From assembly GCA_011503125.2 (NCBI GenBank), contig WWBZ02000010.1, positions 372,001 through 436,000 of the forward strand: 64,000 nucleotides of DNA. Direction: 5' to 3'. The translations under genes were made by a program, and so were the position numbers. The stretch comes from Botryosphaeria dothidea (lineage: Eukaryota > Ascomycota > Dothideomycetes > Botryosphaeriales > Botryosphaeriaceae). The notes beneath the pieces were generated by a model that saw nothing but the letters and a program-made list of their open reading frames with translations, did not search any database and was not told where the DNA came from. The first letter of the stretch is position 1; the number at the start of each line of letters is the position of its first letter. Positions 1-64,000 of this stretch are shown piece by piece.

Positions 1-3000
1 GTCTTTGTGCTTGTCCTCTTTGAACGACGCCCATTGCTCGAGCAAGAACCGGACCGTAGAATCCTGGCGCGCATTATCATCCGTGAGGCACGTACGGAAG
101 ACGGTCTCCTTGGAGCCTGCGCCGTACATTTCCTCCAACGGCAGGCATTCCGGTTCCTGAATCTCGGAGTAGAACGAAGATGTGCGTTCCTCGTCGAGCG
201 GGCCAGCACCATCCTCTAGAATGTCGGCAGTTCCGATAAACGCTGCGCAAAGTCGCCTCCGACGGCTATGTTCCAGGCCTTGAATAATCCAGAGGGGCAT
301 TATGCTGTCGCTTGCGCGGCAGGTTTGCACTAAACTCCATTGGACGACGTCTGCCGAGTCCAGCTCCTCGTCCTGGAATTTTCCAGTCACGCGCAGGATC
401 TCCTGGTGCACTTCTGGCGGGCTGAAGAATACCAGAGATTGATGGCTGTCCAACTTTCTCATTCTCATGCAAGCTGATCGTATGTTAGCAAATGAATTCT
501 CCACTTTCCCAGGAAGGAACGTACCTTGGACAAGCCTATCTTTCGTGGTCCTGGGCCCAAGTGTCACCGCAGCACGTGCGTCCGCCGGCATGCGGAGGTC
601 AACTCCTCTCGTGTGGACTTCATCGAGGTAGATGACACAGCTGTCGAGCCTCTGACAGAACGGAGATGAGAATAAACGCTGCGCATATCCTTGACGGTCC
701 ACAGCCATAAGTTCGTCGGACTCGTCGAAGTAAACGGCGGCTTCGGCGTGAGGCGCCAGTTTCAGCCATTCCTCTGCGACATCGCAATTCTTCAGTTCCA
801 AAACTTGGGCGCCTACGTCGATGAGCACTTGGATGCACGGCTCCTGGCTGCAGACCATCTGCAGGAGACCCCGGACGTCAAGCCGCTTTCCCGTCCGGTC
901 ATCCCTTGCTTCGATGTATCTGCGGTTCTCGGGACGCAGGAGGAGATTCAAAACCATGGCGTTTGTATGGTGCAGCTGTGGCAGATCCTGCTGCTGGATG
1001 AATGTTGGGAGCAAAGGTTTATTGTCGTTCGTACCGCTGAATCCAGTCGTACCACCGTTCGGCGAGGGGATATCCCACGCCGAACTAGACATCTTGGCCG
1101 GGAACTCCTTGCCCTCCCGTGGAAACACGACGCGGGCCATGAAGAAGTCGGCCGCGGCCTTGGAAAAGCGCAGGTGAGGGTAGATGTACACGTCCCAGAG
1201 TAGCTGGTCCTCGAGGTTAACGCCGTCGAGACTAAGGATGCTGGGAGGAAGGTCGTTGCTGCCAGGGCAGTCCTGCAGCCACCGCGCGTACTCGCTTGAC
1301 GGGTCTGATTCCCTGAATAAGAGGTCGAAAGATTGCCGGAGCTGCGTGCATGTCAGGCCGTCGTAGTAGTACGAGAGGCAGGTCAGGACGACGGCAACGT
1401 CCGGGTGGGCGAACTCGGCGCTGGGAGACGGTACGCTCTTTGCCCGGTACGGCACTGCCATCATGCTCCGTGAGGGATCGAGGCCGTAGTTGACGAGCCA
1501 CCGCTTGTTCTGGATTGTGAAGAGGAGAACGTCGTATGCTATAAGGCCCCTAAGGAGGTGCAGTTTGGCCCAGAGATTAGTGCCGTGGAATTTTTTCGTG
1601 ATGGTGGAGGCAACATCGGCAGGAATCGAGCGGTGTCGTATAAATGTGAGAGCGGCTTGCCGGACGATGGAATCGCAGCAGGTAAGGGTGAATCCAATCA
1701 GATTTCCCCTACCAATGTCCTCGACTAGGAGGTCCAGCATAGTTTGGCCAACGGCGGAATTCAGGAAGGTCAGTAACGGGTAAGATCGATTCCCATAGTC
1801 GATATCGAGATTTTGACTATCCTCCGGCTGCAGGCGTCGGGCTTGCTGCGCAAATAGAAGAAGGAGTCTCTGGGTGATAATCCACCTGTCCGGCTGCCCG
1901 TCCATCATTCGCTGGCCACCAATCGAGTACACGAGCTGGAAACGGGGGTCAAGAATCTCATCGCTCTCATCAAGGATATCCCTGCAGTGCTTGCCAAGCC
2001 AAGTGTCAGTGGAAATCATATCCCATCCAAGCGCAGGTTCCGTTTGGATGCGTTCACGGCCCATAAGGCGGAAGGACATCATGTGCTCTGGAAGTGCAAT
2101 AAGTACGCTTTGCTCCTTCATGCACTGATCAAGGATGCCACGTAGTCGACCTAGACCATCTTGGTCGAGATAGGTCTTCCTAGAGAATGGCAGGTGGCAG
2201 ATCAGCCGATCGACGAGCCCTCCGAGGCGCTGTGAAAGCAGATTTTCTGTCTGCCTTAAGAGTGGTTTGAGGACGACCAGTCTTGCCAACTGTTCTCCAT
2301 TTGCTAGGGCAGCCACAACCATAGGAACGATGACCGAAGACTTGCCTTCACCCATATTCAGCTGCAAGACGAAGTTCGCCTCGTTAGGCCTGGCCTGCAT
2401 CATCTTGCGGGCGACGACCGCTTGCAACTCCCGGATGGTCAGGTTGTTCTCAACCTCCATCAGGAGCCAGTCGGGGAACTCGGCGGAACTCCATGACCGT
2501 CGGCCGGGCTCTTCCGCTTCCTTATAGAAGCCGACCACATCGTTGCAGGTCTTAAGCACCAGGAGACGTTCGGATCGTTGAAGCAGAGATACAATCTCGC
2601 CAAGTAAAATTAACGTCGTTTTCCAGGCGGCAGATATTATGCGGATCTTGCTTGCTGAAAGGCATGATAGCAATGATGCTATGGTAAGGTGAGGCCATAG
2701 CCCTGCTTTTTGCAACACTTCTTCGGATGTCCTTTCCGGAAGCAGTGACCTCGTAACACGACGAAGCGCGACCGTCATGCATTCGTTAATTTCCGCTCTG
2801 TGAGCCAGTAGTTCTGAGTCAATCGCCGTAATTTTGTCGGGAGTTTCCGGGAACTCCTTTTGAAGGAACGCGTGCAGGCTTGAAGAAAAGTCGTTGGCAT
2901 ATCCCTTCTGAGTGGTGTTAGGACTGCCCTTCATGTTTTCGACAATCGCCTGAAGCTCCTCTAGGCATGCCAGGCTTTTCGCGGCCCTTTTTGGCCTCAT

Positions 3001-6000
3001 AATGTGCATCGCTTCAGGTGGCTTTAAGAGTGAAGGAGCAGGCCTCTCTTGAAGAAGTTCCGTGAGGGTAGGTGCAAATGTCGAGGTTCCCTGCAATGAA
3101 GATTCGCGATTGGGCAGATGTGCACGTGCTGATAAGTGTACGGGATTTGATTGGATCTGATCCAGACGTGCTTGCACTTGCTCGATGTGTATGATGAATT
3201 TGCGGTTTTTGTTCCATGAAGTGAACAGCCTTGCGCAGGCATCAGACGCCCGCGTTGTGTTGACAAGAGGTAAGTTGACGGACGGCATGGTAGGCCGGTC
3301 GCAGGGCCGCTGACTGATTACGTGGTCTACAATTAGGGACAACTGAGTTGACTTCTGAGCATTGAAATCGGCAAGCCTGCGCGCCCAGTCATTTCTAGCT
3401 TCTCCTGGTTGTCTCGTAATGTTCTCGCAGTATTGGCTGACAGCGGACTGAATCTGGAAATTATTCGGAGATTCTCCCAATCCGAGGTTATAGGAATGCT
3501 CAGACGGTGTGATGTCCCTGAAAAGCCCAGAAGACGCAATGGCTAAGAGGGTTTGGACCAATATCATCTTCTCGGGTTGTGCAAAGGCTACCATGCCGAG
3601 CAGGTGCAGAAGCTTGTACTGATCAGCCTCGCGTTGGCTGTTCCTGCACAAGTCATACAATGATCCCCATTGTTGGCCGAGCTGAAGTGTGAGAATGTCG
3701 TTGTATGTCATCTCCGGGATTTTGAGCGTGTGGCCATATCCCTCGATCTGCCCCCATTCACGGACGCGGTGCACGAGGTCTGTCACAACGTTAAGCTGGC
3801 GGGACCAATGCCGGACCATAACGGCAATCTGGTACACGCGTTGAGCTCTGGTGGTTTGAGTGTTTGCATCCCTTGTGCTGTATCTCTCGTCGCTCCTCTC
3901 TTTGCTGCCGAGACTTGTTGTACGCGTGGTCCAGTTGCGGTTTGCTGCTCTGCGGAGAAGTTGTATGTTGCCGCGAGGTTCCAAAGACAAATAATCACCT
4001 TGCCCTTCGTGGAGAATTGAGAATTGAGCAGAGTGTGCCACTAGGTCTTCTACTAATGTGTAGAAGTCCTCGTGTTGCGCCAACTGAGATAGATTGGGAC
4101 TCCATTTCACGGTTTGCATACATTTGAGATGCAGTGGGTAAAAGGTACGCTTGGGAGTTAGGGAGGCAATTTGATTAAGGAGCGCCATGGCATCCTCTCC
4201 GATCGGTGACGATGTCCTCAGGGACCGCTGGTGCAGAATCCGCAGGGCCTCTTCTGTTCCGGTGTGTTTCGTCAGCGGGTCCGGCATAATAGATCCGGTG
4301 ACGGCATGCAAGAGAGTGAGGAAGAGCTGTGGCACGGTTCCTCCCTGCGTGCTTCGAAGCTGAGATAATTTCTGGTCGATCTGGTAGTGCATGAATTGCA
4401 GCTTCCTGTCGTTGCCGGCCTTGGTCTCTACGTGCTTGTAGTTGCCGCTACCTAAGACGGACACGCTGCCGTAAGGAATGATGATGCTCCTCTTGGGCAC
4501 GTTTGGGTGAGAGCTGACGCTCTGGAGAACAAGTTTGTTTCGCAGTCCAAACAAGCAGCCGATGTTTTGGTCCTTGTCGACCGCTGCGCCGAGCTCTTTC
4601 GATTCGAGAGATCCATCCTGGTTGACAAAGAACCGAAGGCGGAATCGAGGGACGTCGGCTTCAACAGTGTCTTGCGAAGCTGTAATGATGACATGAAGAG
4701 GATCTTCTAGTACTCGAAGAGTATCGAGAATAGACTTTCCCAAAGGACTGCTGTGGTCGACCAGCTTTCTCTTCTCAATCTGCATGTACGACCTCCCAGT
4801 GCTGCGGAAATGGAGAGTGGGTGCATCTCTAGAAGTATCGAGGGGATTGTCAAGGGAGCAGAAGAACACCACGCCAGTAGTTAGATTCATCCATTGAGCG
4901 AAGTCTTGAGCGAGAGGTTTGGGAAGATCGGAGCTCCAGGTAGCGGGAGGCACAAGTCGGAAGTGATTTTTTTCTCTTAAAGACTCGATGATGAGCTCCC
5001 CATTTCTCATGCCGAGATGAATCTCGTGACCATCGATTTTCGTCGGCGTCTTGTATTCCATATGCGGCAGATGCGACTTGGTGACATTCAGAATACGGGA
5101 GTCAAATATTCTTCGATAGACTGTCGTGGACGTATACGATGTCGGCAACTGTCCGATACGGCGGCCATCTAACAGAACTTCTCCAGTTAAGAGATCGTAA
5201 TGACAAAGCTGACGAGTGCCGCATGACCCGCTTATGATCTCGCACGTCGCCCAACGGTTATGAGTCCCGGAAACAAATGCCCAGCGTCCGTAGAAGCCCG
5301 TCAGCCCGCAAGCGCGCTCGATTCCATCATTGATACCGCTCTCATCCCACTCAATAAGAGTTTTAAGGCGGCGTTCCACAATCCGTGTGATTTTCCGGGC
5401 CATGAGGAGCGCGTGTCGCGTCTCTTCAGGCAGGTCGCTGAGGGATACGGGAAGATTGTCATGAATATGGATCGACGATTGGACGAAGCGTGCAACGTCC
5501 CGGCTATCCTCCAGGATCACTGAGATTCGAGAGCAATCCAGGTCGAACGTCATGTGGCATGTAAGCGCAGAGATGAGAATTGTCTTTCTTAACTTGAAAT
5601 TTTCGCTTTCGGAAGAGCATGTTTGCAGGCTGTCGGAGACTTGCCGGCACCAGTCCAGGGCTACATCACGCACCCGTCTTAAAAGCTTCATGGCCTGGCT
5701 AGTCACATCTCCTGATTGGCCCAGAGAGAGAGCACGGAGGGTCAGCAGTGCCAACGTAGCCAGCCGGTGTTGCTCCTTCCAATTTGTCTCGATGCTGGTT
5801 AAGTGATCTCCCAACAGGTTCAAGAGCCGGCTGCTGAAGGACAGGTCATGAAACAGCGCATGAGTTTCTCGAAGGACGGTATCTGCGCCTCGAGAACCTG
5901 CTTGTAGAGCTGCCTGCCTGATGAGAATGAATACCTCCTGGGTATTAAAGGACAGTTCGGCCGATCCGAGTTCACGGAGAATATTGTGCCACTGAATACG

Positions 6001-8504
6001 CTCACCAGCGCGCAGTGACGCAAATGCCACGAATTCGTGGGAACTTATCCCGTGGTGGCACTGTTGCTGAGACGCTAGGGCCTCGTTTGCAGTGTGCGAG
6101 CTTATGTCGACGAACCGCTGCAAGTTCGAGTATGGTCCCGAGGGCAGGCTGGAAATGCAGCGTGGATGGTATCTTGGTGTGGCTCCCTGATCTTCCACCC
6201 AGCAAGAACTATAACCATCGAAAACAGAATACCGGAGGCCGTTCTTGACCAACACGGAGTCGAGAGAGATGGGAAAGTGGAGTTCGCGATAATGCGAGCC
6301 AAGGAAAGACTTCGTGCGGGACGCGATGGTGATTCTCTGGCCACGATCTACCGCGTACGGCTTAATAAGATGGTAATTTAGAAGCGTCGCGTGATGAGGG
6401 GCCCCGAACTCCATCTTGGACCTTCCAAGGTCTTGCATGATCATCCAGGTGACATCCCGCCACGCGGCAATACCCGAGGGACAATCAAGCTCGAAAACAG
6501 CAGCCTTAAGCATCACTTCGTCCGCCGGCAATGGCCATTCATCAGGGCGGATGGACAGAGATCGCATTTTAGATTGGAGATCGCATTTTGAACAAGTTGA
6601 CAGGTGGACTTCATCACTAAATTGGTCGAAGCCATATGAATGGACGAGTCGCGACTCCTCTTCCTGAAGGCGGTGGTATTTGGCAGATTTTTTATTCCAT
6701 TCCCGTTCTTTGCGTTCTCTCCTGATGCCAGCATCGTGCTCAATGCTGTCTCGCAGTCGCCTGTGTGGCTCGGAATGCTCGAAGAACCTCACAGAGAATG
6801 AATTGTCCGTCAGGGATCCATGGACAGCTGGGTAATCCAGAGTGGATTCCCTCCAGCGCTTGGAGAGATGGTCCTCGATTTGCCCCAAACGTTCGAGATG
6901 GCACAAATGAGGAAGGAGAAGAGGCCTTCCGATTTCCTTTGGGATTCCAGGACCATACTGTCCAAGCAGTGGATACACCTTCACGCAGATGGTGTTCAGA
7001 ACCATCCAGCTCTCCAGTAGGACCAAGAGCATAACTGATTGTGCTCTAGAATTGCCTTTATACTTGTCTTCTGCCGTGTCCATGTATTTCCGCATCATTT
7101 TCATCAGTGATGTGCAGTCTTGTTCGCTTGCTGGACGTTCCGCCATCCATGAACGAAGGTTCCCGAGAATCCAGCGTTCAAAGTCGGTGAGCTGGAAGAT
7201 GGCTTGAAGAATACCGCCGCGTGATGTCAAATCGGGAAGGCCATCGCTGTTGAACTGCAGCTGTTCCATCCGTGACAAAGTAACCTTGTCGACCTCGAGT
7301 TGGCATTTCTCAGCAAACATTGCCTGTAGAAGGTGCTCACGACTGTGCTGTAAAGATAGGGTCCAGTCCTGCTTGGTGGCTGTTTTGTTGCACGGGGGTG
7401 CTGATCTCGTCTCTTTCTGCTGGAACTCCACCCAGCCCTGGTCTAGATTATCTCGAGCAGCTTGTACGGAGGACTGTACGGCCTCTTCGACGAATTCAAG
7501 GCAACTGTTTCCGAGCTTCGAGAGACGTCGTGCAACCTTTCCCATTGCAATCAATTGTATATCAGCACCGATTTCGTTGCTGATGGTCAAGTTGCAGACT
7601 TTCGCCATCAGGAAGGCCATAAAGTTCTTGTACTGGGTTCGTCCTTCACTGCTGGAGAGCAAGTGGCTGAGGAGAATCTGGATGGATACTCGAATCGCCA
7701 GCCACAGAGGCGAACGTCTCCAAGGGAGCTTGCTGGAATCCCAGTTGATGTCGTCCCGAATATGCTTGTGGATTACTGGGCTCTCCTGTGCCTCACCATA
7801 ACCTTCAAGGATGGACATGAGGCCCTCCGTCACGAGCCAGGGGTGAACAGTTTCGCGCTCTTCAGGAACTTTAGATCGTGCTTTTTTCGTTATCGGCATG
7901 CAGATCTGTGGTGTCTCGTGGCACATCCGGGAGATCATGATGGCCATCTCGCGGATGAAGTGTGGGTCTCCCAAAAGACTGGCTTCGAAGGTAACAGTCT
8001 GTCCTGGGAAATGCCAGGCCAGTCGATCGCTCGACTGCATAACGTCTCCGCATTGAGCTGAAGTCTCAAAGGCATGCACCAACACCTTCTCATCATCTGA
8101 CCGATGAAATATGAGCCCGACGTTCTGTGCCCGGACATGCATGGAAACAGCACCTGCTAAGAAGTTAGACGACTTAGAAAAGATATGTAGTGCTTGGATT
8201 GCATACCAGTTGGTTCAAGGCCTCTGAGAATTCGTTCCAGCGTGGGTTCGCAGGCAATGTTCATCGTTAGGGTCTCCATGCTCTCTAGGGCGGCCAGAAC
8301 CGGCCTCCAGGCCACTTGCATCTCGCTGCAGCACTGGGCTACAAAACACTCGACTCCCTCACGGACAAGACGGAGTAGCAAGCATTGTCCCTTTCGCTCC
8401 TTCTCCTCGTCATATTCGTGTTGTGGGAGTTTGGGAGGGAGCAGGACATGGCTGAGGACGAAGTCGAGAGCTGTCATGTCTGTGGGTACTTCATCTTCTT
8501 GCAT
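1..8504 (-). CDS. Giant DUF6606/DUF3638/DUF3645 protein (ubiquitinyl hydrolase-like family), C-terminus off the window
   Basis: The minus strand is open from 8156 to the left edge apart from one in-frame intron. My model is complement(join(1..473,525..8156,8207..8504)), at least 2801 codons. The N-terminus (LDFVLSHVLLPPKLPQ) fits the DUF6606 domain of this fungal family. Near 2350 there is a Walker-A-like motif (QLNMGEGKSS), followed by a DESDEIL box and, near 620-560, a YLDEVHTRG segment, as in DUF3638/DUF3645 proteins. Intron 474-524 (GTACGT, CTAAC branch, CAG) separates TKDRLVQ from ACMRMRKL; it is 51 bp and stop-free, so retention would keep the frame. The intron ending at 8157 has a TAGCAG tandem acceptor. 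I start at the ATG at 8504 because the reading frame farther upstream crosses a likely 5' UTR intron (8552-8599); the ATG at 8477 is an alternative. Databases name the family ubiquitinyl hydrolase; the biochemical role is poorly known. Further introns cannot be excluded. Confidence 0.85.
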
Positions 8505-9088
8505 GTTTTGAAACTGGTACTCCTGGTGGAAGTGAAGGCCCGGTGGAGGGTCTGACCAAGTTAGCGCTCTTGAACGCGGAATAATGGGCTGATACGTACG
8601 GTGCGAACAGAAGCGGAAGAAAGAGATAGGCGTGTGGTTCTTGGGGCGCAACTCGATGATAAACCAAAGTGAGCGGGTGCCCGTGAAGATTGATGGCGGT
8701 CTCCGGAACGAATAGCTGAGGGTAGTCAGAACAATAATTGATGAAGCGTAATGATTGCTAAAGCTGAAGCTGAAGCTGAAGAGACCAAGAATGATGAAAG
8801 GTGTACCTGATAGTTAATAGAATAGTGACTGCTATGCGCCGCTGACTGAGCCAACAAGCAAACAAAGCCGACGATCTGCTAGCATCTTCAAGCACGCGGT
8901 ACAAACCCGCAACAATAGTGAGAGCAGGTTTGCGGCTACCCGCCCGGCAAGCCGCTACAGCGACCATCATAATACACCGCCATGTTTCGTCACTTGGGCG
9001 CCGAATCGACGCAGACATGCATCTTGGAATTCTTGGTTCGGATGGTTATTTGAAATAGTGTTTAAAAAATTTCTTTCCAGAAAAAATC
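8505..9088. other. Upstream region of the giant gene
   Basis: No supported gene. On the minus strand a likely 5' UTR intron runs 8599 to 8552 (GTACGT donor, GCTAAC branch, CAG acceptor, 48 bp). A short CTGAAG-type triplet repeat lies near 8760. Confidence 0.5.
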
Positions 9089-9191
9089 TGATGGAATTTG
9101 CGCTTGATCGGTCGGAATCAATGAATGAATGACTAGGCTAATATGCTATCTAATAAGAGATAACGGAGGTGATTGAGCTCATTTTCCATCA
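9089..9191 (+). repeat. 103-bp MITE-like element, copy 1
   Basis: The segment starts TGATGGAATTTG and ends CATTTTCCATCA, so its ends are inverted repeats (TGATGGAA). A copy of the same length and about 96% identical lies inverted at 24531-24633. No clear target-site duplication was seen. The small size, inverted ends and lack of coding capacity suggest a MITE. Confidence 0.6.
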
Positions 9192-10066
9192 AAATCCAAA
9201 CCCTTGCAACAACTTTGCATTGAGTAGTAAATCAAACGGGTCTCAACAGAACTATCATAGAATAATCCGTGCACTTTTATGATTCTTCTGTTCCATTTAG
9301 AATAATTCACCATAGAATTTGCTGTGATATGTCTCCAACTTTTGCGAAGGCCAGCCATACATACTGGAGTTCCTACTGCATGAAGTCAGGGGATCACGTA
9401 ATACTGATAGATGCCCAACATAGCTGCTAGTTTTTACCGGCTGAGCGCAGACCGCCTATTTCTACTAAGATGCAGATTTAAACAGTCTCTAGGTTAGCTG
9501 CAGCTGCTGACGGCGCGCGCGGCAGCTAGCGTAGCTTAAGGTCCACGGAAGGACTGCAGGGCCAACGACTTCCCGCATGAAACAGGGTGACGTCATCGAG
9601 ATGTTGCCGCACATATGCTATTTGGTGGGTATCTTAATTTATTGCAACGACTACGCGGTAATGGAGCATCAAGTAATAAAAATCGGAGTATGTGTCTTTC
9701 CGGTAGGGCCGCTGCTCCGTCCTAACATATGCTTGGAGGCATCTGACCGGCCGAGCGTGCGCATTTGTTGAAATGCGAATTCTGTACGGGAGACTAGATA
9801 CGTGGTAATTCGAGCCTACGGAAAGAGATGAGCGGTGCAGTGCAGATCCGTAGCTCAGCCAAGGATGCGGCGGGAAGTCGCAGCGCCAGAAATTTGTTGA
9901 TCTATGCTTCAGGCGGTGAGCACCATGCCGTTTGCTTGTGAAACAAGCGCAACTCCACATGGAAAGAAACTATTTATGCAAGCTGTCTGATTCCGCACCG
10001 CCAATTTTTTCTATCGCATTCTCGTCATGCCACGTCTAAATATGCACGGGAGGCTGTAGCTTAGAC
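9192..10066. other. No gene recognised
   Basis: AT- and GC-alternating intergenic DNA. Short open frames exist on both strands but none looks protein-like. A GC-rich stretch with GGCGCGCGCGGC lies near 9513. Confidence 0.4.
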
Positions 10067-10605
10067 ATGCACAAATCCGGCCGATTGAATGACAGCAAGT
10101 CAGCGACAGACAACTCCATCAACGCCAAGATTCTACACGTATTGGAGAGTGAAGACGCGTTGTGGAAGCACCTACTCCCCGCCATAGCCGAGCGGTGTCG
10201 AACTTGGGAGCACCGCGGCACGTGCGAGTACAAGTCCTACGGCTATCCCCCCGTTTCCCTCCTGCACGGTACAAACCCCCTCTGCTCTTGCGGTGAGGGA
10301 GCCATGCTTGAAGGATTCCCGGCCTCGGACCCTTACGGCCAGTAGCGCAAACAACTACCCGCATCGCTATTCCGGTGCTGTTTGCAGTCCTATACAACGA
10401 GGATGTGAGGTCTTCGGCTACAGGATTGGAGGCACTCGCCGCTGATGTCGGTTCGATAAGCCTTTCTAGCAAAGCAGAGCATGCTTACGCTATATGCGGG
10501 CAGGTAAAGCAGGGGCTGAAATTATATCAGCGGTGCAGGAAGGTGCGGTACTGCAATCACACTTACTAGAAAGCGTACTAGAAGGGACATAAGAAAAGTG
10601 CCGTG
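10067..10605 (+). pseudogene. Relic of a fungal MYND zinc-finger protein
   Basis: A first open stretch (10067-10345) carries WKHLLPAIAERCRTWEHRG and a cysteine-containing CSCGEGAML segment. A second stretch in another frame (10375-10569) ends with LKLYQRCRKVRYCNHTY, the middle of a MYND finger. After a stop codon the frame continues with KGHKKS, the usual end of the finger. The order matches the C-terminal half of fungal MYND-domain proteins, but frame changes and stops break it. Only this half is recognisable; the N-terminal part is missing. Confidence 0.55.
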
Positions 10606-10674
10606 GGACGTAAGAAGAGGCAGATAGGAGCCTGGATCAGTATCACCCGACTTAATGCTACTACGAATTTCGTT

Positions 10675-10952
10675 CCCATAAGTTGGCCGTGTTTGTTTCC
10701 TGTTGGATTTTATAGTGAAGAGTTTTGAGGTCAGAAAAGAGAGTAGATTCAGCTTGTCTCCTGAGAGGGAAGTCGATAGGCATGCTTATATACAAAAAAA
10801 AAGTGTTTGAATAACCGAGGAGAACAGAAGCCGATGTTGATATCCGAAGCTTGTGAATATGAGGAGTAGTGAGGAGGTGGCAAAGAGTAGCTACTGATCT
10901 TGATGCTCGAAAGAATGTGATATCTGATATAGTAGGGCAAAATAGTCTGACA
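10675..10952 (-). repeat. LTR-type repeat, inverted first half and promoter part
   Basis: Read on the minus strand it begins TGTCAGACTATTTTGCCC at 10952 and matches 48116-48266 closely down to about 10802. It then continues with a TATATAAG box and a stretch (CTCTCAGGAGACA) that matches the repeat at 58910-59150. It looks like an LTR of a retrotransposon family with promoter. Its partner half is found at 11499-11805 in the opposite orientation. Confidence 0.55.
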
Positions 10953-11180
10953 TTTCCTTATTCTTTATCTAGTGTTAAGGGGAGGTTCTTAAACACTACT
11001 AAGTACGGCCAACTATTAATTCATTGTCTTATGCTTGCAAGTGATGCTAGCTATTAGAAAAGTCCTGATTCAGCTCGAAACACTGCGGAGCGTTCTGCCA
11101 TAACAACCGTCTCACCAGTTACGAACGCAGAAACGGTGCGAAATACACAGAATTCTCATTTCGCGATAACGCGACTGTCG

Positions 11181-11351
11181 ACAGCAATGATTGCCGGTCA
11201 TATAGCAATAATTACGAGCCTTGCCGCAACAGTTGCAGGTAACACGGTAGTTGCGGGTCGCGTGGCAACGGTTGTAAGCGAGATCACAACGGTTGCGAGT
11301 GTCACAGCAATCGTTGTAAGACACGCCACAACGGTTGTAGGTGGATTCAAC
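11181..11351. repeat. Degenerate 21-bp minisatellite
   Basis: About eight diverged units such as ACAACGGTTGTAAGCGAGATC follow each other with a 21-bp period. Both strands stay open and encode seven-residue repeats, which explains the long but meaningless open frame here. Confidence 0.65.
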
Positions 11352-11498
11352 AGTAATAGTTATGAGCACTTCTTGCTCTTTCCGCAGACAGCGATTCTAT
11401 TGTCTACCTTTTTAACATATCCACCTGTCACCACTAGCACGCCACCAACACCTCTCTGCCTCACTACGCTCCGACCACCGTCGTTTATCCAACGAATA

Positions 11499-11805
11499 TT
11501 GTCAACCAGAATCCCCTTATTTCTCAGGCAGCATTTGTCGTTCAGTTTATTAGTTACTACAATCTCTCGAAGATTCCACCGGAGAAGAGGAGGGCATCAA
11601 TTTGCCACAGTTCCTGCCCAATACCCTCGGATATCGCTTCCTCGGATACACTCATTTCCTCGGTTATATCAATTCAGATTCATGTACTTAACGACACTGA
11701 TTCTCCTTCACTAGGGAGGACAGGCAGAAGTATACAGTCAGAAATTCAATTCTTTCTTCTAACCTCACACAGTTTTGGGCCTGAAGCCCACCCACAGTTT
11801 GATAT
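11499..11805 (+). repeat. LTR-type repeat, second half
   Basis: Matches 48268-48572 in direct orientation, including AAGAGGAGGGCATCAATTTG and TCCTCGGATACACTC. It ends TTTGATA, where the 48-kb copy ends TTTGACA. The first half of the same unit lies inverted at 10802-10952. Confidence 0.6.
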
Positions 11806-12298
11806 TTTTTTTTCTGCAGTCATACGTTTTCTTGATTGAATTCGTGGAAAAACCGACTTCCTTCTCTGTAATGTCGTGCTTCTACTATTCTCAGCCTGTC
11901 TTATCACGATAAGAAATCCCATTCGAGAGCCATGCTTATCAAAGCGCTAAAAATCCCTTACAGTTCGAACAGGAGCTATAAATAACATGCGCTAAATAAA
12001 GGATCTATGTATCGATTACTACGTTATAAGCGGTGCGAAATAAGATAATATGGTAGGAATATATTCTGCGAGAGTTTAGCAGAGGAAGAGCTGATACTAT
12101 AATTCCTTAGAAGACTTTGAAGGCTAAACGATAGGTCTTTACGGGAGGGTAGTATAGTAAATATTACCAACCAGTGCGTAGAAATTCATAATGATGTAGC
12201 AAAGTTGCCTATACATCTTATAGAACTATAACAACTTGCAATCATGGAAGTATACCAGAGACCTCAACCGATTAGCATATCATTTATTCTATAGGTTT
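11806..12298. other. No gene recognised
   Basis: AT-rich intergenic DNA between an LTR fragment and the 3' end of the kinase-like gene. Confidence 0.4.
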
Positions 12299-13039
12299 TC
12301 ATGCATTCCATATCCTGTGCTCAAGATCTTCTATACTCTTGTAGGTCCCATACCAACACTTCTCGATGACTTCCTTGCATATTAAATGATCCGTGGTAGG
12401 GAGGTCTCTCTCAGTTGGCCAAGAACACCGTTCAAAGTAACTATAATCGAAAACCTTCCACGCTGAAATTGAGTATACGATACAGCCCATCCCCAGCAGG
12501 TCGAGTCGGAAAGTATCTTGGGTGTAGACTTCTTCCATACTAGCGTCTGGAGGATGAAGGACCACTTCCCCAAAATCGCCAAGCTTCAACGTACCGTTTT
12601 GAACCAGTAAATTTTCCGTCTTGATGTCCTGGGGTGAGACTTTCCGAGAATATGCGTGTGATAGAGCTGCCGACACGCTTCGAATCATTGCGGCGCGGTC
12701 GGATTCCGATGGCTTAGGATATGATCTAATATAGTCTGCGAGTTCGCCCTCGTTTGCGTACTCTAGCTTCAATGCTCCAGTCGCCATATCGTAGATGCCA
12801 AAGAATTTGATGATTCCTTCATGCCCCCCTAGGCGCTCAAATACGCTCCTCTCGTGATCGATGATCTGGCGGAAATTCTGATTATACTCGTCTTCTCCCA
12901 AGAAGAACTTTGGCTGCTTAACAACATGCTCGGAATCGATTTGGTAGATGTCCCCAGAGAACCCGCTGGCGATATATGCTCCTGGGCCTTGAACAACATA
13001 AGACCCAGCCGAGGAGGCGGAAGTTGAGGAAAGACTCAT
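12299..13039 (-). CDS. Small protein kinase-like protein
   Basis: A single-exon 246-residue protein from an ATG at 13039. It has a kinase fold in order: a degenerate glycine loop (ASGFSGDIY, about 24-32), the lysine in VVKQPK (K41), a hinge (LEYANEGELADYI), a catalytic loop VSPQDIKTENLL (D138, N143) and DFG (155-157). The HRD histidine is replaced (PQD), while the aspartate, lysine, asparagine and DFG remain, so activity is possible but not certain. It is at the short end for a kinase domain. No additional domains are seen. It stands alone between relics, with no obvious partner. Confidence 0.75.
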   Translation of the reverse strand: MSLSSTSASSAGSYVVQGPGAYIASGFSGDIYQIDSEHVVKQPKFFLGEDEYNQNFRQIIDHERSVFERLGGHEGIIKFFGIYDMATGALKLEYANEGELADYIRSYPKPSESDRAAMIRSVSAALSHAYSRKVSPQDIKTENLLVQNGTLKLGDFGEVVLHPPDASMEEVYTQDTFRLDLLGMGCIVYSISAWKVFDYSYFERCSWPTERDLPTTDHLICKEVIEKCWYGTYKSIEDLEHRIWNA

Positions 13040-13722
13040 TGTGCAAGGCAACAGGAATAATCAGAATCGAGGAATTCTCGGTTGGTCGCAAGCTGAAAGA
13101 CTGGAGACACGGAGGAGAAGTCCTAGGCAGTTTATTGTGAAGACTGCTTCCGCTTGATAGGTGTATTCGCAACAAGGCGCACGCCGGGTGCCTGGGGTCG
13201 CTGGAGCGTTTTGTCGAGGCTGGGGGCTGCCAAGACGCACGAAATATGCAGACTCATACGCGAGAAGGGATGCGATATCCGCGTTCGAGTGGCTGCTGTG
13301 GTATTTGCTGGGTGCGGGTCTTCATTGTCGTCTTTGCCCGACCAATAGCCGCGTCGCCCCCACGGGGGGCAGTTGGTGTAGACTGCGAAACTCTGTGGAT
13401 GTTGACAAAAGGAGGGAAGCGAGCCAAAGAGCCAGCTGTTAAAAAGTCAAGAACGGTTCCGCTGCGTCTTATCTTTGCAGAGCAGCTAGAAGACCGATGC
13501 AGATCGAATAGAAACCGTTCCGGCAGTGGGGTCGGCGCATAGTCAGGCCGCTACCTACCCCGCTTGCGCCGTTGCTGCGCGCTGCCAAGAACACGCCATC
13601 ACCCGGGCGGGGACGAGCGGAGATGTTTTCGTAGCACAGTGTTACGAATATATCCTTGTTTGTAGAGCTGGAGGAGACTGTATGCAGACAACTTCACCCT
13701 CAATAGTTCTCTTCCACCTCTT
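13040..13722. other. Intergenic region between two divergent genes
   Basis: Lies between the kinase-like gene (minus) and a plus-strand gene starting at 13723. It is the likely promoter region of both. Open frames here show no protein-like features. Confidence 0.4.
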
Positions 13723-16177
13723 ATGGCGGACATTCCATATCACCTCGACCAAGAGCATACTATTTGCCGCCTACGAGATGTTGCGCCTCGCTTCCTCTCG
13801 GGGACTCCAGTAAGTGATACAAACAAGGGGAAGCCAGGACGCTAAGTTGATGCATACCAGCGATTGGAAAATCTCTTGCAAGAATCGCTTCAACGATTCT
13901 TTTAGGAATTCACGCTCGAGGAGCTGGTGCGGTATATCCCCGTCTGGGTGCGAACTACCTTAGTTTCTCAGCAGCCGCTGGCCCAGCCATCGGACCATTC
14001 GCTCCCATCAGGCAGCTCCGAGGCTCCGCAGTCATTTGGTTCCTCAAACTCATCTACGAGTTCGACCCAGCCTGACGCTGCTCCTTGTCCACCCGCCGCC
14101 CTCGGCCCTCAGGCAACAAAAGGGGGCTTCCATTCCGGGCCGCAGGTACAAAGCAAGCGCCCTGCTCTTGATGACTCGTTACCCGCTTCTTCGGAAAGCA
14201 ACACAGTGCCAAAGAAACGCCGGAAAAGAAGACGCATAGAGGCAGATCAGGCGTTGGTCAACAAAGGCAAAGAATACCCTATCGGGAGCGAAGAACTTGA
14301 GAAGCTCTCGTCCAACTCCATGCTTATAAGCTATGAACGGCAAACCTCAAGTTTAGAGCACTCGATATATGAAGTAGTGTCTCAAGGAGCAGACCGTTCG
14401 GCTTTGGAAGCAGAGATGCCGTTGCAGAAGTGTGGCGAAATGTGGAAAAACAACGGGCAAAAAGTACAGGAGGCCAAGTGCGCGCGCCGTTTCTTAATGC
14501 TCTTCATCTCACATTTTGTAGAGCACTGCGAGAGTCTACCAGAGATCCCCAAGGACAAGCTCCGTGGTCGTTCAAAGCGCACTTACGCGTACGAGATCGC
14601 TTCGCGGGAGACCGGGGAGAAAGTCAAAGACCTTAGACTGATGGCTAGCTGGTCAAGAAAATATCTTGCTATCGCCACCGGCGCTGGCCTTAGTCGCTTC
14701 CTTGAGATAAGTTATGACAAGTCTTGGTTGTGGGTTTCTCTACCGCTTGAGGGTGCGAGAGCTAATGTGATAATTGCAGTTGGGAGAAGAAAATGAACGA
14801 GGCTGATATACATTTGGCATGCCGGAGCCTACGCGACCAACATGGCAAAATGACAGAGAAGGAAAAGAAGCTGAGGTCAAGCTTGGATTTTCAGACTGCC
14901 CAACACATCATGATCACTCTTGGAAGACTTGGGTTGGCAAAGGAGAAGCTGGTGGAGATGAATACTGGCTTGACCAAGGTCCTGGGAGAATTTTTGGACC
15001 TGGAGAGCATCCGCCATGGACAGATCAAGCAGAATAATCAGAATTTCTATCATAGGATCGAGAATCCCCGGAACGCGACCGGCGAGCATGTTGCGCAAGC
15101 CTCTAGCACCGATGAGCACAGTAAGGATACCAATCCGTCTTGGCAGGTTCTGTATCTTATTGGTCAAAGATTTGCCGACGAACGCAGAAGAATCCGATTG
15201 TACGTCCGTGCAGGGAAGCAACCGTGGTTCCAATCCCACGTCAAATGGTCTTCAGACGCCGCATCTCAATCGCAATTGTTCTTCCTCAGTGTCTATTCCA
15301 GGAGCACAAGGTTTACATCACTCACCAATGCAACAGAACGAAGGTATGACTGATTTTAACACCACAACGTTTTGGAGGGACACGTGTTTTTAAAAAGGCC
15401 AACTCCAACGTGTTATGACGCTTACTGGCAATAGACTCTGCCCACACTGCTGCCTTATCGGCGGACAACAACAACAACAACAACTCATCCACGCCCGACG
15501 AACTCCGTTTCAATCCTGCTACAAGAAGCCCGGGGAGGCTTATAGACAACGATTATATGCAAAGTGGCCATACTCTTGAGGACGAGGATGCAGGCTCTGA
15601 CTTCCATGGTCAGCACGATGCATTTCGGCGAGACATGGCTGCCGGCTGTACTCAAAATTGTGGTAAGTAATCCGTGCGCCATAGCTCAGAATCTAAATCC
15701 TAACGACGCCACGTAGCTACAGCAGATTCCTCCAGCCCACAAGTCCCAGCATATTCCCGTGACAACACAGAATCCAATACGCTTCCCGCCGACTATCATG
15801 ACTCTGACGCTGCTGTAGGCTCAGCGCTTCCAGCGCCTTATAGCGACCCTCTAATGATTCCCCCGCCGCGTGAGGAGCCCCAGCAACTCTACCGCCTACC
15901 TCCCCAGCGAAACGCCGTCGCCCACTGCAGCCCAAGCCTGCAAATACTGCTCCAATACCTCCCCGATCTCACGATCCCATTTGCTTCTGATGCTGAGAAA
16001 ATTCCAAGAGCCCGCCGTTCGTCGCCCCGGAGGCCCCCTCGCGGCCGCGTGGAGCATTCAGTCGACTTCTGTTTTGCCCTCCACCTCGAACATCATAGAG
16101 TTGGCTATGGCTTCACAGTCATCCTCCTCCCTAGGTGGATCGCCGACCAAATCGAAACGCTCCGCCAGCCCCGTTAA
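13723..16177 (+). CDS. Unknown nuclear-type protein, six-exon model
   Basis: Proposed model join(13723..13809,13906..14729,14780..15146,15214..15343,15435..15662,15717..16177), 698 residues. The sum is a multiple of three and each junction has GT-AG borders. The first intron (GTAAGT to TTTTAG) and the fifth (GTAAGT to GTAG) are strong; the third (GTTCTG donor) is the weakest. The protein has a short N-terminal segment, a Ser/Pro-rich region, a nuclear-localisation-like KKRRKRRR near residue 132, a helical middle, a low-complexity linker with six asparagines, and a Pro-rich end. I do not recognise the family. The last exon overlaps a nuclease-like fragment in another frame, so the 3' end may be wrong. 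A LINE fragment begins about 75 bp downstream. Confidence 0.5.
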
Positions 16178-16258
16178 GGGCATCGCTGACCTGATATTCG
16201 ACAAGGGCTTCAGAACCCTCACGCTATCGCAACTACAAGATGGCAAGCTTCTAGCCCT
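15920..16258 (+). pseudogene. Possible N-terminal part of a fungal PD-(D/E)XK-like protein, cut by a LINE
   Basis: In a different frame from the gene above, the segment around 16108-16250 encodes SSSSLGGSPTKSKRSASPVK followed by ADLIFDKGFRTLTLSQLQ. Fungal PD-(D/E)XK nuclease-like proteins often begin with a Ser-rich SPTK/SPVK segment followed by such a block; this is recalled from family knowledge, not checked. The frame runs straight into the LINE fragment at about 16252, so the nuclease domain itself is absent. It could instead be the true end of the upstream gene after a frame change. Confidence 0.3.
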
Positions 16259-16784
16259 GCCTGTCCATGTGGTTGGAAAAAGCAAACCCCAAAGCACATC
16301 CTTCTCTTCTGCCCCCACTTCCAACAGGGCAGAGCACAGATGCTTCAGAAGGCAGAAACCATGGATTACCACTCTCTTCTATCTACAGAGAAGGAAGCTA
16401 AAGCAGCAACATCCTGGTTTCTACGCTTAAGATTACTTAATCAGTTTAGCCTTGCCAAGGAGATGCGCCAGGAGGACCACCAGGAGGAGAGCAAGGAGGA
16501 GAGCCAGGAGGACCGCCAGGACTATGAGGAACTAGGATCCCGCGAGGAAGAGGATTGAGGGGGACAACAACAGCTGGCGAATGTAGGGCTGCTACAGCAG
16601 CCTCTACCGGTAAGCAGGAAAAACGGAGACAGTAGAGAAAACGCACCTGGGAAGAGAGGAGGGGGTTTTGCCTAGTAGAATGGGTTTTCCCCCTCGTGTA
16701 AAATAATTACAGATAGCCGCCCCACATGGACCCGAAAGGGAGCTAAATCGGGAGAAATGAACTTATCTATCTATCTATCTATCC
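16252..16784 (+). mobile_element. 5'-truncated Tad-like LINE copy
   Basis: Matches the last 500 or so bases of the full-length LINE at 29804-30311, including AACCCCAAAGCACATCCT, the CPCG-type cysteine region, the 3' UTR and a (TATC)n tail ending near 16784. 5' truncation and a short-repeat tail are typical of LINE insertion. It interrupts a coding-looking stretch. No clear target-site duplication could be read. Confidence 0.8.
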
Positions 16785-17435
16785 CTGATATGATAAGTTA
16801 TAGAAGTAGAGTGATGCGTAGGGCCGCCTAGAGGAGTAAATCGAGCGATTGTAGATGGAGGTTTTGCCTTACATCTAGCCTTTAAAGCATCGGCCGTAGG
16901 GTTGGCTTGCGGAAGCATGCGGCCCCTACTCTCGAAGAGGACATCAAGCACATGAGCATTAGATGTACGCTAAGCTGGTGCATTAATAATTATAGGGCGA
17001 AGCTTGCGAAAGCTAGGCTCGTCGGTAGGAAGTTGTCGAACGGTGCGAGAAAGAAGACGCCGCTGTCTTGTATATTAAGACTATCTAAGCTAACTATATA
17101 CTACGCGTTTGAAAGAACACGGTGGCTCTTTCATTAACCTTGACTATAGTAAGACGGGGAGCAAAGGGGTAGTGTCGAGGCTAGTGTAGTTTTGTTGAAC
17201 TAAAGATGAAGCACGTGATTGGGGACACGTGTGGTTGACAGAAGTTGTAGAGCTTTAATAACGTTCTTCTCGTTGTAAACCTGCTTTTCGCCGAAGCTCG
17301 CAACGATAGCGGAGTACACAATAGCTATTATAAGTAACTATTTGGCCATCTTGAGGTCTGCTCGTTCAGTGAATCGCGCCTAAACTTGGATGCTATGGCC
17401 AGGGCGGGGGGAAAGGACGGCTTTTTTTTGGATAG
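16785..17435. other. No gene recognised
   Basis: Region downstream of the LINE fragment and of the AAA_28 gene. No protein-like frame. Confidence 0.4.
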
Positions 17436-18086
17436 TTATGTACATTTCAGTCTTAAAGAAAGAACCTCCCTCACAAACGCCACCCTCTCTCTCAAGTCAA
17501 CTATGTCTCCTCGAAGAACCGTAAAATCGATCGAATGCTTAGTCAAATCCCTGCGAAACTCTTCATTCAAAGCCTTCCACTGACTTTTATCTTGATACGT
17601 CATCCTCACCTCGTCACCAGTTAGCCACTCCTCGCTACCTGCCTCGCACAAGATAACGATCGAGTTTCTCATCCTTTCTATGAGAAACTTGCATTCATGC
17701 AAGCCTAACATTTTATCCGCTACCCAGTTCCCGAGATAGACGCGTGCGTACACCATCGGATCGAGCCCCGACCTGTCAGAAATGTACCATCGATCATCAA
17801 GATCTCTTTCGGCATTGTACTGGGCTTTGAGAACGCGATTCTGAAGCTGGCATCCCCTATCGAGTTCCCCAATGTCTGCCGAATGGAATCCTTCATCGCG
17901 CATAACATCCCGGACGACTTCCTGAACCAATGAGGGCCGTGGAAAGAAGCGACCATGATGATTTCGGTTCCCCGGATCTTCAAAGTGGTCCCGTAGCGCC
18001 TGAAGAAGAGTTGTTTTCCCTGTGCATTGTGCACCGATAAGATAAATGTTGGTAGGCTTTTGGGAAATTTCCTGGGCCATAGCCAT
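17436..18086 (-). CDS. AAA_28 / NadR-Ttd14-like P-loop ATPase or kinase
   Basis: A single-exon 216-residue protein from the ATG at 18086 (MAMAQEIS). Walker A is GAQCTGKT (18-25), directly after the first strand YLI. A DRSGLDPMVYARVYLG segment in the middle matches the phosphoacceptor-side block of NadR/Ttd14-type proteins, and a later strand VILCEAG precedes a helical C-terminus. AAA_28 covers nearly the whole protein. Members include the N-terminal half of animal Ttd14, where it is fused to a CYTH domain; here the next gene upstream on the same strand (18582-19226) is a CYTH protein. Substrate unknown; NadR relatives phosphorylate nicotinamide riboside. Confidence 0.85.
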   Translation of the reverse strand: MAMAQEISQKPTNIYLIGAQCTGKTTLLQALRDHFEDPGNRNHHGRFFPRPSLVQEVVRDVMRDEGFHSADIGELDRGCQLQNRVLKAQYNAERDLDDRWYISDRSGLDPMVYARVYLGNWVADKMLGLHECKFLIERMRNSIVILCEAGSEEWLTGDEVRMTYQDKSQWKALNEEFRRDLTKHSIDFTVLRGDIVDLRERVAFVREVLSLRLKCT

Positions 18087-18581
18087 CGTGCCTCGGAATC
18101 CTCTTCGTGCCGTTGGATGTCGGTAGGTGTGGTAAAATGCTATTTAGGCAGTAACAGTGCTTAGTAAAGGCGTGGATTACTTAGAAAGTTCCTACGAACT
18201 TAATATTTATATGTGGAAGTATAGGTAGTAGCGTAGGCGAAGAAACAAACACCGAACAATCTACAGCAAACTAACCAGAACTGCTGACCTTAATAGACAT
18301 CTGCTTTACGACACACACTTCAAGAAGAGACAGCATATGACCAACTGAATTCCGATAAATTTGAAGTTTTCCTTAGACCACTATGTTCTTGATTGAGAAG
18401 CAAAAGGATGTCGATTAGATAGGTGCGGTAAGGTGCCTTAGGCTTATGTGGCCTCAGGCATTAGGCGCTGCAGGTGGTAGTAGGTGATAGTAAGAGGCGG
18501 CTGGTAGTAGTAGCGTCCATTAGTTCTGCTACTGCGCTATTGTGGAGTGAAAATTAACATACTAGGTTGTTCTGGGCCCTG
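18087..18581. other. Intergenic, with a diverged direct repeat
   Basis: Promoter region of the AAA_28 gene. The segment 18401-18450 (GCAAAAGGATG then GGTAAGGTGCCTTAG) resembles 21029-21075, on the other side of the CYTH and kinase genes. No gene is seen. Confidence 0.45.
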
Positions 18582-19226
18582 CTACGCCTTCCTAAATCGT
18601 TCGAAATAGGCTGTGAGTTTGCCCTTGGGAACACCAGGACAGAAAGCCCACGAGTAGTGGTCCATGAATCTAGTGATCATCTTATCCATCTCCTTCATCT
18701 TTGCTTCCTTCTGCTGAGCAACATCCAAACCTACTTTAGTGTGAAACTGTATAGAACGTTCCAACTCCACCTCTCCAACCGTATGACCGAAGTCAGTCGT
18801 ATCAAGCACGATCTTAAACTCTCCGTCCGCTAGCCAGCTGCGCCGCACAGTAGATAGGGTAGCCAAGATATCTAGACCAAAGTGGTCATCAGGCCCGTCG
18901 CTGATCTTCGCGCCCAGCAGCGCGCGTAAACGCCGTGAGATCTCCAGTAGGTCAGTCACCTCCTCGAACTTAGAGTTGTTGAAGTCGCCACCCAGTCTGA
19001 TTTTGGCCTGCCAATTACCGTCGCGCTCCCGTAGCCAGACACCGTTTGACGAGAGCATGTTTGACTTATCGTCGTAGTACACGTCCGTGAAAGCCTGAGG
19101 GCGAAACGCCGTTAAGGTTCGAAAGTGTGGGCTTCCGCCGTCTAGTGTCAAGTTCTTGGCCGTAAGGTTGACGAATTTTCGCTCGACTTCAAGGTTGGCT
19201 ATGCGAAAGACGGAGGAGGCCGACAT
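18582..19226 (-). CDS. CYTH-domain triphosphatase (thiamine-triphosphatase-like)
   Basis: I start at the ATG at 19226 (MSASSVFRIA), giving 214 residues; a longer open frame upstream only reads through a minisatellite. The protein opens with the CYTH signature EVERKF (ExExK: E13, E15, K17) and continues with the beta-rich tunnel pattern: TDVYYDD, WLRERDG, WQAKIRLGG, FKIVLDTTDFG and GEVELERS. The length fits eukaryotic ThTPases. CYTH enzymes hydrolyse triphosphates (ThTP, inorganic triphosphate, RNA 5'-triphosphate) with metal bound by the ExExK acidic residues. It lies between an AAA_28 gene and an NMP kinase gene, all on the minus strand, next to viperin. The real substrate could be ThTP or another nucleotide triphosphate. 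Confidence 0.88.
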   Translation of the reverse strand: MSASSVFRIANLEVERKFVNLTAKNLTLDGGSPHFRTLTAFRPQAFTDVYYDDKSNMLSSNGVWLRERDGNWQAKIRLGGDFNNSKFEEVTDLLEISRRLRALLGAKISDGPDDHFGLDILATLSTVRRSWLADGEFKIVLDTTDFGHTVGEVELERSIQFHTKVGLDVAQQKEAKMKEMDKMITRFMDHYSWAFCPGVPKGKLTAYFERFRKA

Positions 19227-19337
19227 CGTTCTACCACAACTGTTAGCGTCAGCACTAAATCGCGCGAGAATACAGCAGCCATACCACTGTCTTTTTATGT
19301 TGTCCAAGGTCAATGGAGATGGGTATGGAGAGTATAG

Positions 19338-19423
19338 GTTGAAGGATTGAAGGGTTGAAGGATTGAAGGGTTGAAGGATTGAAGGGTTGAAGGATTGAAG
19401 GGTTGAAGGATGAAGGGCTGAAG
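19338..19423. repeat. 8-bp/16-bp minisatellite upstream of the CYTH gene
   Basis: Alternating TTGAAGGA and TTGAAGGG units, about ten copies, almost perfect. It lies about 110-200 bp upstream of the CYTH start codon, so it could be in its promoter or leader. Confidence 0.85.
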
Positions 19424-19819
19424 GTGTAAGACGCGGCGAAGCGATCAATACCTACGTCTTCGGAACCACGCTAAACTAAAAGTAGACGATCACGTGGGGC
19501 AGCGCGTAGTACTCTCCAGTGCCCTCCAGTGACCTCACCAAAGGTTTTTAATTCCATAGAACTCTAATGTCACGGTGTATGTTCTTTAAGCTAGCTGCAG
19601 GCGGCGGCACCCCGATCGACCCGGCTGGTCGCCGCCGCCGGCCATGCGAAGCGGGAAGAGTTGCCGCACATCGCAAGCAGGAGTACACTCCTCACCTGGA
19701 CGACGGACTTTTTCTTAAGGAGCCAGCATATTAAATGTTCTAAGAAAAGAGTTTCAATTTGTCTACTCACGCGCTCGCGAACTCTAGGAGACTTGAGCAT
19801 TCAGTCTAGAAGATTGACC

Positions 19820-20585
19820 TCACCACCGTCCCCCAGAACCGTGCCAACTCTTCATAATATCCCGCACACTTTCGTAAGAAATCTCAGTCTCTCCCCTCGT
19901 GTCGACCTGTACGCCATCAGACTCAAGTTACACGACGGTCGATTATAGGTACTTACCTTAACCAATATCTTCTTCGACTCGTAGAATTCAACAATCTCCG
20001 GATTTAGTTCCATAAACTCGGTATATCTCCTGTCGAACAGACCACCATCATTGTCGCGACCAGCAATGTTTCTGGTAATAAATCTATGTTTTGCAACCTC
20101 TTCTGGGCAATCGAAGAACAGTACCAGGGCCGGTTCTTTAAACTAGATGATAGTGTGAGCAAAGAGGAAAAAGATTTAGCGGTTTAGGTTAGATAATAAA
20201 AGACTTACTAAAGCTTCAAAGGCTTTAGCTTGATCCAGTCTCCTCGGGAATCCGTCTAGCATGATTTTCCACACGCCCTCTTGCTTTAGGTCTTCAAAGA
20301 CCTTACTCATAATTGAATTCAACTCCTCAATCGGTAAGAGCTTGCTGTCTCGTACACGATTGATGACGTTCTGATCTACTTCCGGAGGATTGCTATTCGT
20401 GACTCGTCTTAGCACGTCACCAATCGAGAGGTGGTGGTAGTTGCAATCGTAGGCTAGTCGCTTGCACAGTGTTCCCTTACCGGAGCCTGGAGCTCCTATT
20501 CTCTGTTAATTTTGTTGAGAGTGTAAGAGCTATTATACACACCTATGACATAGATGAAGGACATGCTGGGTTCTTCTTCAGCCAT
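19820..20585 (-). CDS. UMP-CMP-kinase-type nucleoside monophosphate kinase
   Basis: Four exons: complement(join(19820..19906,19957..20142,20209..20495,20543..20585)), exactly 200 codons plus stop. Introns are GTGTGT...ATAG, GTAAGT...CTAG and GTAAGT...ACAG. The P-loop GAPGSGKGT (15-23) is rebuilt across intron 1. Further blocks are SIGDVLRRV (NMP-binding), the family signature LDGFPRR, a strand LVLFFDCPEE, and a short lid GRDNDGGLFDRRY followed by YESKK. The short lid and length fit UMP-CMP/AK1-type kinases rather than long-lid adenylate kinases. Reaction: transfer of phosphate from ATP to an NMP, here probably CMP or UMP. It is divergent from the viperin gene with about 1.26 kb between the two start codons, recalling vertebrate RSAD2-CMPK2. 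AK1-type kinases can also make ThTP, so a link to the CYTH gene is possible. Confidence 0.88.
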
Positions 20586-21214
20586 AACTGTGCGGAACAA
20601 GATGGTAATTCGAACTATGTGGACTGCGAAAAAGGCTTGTAAATTATGCACAGGGTAGTGATTAGTAGATGCATAATCTATTAAACGAGTGCCTGCAAGC
20701 TTAATATATACACGAAAGGAGCACCTGTGTGACATGCATGAAAACAGAATAAGCAAGCCCCTATCTCCCATCACAAGCTACGGCAATCAGCTCTGATTAC
20801 TACCCTTTATGCTCTTAGCATGCTCTATTAGTTTGCAAGCTGTGTGACCAAACTCGTTATAGAAGTAGAAGCTCATGCTAATGTTAGACCGAACAGTAAT
20901 TACTGAACAGCGCGAGAAAGAATGGACGCTGCTGGCCCTCTAGATTGATGCTATCTGTCCTTAATATATAGTGAGATACGAGGGGGCACGTGTGAGTTTG
21001 GAGGGGCCGCATAAAATAAAAGTGATGGAGAGGCAAAAGGATTTTAATTAATTAGGCGCGGCAAGGTGCCTTAGTATGCCAAATACTAGTCTAACCTAAT
21101 CAGGCTAAGGCTGCTGCAAGCAGCAGTAGGCGACGCCTACCTGCGGTAGCGTTTGTTAAAAAGATTAGGGAATAATCGCTTAGAGATACAGGGTGCTAAG
21201 ACAGAAACGTGGTG
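20586..21214. other. Promoter region between NMP kinase and viperin, part 1
   Basis: No gene. Contains the second copy of a diverged direct repeat (21029-21075) and leads into a solo LTR at 21215. Confidence 0.45.
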
Positions 21215-21518
21215 TGTCACGGCTCAAGGAGAATCAAGTTCAATCCATGAATTTAACTAAGTTTCTAAGCCAAAAAAGAAAAGAAGCAGAGAAGACAGAG
21301 GAAAAGGAAAGAAAGTTTATAAGATAGCCGAGGGGGTTCGCTCCTAGCGTCCCTGCCTATCGTCGTTGCCTAGCGTCGTTGCCTAGCGTCGTTGCCTAGT
21401 AAGTGAATGCTCCTACCCGGTGACCTCATCCCGTCACCTTAACAATAAGATTCGCTGTCCACTAGTCTAGTGCCACCCAGAGCCTTATTATTTATTGGTT
21501 TAAGGTTAGATCGTGACA
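21215..21518 (+). repeat. Solo LTR, TGTCACG family
   Basis: Starts TGTCACGG and ends TCGTGACA, so it has TG...CA ends with an inverted repeat. GGTG flanks both sides. Its first part (AATCAAGTTCAA, AAGTTTCTAAGC, A/G-rich stretch) matches the LTRs at 36286 and 52772. It contains a short run of GTCGTTGCCTAGC repeats near 21362-21400. It sits in the intergenic space between the NMP kinase and viperin genes. Confidence 0.7.
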
Positions 21519-21774
21519 GGTGTTGATCAAAAAGCAAAGAAAGCACGTGGCCTTGGGTAGTGGTGGTTGATAGCAATAGATTGAACAGTTGTTGGCTAGC
21601 AATAGTAAAGAAGGGGGAAGGATCATTGTCCTACACGGGAGACCGGGAGAGGCGGAACTAACACGTAACCCTGTACAACTCTCCGGTATCAGATGAACAG
21701 GCTCCTTGTCCGGAAGAGGCAGCATGCATATATGACTTCGTACAACTCCATTGTAACAAATTGATAGCTTACCA

Positions 21775-21848
21775 CCTTATATATGTGGGCCCCACCATGG
21801 GAGTTATCCTTACTTTCAAAGAGAGAATCTTCTTGAATCGAGATCACC
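21775..21848 (+). promoter_or_regulatory. Viperin core promoter and leader
   Basis: A TATA-like TTATATATG lies at about 21776-21784, roughly 70 bp before the viperin ATG, so transcription could begin near 21805-21815. An upstream ATG at 21797 in a strong context (CCACCATGG) starts an out-of-frame reading frame overlapping the viperin start. It would repress viperin only if transcription starts upstream of it. Confidence 0.4.
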
Positions 21849-22802
21849 ATGGTTCTTTTATTGCTTTTACTAGTCCCTATTATATTAGGACTCTTCTACA
21901 AATCCAAGCTTCATCGCCGTAAGCGCCCCATATCGGTCAATTACCATTTCACCCGGCAATGCAACAAGACTTGTGGATTCTGCTTCCATACCGCGACGAC
22001 GTCATACATAGAAGACCCAGAACGCGCGAAACAGGGTCTACGTCTACTCAAGGCTGCCGGCATGCGGAAGGTGAATTTTGCCGGCGGTGAGCCTTTCCTG
22101 TATCACAAGTTCCTTTCGCAAATGCTCCAGTTCTGTAAAGAAGAGCTATGTCTGGAGTCTGTCTCGATTGTCACCAACGGGAGCCTGGTCACGAGAAACT
22201 TTCTTGCGCGGCATGGGCAGTATATCGACATCCTGGCTGTGTCCTGTGACTCATTTAACGAGGCGACCAACATCAAGATTGGCCGAGGCTCTGGCAACCA
22301 GATACCGCAGCTCTACCGGATTGCCGCGTGGTGCAAGGAGCATGGCATCAAATTCAAGCTTAACACGGTGGTGTGTAAGCTCAATTTCCGCGAAGACATG
22401 AACCGGCACGTCGAAGATCTGGAGCCGTGTCGGTGGAAGTGCTTCCAAGTCCTCTGCGTCCCAGGAGAGAACGAGTCGGAGGAGAGGCTTCGAGACGTAC
22501 GGCGCTTTCTGATCACGGAGGACGAGTATCGACATTTTTGCCGGAGGCACGAGCACCAACCCTCGTTCATCCCTGAATCGAATGCTCTTATGGCCAAGTC
22601 GTATCTCATCCTAGATGAGTATATGAGGTTTCTGGATCGAGACGGCCGTCAGCCCTCCGCCTCCATTTTAGAAGTGGGCGTTGAGAAGGCACTTACCAGT
22701 GTTTACTGGGATGAGGAAAGCTTTAGGGATAGGGGAGGGGTCTATGACTGGGGTAGAGAGCAGGAGCCATGTTCCAAAATGGATTCTAAGCTTAAGTGGT
22801 GA
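21849..22802 (+). CDS. RSAD2: Viperin-like radical SAM enzyme (ddhNTP synthase)
   Basis: A single-exon 317-residue protein with ATG in a CACCATGG context. Residues 1-17 are a hydrophobic helix (membrane anchor), followed by a basic KSKLHRRKR stretch. The radical SAM CX3CX2C motif is CNKTCGFC (C38, C42, C45). Viperin-specific blocks follow: the GGEPFL SAM-binding loop (79-84), SIVTNGSL, AVSCDSFNE, KLNTVVCKLN, RWKCFQVLCVPGEN, ESNALMAKSYLILDEYMRFL, and a C-terminal SKLKW ending in Trp. In animals the C-terminal Trp is needed for iron-sulfur loading through the CIA machinery. Viperins convert CTP to ddhCTP, a viral-polymerase chain terminator; fungal viperins are known and some accept UTP. Length is close to the family, with a shorter N-terminus. 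It is divergent from a nucleotide kinase, CYTH and AAA_28 cluster. No frame damage is seen. Confidence 0.95.
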   Translation: MVLLLLLLVPIILGLFYKSKLHRRKRPISVNYHFTRQCNKTCGFCFHTATTSYIEDPERAKQGLRLLKAAGMRKVNFAGGEPFLYHKFLSQMLQFCKEELCLESVSIVTNGSLVTRNFLARHGQYIDILAVSCDSFNEATNIKIGRGSGNQIPQLYRIAAWCKEHGIKFKLNTVVCKLNFREDMNRHVEDLEPCRWKCFQVLCVPGENESEERLRDVRRFLITEDEYRHFCRRHEHQPSFIPESNALMAKSYLILDEYMRFLDRDGRQPSASILEVGVEKALTSVYWDEESFRDRGGVYDWGREQEPCSKMDSKLKW

Positions 22803-23133
22803 GAGTTGCGTATCATTTCTACAGGAACAAGAACTTCTTGATTAGCTCTTTTTCGAAGATATGTTGTGTGTATGGAGGGTTGATAAATGTTGAACATTAC
22901 TGGTACTACGTCTCTAATGGGTTATTGTTTGTTTCTTGGTACACGCATTAATTCAACTACTATTATCCGGTTTTGTGTTTCTTATTTGACCTTCGTTCAC
23001 AAAATGTCACAGAATTGCCTCCCTTTATGCGCTTTACATCCGTTTTGACGAGTCTTTTATGAAGCGTGCTATATAGTCTTAGTAGATAGCAAACAATTCC
23101 AGAAGTAGTGTTGTCTGCCCTTCTCACACATTT
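22803..23133. other. 3' flank of viperin
   Basis: AT-rich sequence after the stop codon, presumably the 3' UTR and terminator of viperin. It is followed at once by a solo LTR. Confidence 0.4.
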
Positions 23134-23289
23134 TGTTGGGAGGAACAGGGTCTGATTGAACCAAGGGTCAACACCGAGAATTTGTTATATAGCTACTATA
23201 TAAGAGGGACCGGGTCACCTACCCTCCTCCTTCTCATGCCAATCTACGTTGAACTTCACTCCCTATACAAACAACCCAGTCATCCAACA
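23134..23289 (+). repeat. Solo LTR, TGTTGGA family, copy 1
   Basis: Starts TGTTGGGAGG and ends CATCCAACA. A 5-bp duplication CATTT lies directly on both sides. It contains TATATAAG and a CTCATGCCAATC block shared with the copy at 34424. Length 156 bp. Confidence 0.8.
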
Positions 23290-24530
23290 CATTTTAACAA
23301 GATAGTGCTCGAGATTACCGCTAGGCTGATCATGAGCGGGACGACTACTAACCTATGGAAACGAGCTCGTTATAGTTCATGAACTCCACTACGCAGACTA
23401 GAAGGTACGCCTACTTAGTAAATCCTGGCTTGCTAAACGCACTCGTACTTATGAAGAAGGTTCGAGGAATGTTAGGCCGCAGCGGCACGAGTTCACTCTT
23501 CCCGTTGGAGGAAAATTTCCAAGAGCGCAAGCTACAGCATTTACTGAAGTAGCCCCCCCGCCAGTAAATTAACTATGAAGCTGTAAATGGATACTACGTT
23601 TCGAGAAACCCTCAACATTATGCGATGCTACGCTAACTAGCCGGCAAGGCCGGCAGTTACATCACGCCCTCGGAATCCTTCTCGTCAGCTCGTCAGCAGC
23701 GCCAAAACACGCTTGCTAGCCACTAGCCAGCTACGGGAATCCGATCGACCGCTTCATTGACGGAAGCACCTCCGGTGCGTTTTAAGGACACCTAAGGTGA
23801 TGCGCTATGTTATGGAGAAGTTCCAGATGTGCTTCCTTCTCTCGATGAAGGTGACGAGAGCAGAGATGCTACCTTAGTTTCAGGATGCACGAGGACGGCG
23901 GCGGCAGGGCATGGGGCCTAGGGCGTAGGCGCGAGCGCGCGCTAAGCCGGAAACTTACTGGACTCGTCGTAATTAGGGCGTAACGCATCCTTGTCCCTTG
24001 TCGTGCCTTGGCTATACCTTACGCACGCGCCTAGACGGGATGCCCCGTTAAAAATTTCGCGGACCCTGCGGCGACTGCCTGGAAGCGCGCACGCAACGTC
24101 TCTCAGCCACCGCTCACCGCAAGTCGCGTCCTTCCGCTGTAGTACAAGCATGCTATAGCGAGAAACGCAGCTGCAGGTCGATAACTAAACCTAGCCTGCA
24201 TAATTCATTGGACCAAAATTAATTGGCGCACATGATGCGGGCGCTTTTGCTCGTTGATACAATGTTGCACAGCCTAATGCAGGCGCACCGCTAAGGAAGC
24301 GAAAATCCTGTAAAGCAAAACGCTTGCTGTCAATAACTGAGGCGCGCGTGGCTGGCTCTCCCGGCGTACGTACTGTTTCACCACTCGTCAGCTTCCTGCT
24401 GCCTAGTAACACGTCCGCAGCCCGTACCTATCCGATGTGGCTACGCGGTGGCTGGGAGCGGAAGAGATGTTCTCGCCCTTTGATTTTCTTTCCGTCAAGC
24501 CTTGATTGCCGTTTGTCAAACCTTGATATT
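23290..24530. other. No gene recognised
   Basis: Mixed AT-rich and GC-rich DNA (GCGCGCGC near 23935). No frame on either strand looks like a gene. Confidence 0.4.
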
Positions 24531-24633
24531 TGATGGAAAATGAGCTCAATCACCTCCGTTATCTGTTATTGGATAGCATATTAGCTTAGTCATTCATTCA
24601 TCGATTCCGACCGATCAAGCGCAAATTCCATCA
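24531..24633 (-). repeat. 103-bp MITE-like element, copy 2
   Basis: Reverse complement of copy 1 at 9089-9191 with about four differences and the same exact length. Its right edge coincides with the point where the copia reading frame is cut off at about 24634. Confidence 0.6.
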
Positions 24634-25151
24634 GGAGTGTTGATTGCAGCTGAGAACGCGTTGTAGAAAGTCGATTTCGGTTGTTCTTGAGCTTGAGTAA
24701 GCGTTGCAGTATATGCTTCTTTTCGTGGTTTTCGAGGTTTCCTAAAGGATCATTGCTGTAGTTTGGATTCTGATTCCGAGAACTCCGTGAGCTGTTCTCT
24801 GGAATGATAGTTTCTTCAGTAAATGTGGCTGAGATATCTGCTCCTCGTGGTGCTCTGTTGCCGGGAGCAGCGCTTGGTTGTGGTGGAGTATCATATTGGG
24901 CAGGCAGTAGAGGACCAAGTCGTTGCTCAGATTGCTCTTGTTCTTGTTCTTGGGAGTCAATGGTATCTCCTGATGGTTTAACTGACTGAGAAGGTGTTGG
25001 GAGTTGTTGAGTAGATGAGTCCTTTTCGGCTTGAGATTGTTGGTTTGTTATCTGATTGAGTTAATTAAGAGAGGATTTAGGTTCTTCCTAAGGCATGATA
25101 CCATAGATTAATGGTAGAGTAGGAGTATTGAGAGTCTTAATTATCTCCTTT

Positions 25152-25166
25152 CTAAGGGTTTTACCG
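25152..25166. repeat. 15-bp LINE target-site duplication, left
   Basis: CTAAGGGTTTTACCG, identical to 30312-30326. Confidence 0.9.
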
Positions 25167-28100
25167 GGGAAAACATGACCACGCCAAAAAATCGACCCCA
25201 AGCTACGGCGCCGGGAGAGGGCCCCAGGGACTTTCCTAGGCTCAGCGAGCCCCAAAACACCAATCAAAGCAGCCGCAGCCGCGTTGTGGTTGATGTAGAG
25301 GACATAGGAGAAGGCGAACAGCCCTCCCCAATGACTACCTCTACCCAGCCACAACACACTCCCAAGAAACCGCAGAGCACCCAGTATAGCGTAGAATACG
25401 TTGAGAGAGCTTTAAAAACAGCAGACACCCTCCTCGAAGCCCTACAAGCATCCGCCAGCCTCCCTTCAGTCCTCTCCAGCCAGGTGAAAAATTTTCTCGA
25501 TATTGCCAAGACAATCTTCTAGGATCATATTACTATCTGCCAGGAGGCAACCACCAAGGAGCCAGGCCTGAAGGACATCCTCAAAGAGGTCCAACAGGTC
25601 CAAAAGACAGTCAACCGTATCCAAGCTACGTCTACGCCTACACCCAACACTCGCAGCTGGGCACAAATTGCAGCCTAAGTAGTCCCGAAGCCCCCTACCC
25701 CCCCAGCCACCACTGAACTCACCCTCTACCTCCCAGAGACAGCAAACAGACAAGAAGTAGCTAAGCTCTCTAATGAGGCAATCATCAGAAAGATCCAAGC
25801 AGGGAAAAGCTGGGCGTGTAAAAAAGTACTAGCCGTCAAGAAGCTCCCCAGTGGAGATGTTAGGATCTTTATACCGGATGAAACAACTCGAACAGCCCTT
25901 CTCCAGGACCAGGAATGGACTGCAGGACTGGGGAAAGAAGTCAGGCCCAACCAGCAGCTGTACTCAGTGCTAGTACACAACGTCCCCCGAGAAGGATTTA
26001 ATACCGCAGACCCCCAAGCCATCCAAACTATCCAGGAGCAGAACCTATCCCTACACCCAGGATTACGTATTAGCAAGCTGGCCTGGCTAAAGAGGAAGCT
26101 CCCAGAGGGGAAAACTCACTCGGCCATCATCCTTAGCACCACAAACCCCGAAACTGCCAACTAGATCATTGATAAGGGGCTTGTTATTAACTTTGCTATA
26201 CATATAGCGCAGTACTATAACGCAGCCTTCACAGTAACCCAGTGTTTCAAGTGCCAGGCCTACGGCCATATTACTAACCATTGTAAAAAAGAAGAAAAGT
26301 GTGGACAGTGCAGCGAGGCACACAATACCAGGGACTGCCCTAAGGAAAGCACGCAGTGCGCAAACTGCTCTCAAAGGCACACAGCCTGGAGCAACTCCTG
26401 CCCAACACGCAGAGCCTACCAGGCTAAGGCCACCCAGGCCCGCCTAGCAGCACCAGAAAGGCATCGGGAAGGACCCCTGATAACCAAGACACAGCCCCAA
26501 ACTAACTGGTTGACCGTTGGACCAAGGAAGAGGATCAGGGAGGAGGAGCCGGTCAAGAGGGGACCAGGCAGGCCAAGAGACTTGAGCCGCCCCCCTCCTC
26601 CAAACCAAATGCGGTTTACCGGACTTAGTAGCTCACAACACGCTTCAGAGGAGCCAATAGGAACCCCCCCCCCCCGCCTCACAACCCACACCACCAAACC
26701 CCTCGCAGCCCGATTCAGAGATGGAAGGAAGTCAATGTTAGATACAGACTCCCTCTCCATCGTGCAGTATAACGTTCATAAGAGCAAGGATAGGGTGATG
26801 CTCCCGTTCTTCAAAGAGGTGGACCCGAGGGTCCACTACATCCTAGCTATCCAGGAGCCCTGGAGGAACCTAAGGATCAAGACAACAGCAAGACACCCCG
26901 CCTACCATACAGTTTTCCCTCAGGAGGGAGTGGCAAGAACCTGCTTCTTTATAAGCAAGGCCATTGCCCCCAACTCCTGGCAAGCAACAGTCCATTCACC
27001 AGATCTCATTACACTATCCCTTATTACCAGGACACATACAATCCATATCCATAACTACTATAACCCCCCACCAGCCTCCCATACTAGCACGGCTCTAGAA
27101 ACCTTATCCCTTCTCCCAGAAGCTCTTAGAAAACCAGGGGAGCACATCCTCCTAGGAGACTTTAACCTCCACCACCCTATCTGGGGAGGTATAACCTCCC
27201 CAATACACCACACACTTGCAGATAACCTTATCGAAATAGCTACTACAGCCAGCCTTAACCTAGCTCTCCCAAGAGGTACTATTACGAGGAGAGAGGGTAG
27301 TAGCGAGAGCACCCTAGACCTTATTTTTACTACACAGAGGCTAGAGGAGAGGATCCTTAGCTGCGGAGTTAGCCAGGAGCTCGAATCCTCCTCCGACCAC
27401 CTACCTATCCTCACTACGCTTGATATCTCCCCTACCCCTGCAGAACCACGCCCTCCAAGGCCCCAGTGGAAAAAAGCAGACTGGAATAGAACCAATCAGG
27501 TGCTCCAAATAAAGCTCGAACACCTTAGAGCAGCCCCTCTTAATACCAAAGTAGACCTGGACCACTTTACGGAACTACTCCAGGAGGTTATCCAAAGGAC
27601 AATCCAGGAAACCATCCCAGTGGCGAGACCCTCGCCCTGGGCCTCCATACAATGGACAAAGGAGTGTTCGGACCTAGTGCTCCAGGCGAGAGCAGCTAGA
27701 AGGAAATGGACGGCTAAAGGGAGGGAGGAGGACTAGGTGGCATACCAAACCATTGCTAACAGTAAGAAGAGGCAGATCAGAAGGGATAGAACAAAAGCAT
27801 GGCGCAGAACAGTAGCTGAGATTACCTCAGACCCATCTGCACTCTGGAAGCTCTCAAAGTGGGCAAGAACAAGGGCACTAGAACCTCCAGCCCCACCTCA
27901 GTTCCTACCCCTCCAGGGAGCAGATGGACAACTACGCTACGACAACCAGTCCAAGGCAGAAATCCTTACCAACCAGTTTTTCCCCCCTCCCAGGGCCACC
28001 GACCTCTCAGATCTGGATGGGTGTACATACCCAGTGCCAGTAGGGATTCCCCAAGACCTTACTGAAGAGCAGGTCCTCCACACCATCCAGAAGCTTCCCC

Positions 28101-30311
28101 CAGATAAGGCACCAGGCCCAGATAAGATCATTAATAGGTTCCTAAAGCAGTGCGCTCAGACACTGAGCGGACCACTCACTAGGCTCTTCCAGGGATGCCT
28201 CGCACTTACATACCATCCTAGGCAGTTCAAAAGCTCAATTACCGTAGTCCTAAGGAAACCACAGAGGGATAACTATACTAAAGCCAAATCATTTAGGCCG
28301 ATTGCCCTACTCAATACGCTAGGGAAGCTACTTAAGAGGATTATAGCAGATAGAATCTCCTAGGCTACTGAAGCATACGACCTGCTCCCTAATATATAGA
28401 TGGGAGCTAGAGAAATAGGTCCGCAGTAGCAGCTCTCGACCTGCTCACAGAACAGATCCATACTGTCTGGGCATAAGATCCAGGGCTAGTGGCTTCAGTC
28501 CTTAGCCTGGATATCTCAGGAGCATATGACCACGTATCTCATAGAAGGCTTCTCTACAATATAAGGATGGCAAGACTCCCGGAATGGGTAGAAAGATTCA
28601 CTCAATCCTTTCTGCAGGACCGTACCACTCAGCTATCCTTCGGAGACTTTACTAGCCCACTAATCCAGACCTTAACCGGGATTCCCCAGGGATCCTCGCT
28701 ATCTCCGATCCTCTACCTATTCTTTGCCTCTAACCTACTTACGCAGCTACGCAGGGGTAATACCTTCCCCCTTAGATTCGTCGATGATACTAATATTCTA
28801 ACCTTTAGTAGATCTACAGAACAAAACTATAGGGCACTAGAGGGCGCATATCAAATTTGCGAGCGCTGGGCAGCTACCCACGGGTCAGCTTTCTCGCCCG
28901 ACAAGTATTACCTTATTTATTTTATAAGAAAACTAAGGAGATTTAATATGGTAGTAGAGATCCGTATCCCTGGATTTGCTGGATGCCCAGAGCCTATAAT
29001 TAAGATTCTAGGAGTCCACGTAGACAACAAGCTCAGATGGGGACCCCATATTAGGGAAATAGGAGCCAAGGCAATGAAATAGTGCACATCTCTCTCTAGA
29101 CTCGCAGCATCCACCTAGGGAGCTTCATTCACTAAAGCCCGCCATATCTATATGGCTGTGGTGAGACCAGTCATGACCTATGGCTGTGGGGTATGGCATG
29201 TCCCAGAGGGAACCCCAGGGTGGAGAAAGACAGCCACCCAGCCACTGCAGAAGATCCAAAACCAGTGCCTACGCACCATCTCAGGGGCATACAAGTCAAC
29301 CAGCACACAAACTTTAGAGCACGAGACGGGGATTTCCCTACTCTCACTCTACCTGGACGAACTGGCGCTGGCCCAGACTATTAGATCTAGGGATGGTCCA
29401 GTGGCAATAGTGGTAGAGGACACTTGCCAGAGCATCAAAGAGATAGCCCGGGCCACACTAGGCGCCAGAGGCACAGCCGGCCCAGCCAGAAGAGCTCTGC
29501 TTAGAGAAAGGGCAACAACCCTCCTTAACTACTGCCCCCCCCCCCCACCTACCAGAGTCTCCCGGAGCGAACGAGACTACGTATGGCATACAGGAATAAG
29601 TGGAAGAAGAGATGGACAAAGTTTACTAGCGAAGGAAGGCAAGATAAGCCAGTAGCCCAAAGCACACAGTGGAACCCGAAAGTCAGACAAATCCACAGTG
29701 AACTATCCAAGCCACAGAGCACACTCGCTACCCTACTGCGTACAGAGCATATTAGACTAGAGGACTTCCTCTCCAGACGTAAGGTGCCAGGGCACCCTAG
29801 CCCTGCCTGCCCATGCGGCTGGCATAGACAAACCCCAAAGCACATCCTCCTCTTCTGCCCCCACTTCCAACAGGGTAGGGCATAGATGCTCCAAAGGGCA
29901 GGGACCACGGACTACGATTCCCTCCTCTCAACGAAGAAGGGGATCAAAGCAGCAATAGACTGGTTCTTACGCCTAGGGCTGCTCAAGCAATTCAGCCTGG
30001 CAAGGGAACTAATCCAGGAGGATAACCAGGAAGAGGAACCAGGAGGACCACCAGGACCACCAGGACCCGGACAACTACGAGGATAAGGACTGAAGGGATA
30101 GGTCTAGTAGGTGAATGTGGGGCTGCCACAGCAGCCGCTACTGGTAAGAAGAAAAAACAAGAACTAGTATAGGATAGCATGCCCAGAGAGAGAGGAGGGG
30201 TTTTTGCCAGGCGAAAGGGTTTTCCCCCTCGTGTAAAATAACTATAGATAGCCAGCCCCGCATGGACCCGTAAGGGAGCTATATCGGGAAGAAATGAATT
30301 TATCTATCTAT
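25167..30311 (+). mobile_element. Full-length Tad-like LINE
   Basis: 5145 bp between perfect 15-bp duplications, with a (TATC)n 3' tail. Contents in order: coiled-coil/gag region, CCHC knuckles, AP-like endonuclease, reverse transcriptase with FVDD, a C-terminal cysteine motif and a 3' UTR. I see no RNase H domain. The 3' end is repeated at 16252-16784. Poly-C runs lie at about 26666 and 29536. Confidence 0.92.
25175..30083 (+). pseudogene. LINE gag-endonuclease-reverse transcriptase, interrupted
   Basis: The frame opens at ATG 25175. Zinc knuckles CFKCQAYGHITNHC, CGQCSEAHNTRDC and CANCSQRHTAWSNSC lie at 26249-26402. The endonuclease begins near 26755 (SIVQYNVHKSKDR) with LLGDFNLHHPIWGG and SSDHLPIL. 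RT carries APGPDKI, FRPIALLNT, LDISGAYDHV, GIPQGSSLSP and FVDDTNIL. The end has CPCGWHRQTPKHILLFCPHF. Stops at 25520, 25676, 26162, 27734 and 28361 and later ones mostly fit CAG/CAA-to-TAG/TAA or TGG-to-TAG. The frame shifts between 28361 and 28489 and again near the poly-C run at 29536. Knuckles and endonuclease lie in one continuous frame with no stop between them. Confidence 0.85.
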
Positions 30312-30326
30312 CTAAGGGTTTTACCG
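30312..30326. repeat. 15-bp LINE target-site duplication, right
   Basis: CTAAGGGTTTTACCG, identical to 25152-25166 and directly after the TATC tail. Confidence 0.9.
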
Positions 30327-32180
30327 ATATTAGTCTCGAATAGATCGAAGAAGCTATTTTCGTCAAAAGTGACGTCTCTAGTCCGTATTACTTTATCCTG
30401 GCTTAGAATCTAGATGCGGAAGATGTTGGTCGAGTCGTATCTAATAAAATATCTAATGAATGCTCGTTTAGCGAGCTTGTGGGTACGTAGAAGATCTTTG
30501 CGCAGAGAGTATACTTTGCATCTATAGGCCTTAAGATATAAAAGATTTAGTTTGTTGCCAGTGACTCATTTAAAAGGAGTGATCCAGCCGAGTTCCTTAA
30601 GTGGAGTCCGGTTGTAGACGTAGGCGGCGGCTCGGATGGTTTCAGGCCAAAGTCGTTCTGGAAGATTGGCTCCAATTCGCATAGCTCGTGCTTTGGTGAG
30701 AAGTACACCCCCTAAGCTTTTAGAGTGTCCGTTCTGCTCGGGTGTTGCTAGAGCTGACGTTTCAAGAGTGATTCTATGATCCATAAGATAGGAGAGAGAG
30801 GAATTTCCGAATGTAGTTTCTCCATCAGTTCTAAAGAAGATGACCTCGCCTTGGTAGCGAATCTTGATGATTTTAAGTCCATAGATGGCTAATTTAGAAG
30901 TTTATGGTTTGTGCCGGTATGTAAATGAAAGGATAAAGTTTGATGATGAGCAAGCAAGATGAGCTATCTATCTATCTCCGTTATAAGCCGGTGTAAGCTA
31001 GAGAAGATCGAATGTAACGCGTGAGAAAGGCTTAGTTGGTTCTTCCTCCTTATCTGGTGATCGAGAAACGATCCTGTGAGCCTTTGATAGAGCGCAGGTT
31101 TCACAGTGCTGGAGTGGTTGTTCAGATGGTGATGGAGTGATTTGTGTTCCGTCGGTGGATTCTTCGAGATGTTGAAGAGTTTCCTGGCTAGCATGGCCAA
31201 GGGTGTGGTGCCAGTTGGTGATCTGTGCGGCTTTGATTGCGAAAGCAGTTGGCTGTGATGCAAGGAGTGTCGAATAATGAGCTTGAAGAGGTGCTGCATT
31301 TCGTTCAAGGTAGAAATGTCCGTTGTGTCGTTCTGTAAAGCAGAGAGTCTGATTGTTCTTGCTTAGAGTTCCAGTCCTTGGGTTCCAGTCGATTCCTGCT
31401 TCAAGAGCTTTGTCAAGCGATATAAGATTGGCCATAAAGGATGGAGACATTGCAACATCTTGGAGAGTGATATGGCCTTTACCAGATGGTGTCTTGGTGT
31501 TGACAGTGACTGTACCATATGCAGTGATTGGTGCAGTCGTTTCTCCACAGGTGAGGTATTCGTCTGGTTCAGCAGCCCTGGTTTGTGTGAATCTATTCTG
31601 CATGGTTTGATTACAGATGTAATGATCTGTTTTAGAGTCGAGAATCCAGGATGATTGAAGAGAAGTGTTAGTTCTCCTTGTAGAGTGGCTGATGACAGAG
31701 AATGAGTCGACCTCGATTGATGGAGATTTGCTTTAAACGTTGGGTGTTAGTGTTGCAGTCGTATTGGATGGAGAACCAAGTTGTCTTTCTTTCTCTCGAT
31801 TCAGTGCATAGTCGATTCGTCCTTAAGTTTCTCGTTAACACGTATTTGGGCAGCCTTGTTTGGTTTCCAGTGCTTAGGCCGTATGTCCTCGTTAAGGTAG
31901 AAACATTCCTTATACCAGTGATTGAGTCCACAGATACAAGGTGGCTTTTCGTTGTTTTCCTGTTCCTTGCCCTTGAAAGTAGCTAGGAAAGCAGAAGATC
32001 AGATTGCGTCTTCACCAGAACTTCGATGCGTCTACCAGGCCATGTTTGCGTCTATGTTCTATCTTGAACTTGTAGAGACGCCTATTGTCACGATTCTACA
32101 CAAGAGCACCCATCGTAGGGTAGAGGACGGGCGTGGGATCCGGATCAATTGTTCTTCCTTTAGCTTACTTATTCATTAGT

Positions 32181-32482
32181 CAGCGTATAAGGCGATATTC
32201 CTTTACCCTACACCCACTACACCTTCCTCTCTTTTTCTCTTTAGCTTAGGAACTTCGTTCTTTTATACCCACTTCGAATTCAGTTCAGTGATGGTCGTGA
32301 CATGGGCGAGATAAATCAAGCGTGCTTGCAAGGGTTCATTTCTATTTACGTAGACCGAAGAGGTCCCATCTAAGATTATCCCAAACTAGGCTAATTTACG
32401 CTTTGCGTTTGCCTGGTGTCGCAGCCTTTTGAAAACAGCGCGGGAGTCGTTTCTTGAAAATTGTCGGATGTGATAGACGCCC
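32181..32482. other. No gene recognised
   Basis: Between the copia right end and the next gene. Could hold a decayed copia LTR but no border is visible. Confidence 0.35.
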
Positions 32483-33060
32483 CTATTCTTCTCTCTGGGC
32501 TGCCGCGACAGGATCCCAAAACCCTGACGGCCGCGATCGAGTAGGCTCAGGTGGGTTTGCCGGGGAAGAGGTGGCTGGTCCAGGCGATTTTGCTGGCTGA
32601 GGGGGTGGATTCGCCACAGGCGGATCCCCCCTTTGAGACGGTGAGCCTTCCTCTGCCGCGTCGAAAATGTCAGTGAAAACCAACGCGGGAGACTACGGGG
32701 TTGACTTACTGGATTTACGCAGCAGGATCGACCGGAATCGCCATTCTAAGACGTCCAAGTCGGCTTCGGCGTTATCGTTCTTTAATTTCTCATTTACATC
32801 TTTACGCATCTCCTCCGTTACGCTGAGAGGAATGGCATCCCAAACAAGTGGCTTTGGCTTCGCAATCTTGGCCCAGTACCCGTCGCTGAGAAGCTTGGGC
32901 AGAACCTCTTGTTTAGTAATATACTTCAAAGTTGTGAGCGTCTCGAAGCAAGATACACTGGGTATGGACTCACAAGGAACCGCTTATATTGGCGTTCATC
33001 CCACCCCATCTCCCTGGCAACATCCGCCTTCGGCGTTTTGCTATGGAAACGTTTACTCAT
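32483..33060 (-). CDS. Small hypothetical protein, three exons
   Basis: Complement(join(32483..32652,32710..32923,32974..33060)), 156 residues from MSKRFHSK. Both introns have GT-AG ends: GTGAGT...GAAG, and GTAAGT with a CACTGAC branch site and CAG acceptor. The lengths close the frame exactly. The first two exons encode a compact, charged helical domain (DVAREMGWDERQYKRF, KQEVLPKLLSDGYW), perhaps a DNA-binding-like fold. The third exon is Pro/Ser-rich and looks disordered. I do not recognise the family. It sits beside a copia element but has no transposon motif. Confidence 0.6.
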
Positions 33061-34423
33061 GCCGGGCCGAGCCTCGAGGGTTGGAGAAATGGGCCAGCAG
33101 AACCACGGTGTGAGACTGGTTGCGGCGCGGTAAACGAAGCGCGCAGTATCTCCGGACGCGAGTGGGCTGAAAGAAATGGTTTAGTGCGAGCCTGCGCAAT
33201 CCCTGCAGTGGGTTTGTGACCAGATATCAGCATCGGAGCCAAGTGGCGGTTCGTTTGCCCAACGCTCGAGCCGGCGCGCGTGGTGTGACTCAGGCTTGGC
33301 GAAGGTGGGGTTCTCGCCTTGAGCGAGCGAGCAGGGGAGGGAGCACGATGCGCTGGCCCGAGATCCTCGCGCACGCCTGCCTTTAGTGGGCCAATCGGGC
33401 GCGTAAATGTCGCGGTTCGGCCTGTTAGACGCACATGTAGTGGGGCCATGCAGCTGCTGAAGCGTGCCCAGGAGGCTGTGGCACGGTAGGTATCCCATTC
33501 GTGGAAACCGCGCAGGGCCCAGGTGCCCACCTATCGGCCGTTTCCTTCGCGTCCGTCTCTTCCGTTGCTTCCGTTTTTTTCTTCGCATCCGTCTCTTTCG
33601 TCTCTTTCGTATGCACGACGTGTACCATCGTATATGCCAAAGTCCAAGATCGCCGCGACTGGTACTAGCCAATGTATCCGTCAACGAACCCGCAGGGTAC
33701 GCACTTCCCATGGTCTGACAATGAGCGCGGGAATCAGAAGGCCTGGCATTTGCCATGCACTGCTGCTGCTTTGCATCCTTTAATCATTCTGGAGAAGATG
33801 CGGCCTTGTGACAGACAGACCTTGACTTCCTTCCCTACCACCTTTGGGCCTTCAGCTCTTGTTAGCAGAGGGCGCGACACCCAGAATTTCCCCGTAGCCC
33901 GCCTTTCGGCGATTGAATAAAAACTGCACAGTGACTGCACATCTTCACACTGCAGATTCGGGCAGACGGGCTGCATAATGTGGGCCAGGAAAAGCCGAGA
34001 AGGAACCGAAGGAATGGACGAAAAGCGCGGTAAAATGAATGCATGCATGCATGTGGTGCTTGCACGGCCTGCTTTGCCGATCTCGCTTTGATGGCTGATA
34101 TGGTCCTTGAGTGGTAGGGGGCCCTTACCAGACGGCAACCTACGCTGGCGGTCCACCTAGCGGCTACCATCAGTATGACCGTAAGTGTGCAAAACACGAT
34201 TTGCCAATAATCTTGAATTGGGCCCTAGCATGAAGCATTGAGCTCCGTCTGCCTCCCGCCTTCTGTGATGGGCGTAATTATACCTCAAGATATTCACACT
34301 TTGTAGGCTCATCGCTTGTATGGTGTGAGCTCTGCAGGGATTCAGGAAGCCGTGAACGGTAGAAAAGCGCCAAGTGACAGGCGTATACGCTTCGGGTTGG
34401 ACCGTCCCTCACGAATGTCTTTC
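33061..34423. other. Intergenic with low-complexity tract
   Basis: No supported gene. The tract 33540-33615 is built of CGTCTCTTTCG-like units; on the minus strand it encodes short Lys/Glu/Thr/Asp repeats. A (GCAT)n run lies near 34040. Confidence 0.45.
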
Positions 34424-34571
34424 TGTTGGAATTCACGTGTTTTGCAAATTGTTTTTGCAACACCAGATAGCTTAGTCACTCACTTACGTATATAAGGAGG
34501 GTGGGCCACCTATGCCCTTCCTCCTCATGCCAATCATCAATGGATCATCGTTATTCATCAACAATCCAACA
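34424..34571 (+). repeat. Solo LTR, TGTTGGA family, copy 2
   Basis: Starts TGTTGGAATT and ends AATCCAACA, flanked on both sides by CTTTC. Contains TATATAAGG and the CTCATGCCAATC block found in the copy at 23134. Length 148 bp. Confidence 0.85.
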
Positions 34572-35214
34572 CTTTCCTTCTAGACTTTTGGCGCATTAAG
34601 CATAATCTATACTAACCTACCCTTAAGCATCACCATTTCCCAAGCTACATCATGCTGAGCTACACCACGCCTAACAACAAGAAAGGACGCGGTGCATATG
34701 ACACGACGGGAACGCCGAAGCCACCCCAGCCCCCAGCACCAAAATGTCGGGACCAACCCATAGCTGGCTCGTACCGAGTCAGAGAGATGCGTCAAATGTA
34801 ACTCCCCCTACGCCTCTGCTTCGCTTCTCCTCGTTGATTGTTACCCAGCCCTGCATGATTATATCCCACTGCATTGTGGTCTTGCGAACTACTCAAAGAG
34901 TTAGTGGGGTTAGGTAGAGAATGATAAAATTCTGGACGTGTTCACAATATCACTTTCTTCCCTCTTGGACTACTGGCTATAGCCATCTCACCTTCCGTTG
35001 GGCTTATCGACTCCTCTAATTCTGTCATAACCGCGATCCTTGAAGTGGCGAAAGCTGCTAACCATCTTGGTGGCACACACATAGTGTCCAGAGATCATTT
35101 CTCGAATCGGGTAGTAGACCTTGCATGCAGATGTTTTATTCCACGCACACTTCAGCTGCAGCTTGTCGTTTCTAGCCGCACTGAATCCTTGAGGGAGGAT
35201 CCAATCAGGTTCAT
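34572..35214. other. No gene recognised
   Basis: A 45-codon plus-strand frame from the ATG near 34650 (MLSYTTPNNKKGRG) is the only faintly protein-like stretch. It is too weak to call. Confidence 0.35.
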
Positions 35215-36147
35215 ATGCCGAGAGTTACCAGAAAGACATATAATCCTTCCCCTCCTTCATCGCTCACGTTTTCTACTGTCACCCGTCTTCCCCCCATCCT
35301 GAAGTCACGAATTACGCTTATCATGCCTGACATCAACAGCCTCGCTTGTGGCCTGTCGTCTCAGCGCAGGGAGAGTGTCGAACGACGCTTCGTCCCCCAA
35401 GTGGCCCATTTTGGAGATATAGGTGATGAGATGAGTGTACCAGCTGCCAATGACAATGAACTTGCTGCCGAATGGCCGCAAGTGACTACCGTCTCAGACT
35501 TGAGTAAGCTCGGCTGTGCTCTAGCTTCGTTCCTGCGACTCACACCTTCTGCAAAGATTCATTTTCAGAGTCCGATTGGGAGTGGACCGAGCAACGTGGA
35601 ACAGTTACCATAAGCAGACAAAGTACACATTCCGCGAAGACTTGTTTTGTCACGGCTGACCCCAATGCTAGGGGAGGATGAATCTTTCATCGACGACAAC
35701 CAGTCTATATACCCAGCCGAACTGCGGCGAATAATCCTGTCTGAAGTCGGGTACCTCCCAGTACTGGACTGAGGATGCGCCCCAACGTACGGACAATTGC
35801 CCCAATACTGGAAATACGCGTACTACGAGGTTGTCGTCACTGGGCTGAAGGTTTGGCAAGTGGACGGAAAGGCCTGGTACAGGAGGACTGTCATCCACTC
35901 TCCGCCACGTCGCTCCCGTGGCAACGGTATGATGGACCTTCCCGCTGAATGGGATGACCCAGAATGGCCATATCAGGCGGAACGTCATGTTGAGAGTCTA
36001 CGCTGGGCCGGCGATGCGATGAATGACGGTGCTCTTCTTTTGTTTCTGCTTGACCATGGTTGTGGCGATCTCTGGAATGTCGTGATGGGCATGGAGACTC
36101 CACCCGCAAACAAGCGGGAAATCACTGTTATCATACTCGACCCTTAA
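35215..36147 (+). pseudogene. Unrecognised gene, apparently frame-broken
   Basis: Protein-like stretches lie in several frames. 35323-35613 (MPDINSLACG onward) is followed in another frame by FSESDWEWTEQRGTVTISRQ, then DDNQSIYPAELRR, then 35797-36147 with YYEVVVTGLKVWQVDGKAWY and WNVVMGMETPPANKRE. The pieces are collinear, so they may be exons of one gene, but I could not find splice sites that join them all. I therefore list it as probably degenerate. Family not recognised. It ends about 140 bp before a solo LTR. Confidence 0.4.
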
Positions 36148-36285
36148 CAGTTAGGCGCCGCAATAGCGTTATAAAAGTATGAGAATGCGATCGTATATAT
36201 GAGGTTCATTCCTGTTCTCCGCTTGATAGCAGAGTGCTCGCTTGTGCCCATTGCGTTCTTCGAAAGCCACGCAGACTCTGTCGAG

Positions 36286-36525
36286 TGTCACGACCTGCAC
36301 TGAATCAAGTTCAAAGTGGGTTTGGATTGACGAAGTTTCTAAGCTAAAGAAGACAAAGAAGAAAAAGAAATATAGTAAAGGTAGGGAAGTTATATAGAGG
36401 TGGCCTTGGCTCCTTCACGTGGTGATTCCTGATCCGCCTCTGATGAATGCCATGCACGTGCCTGCTAACCTAGCCATCCCCTTGCTACCCGTCGTAGTCA
36501 CTGGTTGTAAGTTCGGTTCGTGATA
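36286..36525 (+). repeat. Solo LTR, TGTCACG family
   Basis: Starts TGTCACGACC and ends CGTGATA (a C-to-T change of CGTGACA). TCGAG is duplicated on both sides. The early part (AATCAAGTTCAAAG, GACGAAGTTTCTAAGC) matches the family members at 21215 and 52772. Confidence 0.85.
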
Positions 36526-36565
36526 TCGAGATCCCGCAACCTCTCAAGTTATGTCATGGTCCTAA

Positions 36566-37045
36566 TCAAGCCGAAGCAGGCCTCGCGGTATCCCGCCAGA
36601 AATCTATTCCTTCCAACAAGCTCTGTATCTCTGCCTTAAGGTCCTCAACCTTCTGCTTCAGGCGCGCTATCTCTTCGGTCTGACTCTGAGTCCTGGCCAA
36701 ACAGTCTTGGTAGGCATTCTGCCAGGCCGCCAGAGCCATTGATTGGTGCGTGTAGTGTCTCTCGAGGTGAGAAGCCCTGGTGTTTGCCGCCTGCAGGGCT
36801 ATTTCAGTGTGGGCATGTGCGACAATTTCGAGATTGAGCATGTTCGCGGCACAGAGGCCTTCGTCCGGTGGAAGGAGATTGACGTCCGTTGGGAAAGGCT
36901 CAGGGTAGCCGCCAGCCACCTCGTGCTCGGCTTCGGGGACAATAAACGAGCCGAAGCTAGTCTCAGACGAAGTGACCGACTCGGGCAAACTCCCAGCGCC
37001 CTGCTGATGGTCTTGGTGGCTGTTGTCATGCTTGTTTGGCTGCAT
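36566..37045 (-). CDS. Hypothetical coiled-coil protein
   Basis: A single-exon 159-residue protein from the ATG at 37045. The first half is Ser/Glu/Pro-rich and probably disordered. The second half is helical and ends in a coiled coil with leucine-type spacing (EEIARLKQKVEDLKAEIQSL). No conserved domain recognised. The frame has ordinary fungal codon use and no damage. It could bind DNA or a partner through the zipper-like end, but this is a guess. Confidence 0.55.
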   Translation of the reverse strand: MQPNKHDNSHQDHQQGAGSLPESVTSSETSFGSFIVPEAEHEVAGGYPEPFPTDVNLLPPDEGLCAANMLNLEIVAHAHTEIALQAANTRASHLERHYTHQSMALAAWQNAYQDCLARTQSQTEEIARLKQKVEDLKAEIQSLLEGIDFWRDTARPASA

Positions 37046-37307
37046 TTTCGCCTGGTATATTGGATCTCGTAAAATACGTGAATGTAGATGAGACTTGTGG
37101 TCTTAGTGTTGATCTGACATTCTCTATACCTTGTGGAAGGGGTATTTATTAATTATTGTAAAAATAGATTGAAGCGAGGCGGGCTCGCTTCAGCCACCCA
37201 TCCACACTCCGAATTGCCAGAACCATCCACATCCCCCCTCAGAAGAACCTATTAAAGGAGCTGCAACACGTTTATCATACAGGCAAACAGTGTGCCAACA
37301 AAAGAAA

Positions 37308-38145
37308 ATGCATCCATACACTACTGCATTCCTCTTGTACCTTACACGCGCATCTACTGGCCACTCCTGGATCGACGATGTGCGCACGCTGGGCAAGGAT
37401 GGGAGCATCTCCGGCAGTCCTGGGTATGTCCGCGGAAATGGTATGGTAGCCCAGAAGTCGGATCCATCACGACGCACTCACAAAAGCAGTACCTCGTGTT
37501 CTTCCCTTGCCCGCGCCCCATCCGAACCCCGCGTTCAACGGTTTTGCAATGCAGAATCTCATACCTCCCGCTGGACGTTTAGAGGTCATTGAGACAGTTC
37601 TTATCTGTAAGTCAACCCAACAGACTGAGAATGTGACGGCGTATAGTCCCACGTTGCAGGCTATGGCCTCAGATAGGGTCCTCCTGAGGTATCAAGAGAA
37701 CGGCCATGTTACGCTAAGCGACAGATATAACAGCGGAGACTTCCCGATGAAACCCACTTCAGGCACAGTCTGGGTCTACGGCACAAACAAACCAACCCCG
37801 GAAGACACGCTGATGGGCATTCACGGTGTCTGGGACGAAAAAGGAACCGGCGGCGACGGGAGGGGTGTGCTACTCACGAGCGCTCCGTTCGATGATGGCA
37901 TGTGCTATCAGGTAAATGACAGTGAGGAATCCGCTCGCCGGCAAGCTCTACCGCAGCGACCACATACAAAAAGCGAGGGCAGGGACTTGTGGTGTGGAGT
38001 AGAGGTGGAGCTACCCTCAGAGTTGGCTCCAGGCACTACCTACACCCTTTATTGGGTCTGGGAGTGGCCAACCTTGCTCAATGAGCAACCTCAGCAGTGG
38101 AAGCAGGAATACTGCACGACGTGTATAGATGTTGAAATAGTATAG
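37308..38145 (+). pseudogene. DUF7492-like secreted protein, one frameshift
   Basis: The ATG at 37308 starts a signal peptide (TTAFLLYLTRASTG) followed by HSWIDDV, so the mature protein would begin with His as usual for this family, then PGYVRGN. After about 37445 the conserved sequence moves to another frame (VLPLPAPHPN, NLIPPAGR, LICKSTQQ) and stays open to 38145. That part includes RYQENGHVT, GTVWVYGT, GVWDEKGTGGDGRG, CYQVND and TYTLYWVWEWP. No GT-AG intron neatly explains the shift, so it is a one-base indel in the genome or an assembly error. Family assignment is from memory of DUF7492 proteins. Confidence 0.55.
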
Positions 38146-38441
38146 CTTATATAGCCGCACAGCCTATCGGGCAGGGCCAAGTGAACTACAGCGGTCAAAA
38201 ACTTCTCAGCTCGACCTCTTCTTGGACCTTGGTGTATCATCCTGATCTTCATCCTCCGATTCGTGTGATGAACGCTTTCTCACCCGGCAGTTTCCCGTCG
38301 GGCTACCGTTGAATTTGAAGGGTCCAAATCCGAATCATCGTCGATAGTCACCACTTCGGGTTGCTGACGGATAGTTGGAGCTTTCGCTGCAGGTGCAGAG
38401 AAGCTTGTGTTAACGCCACGGTCGGAAATTCCTTGCAAATC
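38146..38441. other. No gene recognised
   Basis: Short intergenic stretch ending at a solo LTR-like repeat. Confidence 0.35.
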
Positions 38442-38571
38442 TGTCGAACTTTGAGAAAAGTGATTAATTGTGCAGTCGCTGGCTATCTGTAGAGGGTAGT
38501 GGGGGGAGCCCCTCTTATGCTACACTGGCGGCCGGATCCACCGGAATGTCACATGATTTTCTAGTCTGACA
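38442..38571 (+). repeat. 130-bp solo LTR-like element, copy 1
   Basis: Starts TGTCGAAC and ends TCTGACA, with AAATC duplicated on both sides. A 130-bp copy with two differences lies inverted at 47848-47977. It contains GGGGGGAGCCCC and GGCGGCCGGATCC blocks. The ends and 5-bp duplication fit a very short LTR or TRIM-type element. Confidence 0.85.
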
Positions 38572-39843
38572 AAATCCATTGAGAAGTGATAGAAAGTGAG
38601 CTTGTGAAGTTTTTGTGTCTTGCTGGTGAAGTCGTTGCAGATGGGTTGGGCTTTATACCCCAGCCTTCGCTACATATTACTCGACAAGTTCAGGGCAGAT
38701 CAACCTGCCCGTGCTCTTTGACATGGGTCAGCCAATTTCGAGTCATGATTCCATCCATAGGCAGAGGCGGCAGGAGATCTTGGTAATCCTGTGGGCAGGA
38801 TGGATGAGCCATGCACGGCCCATCTCTAGTAAGGGCTGTATGCACTTTGCCGTAAAACGCGGCAGGGCGCTGATGTGTCACTTCTCTGCTCCACCTCCGG
38901 GTACTACCTCTTGGCACCATTTCTTATCAACCGCAGGTGAAGCCGAGGAGCAGGGACATCCGTCACGGCTCGCCTGCTGCTTGAGCATCCGCATGTTTCA
39001 CCGACACAGCCTGCCGTCTGCAATTGGCGGAACGGCGTGGAGGATGCCGTGGTGCTCTTACGCAGCCTCTTGGGAAAATGTTAAGGTATCATGTGGTACA
39101 TCTCCAGCGCAGGTGCAGATGCATAATTAAATTTGTGCAGTGTGCCGATAGTTAGAGCCCAGAGTTCCAGCTCTGAAGTTTTCCGTTGTCAATATGGGTT
39201 TTGATATGGCGACCACCACTACAGTGCTCCAAGATGCGCGCCCTCCTCGGCCGCCGCCTTCCCCTCTCCTGGCAGAGGTGCGGTCCTTACTCGAGCCGGG
39301 GCCTCTCACTAGCGAAGAAGTCATTAAGGTGTACATCGTATGCGTTTCGCAATTTGGATTATCCTGCCGAACTAATGGAGTTGTAGGACCATTCCTGGAA
39401 TCCCGTCGAGCACCACACCCCAAACAACCAATATCCTCAGAAGAAGCACGAAACAGCCAGTGCGGTAGTCCAGGCAGACGTCATTAGGCCGCCTGGGGAT
39501 CACAAAGAAGGTGGAAAGAGGGACAAGCAAAGAACTCTCACATTCCATGAATGGCTCCATACCTCGCACGTTGGGAGACAGTACTTGCAAAGAAATACAA
39601 AAAGGAACGCGATATCATTTTGGCAGACTGCTGAAAGGATAGGAAAAATTCCGGATAATAAAAAAGTGGAAAGGAGCAATGCATTGGAGTAGCAAGAGGG
39701 CTTTTGTAGGCGCCTGAAGCTGGATTCCCAATAGAATAAGATCTTAGGAAACGGCAGATAGAGGAAGGAAAGAAATACAAATTTCTAAAACGCTCAGCGA
39801 CAGTAGTATATTCCTCCCGGCATTAGTCAATCTAAAGGTGAAA
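38572..39843. other. No gene recognised
   Basis: One plus-strand frame at 39194-39487 (MGFDMATTTTVLQDARPP) has a Pro-rich start but no family resemblance. The rest shows nothing. Confidence 0.35.
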
Positions 39844-40368
39844 CTAATATAGGTACATTGCATAAGAACGCCTCTCGGTCGGACGGCCTCGACGAGGTTT
39901 TCGAACCACGTTGTGCTTCCTCTTCTCATGGCGGCGGAGAGCTGACGGACAAAGGAAGGACTTCTTGCAGCTAGTATCAGTGCAATGAAGCCTTTCTCTA
40001 AGCTCGGCTGGCAGATGGGTATTTTCGTGTCTTCTAGCGGTGGAGCTGTTTGTGAATGGCTGATAGTGTCTATCACAGTCCGGAACTCTGCACGAAAGCC
40101 TATATTTTGGCGGGCAGCGCTCTAACAAGAACGAAATATCTACAGTACTCTGCCCTGTCTCATTCCTCAGGGAGCAAGAAACTGAGCCCTGAGACGGCTC
40201 TCCGGCGCATGACTGTCTTGAGGGCAATGGCACTGCTGGAGCAGTGGAGGAGCATCGAGAAAGGGTCGCAGGCGAAGGTACCGGGGCCTGGGATGAGTGT
40301 GGTGGTGGAACAAATCCGTTTGTTATCGGTCTCGAACGCGCGTCGTCTTCGCAAGTTGAAAGGCCCAT
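39844..40368 (-). CDS. C2H2 zinc-finger protein
   Basis: A 174-residue frame from the ATG at 40368, but the frame is open for about 40 codons farther upstream and an additional 5' exon is possible. The N-terminal half is Ser/Pro-rich. Two C2H2-type fingers follow: CRVPDCDR...ARRHENTH and CTDTSCKKSF...LRRHEKRKH, then a basic tail RKPRRGRPTERR. This is the usual architecture of small fungal C2H2 transcription factors acting in the nucleus. Targets unknown. The start is uncertain. Confidence 0.65.
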   Translation of the reverse strand: MGLSTCEDDARSRPITNGFVPPPHSSQAPVPSPATLSRCSSTAPAVPLPSRQSCAGEPSQGSVSCSLRNETGQSTVDISFLLERCPPKYRLSCRVPDCDRHYQPFTNSSTARRHENTHLPAELRERLHCTDTSCKKSFLCPSALRRHEKRKHNVVRKPRRGRPTERRSYAMYLY

Positions 40369-42397
40369 CTCAGGTGTTCCAGGTAGATGTTCGGAAAGTT
40401 CAGATGAAAACCACGGGGGATAAACTTGAATGTCCCAATTTAGATTGGCATTCGAATAATCGTGGAAGAAGTCAATCTTCGATGGTCAGTATTAACATCG
40501 TTGTTAGTCGAACTGGAACTCACTACTTGCTCTGGGAGTAATCCAGAGACATCGTGATGTCCTCCATCAGTGAGTTGAAATGTCATAGCGATGCAAGCTG
40601 AGATCTCAAGAAGCAGAGGTCAGGAAGGTGTGCTTTGAGACAAATCTATAGATATCCCTCTACCCTGTTCGCGAAATGAGCTGACGCTCTGCTACTCATG
40701 CCTGAAGCCTGGGCCCCTCAGCTCAACTTTTCACAACATATGTATGAAGTGCATCGACACCCGCAACCTGAGTCATGTGTTGTCCTCGCCGCTCCGGGAA
40801 CGCTCCTACATTGTACTTACTTACAGTGTGCATTCCTTCGGATTGATGTCTTACCAAAGGATATGCAGAAAATAAGGCGAAGGAGCTAGAGGCGGTATCG
40901 CAGCCCTGCATGGCCCGTGTCGAGCGTTTTGGAAGCAAATCGTGATGGGCGCTATTGCTGTCTAAGAAGCATGGCCACGTCAGCTAGCGGCTCTGTGCTC
41001 TCTGGCAGATGTGCCGTGTGGGCCGCTGCAGCTTGATATGTGCTCCTGATCAGGAATGCCACATTGGCACCCCGTTTTTCGGCTACGCCTCTCATGCTCA
41101 TTAATCGCTCGCGTCGAGTCAGAGCCAGGGAGAGAAGGTCGACGCCCATTACCCGCCATGTTCGCGTACTCTGAGACGTGGTTGGATGCAGGGCTAGTGG
41201 AAAGCTCTTGGCTCGGATAGTAGGAGAATGGTTATCATTCATCGACAAGCTGAGGCCCCACTTGCGATGTGCATGCTACTGTTTCACCGAGAAGAACCCG
41301 CCGAACGCGACGAAATTGACGATAGTGGCGTGAGAGATGCAGCTGTTGCGATCAGCACGGACTCAATTTTAGCGAGGTATGCACGCGATGACGAAAGAGG
41401 AAATGGGCGGCGGTGTGGCAGCGAAGAGGACAAAGAGCGCTGCGACACCTGAGGCGACGGATAACCGAACATGGATATTGAGCTGGTGGGATCTGTCTTT
41501 AAGGTTGCGAAGTGGCCGTCGTCAAAGCTGCGCAAATTGCACTGGACGTGAAGATATTGAGTGGTCTACCGTCAGCGTTGGATCGCAGGCCTCGCGACAC
41601 CTATGTCTGGCCCAGGCCCTGAGGGACACAGTACCGCCGATCGACTGGCAGCGCGCGGGGGGGAGCGTCATAGAGTTATTTTAGCCGAAGCGGAGTGGAG
41701 TGTGCACGTACGCGCCCACATCCCGTGCAACACGGGGCGACCGTCCTCTTTCCGGGCGGGCCGGTGCGCTGATCCCAGCCACACTTTCAGCGCGCACGGG
41801 GAGGCCCGCCTCGCTTTAAAAATGCCGTTCCGCTCGCTCAGTGTGCACCTCATCTGCAACGCGCCCCGCTCACCTTCGACATCCAGATTGTTCGGCCTCT
41901 TCTAAAGCTACCACTTTCGCAACCGCTCTTATTCGCTGTACGTATTCGGTTCCTTTATCTCTTTATTTCTCGCTTCCCTTGGTAGGACTTGTTGCTTAGG
42001 GTTTTTAAATGTCTTAGCTGCACCTTTTTATCTGCGGCAGTCTTCGCTCGTCCCTGCTCAGTAACGACCAGCACGCCCGACCAGCAGACCAGTCTGCTAT
42101 GTCCCGGCTAGCTATGTCTAAATCTCGTAGTGGACGGCGGAGGTTTGACGTTTGCCTGTCACACCTAACCACGCAAGTGGCTAGAATGGCGGGCCGGATG
42201 AATTGGTGTTGGGCTTCTATAGTTTTTCAGCTAAAGCTGCTCGCGAGTCAAGGCTGCTCGCGAGCGTTGTGTTTATTAAAAGCCTGGGTGGGTGGGATTC
42301 CTACCGCAATCGCGCGTGGGGGCTTTTATCTTATTCCTCTTAGCTTTTCGCTTCTCTTCGATAGAACTCTATTAATTTATTCTTCTTCTCGGGATAG
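40369..42397. other. Long region without a convincing gene
   Basis: Possible 5' exon of the zinc-finger gene near 40450-40560. Minus-strand frames at 40952-41535 (VDLLSLALTRRERLMSMRG) are faintly protein-like but broken. The last 220 bp share a module (GAGTCAAGGCTGCTCG, AAAGCCTGGGTGGG) with the region upstream of 61002. Confidence 0.4.
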
Positions 42398-44272
42398 ATG
42401 GAGAAGTTCATCTTCGAGTCTGAAGCCAATAATTCCGCGTACCGTGCCTTGCAAGTGCAGCCGAACCTAAATCATCTCTCTCTACTTCGCCGATTCGTTG
42501 TTACGTGGCACGATGTGGAAAGCGATGAGGAGCAATGCCTCGGGGATCTCTCTACCGATCGAGAGGATTCGCCGCCGTGTTTCCTTATCCTAGGCACTGG
42601 CAGCTCTGGCCAGCTCCTGCTTTATATCCACGTGCCTCTGAAGATTAATGACAGCCCCAAGGGAATGAGGAATACCTACATGATTGTTCCTGCCGAGGCG
42701 TTTAACATCGATGATGGAAGCGCATCGACCGACGTCCTCCCGCTTGTCCACAATGGACGCGACCACTCGGTTCTGAACAATACAGGGGTAGAAGCAGGTA
42801 CAAAGCTCATCTGGGTACGTTTCGTGCTTCGGGAGCCTGGCTACGTTCTTATGCCTGTGGGCAAGGCTCGGAAGCCAGTCAACGAGCGCTCTCGCGGCCT
42901 ACTATTAAGTTTGAAGTCCCTTTCTCAAGCCGAGAGCTTCGAGCTCTACGTCCGAGACCTGCAGCCAAATGCTTTCGTCATGCGCAACTTCTTCCGCCGC
43001 CTGTGTCGCGATAATGGTGGATCTCCCATTATTGATTACAAGTCCACGTTCAACGGCCGCCCTTGGGGAATAAATGCCTGGAAATCGTACAACCTTCGCG
43101 AGGATGAGGCGTTGCCAGCGAAATGGAATCCAGTTCTCGATGAAGCACCCCCATCATACGAGGAGACCGTGCAGTCTGCGCCTGGACCGACAGAAAAGGC
43201 TGCAATTACAGGCGCGTCAGAAAGTCGCCACGGTAGCAGCGAGAGTCTCAGCGCATCAGAGGAACTCGCGGCGCAAGATCTTACGGAGGATGACAATGAA
43301 GAGGGACGTGGCGCATGCGACGCGGTCGATGATCCACAGGGCTCGCGGGACAGCTCGCGCGAGCCTGCAAGCACCCAGGACAGCCCACATAGCCACAATG
43401 GACGAGAAGACTCCGAGGAGACCATCATACTTGAGGATCGACCAGTCCAGGATGGTGGACCGCAGCAGGATCATCGGAAGCGAAGTGCCCACGAAGCCCG
43501 TCTAGATGTTGAGCCTAGCTTAAGGGCGGGGCCCGAAGCTAAGAGGGGGGCTAAGGTGCGCAAGAGCGTCTCCTTTGCGATCTACGACGAAGATGAGACG
43601 GTCCGACGCAGAGCAACCTTCGAGGAGGAACCCGTACGTATACTTACGGAAACTGCTATTTTTCATACGAAGTCAGTTCTTGCAAGAGGACCGAATCGCA
43701 GTATCTTTGACAGCACTCAATATCGCTGGTTCTGCGATGTTGTCCTCTGGCTGGCTGCGGTATGGCGTAGGGATCATTCTGCGCATGAAATCTACCTCGA
43801 TGAAATACTCAAGCTCTGCAAATCTATTAGGAAGAAAGACAGAGAAGAATTCGAAAGAATCCGGCTACGTTGCATGGTTATGTTCACCCAACAAAGCCGG
43901 ACGGGACAGGACAACGGACCTTTCGCATACGCACTTAAAGATAGGACCCAGTGGATGATCGAGTTCTTTTACAAAGAATTTGGTCCTGGTCACGATACTG
44001 TGGTTATTGATGAGCTGACTACTCTGCACGAGTCGGCATGCTACTGGGTGGCTGTCGGCGGGGATAAGGGGCCAACGGGACAAGAGAACGCGCAAGAATA
44101 TAACCGTCGGGAGAATGGATTCTACTTCCAAATGTCTTCATGCCTGTTAGTAGCCTGTTATCTGTGGGAAAGATATGAGGACAGCAGCGTAGTTCAACGG
44201 GGGGGGCGTCGTGCAAGCCAAGCGTCTGGCCATCGGGCAGGACAAGCTCGCGCGCAACCGAGAGTATCTTAA
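42398..44272 (+). CDS. Unknown 624-residue fungal protein
   Basis: A single open frame from the ATG at 42398. Residues 1-220 look like a globular domain (SLLRRFVVTWHDVESDEEQ, LVHNGRDHSVLNNTG, FFRRLCRDNGG, FNGRPWGINAWKSYN). A short PPSYEETVQ motif follows at about 250, then a long acidic Ser-rich region. A basic KRGAKVRKSVSF stretch (nuclear-localisation-like) lies near 390. The last 200 residues are helical and end in an Arg-rich tail. No known domain recognised. It lies 0.9 kb upstream of an intact HET gene, same strand. The upstream region shares a module with another broken gene at 61 kb. Confidence 0.65.
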   Translation: MEKFIFESEANNSAYRALQVQPNLNHLSLLRRFVVTWHDVESDEEQCLGDLSTDREDSPPCFLILGTGSSGQLLLYIHVPLKINDSPKGMRNTYMIVPAEAFNIDDGSASTDVLPLVHNGRDHSVLNNTGVEAGTKLIWVRFVLREPGYVLMPVGKARKPVNERSRGLLLSLKSLSQAESFELYVRDLQPNAFVMRNFFRRLCRDNGGSPIIDYKSTFNGRPWGINAWKSYNLREDEALPAKWNPVLDEAPPSYEETVQSAPGPTEKAAITGASESRHGSSESLSASEELAAQDLTEDDNEEGRGACDAVDDPQGSRDSSREPASTQDSPHSHNGREDSEETIILEDRPVQDGGPQQDHRKRSAHEARLDVEPSLRAGPEAKRGAKVRKSVSFAIYDEDETVRRRATFEEEPVRILTETAIFHTKSVLARGPNRSIFDSTQYRWFCDVVLWLAAVWRRDHSAHEIYLDEILKLCKSIRKKDREEFERIRLRCMVMFTQQSRTGQDNGPFAYALKDRTQWMIEFFYKEFGPGHDTVVIDELTTLHESACYWVAVGGDKGPTGQENAQEYNRRENGFYFQMSSCLLVACYLWERYEDSSVVQRGGRRASQASGHRAGQARAQPRVS

Positions 44273-45188
44273 CTCCGCGAAAGACACTAGCTGTTCTCTA
44301 TTCCCCAATTCATAGGATTTATTTATTGTGGATTTGATGGTAGTTTATGCTTGTGTGACTGCTTTCTCAGCTTTGCAGCCAGGCTGACTGTCCCCCGGGG
44401 CGCGGGACGGGAGGCAGGAAGCCGGCAACGACATTCGGGGGAGATGGGCAGTTGCCTTGTTTACTTTCTCAGGCGGCACCATTCGACCCTTTACAATACC
44501 ACCAAACTGGCCTCTTCCCGATTATTAGCAGGGCCTGTAGTCATACTACTAATAGTCTCTCGTCCTTTACCCGCTAAGCTTAACTATTTTAAAAGCGCAC
44601 GCCGTAAAGTTGCCCTTTTACGTATTCATGAGGCGTTCTTCGTGACTATATATAGCTAAGATTTGGTGTTGAAGGTTGTTCTAGAGTTATCATCGCATGA
44701 CGTGATGTAAAGAATCGACGGCATGTCGAGCCGACCAGAGCCAAGCGACGCCAGTAGAAACACTCGAAGTACTATGGTGTCAGGCCGAGGCACTGGTGAA
44801 ATCTGTTATGCGGGAAATGAACGTTACGTACGGGGAAAGCGCTCCGTTCCATGCGCAAGATTCCACCCAACCGCCCTCTACAATAGGAAGTATCGTCCGC
44901 TGATAGGGTATATGAGCAGCTGATAGGCGATCTAAAAGTGACACGTGATAATTGTGAAGATCCGGAGCATTGCGCATTTAAGTTGTTCAAGCCACGTCAT
45001 CAGCCCACCATAACAGTTCAGCCTCGCAGTTCGCCTACAAGGCAGACACGCCAGGTCAGTTATTTATATACAGCCGACAGTAAGGCCGGGCTTTTCCATG
45101 CTCTTTATCTGCATTTCTTATTGTCCCCAGACGTAGTCCCACCTTGCACTCCTTTCCCCTCTACTTTTTACCTCATACTCACCTCGAA
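44273..45188. other. Intergenic region upstream of the HET gene
   Basis: No gene recognised. A TATTTATATACA stretch near 45060 may be the HET gene promoter. Confidence 0.4.
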
Positions 45189-47371
45189 ATGAATACCCCT
45201 ATGGATGTCCAACCGCCAACCCAGCTGTGTGAGACCTGCTCACAACTTGACTTCGAAAATCTCGTGCCTGCTCCTAGACTTTGCATCGACAGCCTTTGTT
45301 CCACGTACCTTTCCAACCCCATCCTTAGTGGTAAACGGGAACGTGCGATGAAAATTGGCACGTATGATGAAATTCTTCTACGGAAGGACCGCTGTGCGTT
45401 GTGCTTCTTCATTTCCGAGTTTGGATGGCCCTGGATTGATAGGGACCACTGGTTCATTTCTCCGGAAGACCTTCCCATGCAGAGTTTGAAACCGACGGAG
45501 AGGTATAAGATTGCTGATTCGGAGCATATCCACGCGTCAATTGCCAAGATTGGGGTTTAGCCTGACTAGCACTCACTTTTTCATTTGCTCCACATACAAA
45601 GGTTTCACATACGCCGGATAAATCTTTCCTGCAAGGCCTCGGTGGACGGCTCGTGCCCCCAGAAGTTGACCCGAATCTGGTGAAGAGATGGCTCCATATA
45701 TGCGACACAAAACATTCTGGTGGATGTTGTAGATCGTTGGGAGACCTCAATGACATAGGAACCTTCGCACCTAAGTTCTTTATCGATGTGGTAGACTCCT
45801 GCGTTGTTCGCGCCACTCTCGACTGCCGCTACGTGGCGCTGAGCTACGTTTGGGGAGATACCAAGACTACCAAGAGGCTGGAACATGTTATGGAGAATTC
45901 GTCCAAACTCCAGGAGCCCAATTCGCTGAGAAATATGGACGTCCCAAGAACCATCCATGAGTCCATGGTCCTGGTAAAAAAGATTGGATTACGGTATCTC
46001 TGGGTTGATGCACTTTGCATTATTCAGAATGACATACAGATGTCCCACTTGCAAATTTCGAAGATGGACCAAATCTATGCCAAAGCATGTTTGACCATCA
46101 TAGCGGCTAGTGGAGACAATGCCCAAGCGGGGCTTCCAGGCGTTCATCCGAGGACCCAAGAGAAGCGACAAAGAATTTGCCAACTACCTGGTTGTGACAT
46201 AGCAACACTTATATGTGACGGCTTCCCAGTCAGCTCTATTGCCAACTCAACGTGGGCAAGCCGGGCATGGACCATGCAAGAGATGCTTCTCTCAAGAAGG
46301 TGCCTAATCTTCACTGAAGACCAGGTCTATTGGGTATGTCGAGAGTTTACGTACCTAGAAGAGATTGCGCTGGAGGATACCGCCGCGTCACTCCTCCATT
46401 TATTGCCATGGCCCATAAGTGCCCGCCCTCCTACAGAGCCAATCCCCCATTGTGAATATTATTCTATTTACTTAGATCTCGTTCGATCGTATCAAAAGCG
46501 ACAGCTTACATACAACGCCGACATTATTAACGCTTTTTCTGGTCTGACTTCTGCCTTATCGACTATCCAGAGGGACGAGTACATCTGGGGCCAGCCACAA
46601 TCCCGGTTTGCTTGGTTTCTCGCATGGTCCAGTGCGGGCTCTCAGTCCCGTAACCATGCCTGTACAGAGCTTTCAAACAAAGGACAACCTAAGAAAGTGC
46701 CCTTTCCATCTTGGTCCTGGGCAGCTTGGGAAAGGGATGGAACGATTGATCACTACTTCAAGGATGTCTCCAGAGGAGATGATCACGCACGCTGGCAGAA
46801 TCCGACTCAGTCAATAACGGATTTCTTCATCACAAACCAAGAAGAGGACTTTATTCCAATACATGAGGGAAGTCTACTCAAGGTCCAAGGGATGAGAAGA
46901 ATTGAACAGCGTGGACTTTCATGGCAGGGAACTGAATGGGGGCGTCCTGACTTGGTGCTGCCCAGAGCAGCCTGTATAGGCTGCCTCCATTGCTGGGCTA
47001 GCATAGCACCTCTCGAATTACATCGCACGACACTAGGTCGCAGGAAAGAACCGACCTTTGTTTCTACTGTTGAGCTCTCTATGTTAGGCAAGTGCCGTGG
47101 TGAGTTATCCAGGCCCAGTGTCCATGTTACAGGCTTCCACGAACCCGGAAAACCTACAGTGTTGGATTGGGACAAAGGTACTACCGATTCTATCATACTG
47201 GACTTTCTACCGGTCTGCAGGATCCAAGGCGTTCATGTAGTAACAGTACTATGCCTGCTCAGCATTGAATGGGAAGACGGTGTCGCTTACCGCGTGGGGA
47301 TTGCTTTCGTCGACGAGAAATACTGGATTGCAACACCAAACAAGCGATGGCAGTTCGTGACCCTTGGCTAA
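45189..47371 (+). CDS. HET-domain (heterokaryon incompatibility) protein
   Basis: join(45189..45554,45602..47371), 711 residues. The 47-bp intron has a non-standard GTTTAG donor but GT-AG ends and keeps the frame. The N-terminus has a Cys-rich CETCSQLDF and CALCFF as in many long HET proteins. The HET domain spans about residues 199-345: YVALSYVWGD, VPRTIHESM, LRYLWVDALCIIQND, QIYAKACLTIIAASG. WASRAWTMQEMLLSRR and FPSWSWAAW follow. HET domains trigger cell death after fusion of unlike hyphae. The frame is intact, unlike the second HET gene downstream. Confidence 0.88.
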
Positions 47372-47575
47372 GCAACTCTTCGTCAATCACCCTTCCAGTT
47401 TCCAGCACAATCACGCGATCACACGCCACAGCCATCTTCCGCCGATGCGTCACTATGAGCACCGTATATGGCGTACACTCTACTATTTCTCGCTGCTTTG
47501 TCCGCTACCATAGCGTTGCCCGCGCGGGTTCAAGAAGCTACCCAGGATGGAGGTTGGCCTAGAAGGTAGTGCTGT
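47372..47575 (-). pseudogene. ABC transporter nucleotide-binding-domain relic
   Basis: The minus strand encodes TVLIVTHRRKMAVACDRVIV and LETGRVIDEE, the H-loop and end of an ABC transporter NBD. A frame change separates it from the preceding ADKAAREIVE-like stretch. Only about 60 codons remain. Confidence 0.5.
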
Positions 47576-47847
47576 CCAGGAAGAAAACTAGATTCTATGC
47601 GGCGGAGATTATGCGCTCGCGAAACGTAGTTCAGTCGATGGTGTTAAGGAGGATATCGTTAACGAGAACTGTTGGTGATGTTGTATTACGGTTGCAGGCA
47701 TAGGTTTTCCATATTGGCCGTGTAATAGGATCTGGATTAGTGCATGTTTTGTTTAGTACAAAAGACGGAGCTCCGCTCTATAACGCATGTTGCTTTTAGT
47801 CGGCATCTTCCATACTTGTAGCAAGACTGCTTACCGGCTACTATTCG

Positions 47848-47977
47848 TGTCAGACTAGAAAATCATGTGACATTCCGGCGGATCCGGCCGCCAGGGTAGC
47901 ATAAGAGGGGCTCCCCCCACTACCCTCTACAGATAGCCAGCGACTGCACAATTAATCACTTTTCTCAAAGTTCGACA
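47848..47977 (-). repeat. 130-bp solo LTR-like element, copy 2
   Basis: Inverted copy of 38442-38571, same length, flanked on both sides by ATTCG. The flanks differ from copy 1, so the two inserted separately. Confidence 0.85.
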
Positions 47978-48115
47978 ATTCGCTGCTCCCGGTTTACCGC
48001 TCACCACTCGAGAGACTACTGAGGGATGGTATAGCGAGGCTGCCTACGTTTTTGCCTACTCCCCGAACGCCACATATGCCCTAGCCGCATTTTTGCAAGG
48101 CAGCGCATGAGTTAT

Positions 48116-48570
48116 TGTCAGACTATTTTGCCCTACTATATCAGGCATCACATTCTTTCGGGCATCAAGATCAGTAGCTACTCTTTGCCACCTCCTCACT
48201 ACTCCTCATATTCACAAGCTTCGGATATCAACAACGGCTTCTATTCTCCTCGGTTATTCAAACACTCTGTCAACCAGAATCCCTTTATTTCTCAGGCAGC
48301 ACTTGTCATTCAGTTCACTAGTTACTACAATCTCTCGAAGATTCTATCGGAAAAGAGGAGGGCATCAATTTGCCACTATTCATGCCCAACACCCTCGGAT
48401 ATCACTTCCTCGGATACACTCATTTCCTCGGTTATATCAGTTCAGATTCATGTATTCAAGTCACGCTCGTTCCTTCTTTCGAAGGACAGGCAGAAGTATA
48501 CAGTCAGAAATTCAGTTCTTTCTTCTGACCTCACACAGTTCAGGGCCTGAGGTCCACCCACAGTTTGACA
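48116..48570 (+). repeat. LTR-type repeat, contiguous copy
   Basis: Starts TGTCAGAC and ends TTTGACA, 455 bp. Related sequence is split between 10802-10952 (inverted) and 11499-11805 (direct). Partial relatives occur at 52433-52598 and 58910-59150. No matching 5-bp flanks, so this copy may be rearranged. Confidence 0.6.
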
Positions 48571-48700
48571 GTAGTCCAATGCAAAATGCCTCTTGAGACC
48601 AACATACTACTCCGCACGCTCTAAAACATACTTTTATACGTGTAGTAAATAGCGAGTTTAGGCGTACTTTTAGAACTTAGCATAAGCGGATAGAATAGAC

Positions 48701-48884
48701 TGTTAGGGCTTAACCTTAGGATGATCGCTAAAAGGTGTATTGCACTATGTACGTTAAGCTAGACTTAAAGAGAAAGAGGAGAAGACGTAGAAGAAGGAGA
48801 AGAATTATATACAAGGGAGGCTAGGCGTCACGTGACCTGCCGATGATCCTCTGAGGCTTGATCCTGAGGCTTTAGACTCTAACA
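48701..48884 (+). repeat. Solo LTR, TGTTAGGG family
   Basis: Starts TGTTAGGGCTTAACC and ends ACTCTAACA, with TAGAC on both sides. Contains an A/G-rich stretch and ATTATATACAAG. A partial copy starts at 56770. Confidence 0.85.
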
Positions 48885-49340
48885 TAGACCAGCCCTACTT
48901 TAGCCCCAGAAGAAACCCTTCTTATATGAATAAAAAACGTGGCCGTTTAGATGTAACTTAAGTTATGTACTCTTCGCTAAGGGGCGCTTAGCCGTAGGAG
49001 ATAGATACGCCGAGCCAGCCACGAATTCTCACTGACTATTATTAAGTTTAAGTGCTTTATTATAGGTAAGCCTAACGCCGTAGCCTAGCTCGGGACGACT
49101 TAAGGACCAAGTAGCATAGTTATAAGCTAGAGAAGCCAGCCTGGTTTGTATTTAGCCTTAGAACAGATGGGGCTGCCCACGTGATGTCAGCTTGGTGGAT
49201 TTCAGCCCACCTCTTCCAGCTTGGTCGTCTTAACCTATGCAGTCGTCTCCAACACAGCTCTTCAACCACTTAATCCGCACACGTCTCCTCTAACTCCTCA
49301 ACAATATCTATTTCTAGTTCCTTCCGACAGTCCCATCTCG
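48885..49340. other. Promoter region of the HET-NACHT pseudogene
   Basis: No gene recognised. Confidence 0.35.
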
Positions 49341-52300
49341 ATGCGTCTTTTACAGCCTGACGGCAATGGCGATTTCAGCCTTGTTGAGCGCCTAGGCAAC
49401 AACATTCCGCCCTACGCGATTCTATCGCATACATGGGGGTTAGACAATGACGAGGTCACCTTCTAAGATATTATGAGCGACAGAGGTAGAAGTAAGCCTG
49501 GCTACGGCAAGGTTCGCTTCTGTGGGGAGCAAGCAGTAAGAGATGGCCTCCAATATTTCTGGATAGATACTTGCTGCATCGACAAGTCAAGCAGCGCAGA
49601 GCTATCCGAAGCAATCAACTCGATGTTTCGCTGGTACCAGAATGCGGAGAGATGCTATGTGTATCTATCTGACGTTTCACGCGATCCTTCTGATGGGGAC
49701 AACGAGGGCTCACAGAGATGGAAACCAGCCTTTAGGAAAAGTAAATAGTTCAAGCGAGGCTGGACCCTTCAAGAGCTTGTCGCGCCAGCATCAGTCGAGT
49801 TCTTCTCTGGAGAGGGAACATTCCTCGGCAACAAAAGGTCAATGGAGTAAACTATCCACGAAACGACAGGAATCGCCATCGACGCTCTCCAAGGAGACCC
49901 ACTGTCCCAGTTCAGTGTGGGCGAGAGGTTCATGTGGGCAGAAGGTCGAACAACAAAACGCGAAGAGGACGCAGTATATTATCTGCTAGGCATTTTTGAC
50001 ATTCAAATGCCGCTCTTGTACGGGGAGGGGCGGGAGAAAGCACAGAAACGACTTTAGAAGGAGATCAGGGAGTCTTTCGGCGGCAGAGCTCTGTCGCTAA
50101 GTGAAGAACAGAAACAAACACTCCTGGACTCGTTAAGGTTTGACCAGATCGATGCGCGCCAGATGACTATCAAAAACGCGCATGCCAAAACGTGTAAATG
50201 GTTATTACACAAGTCCGAGTACCATGACTGGCTTGACGCGACCAAGCTGAGCGAACACCACGGGTTTTTATGGATCAAGGGGAAACCAGGTACAGGAAAA
50301 TCTACGTTGATGAAATTCGCTCTCGCCCACGCCCGGAAGACGAGGAAGGATAGGATTGTTATCTCTTTCTTCTTCAACGCCCGAGGCGAGGATATCGAGA
50401 AATCAACGATCGGAACGTACAGGTCGATGCTATTGCAACTTCTCGAACGGCTTCCCGCTCTCCAGAGTGTCTTTGACTCGCTCGGTCTCTCAACGTCGAG
50501 CGCAAGCACAGATCATCGATGGAGCACTGAATTACTCAGAATACTGCTAGAGCATGCGATACAGAGTCTAGGAGAGTCTCAGGTCGTCTGTTTCATTGAT
50601 GCTCTAGACGAATGCGAAGAGACGCAGATACGCGATATGATATCGTTCTTTGAACACATTGCAGAGCTCGCTGCATCGTCCGGAATCCGTTTCCAAGTAT
50701 GTTTTTCGAGCAGACACTACCCCTATATCACAATCCGGAAGGGGCTGGATCTGGTGCTAGAAGGCCAAGAAGGACATACGCAGGACATCACTAACTACCT
50801 CGAGACTGAGTTGAAGATTGGGAAGAGCAATATCGCGCAGCAGATCCGAGGCAAAATTCAGGAAAAGGCCTCGGGGGTCTTCATGTGGGTCGTTCTCGTC
50901 GTAGAGATTCTGAACAGAGAACACGACCGCGGCCGGATGCACGCACTTCGAAGGAGGCTGCAGGAGATCCCTAGCGACCTGCACGAACTATTTCGCGACA
51001 TCTTGACACGTGACTCGCGTAACACAGACGAGCTGGTGCTGTGTATTCAGTGGGTACTTTTCGCCAAACAGCCGCTAAGCCCCGAGCAGCTGTACTTCGC
51101 CATCCTTTCCGGAGTCGAAACGGACGTAGTATCGATATGGGATCCCAGCGAGATCACAAGGGATGTGATAAAGAGGTTCATCCTCGACTCGTCTAAAGGG
51201 CTGACCGAGATCACAACATCCAAACTTCAGAAAGTCCAGTTCATTCACGAGTCAGTGCGGGATTTTCTTCTAAAAGAAGATGGTCTCAGCAGCATCTGGC
51301 CAGATCTTAGAAGCAATCTTCAGGGCTAAAGCCACGAGCGGCTGAAGCAGTGCTGCCTTAGCTACATAAGCGTGGATGTTTTCACCCCATTAGATGTCCC
51401 CGACCTCCTTCCTAAAGCTTCATCGCAGCAAGCCGCAGACCTTCGCAAGTCAGCTTCTAAGGCATTTCCTTTCCTCGAATATGCCGTACATAATATGCTA
51501 TATCATGCAAACGCGGCAGAAGGAAGCGGCATCACACAAGCGCAATTCCTCAACAGCTTTCAGCTACCTCGTTGGATTAGGTTTAATAATCTCCTTGAGA
51601 AGCATGAAGTACGCAGGCACTCAGCAGGCGTGAGTCTCCTATATTTACTTGGAGAGCACAACATGCCAAACCTCATTAGAGTCCATCCATCCGCCGCCTC
51701 CTGTCACGAGGTAGAGAATGAGCGTTATGGATGTCCCCTTTTCGCAGCTATGGCGACTATGAGTAAGGAAGCTACTAAAATATTCCTGATGAGCCTTGTA
51801 GCAAACCAGTCTCCCGGAAGGAAGCCTTACAAAGTGAACACTAATGACTTTGATGAGGAATGGAGCCAAAAGAGTATTGGACGCGATTTCAAATTCTCAA
51901 AAAAGAGAAGTCTACTCTCGTACTCAGCGGAGTTTGGATTCAAGAGAGTAGTTTCTTTCCTACTAGATACTGGCGTAGTTGACGTGGACTCGACGGATAA
52001 TGACGGACGGACGCCGCTTTCGTGGGCGGTAGAGAAAGGACACGAGGCGGTAGTTAAGCTACTGCTCGAGACAGACAAGGTCGATGCCAACGCCCAGGGT
52101 GGAAAGTGCGATAACGCTCTCTACGTTGCTTCATCCAGAGGACACGAGAAGGTGGTTCAGACACTGCTCGAAAATAACGCCGACGTCAACGCCCAGGGCG
52201 GAAAGTACGGCAACGCTCTCCAGGCTGCTTCAGAAGGAGGACACGTTCAGGTGGTCCAGATGCTGCTCGAAAATAACGCCGACGTCAACGCCCAGGGCGG

Positions 52301-52400
52301 ATTATACGGCAACGCTCTCCAGGCTGCTTTAGAAGGAGGACACGAGAAGGTGGTTCAGATCCTTCGCAAGAAGATAAATGGCCAGACAGCAACGAAGTAA
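49341..52400 (+). pseudogene. HET-NACHT-ankyrin NLR-like gene with five nonsense codons
   Basis: One continuous frame of 1020 codons, with no indel, broken by stops at 49464, 49746, 49848, 50055 and 51327. Domains: HET (MRLLQPDGNG, YAILSHTWG, WIDTCCIDKSSSAELSEAIN, RGWTLQELVAP, EDAVYYLLGIFD); a linker; NACHT with P-loop GKPGTGKSTL (about 313) and FIDALDECEE; an NLR-like helical region with VQFIHESVRDFLL; and ankyrin repeats at about 51955-52370. Each stop fits a C-to-T or G-to-A change of an expected Gln or Trp codon (for example WFKRGWTLQ reads *FKRGWTLQ). This points to RIP or a similar process. Such genes are fungal NLR immune/allorecognition receptors. The last ankyrin units are nearly identical. 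Confidence 0.88.
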
Positions 52401-52432
52401 AAGTAAACGAGTTAATATCAGTTCGTAAAAAA

Positions 52433-52598
52433 TACCTTCGGATATCACTTCCTTGGACAATCTCATTTCATCGGGTATATCAGTTTAGATTCACGTATTC
52501 GAGGTCACTTATTTACCTTCCTTTAGTAGGACAGTCAAAAATTTGATCTTTTTCTTCTAATATCATTATAAACAGACCAGGAGGTCCACCCGATCCTT
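52433..52598 (+). repeat. Diverged piece of the TGTCAGAC LTR-type repeat
   Basis: CTTCGGATATCACTTCC, TATCAGTTTAGATTCACGTA and GGAGGTCCACCC follow the order of 48393-48560. Confidence 0.5.
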
Positions 52599-52771
52599 AA
52601 CATGTAAGGATGCCTAGGCACCTTAGTGTAACGGCGGGCCTCTGCATCTAAGGATCCAAATACCAAAGAGGGTGGTAAGCCGTGTAGGGTTTACCTTAAG
52701 TATGAGGGGAGAACGGTAAGAATAGTAAAGGGCTACACGTAACTAAGCACTACGTGCGAAGGCCGTGTTAC

Positions 52772-52972
52772 TGTCACGGTCGCACGAAACTAAGTTCAAG
52801 TGGATATCGATTGACGAAGATTCTAGAGTGAAGAAGAAAGAAGAAAGAATAAAAGAAAGAAAGCTATCTTTTATCGCTGTTTAGGAAAGCTTTGACCAAG
52901 TGGATAAAAGATTATTCGCATCCGGCCAGTCGAAAGTGTAAGTTGATCCTAACCTTACTCCGGATCGTGACA
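52772..52972 (+). repeat. Solo LTR, TGTCACG family
   Basis: Starts TGTCACGGTC and ends GATCGTGACA with GTTAC on both sides, 201 bp. Shares AAGTTCAAGT and GATTGACGAAG with the 36286 copy. Confidence 0.88.
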
Positions 52973-53797
52973 GTTACTAACGATGGCTCGATTATTATTA
53001 AAGTTGACTACGAAGGTTAAAGCTATCTAAGGAGTGTAGTTTATATACACGTAGGAGAGTGTCTATAATCTATATACTTAGTAGGCGTATTACGCTTAAT
53101 TGCTATTCCTTCTAAGCCTAGTAGAGCATCTAAGCGGAAGCGCTCAAAGGGCTTATCCGCTTATTTATCTTTTTTTTTGATTCATACACCCGTCGGCCTC
53201 AGTAGACCATAGGGACAAGTAACGCTAATCGACGCTAATCTACACTGGGGTCCCGGTTCATTCAAAGCCCAGCACACTGTATGTAAAGAAACTACGGCTT
53301 CCTCCTGTTCAGCAATCTGAAAACAGACGAATAAAAGCATTAACAGATAACGCTAAACAAATTATAAGAAATAAGAGAGAGAAAGTGTTGCAGTTCCCTC
53401 GGGAACTTGCTGAATGCGCAGCATATCCTTGCGTGCCTAGGGAGAGAAAACGAAGATGTAGAAGACTCTGATTTCTGAAGGTAGTAACTATGGTGGTTTA
53501 AATACATGACTGTTGGGTACAAATTGGGTAGAGTTAAGGTAGTGATTGGGCAGATATTGGGCAGATATTGGGTAGTAGCAGTAAGTACGGAGCAGGTTGG
53601 GTAGTAGGTAGGTGCCTGAATTGCCACCGTATGCCCAAGTGATGCCTAAACCGTTACAGAAAGTATAGAAGTAGAGCTATCCTCCCTGCACCCCTCATAC
53701 CATCCCCTTCGAGACCACTTCCCGAGTGCTGTCAGTCCCTGTAGCGGCGTGACGGCTGGTTGGAGAAGGGGTTGATTTGCCTTGAAAAGGATTGAGC
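52973..53797. other. No gene recognised
   Basis: AT-rich DNA with a short TTGGGCAGATA repeat near 53545. Possibly decayed transposon sequence. Confidence 0.35.
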
Positions 53798-55045
53798 TCA
53801 GTCTTTGGATATGATCAGTCTTCCGGTGGCCAGAGCAAATGCTGCCGTTGCTTTGACTGCGCGCACGTCTGCCCGCCACTTCTCCGGTAGGCCGTCCACA
53901 TACCTACCGTCGGGTCTTTTCGTGCCCGACCATCCGCCTAGCATGAACGCGAGATCTCCGAATCTACTGCCCAAGTCGACCTGTAATCTAGCGCGGAGAT
54001 CCATCCAGCGTGGACATTCGAGCAGGAAGTGCTTGACGGTTTCCTTTTCTGCTCCGCACCCACACGAGGGTGCCTCTGCTCGCTTGATCTTATATAGCGG
54101 CTCGTTTAGGATTGCTTTCGACGTCCTTAACTGCGCAATTACCACTGCTTCTCTATAATTTAGTTGGTCATAGAATTTCTTGGTGTGAAAGTACGCCAAC
54201 GCGCGAGCAAGCTTGCGGGTCGACTCGCCGACCTTGGACGCTTCAAACGTCTTCCTCCACAGTCCCGAGGTGACTCCCTTGCACCGGGCTATAGCCGACG
54301 ATCGTAGTAGCCTGCTTAGAGGAGGCTCCTAGTTGCTTTCTGTAGCTTGCAGTGCCAAGCTATACGCCCTCTCGTTCCCTGCAATTCCTTCGTGCGCTGG
54401 CACCCATCTAAACTCGATGGGCGGCCCCTTATTGCATCTAATTAGGTCTAACAAGCGGAGGATGTTTCTAATAATTTCTTGACGCGGCTCCTGTCGTGGC
54501 CTGCGGAGGAGACGAAGGGCAGTCTTGCTGTCGCTATAGATGGCGTGTTTTACCATGGCTGCTTGGGGGTATTCAACCACCATCGCGGTGGACCACGTGC
54601 CTTGTATCAGCTCTACAGCCTGGTGGATCGCCTGGAGCTCTGCAAAAGGGGTGTCTACGGAGTCAAACTTGCCAACTACAGACGAATGAGCAACGATGGT
54701 CGTGCCCTTGCTATCTACGCAAGAGATGCCGATGCCAGCCTTGCCGTTTCTTTGCGCGCCACAGGTAAAGATGGCCACCTCTGATTCTGGCGGGGAGCTG
54801 GCTCGGAGCTTTGCCGCTTCTAGAGACTCGATCTGGATGACTGGCCTGCCGGCCCACGGCATTCTTATAAACGGGTGAATCCTTTCGAGGTGCTCGCCGT
54901 CGATTTCTCTGGCCATCAGCATTATCCGCTGCAGCGGGGACACGAACCTCTTGTTGGCCAGGTCAATCGCACGCTTCAGCTTCCAGAACGGGTGTGTGAT
55001 GGCTTGCATCCGGTGCACTCGCGGAAATGCAGTGGCATTACTATC
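53798..55045 (-). pseudogene. LINE fragment: RNase H and C-terminal zinc motif
   Basis: Minus strand, one frame, interrupted by a TAG at 54329. Begins in the RT C-terminal region (VHRMQAITHPFWKLKRAIDL), then RNase H with FAELQAIHQA, IYSDSKTALRLLR and FRWVPAHEGIAGNE, then CGCGAEKETVKHFLLECPRW. Two catalytic aspartates are lost (FTCGA instead of FTDGA, and ERAYSL where ExADxL is usual). It belongs to a LINE lineage with RNase H, different from the full-length element at 25 kb. 5' part missing. Confidence 0.8.
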
Positions 55046-55368
55046 TACGAGAAGACTAAGCTAAAGAGAAAAGGAAGAAAGGTTTGAGCAAGATAGCGCT
55101 GCTTATATATCTCTCCGGAGTTCCTTTTACTGGTAGCGAGTTGCAGGGTTTTCTTGTTGAGCTTCAGGGTCCTCTCGACCTAAGGTCTCGCCGCAGGATC
55201 CATCCAAGGCACTCTTAGGGTTCAAACCGTAACACACGTGATCCTTGCTAGGTACAGACGCGGTCCGTGCGGATATAAACTCGCCCTTACCTCTCCCCGC
55301 CCCATCATCGACAATAATCCATCATCCCAAGGACCGAGAAGCGAGTTCCACACGGACCAAGGCCCCAC
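55046..55368. other. Upstream region of the RNase H gene
   Basis: Contains an A/G-rich stretch and a TATATATC box near 55107. It may be part of a decayed LTR; borders unclear. Confidence 0.35.
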
Positions 55369-56754
55369 ATGGTGCGACTTTCACACTCAGTCTTTCAACT
55401 CGGCTGTAGAGACGTCCACGCAGGCCGCTTGTTCGAGGCCGATCGAACGCTTAGCGAGGGGCGCACACTCAACGCCTTCGAGCGTGCCCAGTGGGATCGC
55501 CCAGTCATTAACGTACCTTGCCACGGACCGCCGTGTGAGAGCTGCGGCTCCCCGGCGGCGCACTCCAACTCCGTGTTAATCGCGGTCGATGGTGCATGTC
55601 GAGGTAACGGTCGGCCGGACGCCACTGCCGCGTGCGCCGTTTTCTTCTCCGAAGAATCACCCTACAACGAAACGCACGTGCTATCGGAAGATAGATCGAC
55701 GCCCGCAACGAGCCAACGGGCCGAGTTGATGGGAGGAATCAAGGCGCTGGAGGCGAGCAGGCGTCTGGCCGCTGACCCGGAGGAAGCAGGCCTCGAAAAC
55801 CTCCAACAGATCGTCATTAAAGCCGACTCTATGTACCTCGTCCGCAGCGCAACTGAATGGATAGAGAAGTGGAAAGCTCGTGGATGGACCAATGCGAAAG
55901 GAACGCCAGTGGTCAATCAGGACCTGTTCCAGCTGCTGGAAGATCGCATCCAAGCGCTCGAGGACATGGACATCGTGGTCCAGTTTCTTCACGTGCCACG
56001 GGGGCAGAATCGTGAGGCCGACGCTGCCGCGAACAGAGCACTAGACGAATCGGCACTGCAAACCCGGCTTACTAATCCGCGGACGGGTAGAGGCTCACTT
56101 AGCACCATAGGAACGTGCGAGCAGCCAGGCAAAGATAATACCCGCCTCGCGATCGACGTGCTCTCCCTGGACGACCTGCCTTGGTTCGAAGATATGTACG
56201 GCAGCCTTCTCGACGCGCTCGATGGTTACGCGCACGTCCGGCGCGTTAGTACGGCGAGAGCCGCTCTCGAGCGCCTGACATCCGTCGTTTCCAAGCCCGC
56301 TGCTATCCTGGTAGTCGACGCTGGTATCACCCAAAAAGAAGGGCTCGGTGTCATGGAAAAGCTCGCGAAATATGTGACGGACGGTGGCACTGCCATCTTC
56401 TGCTGCTCATTCAGCTCCTTCGTTCGATTTTCCGACCTAAATGACCTATTTTACTCAAACTTTGGTCTCTCCTGGAAGGCCGGATCCTATACCAGGTCGA
56501 CGGTTCGAATTAATCCGGCCGCTACAGAGACGCTACCGTCGGATAGGCGCCTTGTAGTCACGTGCTCTCAGAAAGCACTACATCTAAGCGGTGTCGGGTA
56601 TAATTCCGCGCTTTACTTATCCGACGACTTCGGGTGCCGGGGTCAAACATCTGCTGCGTGGGTAAAGATTGGACGGGGTAGTGTCGGCTATGTAGGGGAC
56701 GTCAATGCTGAGGAGGAAATGAATGGGGTAATGCTCGCCATGTGTGGTCTCTAA
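55369..56754 (+). CDS. RNase H-domain protein with an extra C-terminal domain
   Basis: A single-exon 461-residue protein from the ATG at 55369. A CHGPPCESC cysteine cluster lies at 51-59. The RNase HI domain (about 69-226) keeps all four catalytic acids: D74 in AVDGACRGNG, E119 in SQRAELMGG, D153 in KADSMY and D218 in NREADAAAN. A linker leads to a C-terminal alpha/beta domain of about 200 residues (AILVVDAGITQKEGLG, GGTAIFCCSFSSF, VGYVGDVNAEEEMN) that I do not recognise by name; it resembles a Rossmann or glutamine-amidotransferase-like fold. No RT is attached and the frame is undamaged, so it looks like a cellular gene. Role could be RNA-DNA hybrid cleavage. Confidence 0.78.
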   Translation: MVRLSHSVFQLGCRDVHAGRLFEADRTLSEGRTLNAFERAQWDRPVINVPCHGPPCESCGSPAAHSNSVLIAVDGACRGNGRPDATAACAVFFSEESPYNETHVLSEDRSTPATSQRAELMGGIKALEASRRLAADPEEAGLENLQQIVIKADSMYLVRSATEWIEKWKARGWTNAKGTPVVNQDLFQLLEDRIQALEDMDIVVQFLHVPRGQNREADAAANRALDESALQTRLTNPRTGRGSLSTIGTCEQPGKDNTRLAIDVLSLDDLPWFEDMYGSLLDALDGYAHVRRVSTARAALERLTSVVSKPAAILVVDAGITQKEGLGVMEKLAKYVTDGGTAIFCCSFSSFVRFSDLNDLFYSNFGLSWKAGSYTRSTVRINPAATETLPSDRRLVVTCSQKALHLSGVGYNSALYLSDDFGCRGQTSAAWVKIGRGSVGYVGDVNAEEEMNGVMLAMCGL

Positions 56755-56769
56755 GCATGTAGTTATAGT

Positions 56770-56845
56770 TGTTAGGGCTTAACCTTAGGATGATCGCTAA
56801 AATGTTTATTGCACTACGTACGTATTGCTAGAACTTAAGGAAAGA
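56770..56845 (+). repeat. Partial LTR, TGTTAGGG family
   Basis: TGTTAGGGCTTAACCTTAGG and the next 60 bases match 48701-48770, then similarity is lost. It begins 16 bp after the RNase H gene stop codon. Confidence 0.7.
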
Positions 56846-57348
56846 AAGTGTTAACTATATTGGTCCAAAATTACGCGCTTTCTTTACCTTTTTGTATATA
56901 CGTGTTCTTTTACTTTTCCTTACAACGTATCGGATAAGCGAGTGAGCCAGACAAGCGAGTGAGCCACCAAACAGACCCCAACTATTTTAAGTGTAGATAA
57001 TTCCGCAACGCTTTGAAAAACCGACTAGCTATAAAATACGATCCATTTTAAACTATTTCCCGTACCTTTCTGACACGTGCGAGAGTTATGTCCAACTTTG
57101 CCGCATTGCCTGCATCGTCGTCACTTCGTCGCATGCCCACCAGATTGCGCACCATTTTGACGCATTTTCTGTGAAATCTGCTGGTTAACAGCAGCTTCAT
57201 CAATCAAGCCCAAACCATCCTAAACCGTAAGAGTTCCTCGCTGCTAGATCCGCTTTTTTTAGCGCTTTGTGCGTCGCGTTGCGGCCTCGTTTACCTTTTG
57301 AAGGCTCGCGACTTCTGCCTACAAAAGGACAGCCGAATGCGCCATCAT
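56846..57348. other. No gene recognised
   Basis: AT-rich; may contain the decayed 3' end of the hAT element. Confidence 0.35.
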
Positions 57349-58440
57349 CTAAGCCCCTTTAGTAAGCTGATTTAGCGCTTCATTTAGTGACGTTGGTAAA
57401 CTATCCCGATGTCTTATAATCCGGTTCCCAACCAGCTCAGTTTGGGAGGCCAATTCAGCTGGGTTGTGCGGTTTTTGCCACAGCTGATTGACAGATGTCT
57501 TCGCTAACGCTATCCACTTAGGCGTATCTGCCCAGTGCTTCTCAATCCACGTCCAGCGAAAGGCTGGACAAAGCGCCAGCGCTGTGATGTATGTAAAGGT
57601 ATCGTTAAGCAGCGTGTGGTACTCATTAAGCTTAGCCCACCCCAATTCGACGTTTATCTTAAAGTGTTCCTCTGGATATACGTCGTTACGATCTTTTACC
57701 TCCTCTAGATGGCCTAAGAGGAAATCCATAACTGGAAGGACTCCCCAGAGAGCACCAAACTGACCCTGAGTAACCTCTTTTAAGGGTTGAAGGATAGAGT
57801 AATACTTATTGATTGTAGCCCAGTCATCTACGGTGAGATAGTCGTCTACGATGACAGGCTGCTTTCGCTTAATCTCTCTACCCTCAACCCTAGCTCGACG
57901 GATGTATACTTTCCACTCTGAGACCTTATTAAGCAGGATTGCGTTAATGAAGTATCGTAGCTTGATTGAGCGCTCGATTATAGCCTTAAATGAGTTCCAG
58001 CGGGTTGCGTTATCGAGTACAAGTTCGTACGTAACGACGTAACCTTTACCGGCTGGCTGGCCAGCCAGCTTGCTGAAGCCGACGAAGCTTCGCGCGAAGG
58101 CTCTCTAATCGTGCAATCGTATGGATGACATTGTGGAGCTTACTAAGCGCTCCCTTTTGACGCTAGTGACGATGTGTAGCGAGTAGATCACGGGTGTCAT
58201 GACAGTCCTGTTTAAAGAGATCAACATCTACGCCGAAGAGAATCTGACGTACAACAAGGTTGATAATGTGTCTAATATAGCGGAGGCGACGCTGCTTAGC
58301 GTTGAAGCCGAATTTACCAGCTAGCTGATTAATCGCCGTATTGTTGTTAAAGACGTTATCGGTGATGAAGTATCCAATCTTGCTACCAATCCCCCAGTCG
58401 GTAATGATTTGAGCTACCTCTTCAGCCATATCCACGCCGT
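57349..58440 (-). pseudogene. hAT-family transposase relic
   Basis: Minus strand. From the right: VAQIITDWGIGSKIGYFITD with DNVFNNNTAINQL and RRLRYIRHIINLVVRQILFG, the core of fungal hAT (Restless-like) transposases. After a frame change come LVLDNATRWNSF, KVSEWKVYIRRA, VDDYLTVDDWATINKYYSIL and MDFLLGHLEEVKDRND, then FRWTWIEKHW. The N-terminal BED finger and the C-terminal dimerisation domain were not seen, and no terminal inverted repeats were found. Broken and inactive. Confidence 0.75.
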
Positions 58441-58909
58441 AATGGCCTTCTAGTTATGGTAATCTAACTATGAATTATCGTAGCTTGCCATTAGAGCTAA
58501 GAAAGTGTAATGAGACTCGATGCTGCTACAGAGAGGTCGCACGAAGTGATAACGTCTACGTACAAGCAAGGGCTATGAGACTGCGGAAGCGCGTAACGTC
58601 ACCGCGCTCCCGCGCACCTGCTATCTACACGTCATCACGTGCAATACCTTAACACCACTTCCTCGTTCAGCCGTCAGTCATCGGCCAAGCCGTATCTTTA
58701 CCATTGTTCCAGGCCGCGGGAACGTGACCCGTCGTGCTTTGCGCTCTTATACCTGTACAACGTGGGGTGGGTACCGAGGGCGGGTTGAGCTGGCTTCATC
58801 GGCCGCAGCAGGAAGAATGTGATCGTCGAGACTGGTAGGATACCGGTCATGATTTAAGTGTTCTACTATGTACAGAGAGCAGCATGTAAATGTAATAATA
58901 GTGAGTAAA
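58441..58909. other. No gene recognised
   Basis: Intergenic DNA between the hAT relic and an LTR-type repeat. Confidence 0.35.
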
Positions 58910-59150
58910 TGTCAGACTATTTCTTTACTGCCTCAAATATCACTCATTCTCGAATCTTCTCACGGAAACATGGAAGGCATCAATTATGCCCAATATCCTC
59001 GGAACAACATTTCCTCGGATATCTACACTCCCTCGATTAATTAGCTATCTCTCATATATATAAGCAAGCCTACCTACCTCCCTCTCAGGAGACAGGCAGA
59101 ATCTACTCTTTCTAAACTCACATCTCTTCACTCCCAAAATCGAACATCAA
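58910..59150 (+). repeat. LTR-type repeat with promoter, TGTCAGAC family
   Basis: Starts TGTCAGACTATTT and carries ATATATATAAGC followed by CTCTCAGGAGACAGGCAG, the same order as the minus-strand copy ending at 10675. The right border is unclear. Confidence 0.5.
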
Positions 59151-59601
59151 ACACGTCATGTCAGAAGGGAGTGCGTCCAGCAGCTATGCTCTGCCGGATT
59201 CCCGTCGTAGAACGGCCAGCCAATTCTTCTTAGCCCCGTATTGGATGACCTTTCCGGATCGGGGGGCGGCAGATGGGATCCCAGAATAGTGAAAGATTCT
59301 CCTCAGCCGAGAGGAGAGCAGCGGCTTTGGTCATCCGGGCCCACGGTTCCCATTGATCCGGGAGACCGCGACATTCCCAAGCACGGACCGGCCAACCACA
59401 ATATCAGGTGTCGGTCCGTTTTCTAGAATAAGTTCTTTCTCCCGGCGCTGTTCTAGTCCGGAGGGTGCATGGGGTGTCTCGGTTTCGTCGGGGCGGGTCT
59501 GGTGGAAGGCGCTGCGTTAGCAGAACGGGCGCTGGAAAGGCTGGAGGATTATACCACAAGAGCCTCGTCTCCTTCTCCCCTTTCTGCTTCCCTTTTAGCC
59601 G

Positions 59602-60096
59602 CTACCGCCGTCTCTTTTCTTGTTTCTCTTGGTGATAAGCATCTACCAAGTCGCTTGAGACATGATGCTTCGGCTCCCCTGTATCCAAGTATTCCTCGCC
59701 CGTCTAAGGGTCTGGGGCCCACGCCACGCGGTATTGGTGGCCGCACTCCGCAACAATCGCCCTCGCAGGAAAGGAGGCCTTGCGGCTATCTTGTGGCTCC
59801 CGCCCATCTCCTTCTGCAGGGAGCAAGTCTTCATCCCAATCGTCCCGGCTGTGTCCCGCTTGCTTCCTGGTGTGCTTTCACTTACGCACGAGCGCGGCAT
59901 TGGCGTTGCGTTTAGGCTGCCACGGCGGCTCGAATGAAGCGCAGGTGGCGGGGTCGTCGCCCTCCCATGCGATCAGGTAGTGCGTGTTGGTCTCGTCGAG
60001 AATATCGGGCGCGGCGTACCAGGCAGCCGGCGGCGCGACTGGGCGGCGGCCGAGCTTCGAGGGCAGATGGGAGGCGGAGCGGGCGGGACGGGCCAT
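59602..60096 (-). pseudogene. Chromodomain protein with a premature stop
   Basis: Exon 1 (60096-59886) encodes MARPARSASH and a chromodomain: WYAAPDILDE, HYLIAWEGDDPATCASFEP and PWQPKRNANAALV. An intron (59885-59814, GTAAGT...TGCAG) keeps the frame into exon 2 (GDGREPQDSRKASFPA, YRVAWAPDP). A TAG at 59706-59704 stops it, yet the frame continues sensibly (TGEEYLDT, VSSDLVDAYHQEKQEKRRR) to 59602. The second part looks like another chromo-like block. Chromodomains bind methylated histone tails and are also found in LTR-retrotransposon integrases; here no integrase is attached. Confidence 0.6.
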
Positions 60097-60546
60097 GGCG
60101 GTTAGATAATGGCGCGAAGGAGGGGAAAAGGGAATATGGTTAAAATTAAAGTGAGGGAGTGAGTAGTGGAGTTCCGGGCGACGCGTCGCGCGTCGGCCCT
60201 AGGCGCGCTCGAGCGGGGGAAGCGGCGGATGTCGGTTGGGCGGCGGCGCTGCAGATCTCCCACGCCATCTCTTGCGTCCGCGTCCCAGCCCCCTCCATTA
60301 TTTGAACCTCGCTTCTCCAGCTTTCCGTTATGCCCTCCCTCCACCTCCGCCCAGCATCCATTAACTAACCAGCGTAGTTGAGCGCTGTCAGCCATCGTCC
60401 TCTTGCTTCCTCCCCCTCGGTCGGCAACATGTCAGTCGTCTTCCCATAATTGAATCGAGGTTGCTCGACCGAAAGCCTGGGGGGATTGCGGGGTAGGTTG
60501 CGGCATCATTGCGCCTCGAGGAGACAAAGGCCTGGTTGGGGATCTG
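60097..60546. other. Upstream region of the chromodomain gene
   Basis: GC-rich, no gene recognised. Confidence 0.35.
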
Positions 60547-60848
60547 TAGGGGCTTGCACAAGTCGCCGTTATGCGGATCGCCACTTGTTCATCTACGCTT
60601 AGAGGGATACCGTGAGCACGTCAGTGGTGCCCTAACCTATAGGGGTTTGAAAAGGTCGCCGTTACGCGGATCGATATGCTTTTTTCATAGCGTGTAGAAA
60701 GATACTGTGAGCAATCTGGTAGTACCTGGCGTGTAGGGGCCTGGAAAGGTCGCCTGGAAAGGTCGCCGTTACGCGGATCACCACATGTTTTCGTGGCGCG
60801 AGGAGAGATGTCGTGAGCAGGTCATGCTTCGTGCACCTGACATAGGTC
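60547..60848. repeat. Tandem repeat, unit about 94-109 bp
   Basis: Three diverged units start with TAGGGG at 60547, 60640 and 60734, with the start of a fourth at 60843. Each carries GTCGCCGTTAYGCGGATC and GTGAGCA. The third has a small internal duplication of GGAAAGGTCGCC. Confidence 0.75.
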
Positions 60849-61001
60849 TTGGTCTTTACGAGAGTGCGGAGTCAAGGCTGCTCGGAATTTCAACAATTCA
60901 CAAAGCCTGGGTGGGAGGAGTTCTTCGGCGCGACATTACGCGCCGAAGGGTATATAATTATTGTCTACCAGCTGACACAACCTAGATTCTTCTCCCGACC
61001 A

Positions 61002-62334
61002 ATGGCGTCTGTCCCTAGCCTACGCGAACTGGTTGACAACGACCTCTGCTGCGCTCAGTGGCGGTCCGAAACGCACCATGTCGGACGTCTGGGCTGCACG
61101 TTCCCCGCTACATCATCTTGCGTTTTCTGTAAAAGCGGCTTTAATGCCACTGCACAGGCTGCACTCTTTCGTCTCTGCGTGCCCGTCGCCCTCAAAACGT
61201 CCGTTAATAATCGGTAAAAACCTCTTTACGTTTCTATCGAACCCCAGTACGTCTCAAGTTACCTCCCGCGGTGGTCGTCCTGAAGGGCACTATAAGCATT
61301 GAACCACGGCCGGAAGCAGTCGGTAGAATTCTCGAATACCTACATTCTCTTTCGCTCACCACGAACCTCACCTTTTACTTGCCCAAGAAACAGCCTCTTG
61401 TCCAATGCGTTGACGAGCTGTGTACCGGTATATCAAATAACTCCATCCGTACGCCACCAAGGGTATCTGACATCCCCACCTTGTATCATGGTGCGGGAGG
61501 CATCGACGTTAATGCACAGCTTAGAATATTTGCCCTGGCGGGCGCAAGTCATCGACCACCCGCGTACCAAGATATTACGCGTACTTCTAAGCCCTCGACG
61601 ACGCAGTCTAAGACGGACTCGAGTCCGGCACCGTTAAAGGCGGATATTCGTAAGTACAACTCGACCGACAAGAGGTCTGGACTCTTGACTAAACTTCCTC
61701 TACTTTTCTATCAGCGCCCTCTACGTTCCGCCGACAAAAGAGGAAACGGACGGACCAAAAATCCGGATCTAGTGGCACTACCGACGCTCGCCTCTAGGGT
61801 GTCTAGATGCGCCGGATCGAGCAGCAGCTACTAGACATCGGCGAGGGCGTAGCGCTACTTCGGGACGAGGTCGCGGACCTATAGGGAGAGCGGGAGATAG
61901 AACGCACCGTGCCGCTAGCGTTCCCCGCCTCGCGTACTATCACGACACGCTCGACGAGCGCCCGCCCCGAAGCTATAGCCATGAGGCAGCGGCTGGACCT
62001 GGTAGAGTTGTGCCTTTAGTACGTGCACCGGCGGCTATAGGCGTCGGAGCGCTACGTGCGTAGGGTCGACGCCGGCTGTAACGCCCGGCACGATGCGCGC
62101 GACCGCGGGCTAGATGACCGGCTTGATAACTTCGACGCCGAGCTCGACCAGCGCATCGCCGACGTGTGTAAAGAGGGATTCGACGCTTTATTCGACCCGC
62201 GCTTCGACTCGAAGCTGGAAGAGCGGTCGGACTGCATGCGCAGTGACCTAGAGGACTTCGTCAGGGACGAGGTGGAGAGGGTGGATGTGGGCATCAGGGA
62301 GTCAATTAAGGAGTGTATCAATGCAGCGCTTTAG
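61002..62334 (+). pseudogene. Cys-rich/coiled-coil fungal repeat-family gene, broken
   Basis: ATG at 61002 starts MASVPSLRELVDNDLCCAQW followed by GCTFPATSSCVFCKSGF, a zinc-like cysteine region. Later pieces lie in other frames, with possible introns: VKTSVNNR, the IRTPPRVSDIPTL part, and from about 61810 a coiled-coil region (MRRIEQQLLDIGEG-like, RDEVADL, ECINAAL) open to 62334. In that last part three TAG stops (61879, 62017 and 62038) each fit a CAG change. It has the look of a dispersed gag-like fungal gene family. Upstream DNA shares a module with the region before the 42398 gene. Function unknown. Confidence 0.45.
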
Positions 62335-63499
62335 CATCGTCATCGCCATTTTCCCTCCTTATCTTCCTACCGTCCTTGTCTGGGTTCGTGATGCGCAGCT
62401 CGCTCTGGGTGGGGGGAATTACCATTGCTTGGTTCACGTCCCTAAGCCGCCGCCGCCGTCGCCGCATACACCCTATGCCTACACGCGTAAACTCCCGATT
62501 CGCTTTACGCTCCAGCGTGATATATCTTACTAAGCCATCTCCCTCAGCGCATCGCCATCACCAGCTTTCCGCCAAGCGCAAGGCGACATCACCGGTCACC
62601 TTGCAACGCTATCTAAGCACCGCTCTTTTAGACCCTCTCGCTGCCAAGAATGCGACTTGGTCATGATCCCTCCGCCCTCCCTCTTCCACGTCCAAGCCAT
62701 ATTATTAAGCATCCCAGCCGGCTCCCGCATTACCAATGGCGCTCTCACAGGCCCGGCTTTTCGAGCGTTACCGTGTGTACATAAACGTCCAACAGCTCGA
62801 GGTCGCCCAGGCGTGGCCGTTTGCGAGGACGGTCATCGAATTCGTAGTCAGAGGGTTCGCTGGGTCAACTGCCAAGCCAGACGGTAACAGCAGATATGGC
62901 GAGATGCTCCGGCGTTAGTAGTGGTGCTGTTGTATGTTGTAGGCCATGTTAGGGTCGAGCTGCGCGATGTGCAATAGCGCCGCCGAGGTTACGTTGAACT
63001 CCGCCGTATATGTAATGGGGGTCTCTAGTTGATGCGGTGTCGATCGCTACGCTATAAAGCCTAAGAATCTCCGTTCTACTTATTTAGTCCCTGCTTGTGC
63101 TAGCTAATTCTTTGAATTCTGCTGATTCAATGACGAGGCGCATTTTTTTAGATAAAGGGAGGAGGAGGGAGGGAGGGAGGATGGAGCGCTTCCCCCGGCC
63201 GAATGGACCCTTAGCCTTGTGGGCTCTACCTGGGCGTTTTGCACTCGAGTCCGCCCGAGCTATTATACATACTCTAAAATAAAGATGACAAATTGTAAAG
63301 AATTGAGCAGTCCAAAATATAGTATTATTCCCGTCCATGCTCCCAAAGGATTTCGCTTGCATCTGCGTGGTGACGCGGCCCTTCTTACGGCTGAGAACAA
63401 GAAAGCACAGCTACCCGCGTATCTTTTTCCAAGATGATTCGACACCAGATTTTGTGCCTCTTTTTCCTCCCATAGTAGTATTTTTACATTGCATTGGGC
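62335..63499. other. No convincing gene
   Basis: A frame at 62736-62918 (ERYRVYINVQQLEVAQAWPF, ending GEMLRR) is faintly protein-like and could be a relic. A GGGA-type repeat lies near 63162-63181. Confidence 0.35.
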
Positions 63500-64000
63500 T
63501 GCAGCAAAGAGACAAAGCTATGTGTTCTACCAACGCTAGATGTTCCGCTCATGCTATTGGGTCGCTTTGCTCAATGGTTGCGATTCCCGCAGACTGTAAG
63601 CGAATATAAAAGGGCAGTACAACTAGCTCACCAACTACATCCAACAACAACCAACCTTTCATTTTATCACTTTAGAAGACCCGCATCCATGGCATATTCT
63701 ACGGGCACTTCAGAGACACCTTGCACCTACGGATCAAGGCAGACTAATTCAGCTTAAATACTAATATCGTCAACTTTGCAAGCACCCACGGAATCAGAAT
63801 ATCGAATTCTGGCTTCAGCAATGGGAGGAGCTTTACGCTGAGGTAAAGAAACACAATCTTGCCGAGGTATCAGACAATAGACCAATTCGAGACTTTCTCC
63901 TTGCACTCAAGCCAATCGAACCTCAATTTATCAGCACTCACCAAGTTAAGAATCTCGACGAGTCAACGCGTGTACGGACCTCTACGACATGGCCGAGAAA
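63500..64000 (+). pseudogene. copia gag fragment running off the right edge
   Basis: Plus-strand frame with LTNYIQQQPTFHFITLEDPH, HLAPTDQGRLIQLKY, a stop, YRQLCKHPRNQNIEFWLQQW and PIRDFLLALKPIEPQF: the UBN2-type gag region of Ty1/copia elements. Several nonsense codons (TAG, TAA) interrupt it, mostly compatible with CAG/CAA changes. A likely TATA-like box (AATATAAAAGG) lies near 63602. The element continues past the window. Confidence 0.7.

Follow-up and report, generated by a model that had tools for sequence, protein, structure and literature searches.

Within the window, i.e., the 64,000-nucleotide stretch of the Botryosphaeria dothidea genome analyzed here, positions 17436 to 22802 hold four open genes, coding for a viperin, an NMP kinase, a CYTH enzyme and an AAA_28 protein. 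The viperin gene lies on the plus strand; the other three share the minus strand and are divergent from it, with an intergenic region of about 1264 bases (20586..21848) between the start codons of the kinase and viperin. These frames and strands agree with the initial annotation, which had described four intact genes in just this arrangement, the kinase being open as four exons. No additional long frame was found between the four genes from 17.4 to 22.8 kb, where profile scans covered the frames of these four. The block is part of a recent inverted segmental duplication (10798..25118), with homology resuming at 32302-37917 and retroelement pieces nearby. Its second copy, near C6:1.02 Mb, has been destroyed by repeat-induced point mutation (RIP), while the window copy was spared: 5 of 1311 transitions relative to the second copy run in that direction, and RIP of the window copy was accordingly rejected.

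In animals and bacteria, viperin produces nucleotides that block viruses. The version in the window (21849..22802, plus strand; one exon, 317 aa) is a viperin-like radical SAM enzyme with the cluster motif CNKTCGFC (CX3CX2C), whose cysteines C38, C42 and C45 are invariant in all 15 aligned sequences, a match to Pfam Radical_SAM (2.9e-17) and, judged by eye, a hydrophobic N-terminus. It exceeds the curated cut-off of the NCBIfam model NF038283 (viperin_w_prok; 246.1 bits vs 180) and is matched alike by the PADLOC pVip models with a kinase, without a kinase and kinase-fused. Its score of 367.3 bits (residues 21-304) lies below the 450 required by TIGR04278, ‘antiviral radical SAM protein viperin’, and hence it is not filed under that narrower family. 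Among the closest solved chains is 6b4c, which a table in PMC8124187 gives as the Trichoderma virens viperin; the fungal viperins of Trichoderma virens and Thielavia terrestris count among the closest known systems. The accessible parts of that article present UTP, identified biochemically, as a putative substrate of fungal viperins and mention no gene cluster.

The NMP kinase (19820..20585, minus strand; 200 aa) is not a single open frame. Its four exons (20585-20543, 20495-20209, 20142-19957 and 19906-19820, the last placed with the aid of a Neofusicoccum ribis homologue) are separated by three short GT-AG introns of 47, 66 and 50 nt. We considered and rejected a broken gene, since the stops of the six-frame reading fall in these introns. 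In a 172-aa version lacking exon 4, the protein matches the adenylate kinase (ADK) family of Pfam (3.1e-24, 86.3 bits vs a cut-off of 26.8) and scores 99.9 bits against the UMP-CMP family TIGR01359, whose cut-off is 207.6; its earlier description as UMP-CMP-type thus holds as a likeness and fails as family membership. It gave no match to the Thymidylate_kin profile at an E-value of 0.01.

The CYTH gene (18582..19226, minus strand) encodes a triphosphate tunnel enzyme of the thiamine-triphosphatase type (Pfam PF01928, 5e-12), with a frame open to 19451 and a start methionine at 19226, backed by homologues, that yields 214 aa. The ExExK signature and the tunnel Arg, Lys, Glu and Asp residues are kept: E13 and E15 occur in 43 of 44 aligned sequences, and K17, R66, R68, K75, E89, R128, D142, E152, E154 and K203 in all 44; catalytic residues of triphosphate tunnel enzymes are among them. 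A tryptophan just ahead of two arginines, conserved in 41 of the 44, has a role in thiamine triphosphatase (ThTPase). The nearest known folds and sequences are likewise ThTPases, and the closest is animal THTPA, which differs in its 24-33% identity in structure alignments and in that the fungal enzyme is linked to viperin. Given this resemblance, including the tryptophan, plain thiamine triphosphate hydrolysis is a possible activity.

The remaining gene (17436..18086, minus strand; 216 aa) encodes a P-loop kinase-like protein of the AAA_28 (NadR/Ttd14) type (Pfam PF13521, 6.7e-24; 85.4 bits vs a curated cut-off of 27). A single-sequence search found no match in the PDB, and a profile search of structures returned NadR as its best, weak hit (E 0.004 over 28 positions). 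In genome-wide scans, in one of which 29 of 51 candidates were scored, a single CYTH and a single AAA_28 gene exceeded the cut-offs, both at the window locus; protein searches of the genome with the two add only mutated copies in the duplicated block.

The same genome has two further viperin loci, each with a divergent kinase, so that the pairing of viperin and kinase occurs at separate loci without shared flanks. One of these (B1) has no CYTH gene within 10 kb, indicating that CYTH is not required at a viperin locus. Three more ADK-family loci, none adjoining viperin, could encode the housekeeping kinases.

The initial annotation had looked to the recurrence of all three neighbors beside fungal viperins. 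This was borne out for CYTH and, in a smaller sample, for the kinase, and weakly for AAA_28. Same-contig linkage was inferred from exactly equal sizes of the longest contigs of listed proteins rather than from contigs read, and the lists comprised 120 of 2127 viperins and 120 of 227 CYTH relatives plus a further 20, with about 8000 candidates scored for the latter two sets; as these are part of the total, the counts are lower bounds. At least 21 of the 120 viperins, all from other fungi, have a CYTH relative on an equal-sized contig (P0139, which has no contig size, was left out). An offset control gave a mean of 0.285 and a maximum of 2, by which we reject size coincidence as the source of the matches, the control addressing such coincidence and not the chance sharing of a large contig by unlinked genes. 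Ten of the 21 matched contigs are under 60 kb and 11 over 100 kb; among the latter, proximity is shown only by the close gene numbers in E. testavorans and A. melleus. The matches come mostly from Dothideomycetes and Eurotiomycetes, the sole named Sordariomycete being Trichoderma chlorosporum, by size match alone on a 435-kb contig. Two of the 17 named taxa in both lists are unmatched, namely Phaeosphaeriaceae sp. PMI808 (872438 vs 322220) and A. alliaceus (374160 vs 490277).

For the kinase, recurrence is seen in Neofusicoccum ribis and Emydomyces testavorans, where the gene numbered beside viperin is a kinase+CYTH fusion model (P0121 and P0125), as well as at both other viperin loci of the present genome. 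For AAA_28, one viperin model of Alternaria panax runs into an AAA_28 tail as a merged model, and none of the 30 other listed AAA_28 proteins falls on an equal-sized listed viperin contig; a single CYTH-AAA_28 match was found against a control expectation of 0.17. We conclude that a core of viperin, an ADK-family NMP kinase and a ThTPase-type CYTH probably recurs in several Pezizomycotina, with AAA_28, on this slender evidence, at most an occasional member.

Pairs of viperin and kinase are already known; the fungal kinase belongs to another family. The vertebrate RSAD2 and CMPK2 genes are neighbors, and CMPK2 is a thymidylate-kinase-family enzyme, whereas the fungal partner is of the ADK family and thus lies outside the kinase family that defines modules of the RSAD2-CMPK2 type; we know of no CYTH or AAA_28 partner of the vertebrate pair. 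Viperin acts together with the nucleotide kinase in that pair, and 15% of bacterial viperin genes adjoin a CMPK2-like kinase, according to the available portions of PMC11249213. The fungal locus further suggests that the kinases which viperin has acquired as partners stem from two or more families. Prokaryotic viperins (pVip) resemble the fungal locus in their adjacent or fused kinase. In a motif screen (rather than a profile scan) of frames of at least 90 aa at six prokaryotic viperin loci, however, one (L046) has a P-loop frame immediately next to viperin, judged by eye to be a kinase, and none has a CYTH-like frame there; the single ExExK frame, of 112 aa and 2.3 kb off viperin at L047, resembles a DNA-binding protein on visual inspection. 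A prokaryote scan with the fungal viperin alignment had yielded three loci from 48 pattern stretches, and among 398 genomes of one phylum four had a viperin over the cut-off, one overlapping the earlier loci; the viral contigs scanned gave 27 pattern stretches and no relatives. The literature searched, in which subscription journals are sparsely covered, held nothing on a link of viperin to CYTH, thiamine triphosphatase or triphosphate tunnel enzymes, on a CYTH domain with AAA_28 or on TvVip1, nor, among the titles and abstract openings listed, on a fungal viperin gene cluster.

That these neighbors recur in other fungi is suggestive of an antiviral pathway in fungi that works through nucleotides and includes unexpected components. 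The viperin, putatively a ddhNTP-making enzyme in this fungus as judged from its sequence, would produce chain-terminating ddhNTPs from UTP, CTP or both; NMP, together with any ddhNMP coming back, would be raised again towards the triphosphate by the kinase; CYTH would cleave ddhNTPs or competing triphosphates, thereby limiting self-poisoning or setting the product; and AAA_28, where present, would phosphorylate nucleosides. The whole set would constitute a local cycle of making, recharging and discharging an antiviral nucleotide, a joint role that, like the action of CYTH on ddhNTPs, we infer. More broadly, we tentatively propose that many Pezizomycotina may possess a pathway dedicated to viperin, with a ThTPase-like CYTH acting as a ddhNTP triphosphatase, i.e., an off-switch or product-setting step, and with a URA6-like kinase whose recruitment was independent of that of CMPK2 in animals and bacteria. 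To our knowledge, such a CYTH-type step is known for no other viperin. The nucleotides made by viperin terminate chains and may act on the polymerases of the host as well, and a triphosphatase kept as a neighbor is a candidate off-switch limiting their harm to the host. Discussions of how fungi defend themselves against viruses center mostly on RNA interference; this cluster points to a nucleotide-based arm beside it.

The juxtaposition of viperin, triphosphatase and kinases would also suit a biosynthetic cluster for a ddh-nucleoside or -nucleotide, such as a secreted antimetabolite, with viperin making the ddhNTP, CYTH and host phosphatases stripping its phosphates, and the kinases providing self-resistance or salvage. 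In favor of this reading, PMC8801973 reports that ddhC can be detected in the serum of humans with viral infection; the want of a further long frame among the four genes within 17.4-22.8 kb speaks against such a cluster, which we regard as unlikely.

Another reading, in which CYTH has a housekeeping role as a thiamine triphosphatase, the kinase is a spare one for nucleotides and their linkage to viperin is inherited order without joint function, draws on the ThTPase affinities of CYTH and its being the sole such gene found in the genome. Yet the linkage recurs in distant fungi, the kinase accompanies viperin at loci lacking common flanks, and the ADK-family genes elsewhere could fill the housekeeping role, making this reading, too, improbable. 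A chance grouping would be favored by the recent duplication, the retroelement pieces and the thin linkage of AAA_28 elsewhere; against it stand the viperin-CYTH contig matches, far above the control mean, and the merged models beside viperin in two other genera. It is thus difficult to maintain for the trio of viperin, kinase and CYTH, though possible for AAA_28, and as an account of the whole arrangement it seems very improbable.

The merged models have a counterpart in plant TTM1, for which we know of no viperin link: it combines kinase and triphosphate tunnel (CYTH) domains in one protein (7z67), as do P0121 and P0125, whereas in the window the kinase and CYTH are separate genes with a stop between them.

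The viperin gene of the window (C6:372001-436000 of the 51.7-Mb Botryosphaeria dothidea genome; 21849-22802, + strand) encodes a protein with the CX3CX2C motif and an NCBIfam match, which scores above the cut-off of NF038283 and below the higher cut-off of the viperin model TIGR04278. Its closest named relative, among 120 listed of 2127 viperins, is that of Neofusicoccum ribis (85% identity). On the opposite strand lie the genes for an adenylate kinase (ADK)-family kinase (20585-19820, four exons, 200 aa), a CYTH protein, i.e., a thiamine-triphosphatase-type triphosphate tunnel enzyme (19226-18582, 214 aa), and a NadR-like P-loop kinase-like AAA_28 protein (18086-17436). A 16-base unit repeated in tandem (5.6 copies, 19337-19424) is placed directly upstream of the CYTH start.

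We compared these 120 viperins with 133 CYTH and AAA_28 entries (102 and 31, respectively), reading linkage from locus numbers and equal length of the longest contig, as the database gives no gene context. Excluding this species, at least 21 viperin-CYTH pairs among the entries listed have contigs of exactly equal length; when the CYTH lengths were offset by 1 to 100 upwards or downwards, matches averaged 0.285 and never exceeded 2. The organism name, given for 15 of the 21 pairs, is identical on both sides. Of the 17 named taxa common to the two lists, 15 match, the two without a contig match being Phaeosphaeriaceae sp. PMI808 and A. alliaceus. Ten of the matched contigs are shorter than 60 kb (down to 4359 bp), and 11 exceed 100 kb, a size at which a shared contig alone is no proof of closeness. 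The N. ribis and E. testavorans CYTH models are fused to the kinase and numbered next to viperin, and in A. melleus a single number separates CYTH (000382) from viperin (000384). A taxonomy look-up of five matched taxa places N. ribis, G. stellatum, and L. rhizophorae in Dothideomycetes, E. testavorans in Eurotiomycetes, and T. chlorosporum, whose match sits on a 435-kb contig, in Sordariomycetes. Across 22 same-contig pairs, this species included, viperin distances correlate with CYTH distances (r 0.83, reached by 0 of 5000 permutations), as expected under joint inheritance. A 50% identical CYTH relative (entry P0212) is on record for the basidiomycete Amanita phalloides, which could reflect contamination or transfer.

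We treat AAA_28 as an occasional cluster member. The viperin model of Alternaria panax (Dothideomycetes; entry P0023) ends in an AAA_28 piece lacking the P-loop (81 residues aligned with the window protein at 38% identity), and is most easily read as two neighbouring genes fused by gene prediction. One CYTH-AAA_28 pair outside this species, with equal 1913-bp contigs, is a weak match (control mean 0.17). None of the 30 other AAA_28 entries, few of whose named taxa are in the viperin list, matches a listed viperin contig in length.

Pairing of viperin with a kinase is known, CMPK2 being described in PMC11249213, according to which 15% of bacterial viperins adjoin a CMPK2-like kinase; the main text of PMC10732462, on eukaryotic viperins, has neither the word 'kinase' nor 'CMPK2'. 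The fungal partner kinase belongs to a different family from CMPK2, and no CYTH partner of viperin was found in the literature searched.

The genome has four viperin places: the window (type A), a second type A copy, B1 (C6:719714; 3-917 of the surrounding stretch, + strand), and B2 (C12:1804353). Contig C6 (1.05 Mb) carries three of them. At both B1 and B2, an ADK-family kinase sharing 28-30% identity with that of the window is oriented away from viperin. In a comparison spanning 20 kb, the two loci resemble each other (80-86% DNA identity) only across this kinase and viperin. This pairing is independent of the type A block duplication. The seven ADK-family loci genome-wide comprise three away from viperin, the type A gene, its second copy, B1, and B2. 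The B1 viperin frame is open; that of B2 has one premature stop and a substituted third cluster cysteine, beside an open kinase frame. About 0.9 kb past the B1 viperin lies a PNP_UDP_1 phosphorylase-superfamily gene (1791-2921 of the same stretch, - strand); the B1-B2 comparison found no flank matching this side at B2. Compared with type A, B1 viperin carries NYF in place of NYH and a loop longer by two residues after FLD. As the PDB chains 9dfn and 9dfu likewise differ at the NYF/NYH position, nucleotide choice may differ between type A and type B viperins.

The second type A copy belongs to an inverted segmental duplication (window 10798-25118 and 32302-37917 versus C6:998602-1030577), matching window 10798-24599 at 88%, with more pieces to 37917, the limit of the stretch compared. 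It retains remnants of all four genes, its viperin (C6:1018586-1019533) bearing 16 stops. Nearly all differences between the copies across window 12775-22785 are transitions (1311, versus 4 transversions), and at 1306 of these the window has C/G where the second copy has T/A; 1142 of the 1306 lie in CpA context. This is the signature of repeat-induced point mutation (RIP) acting on a single copy after a recent duplication, and within this 10-kb stretch only one of the two was hit. Since the whole block moved together, the second copy is uninformative on linkage. The intact original beside a RIP-killed copy could perhaps have come from a mating partner. Sequence that looks retroelement-like by eye (window 26094-30314), with an endonuclease-like frame (26510-27736), also adjoins the second copy.
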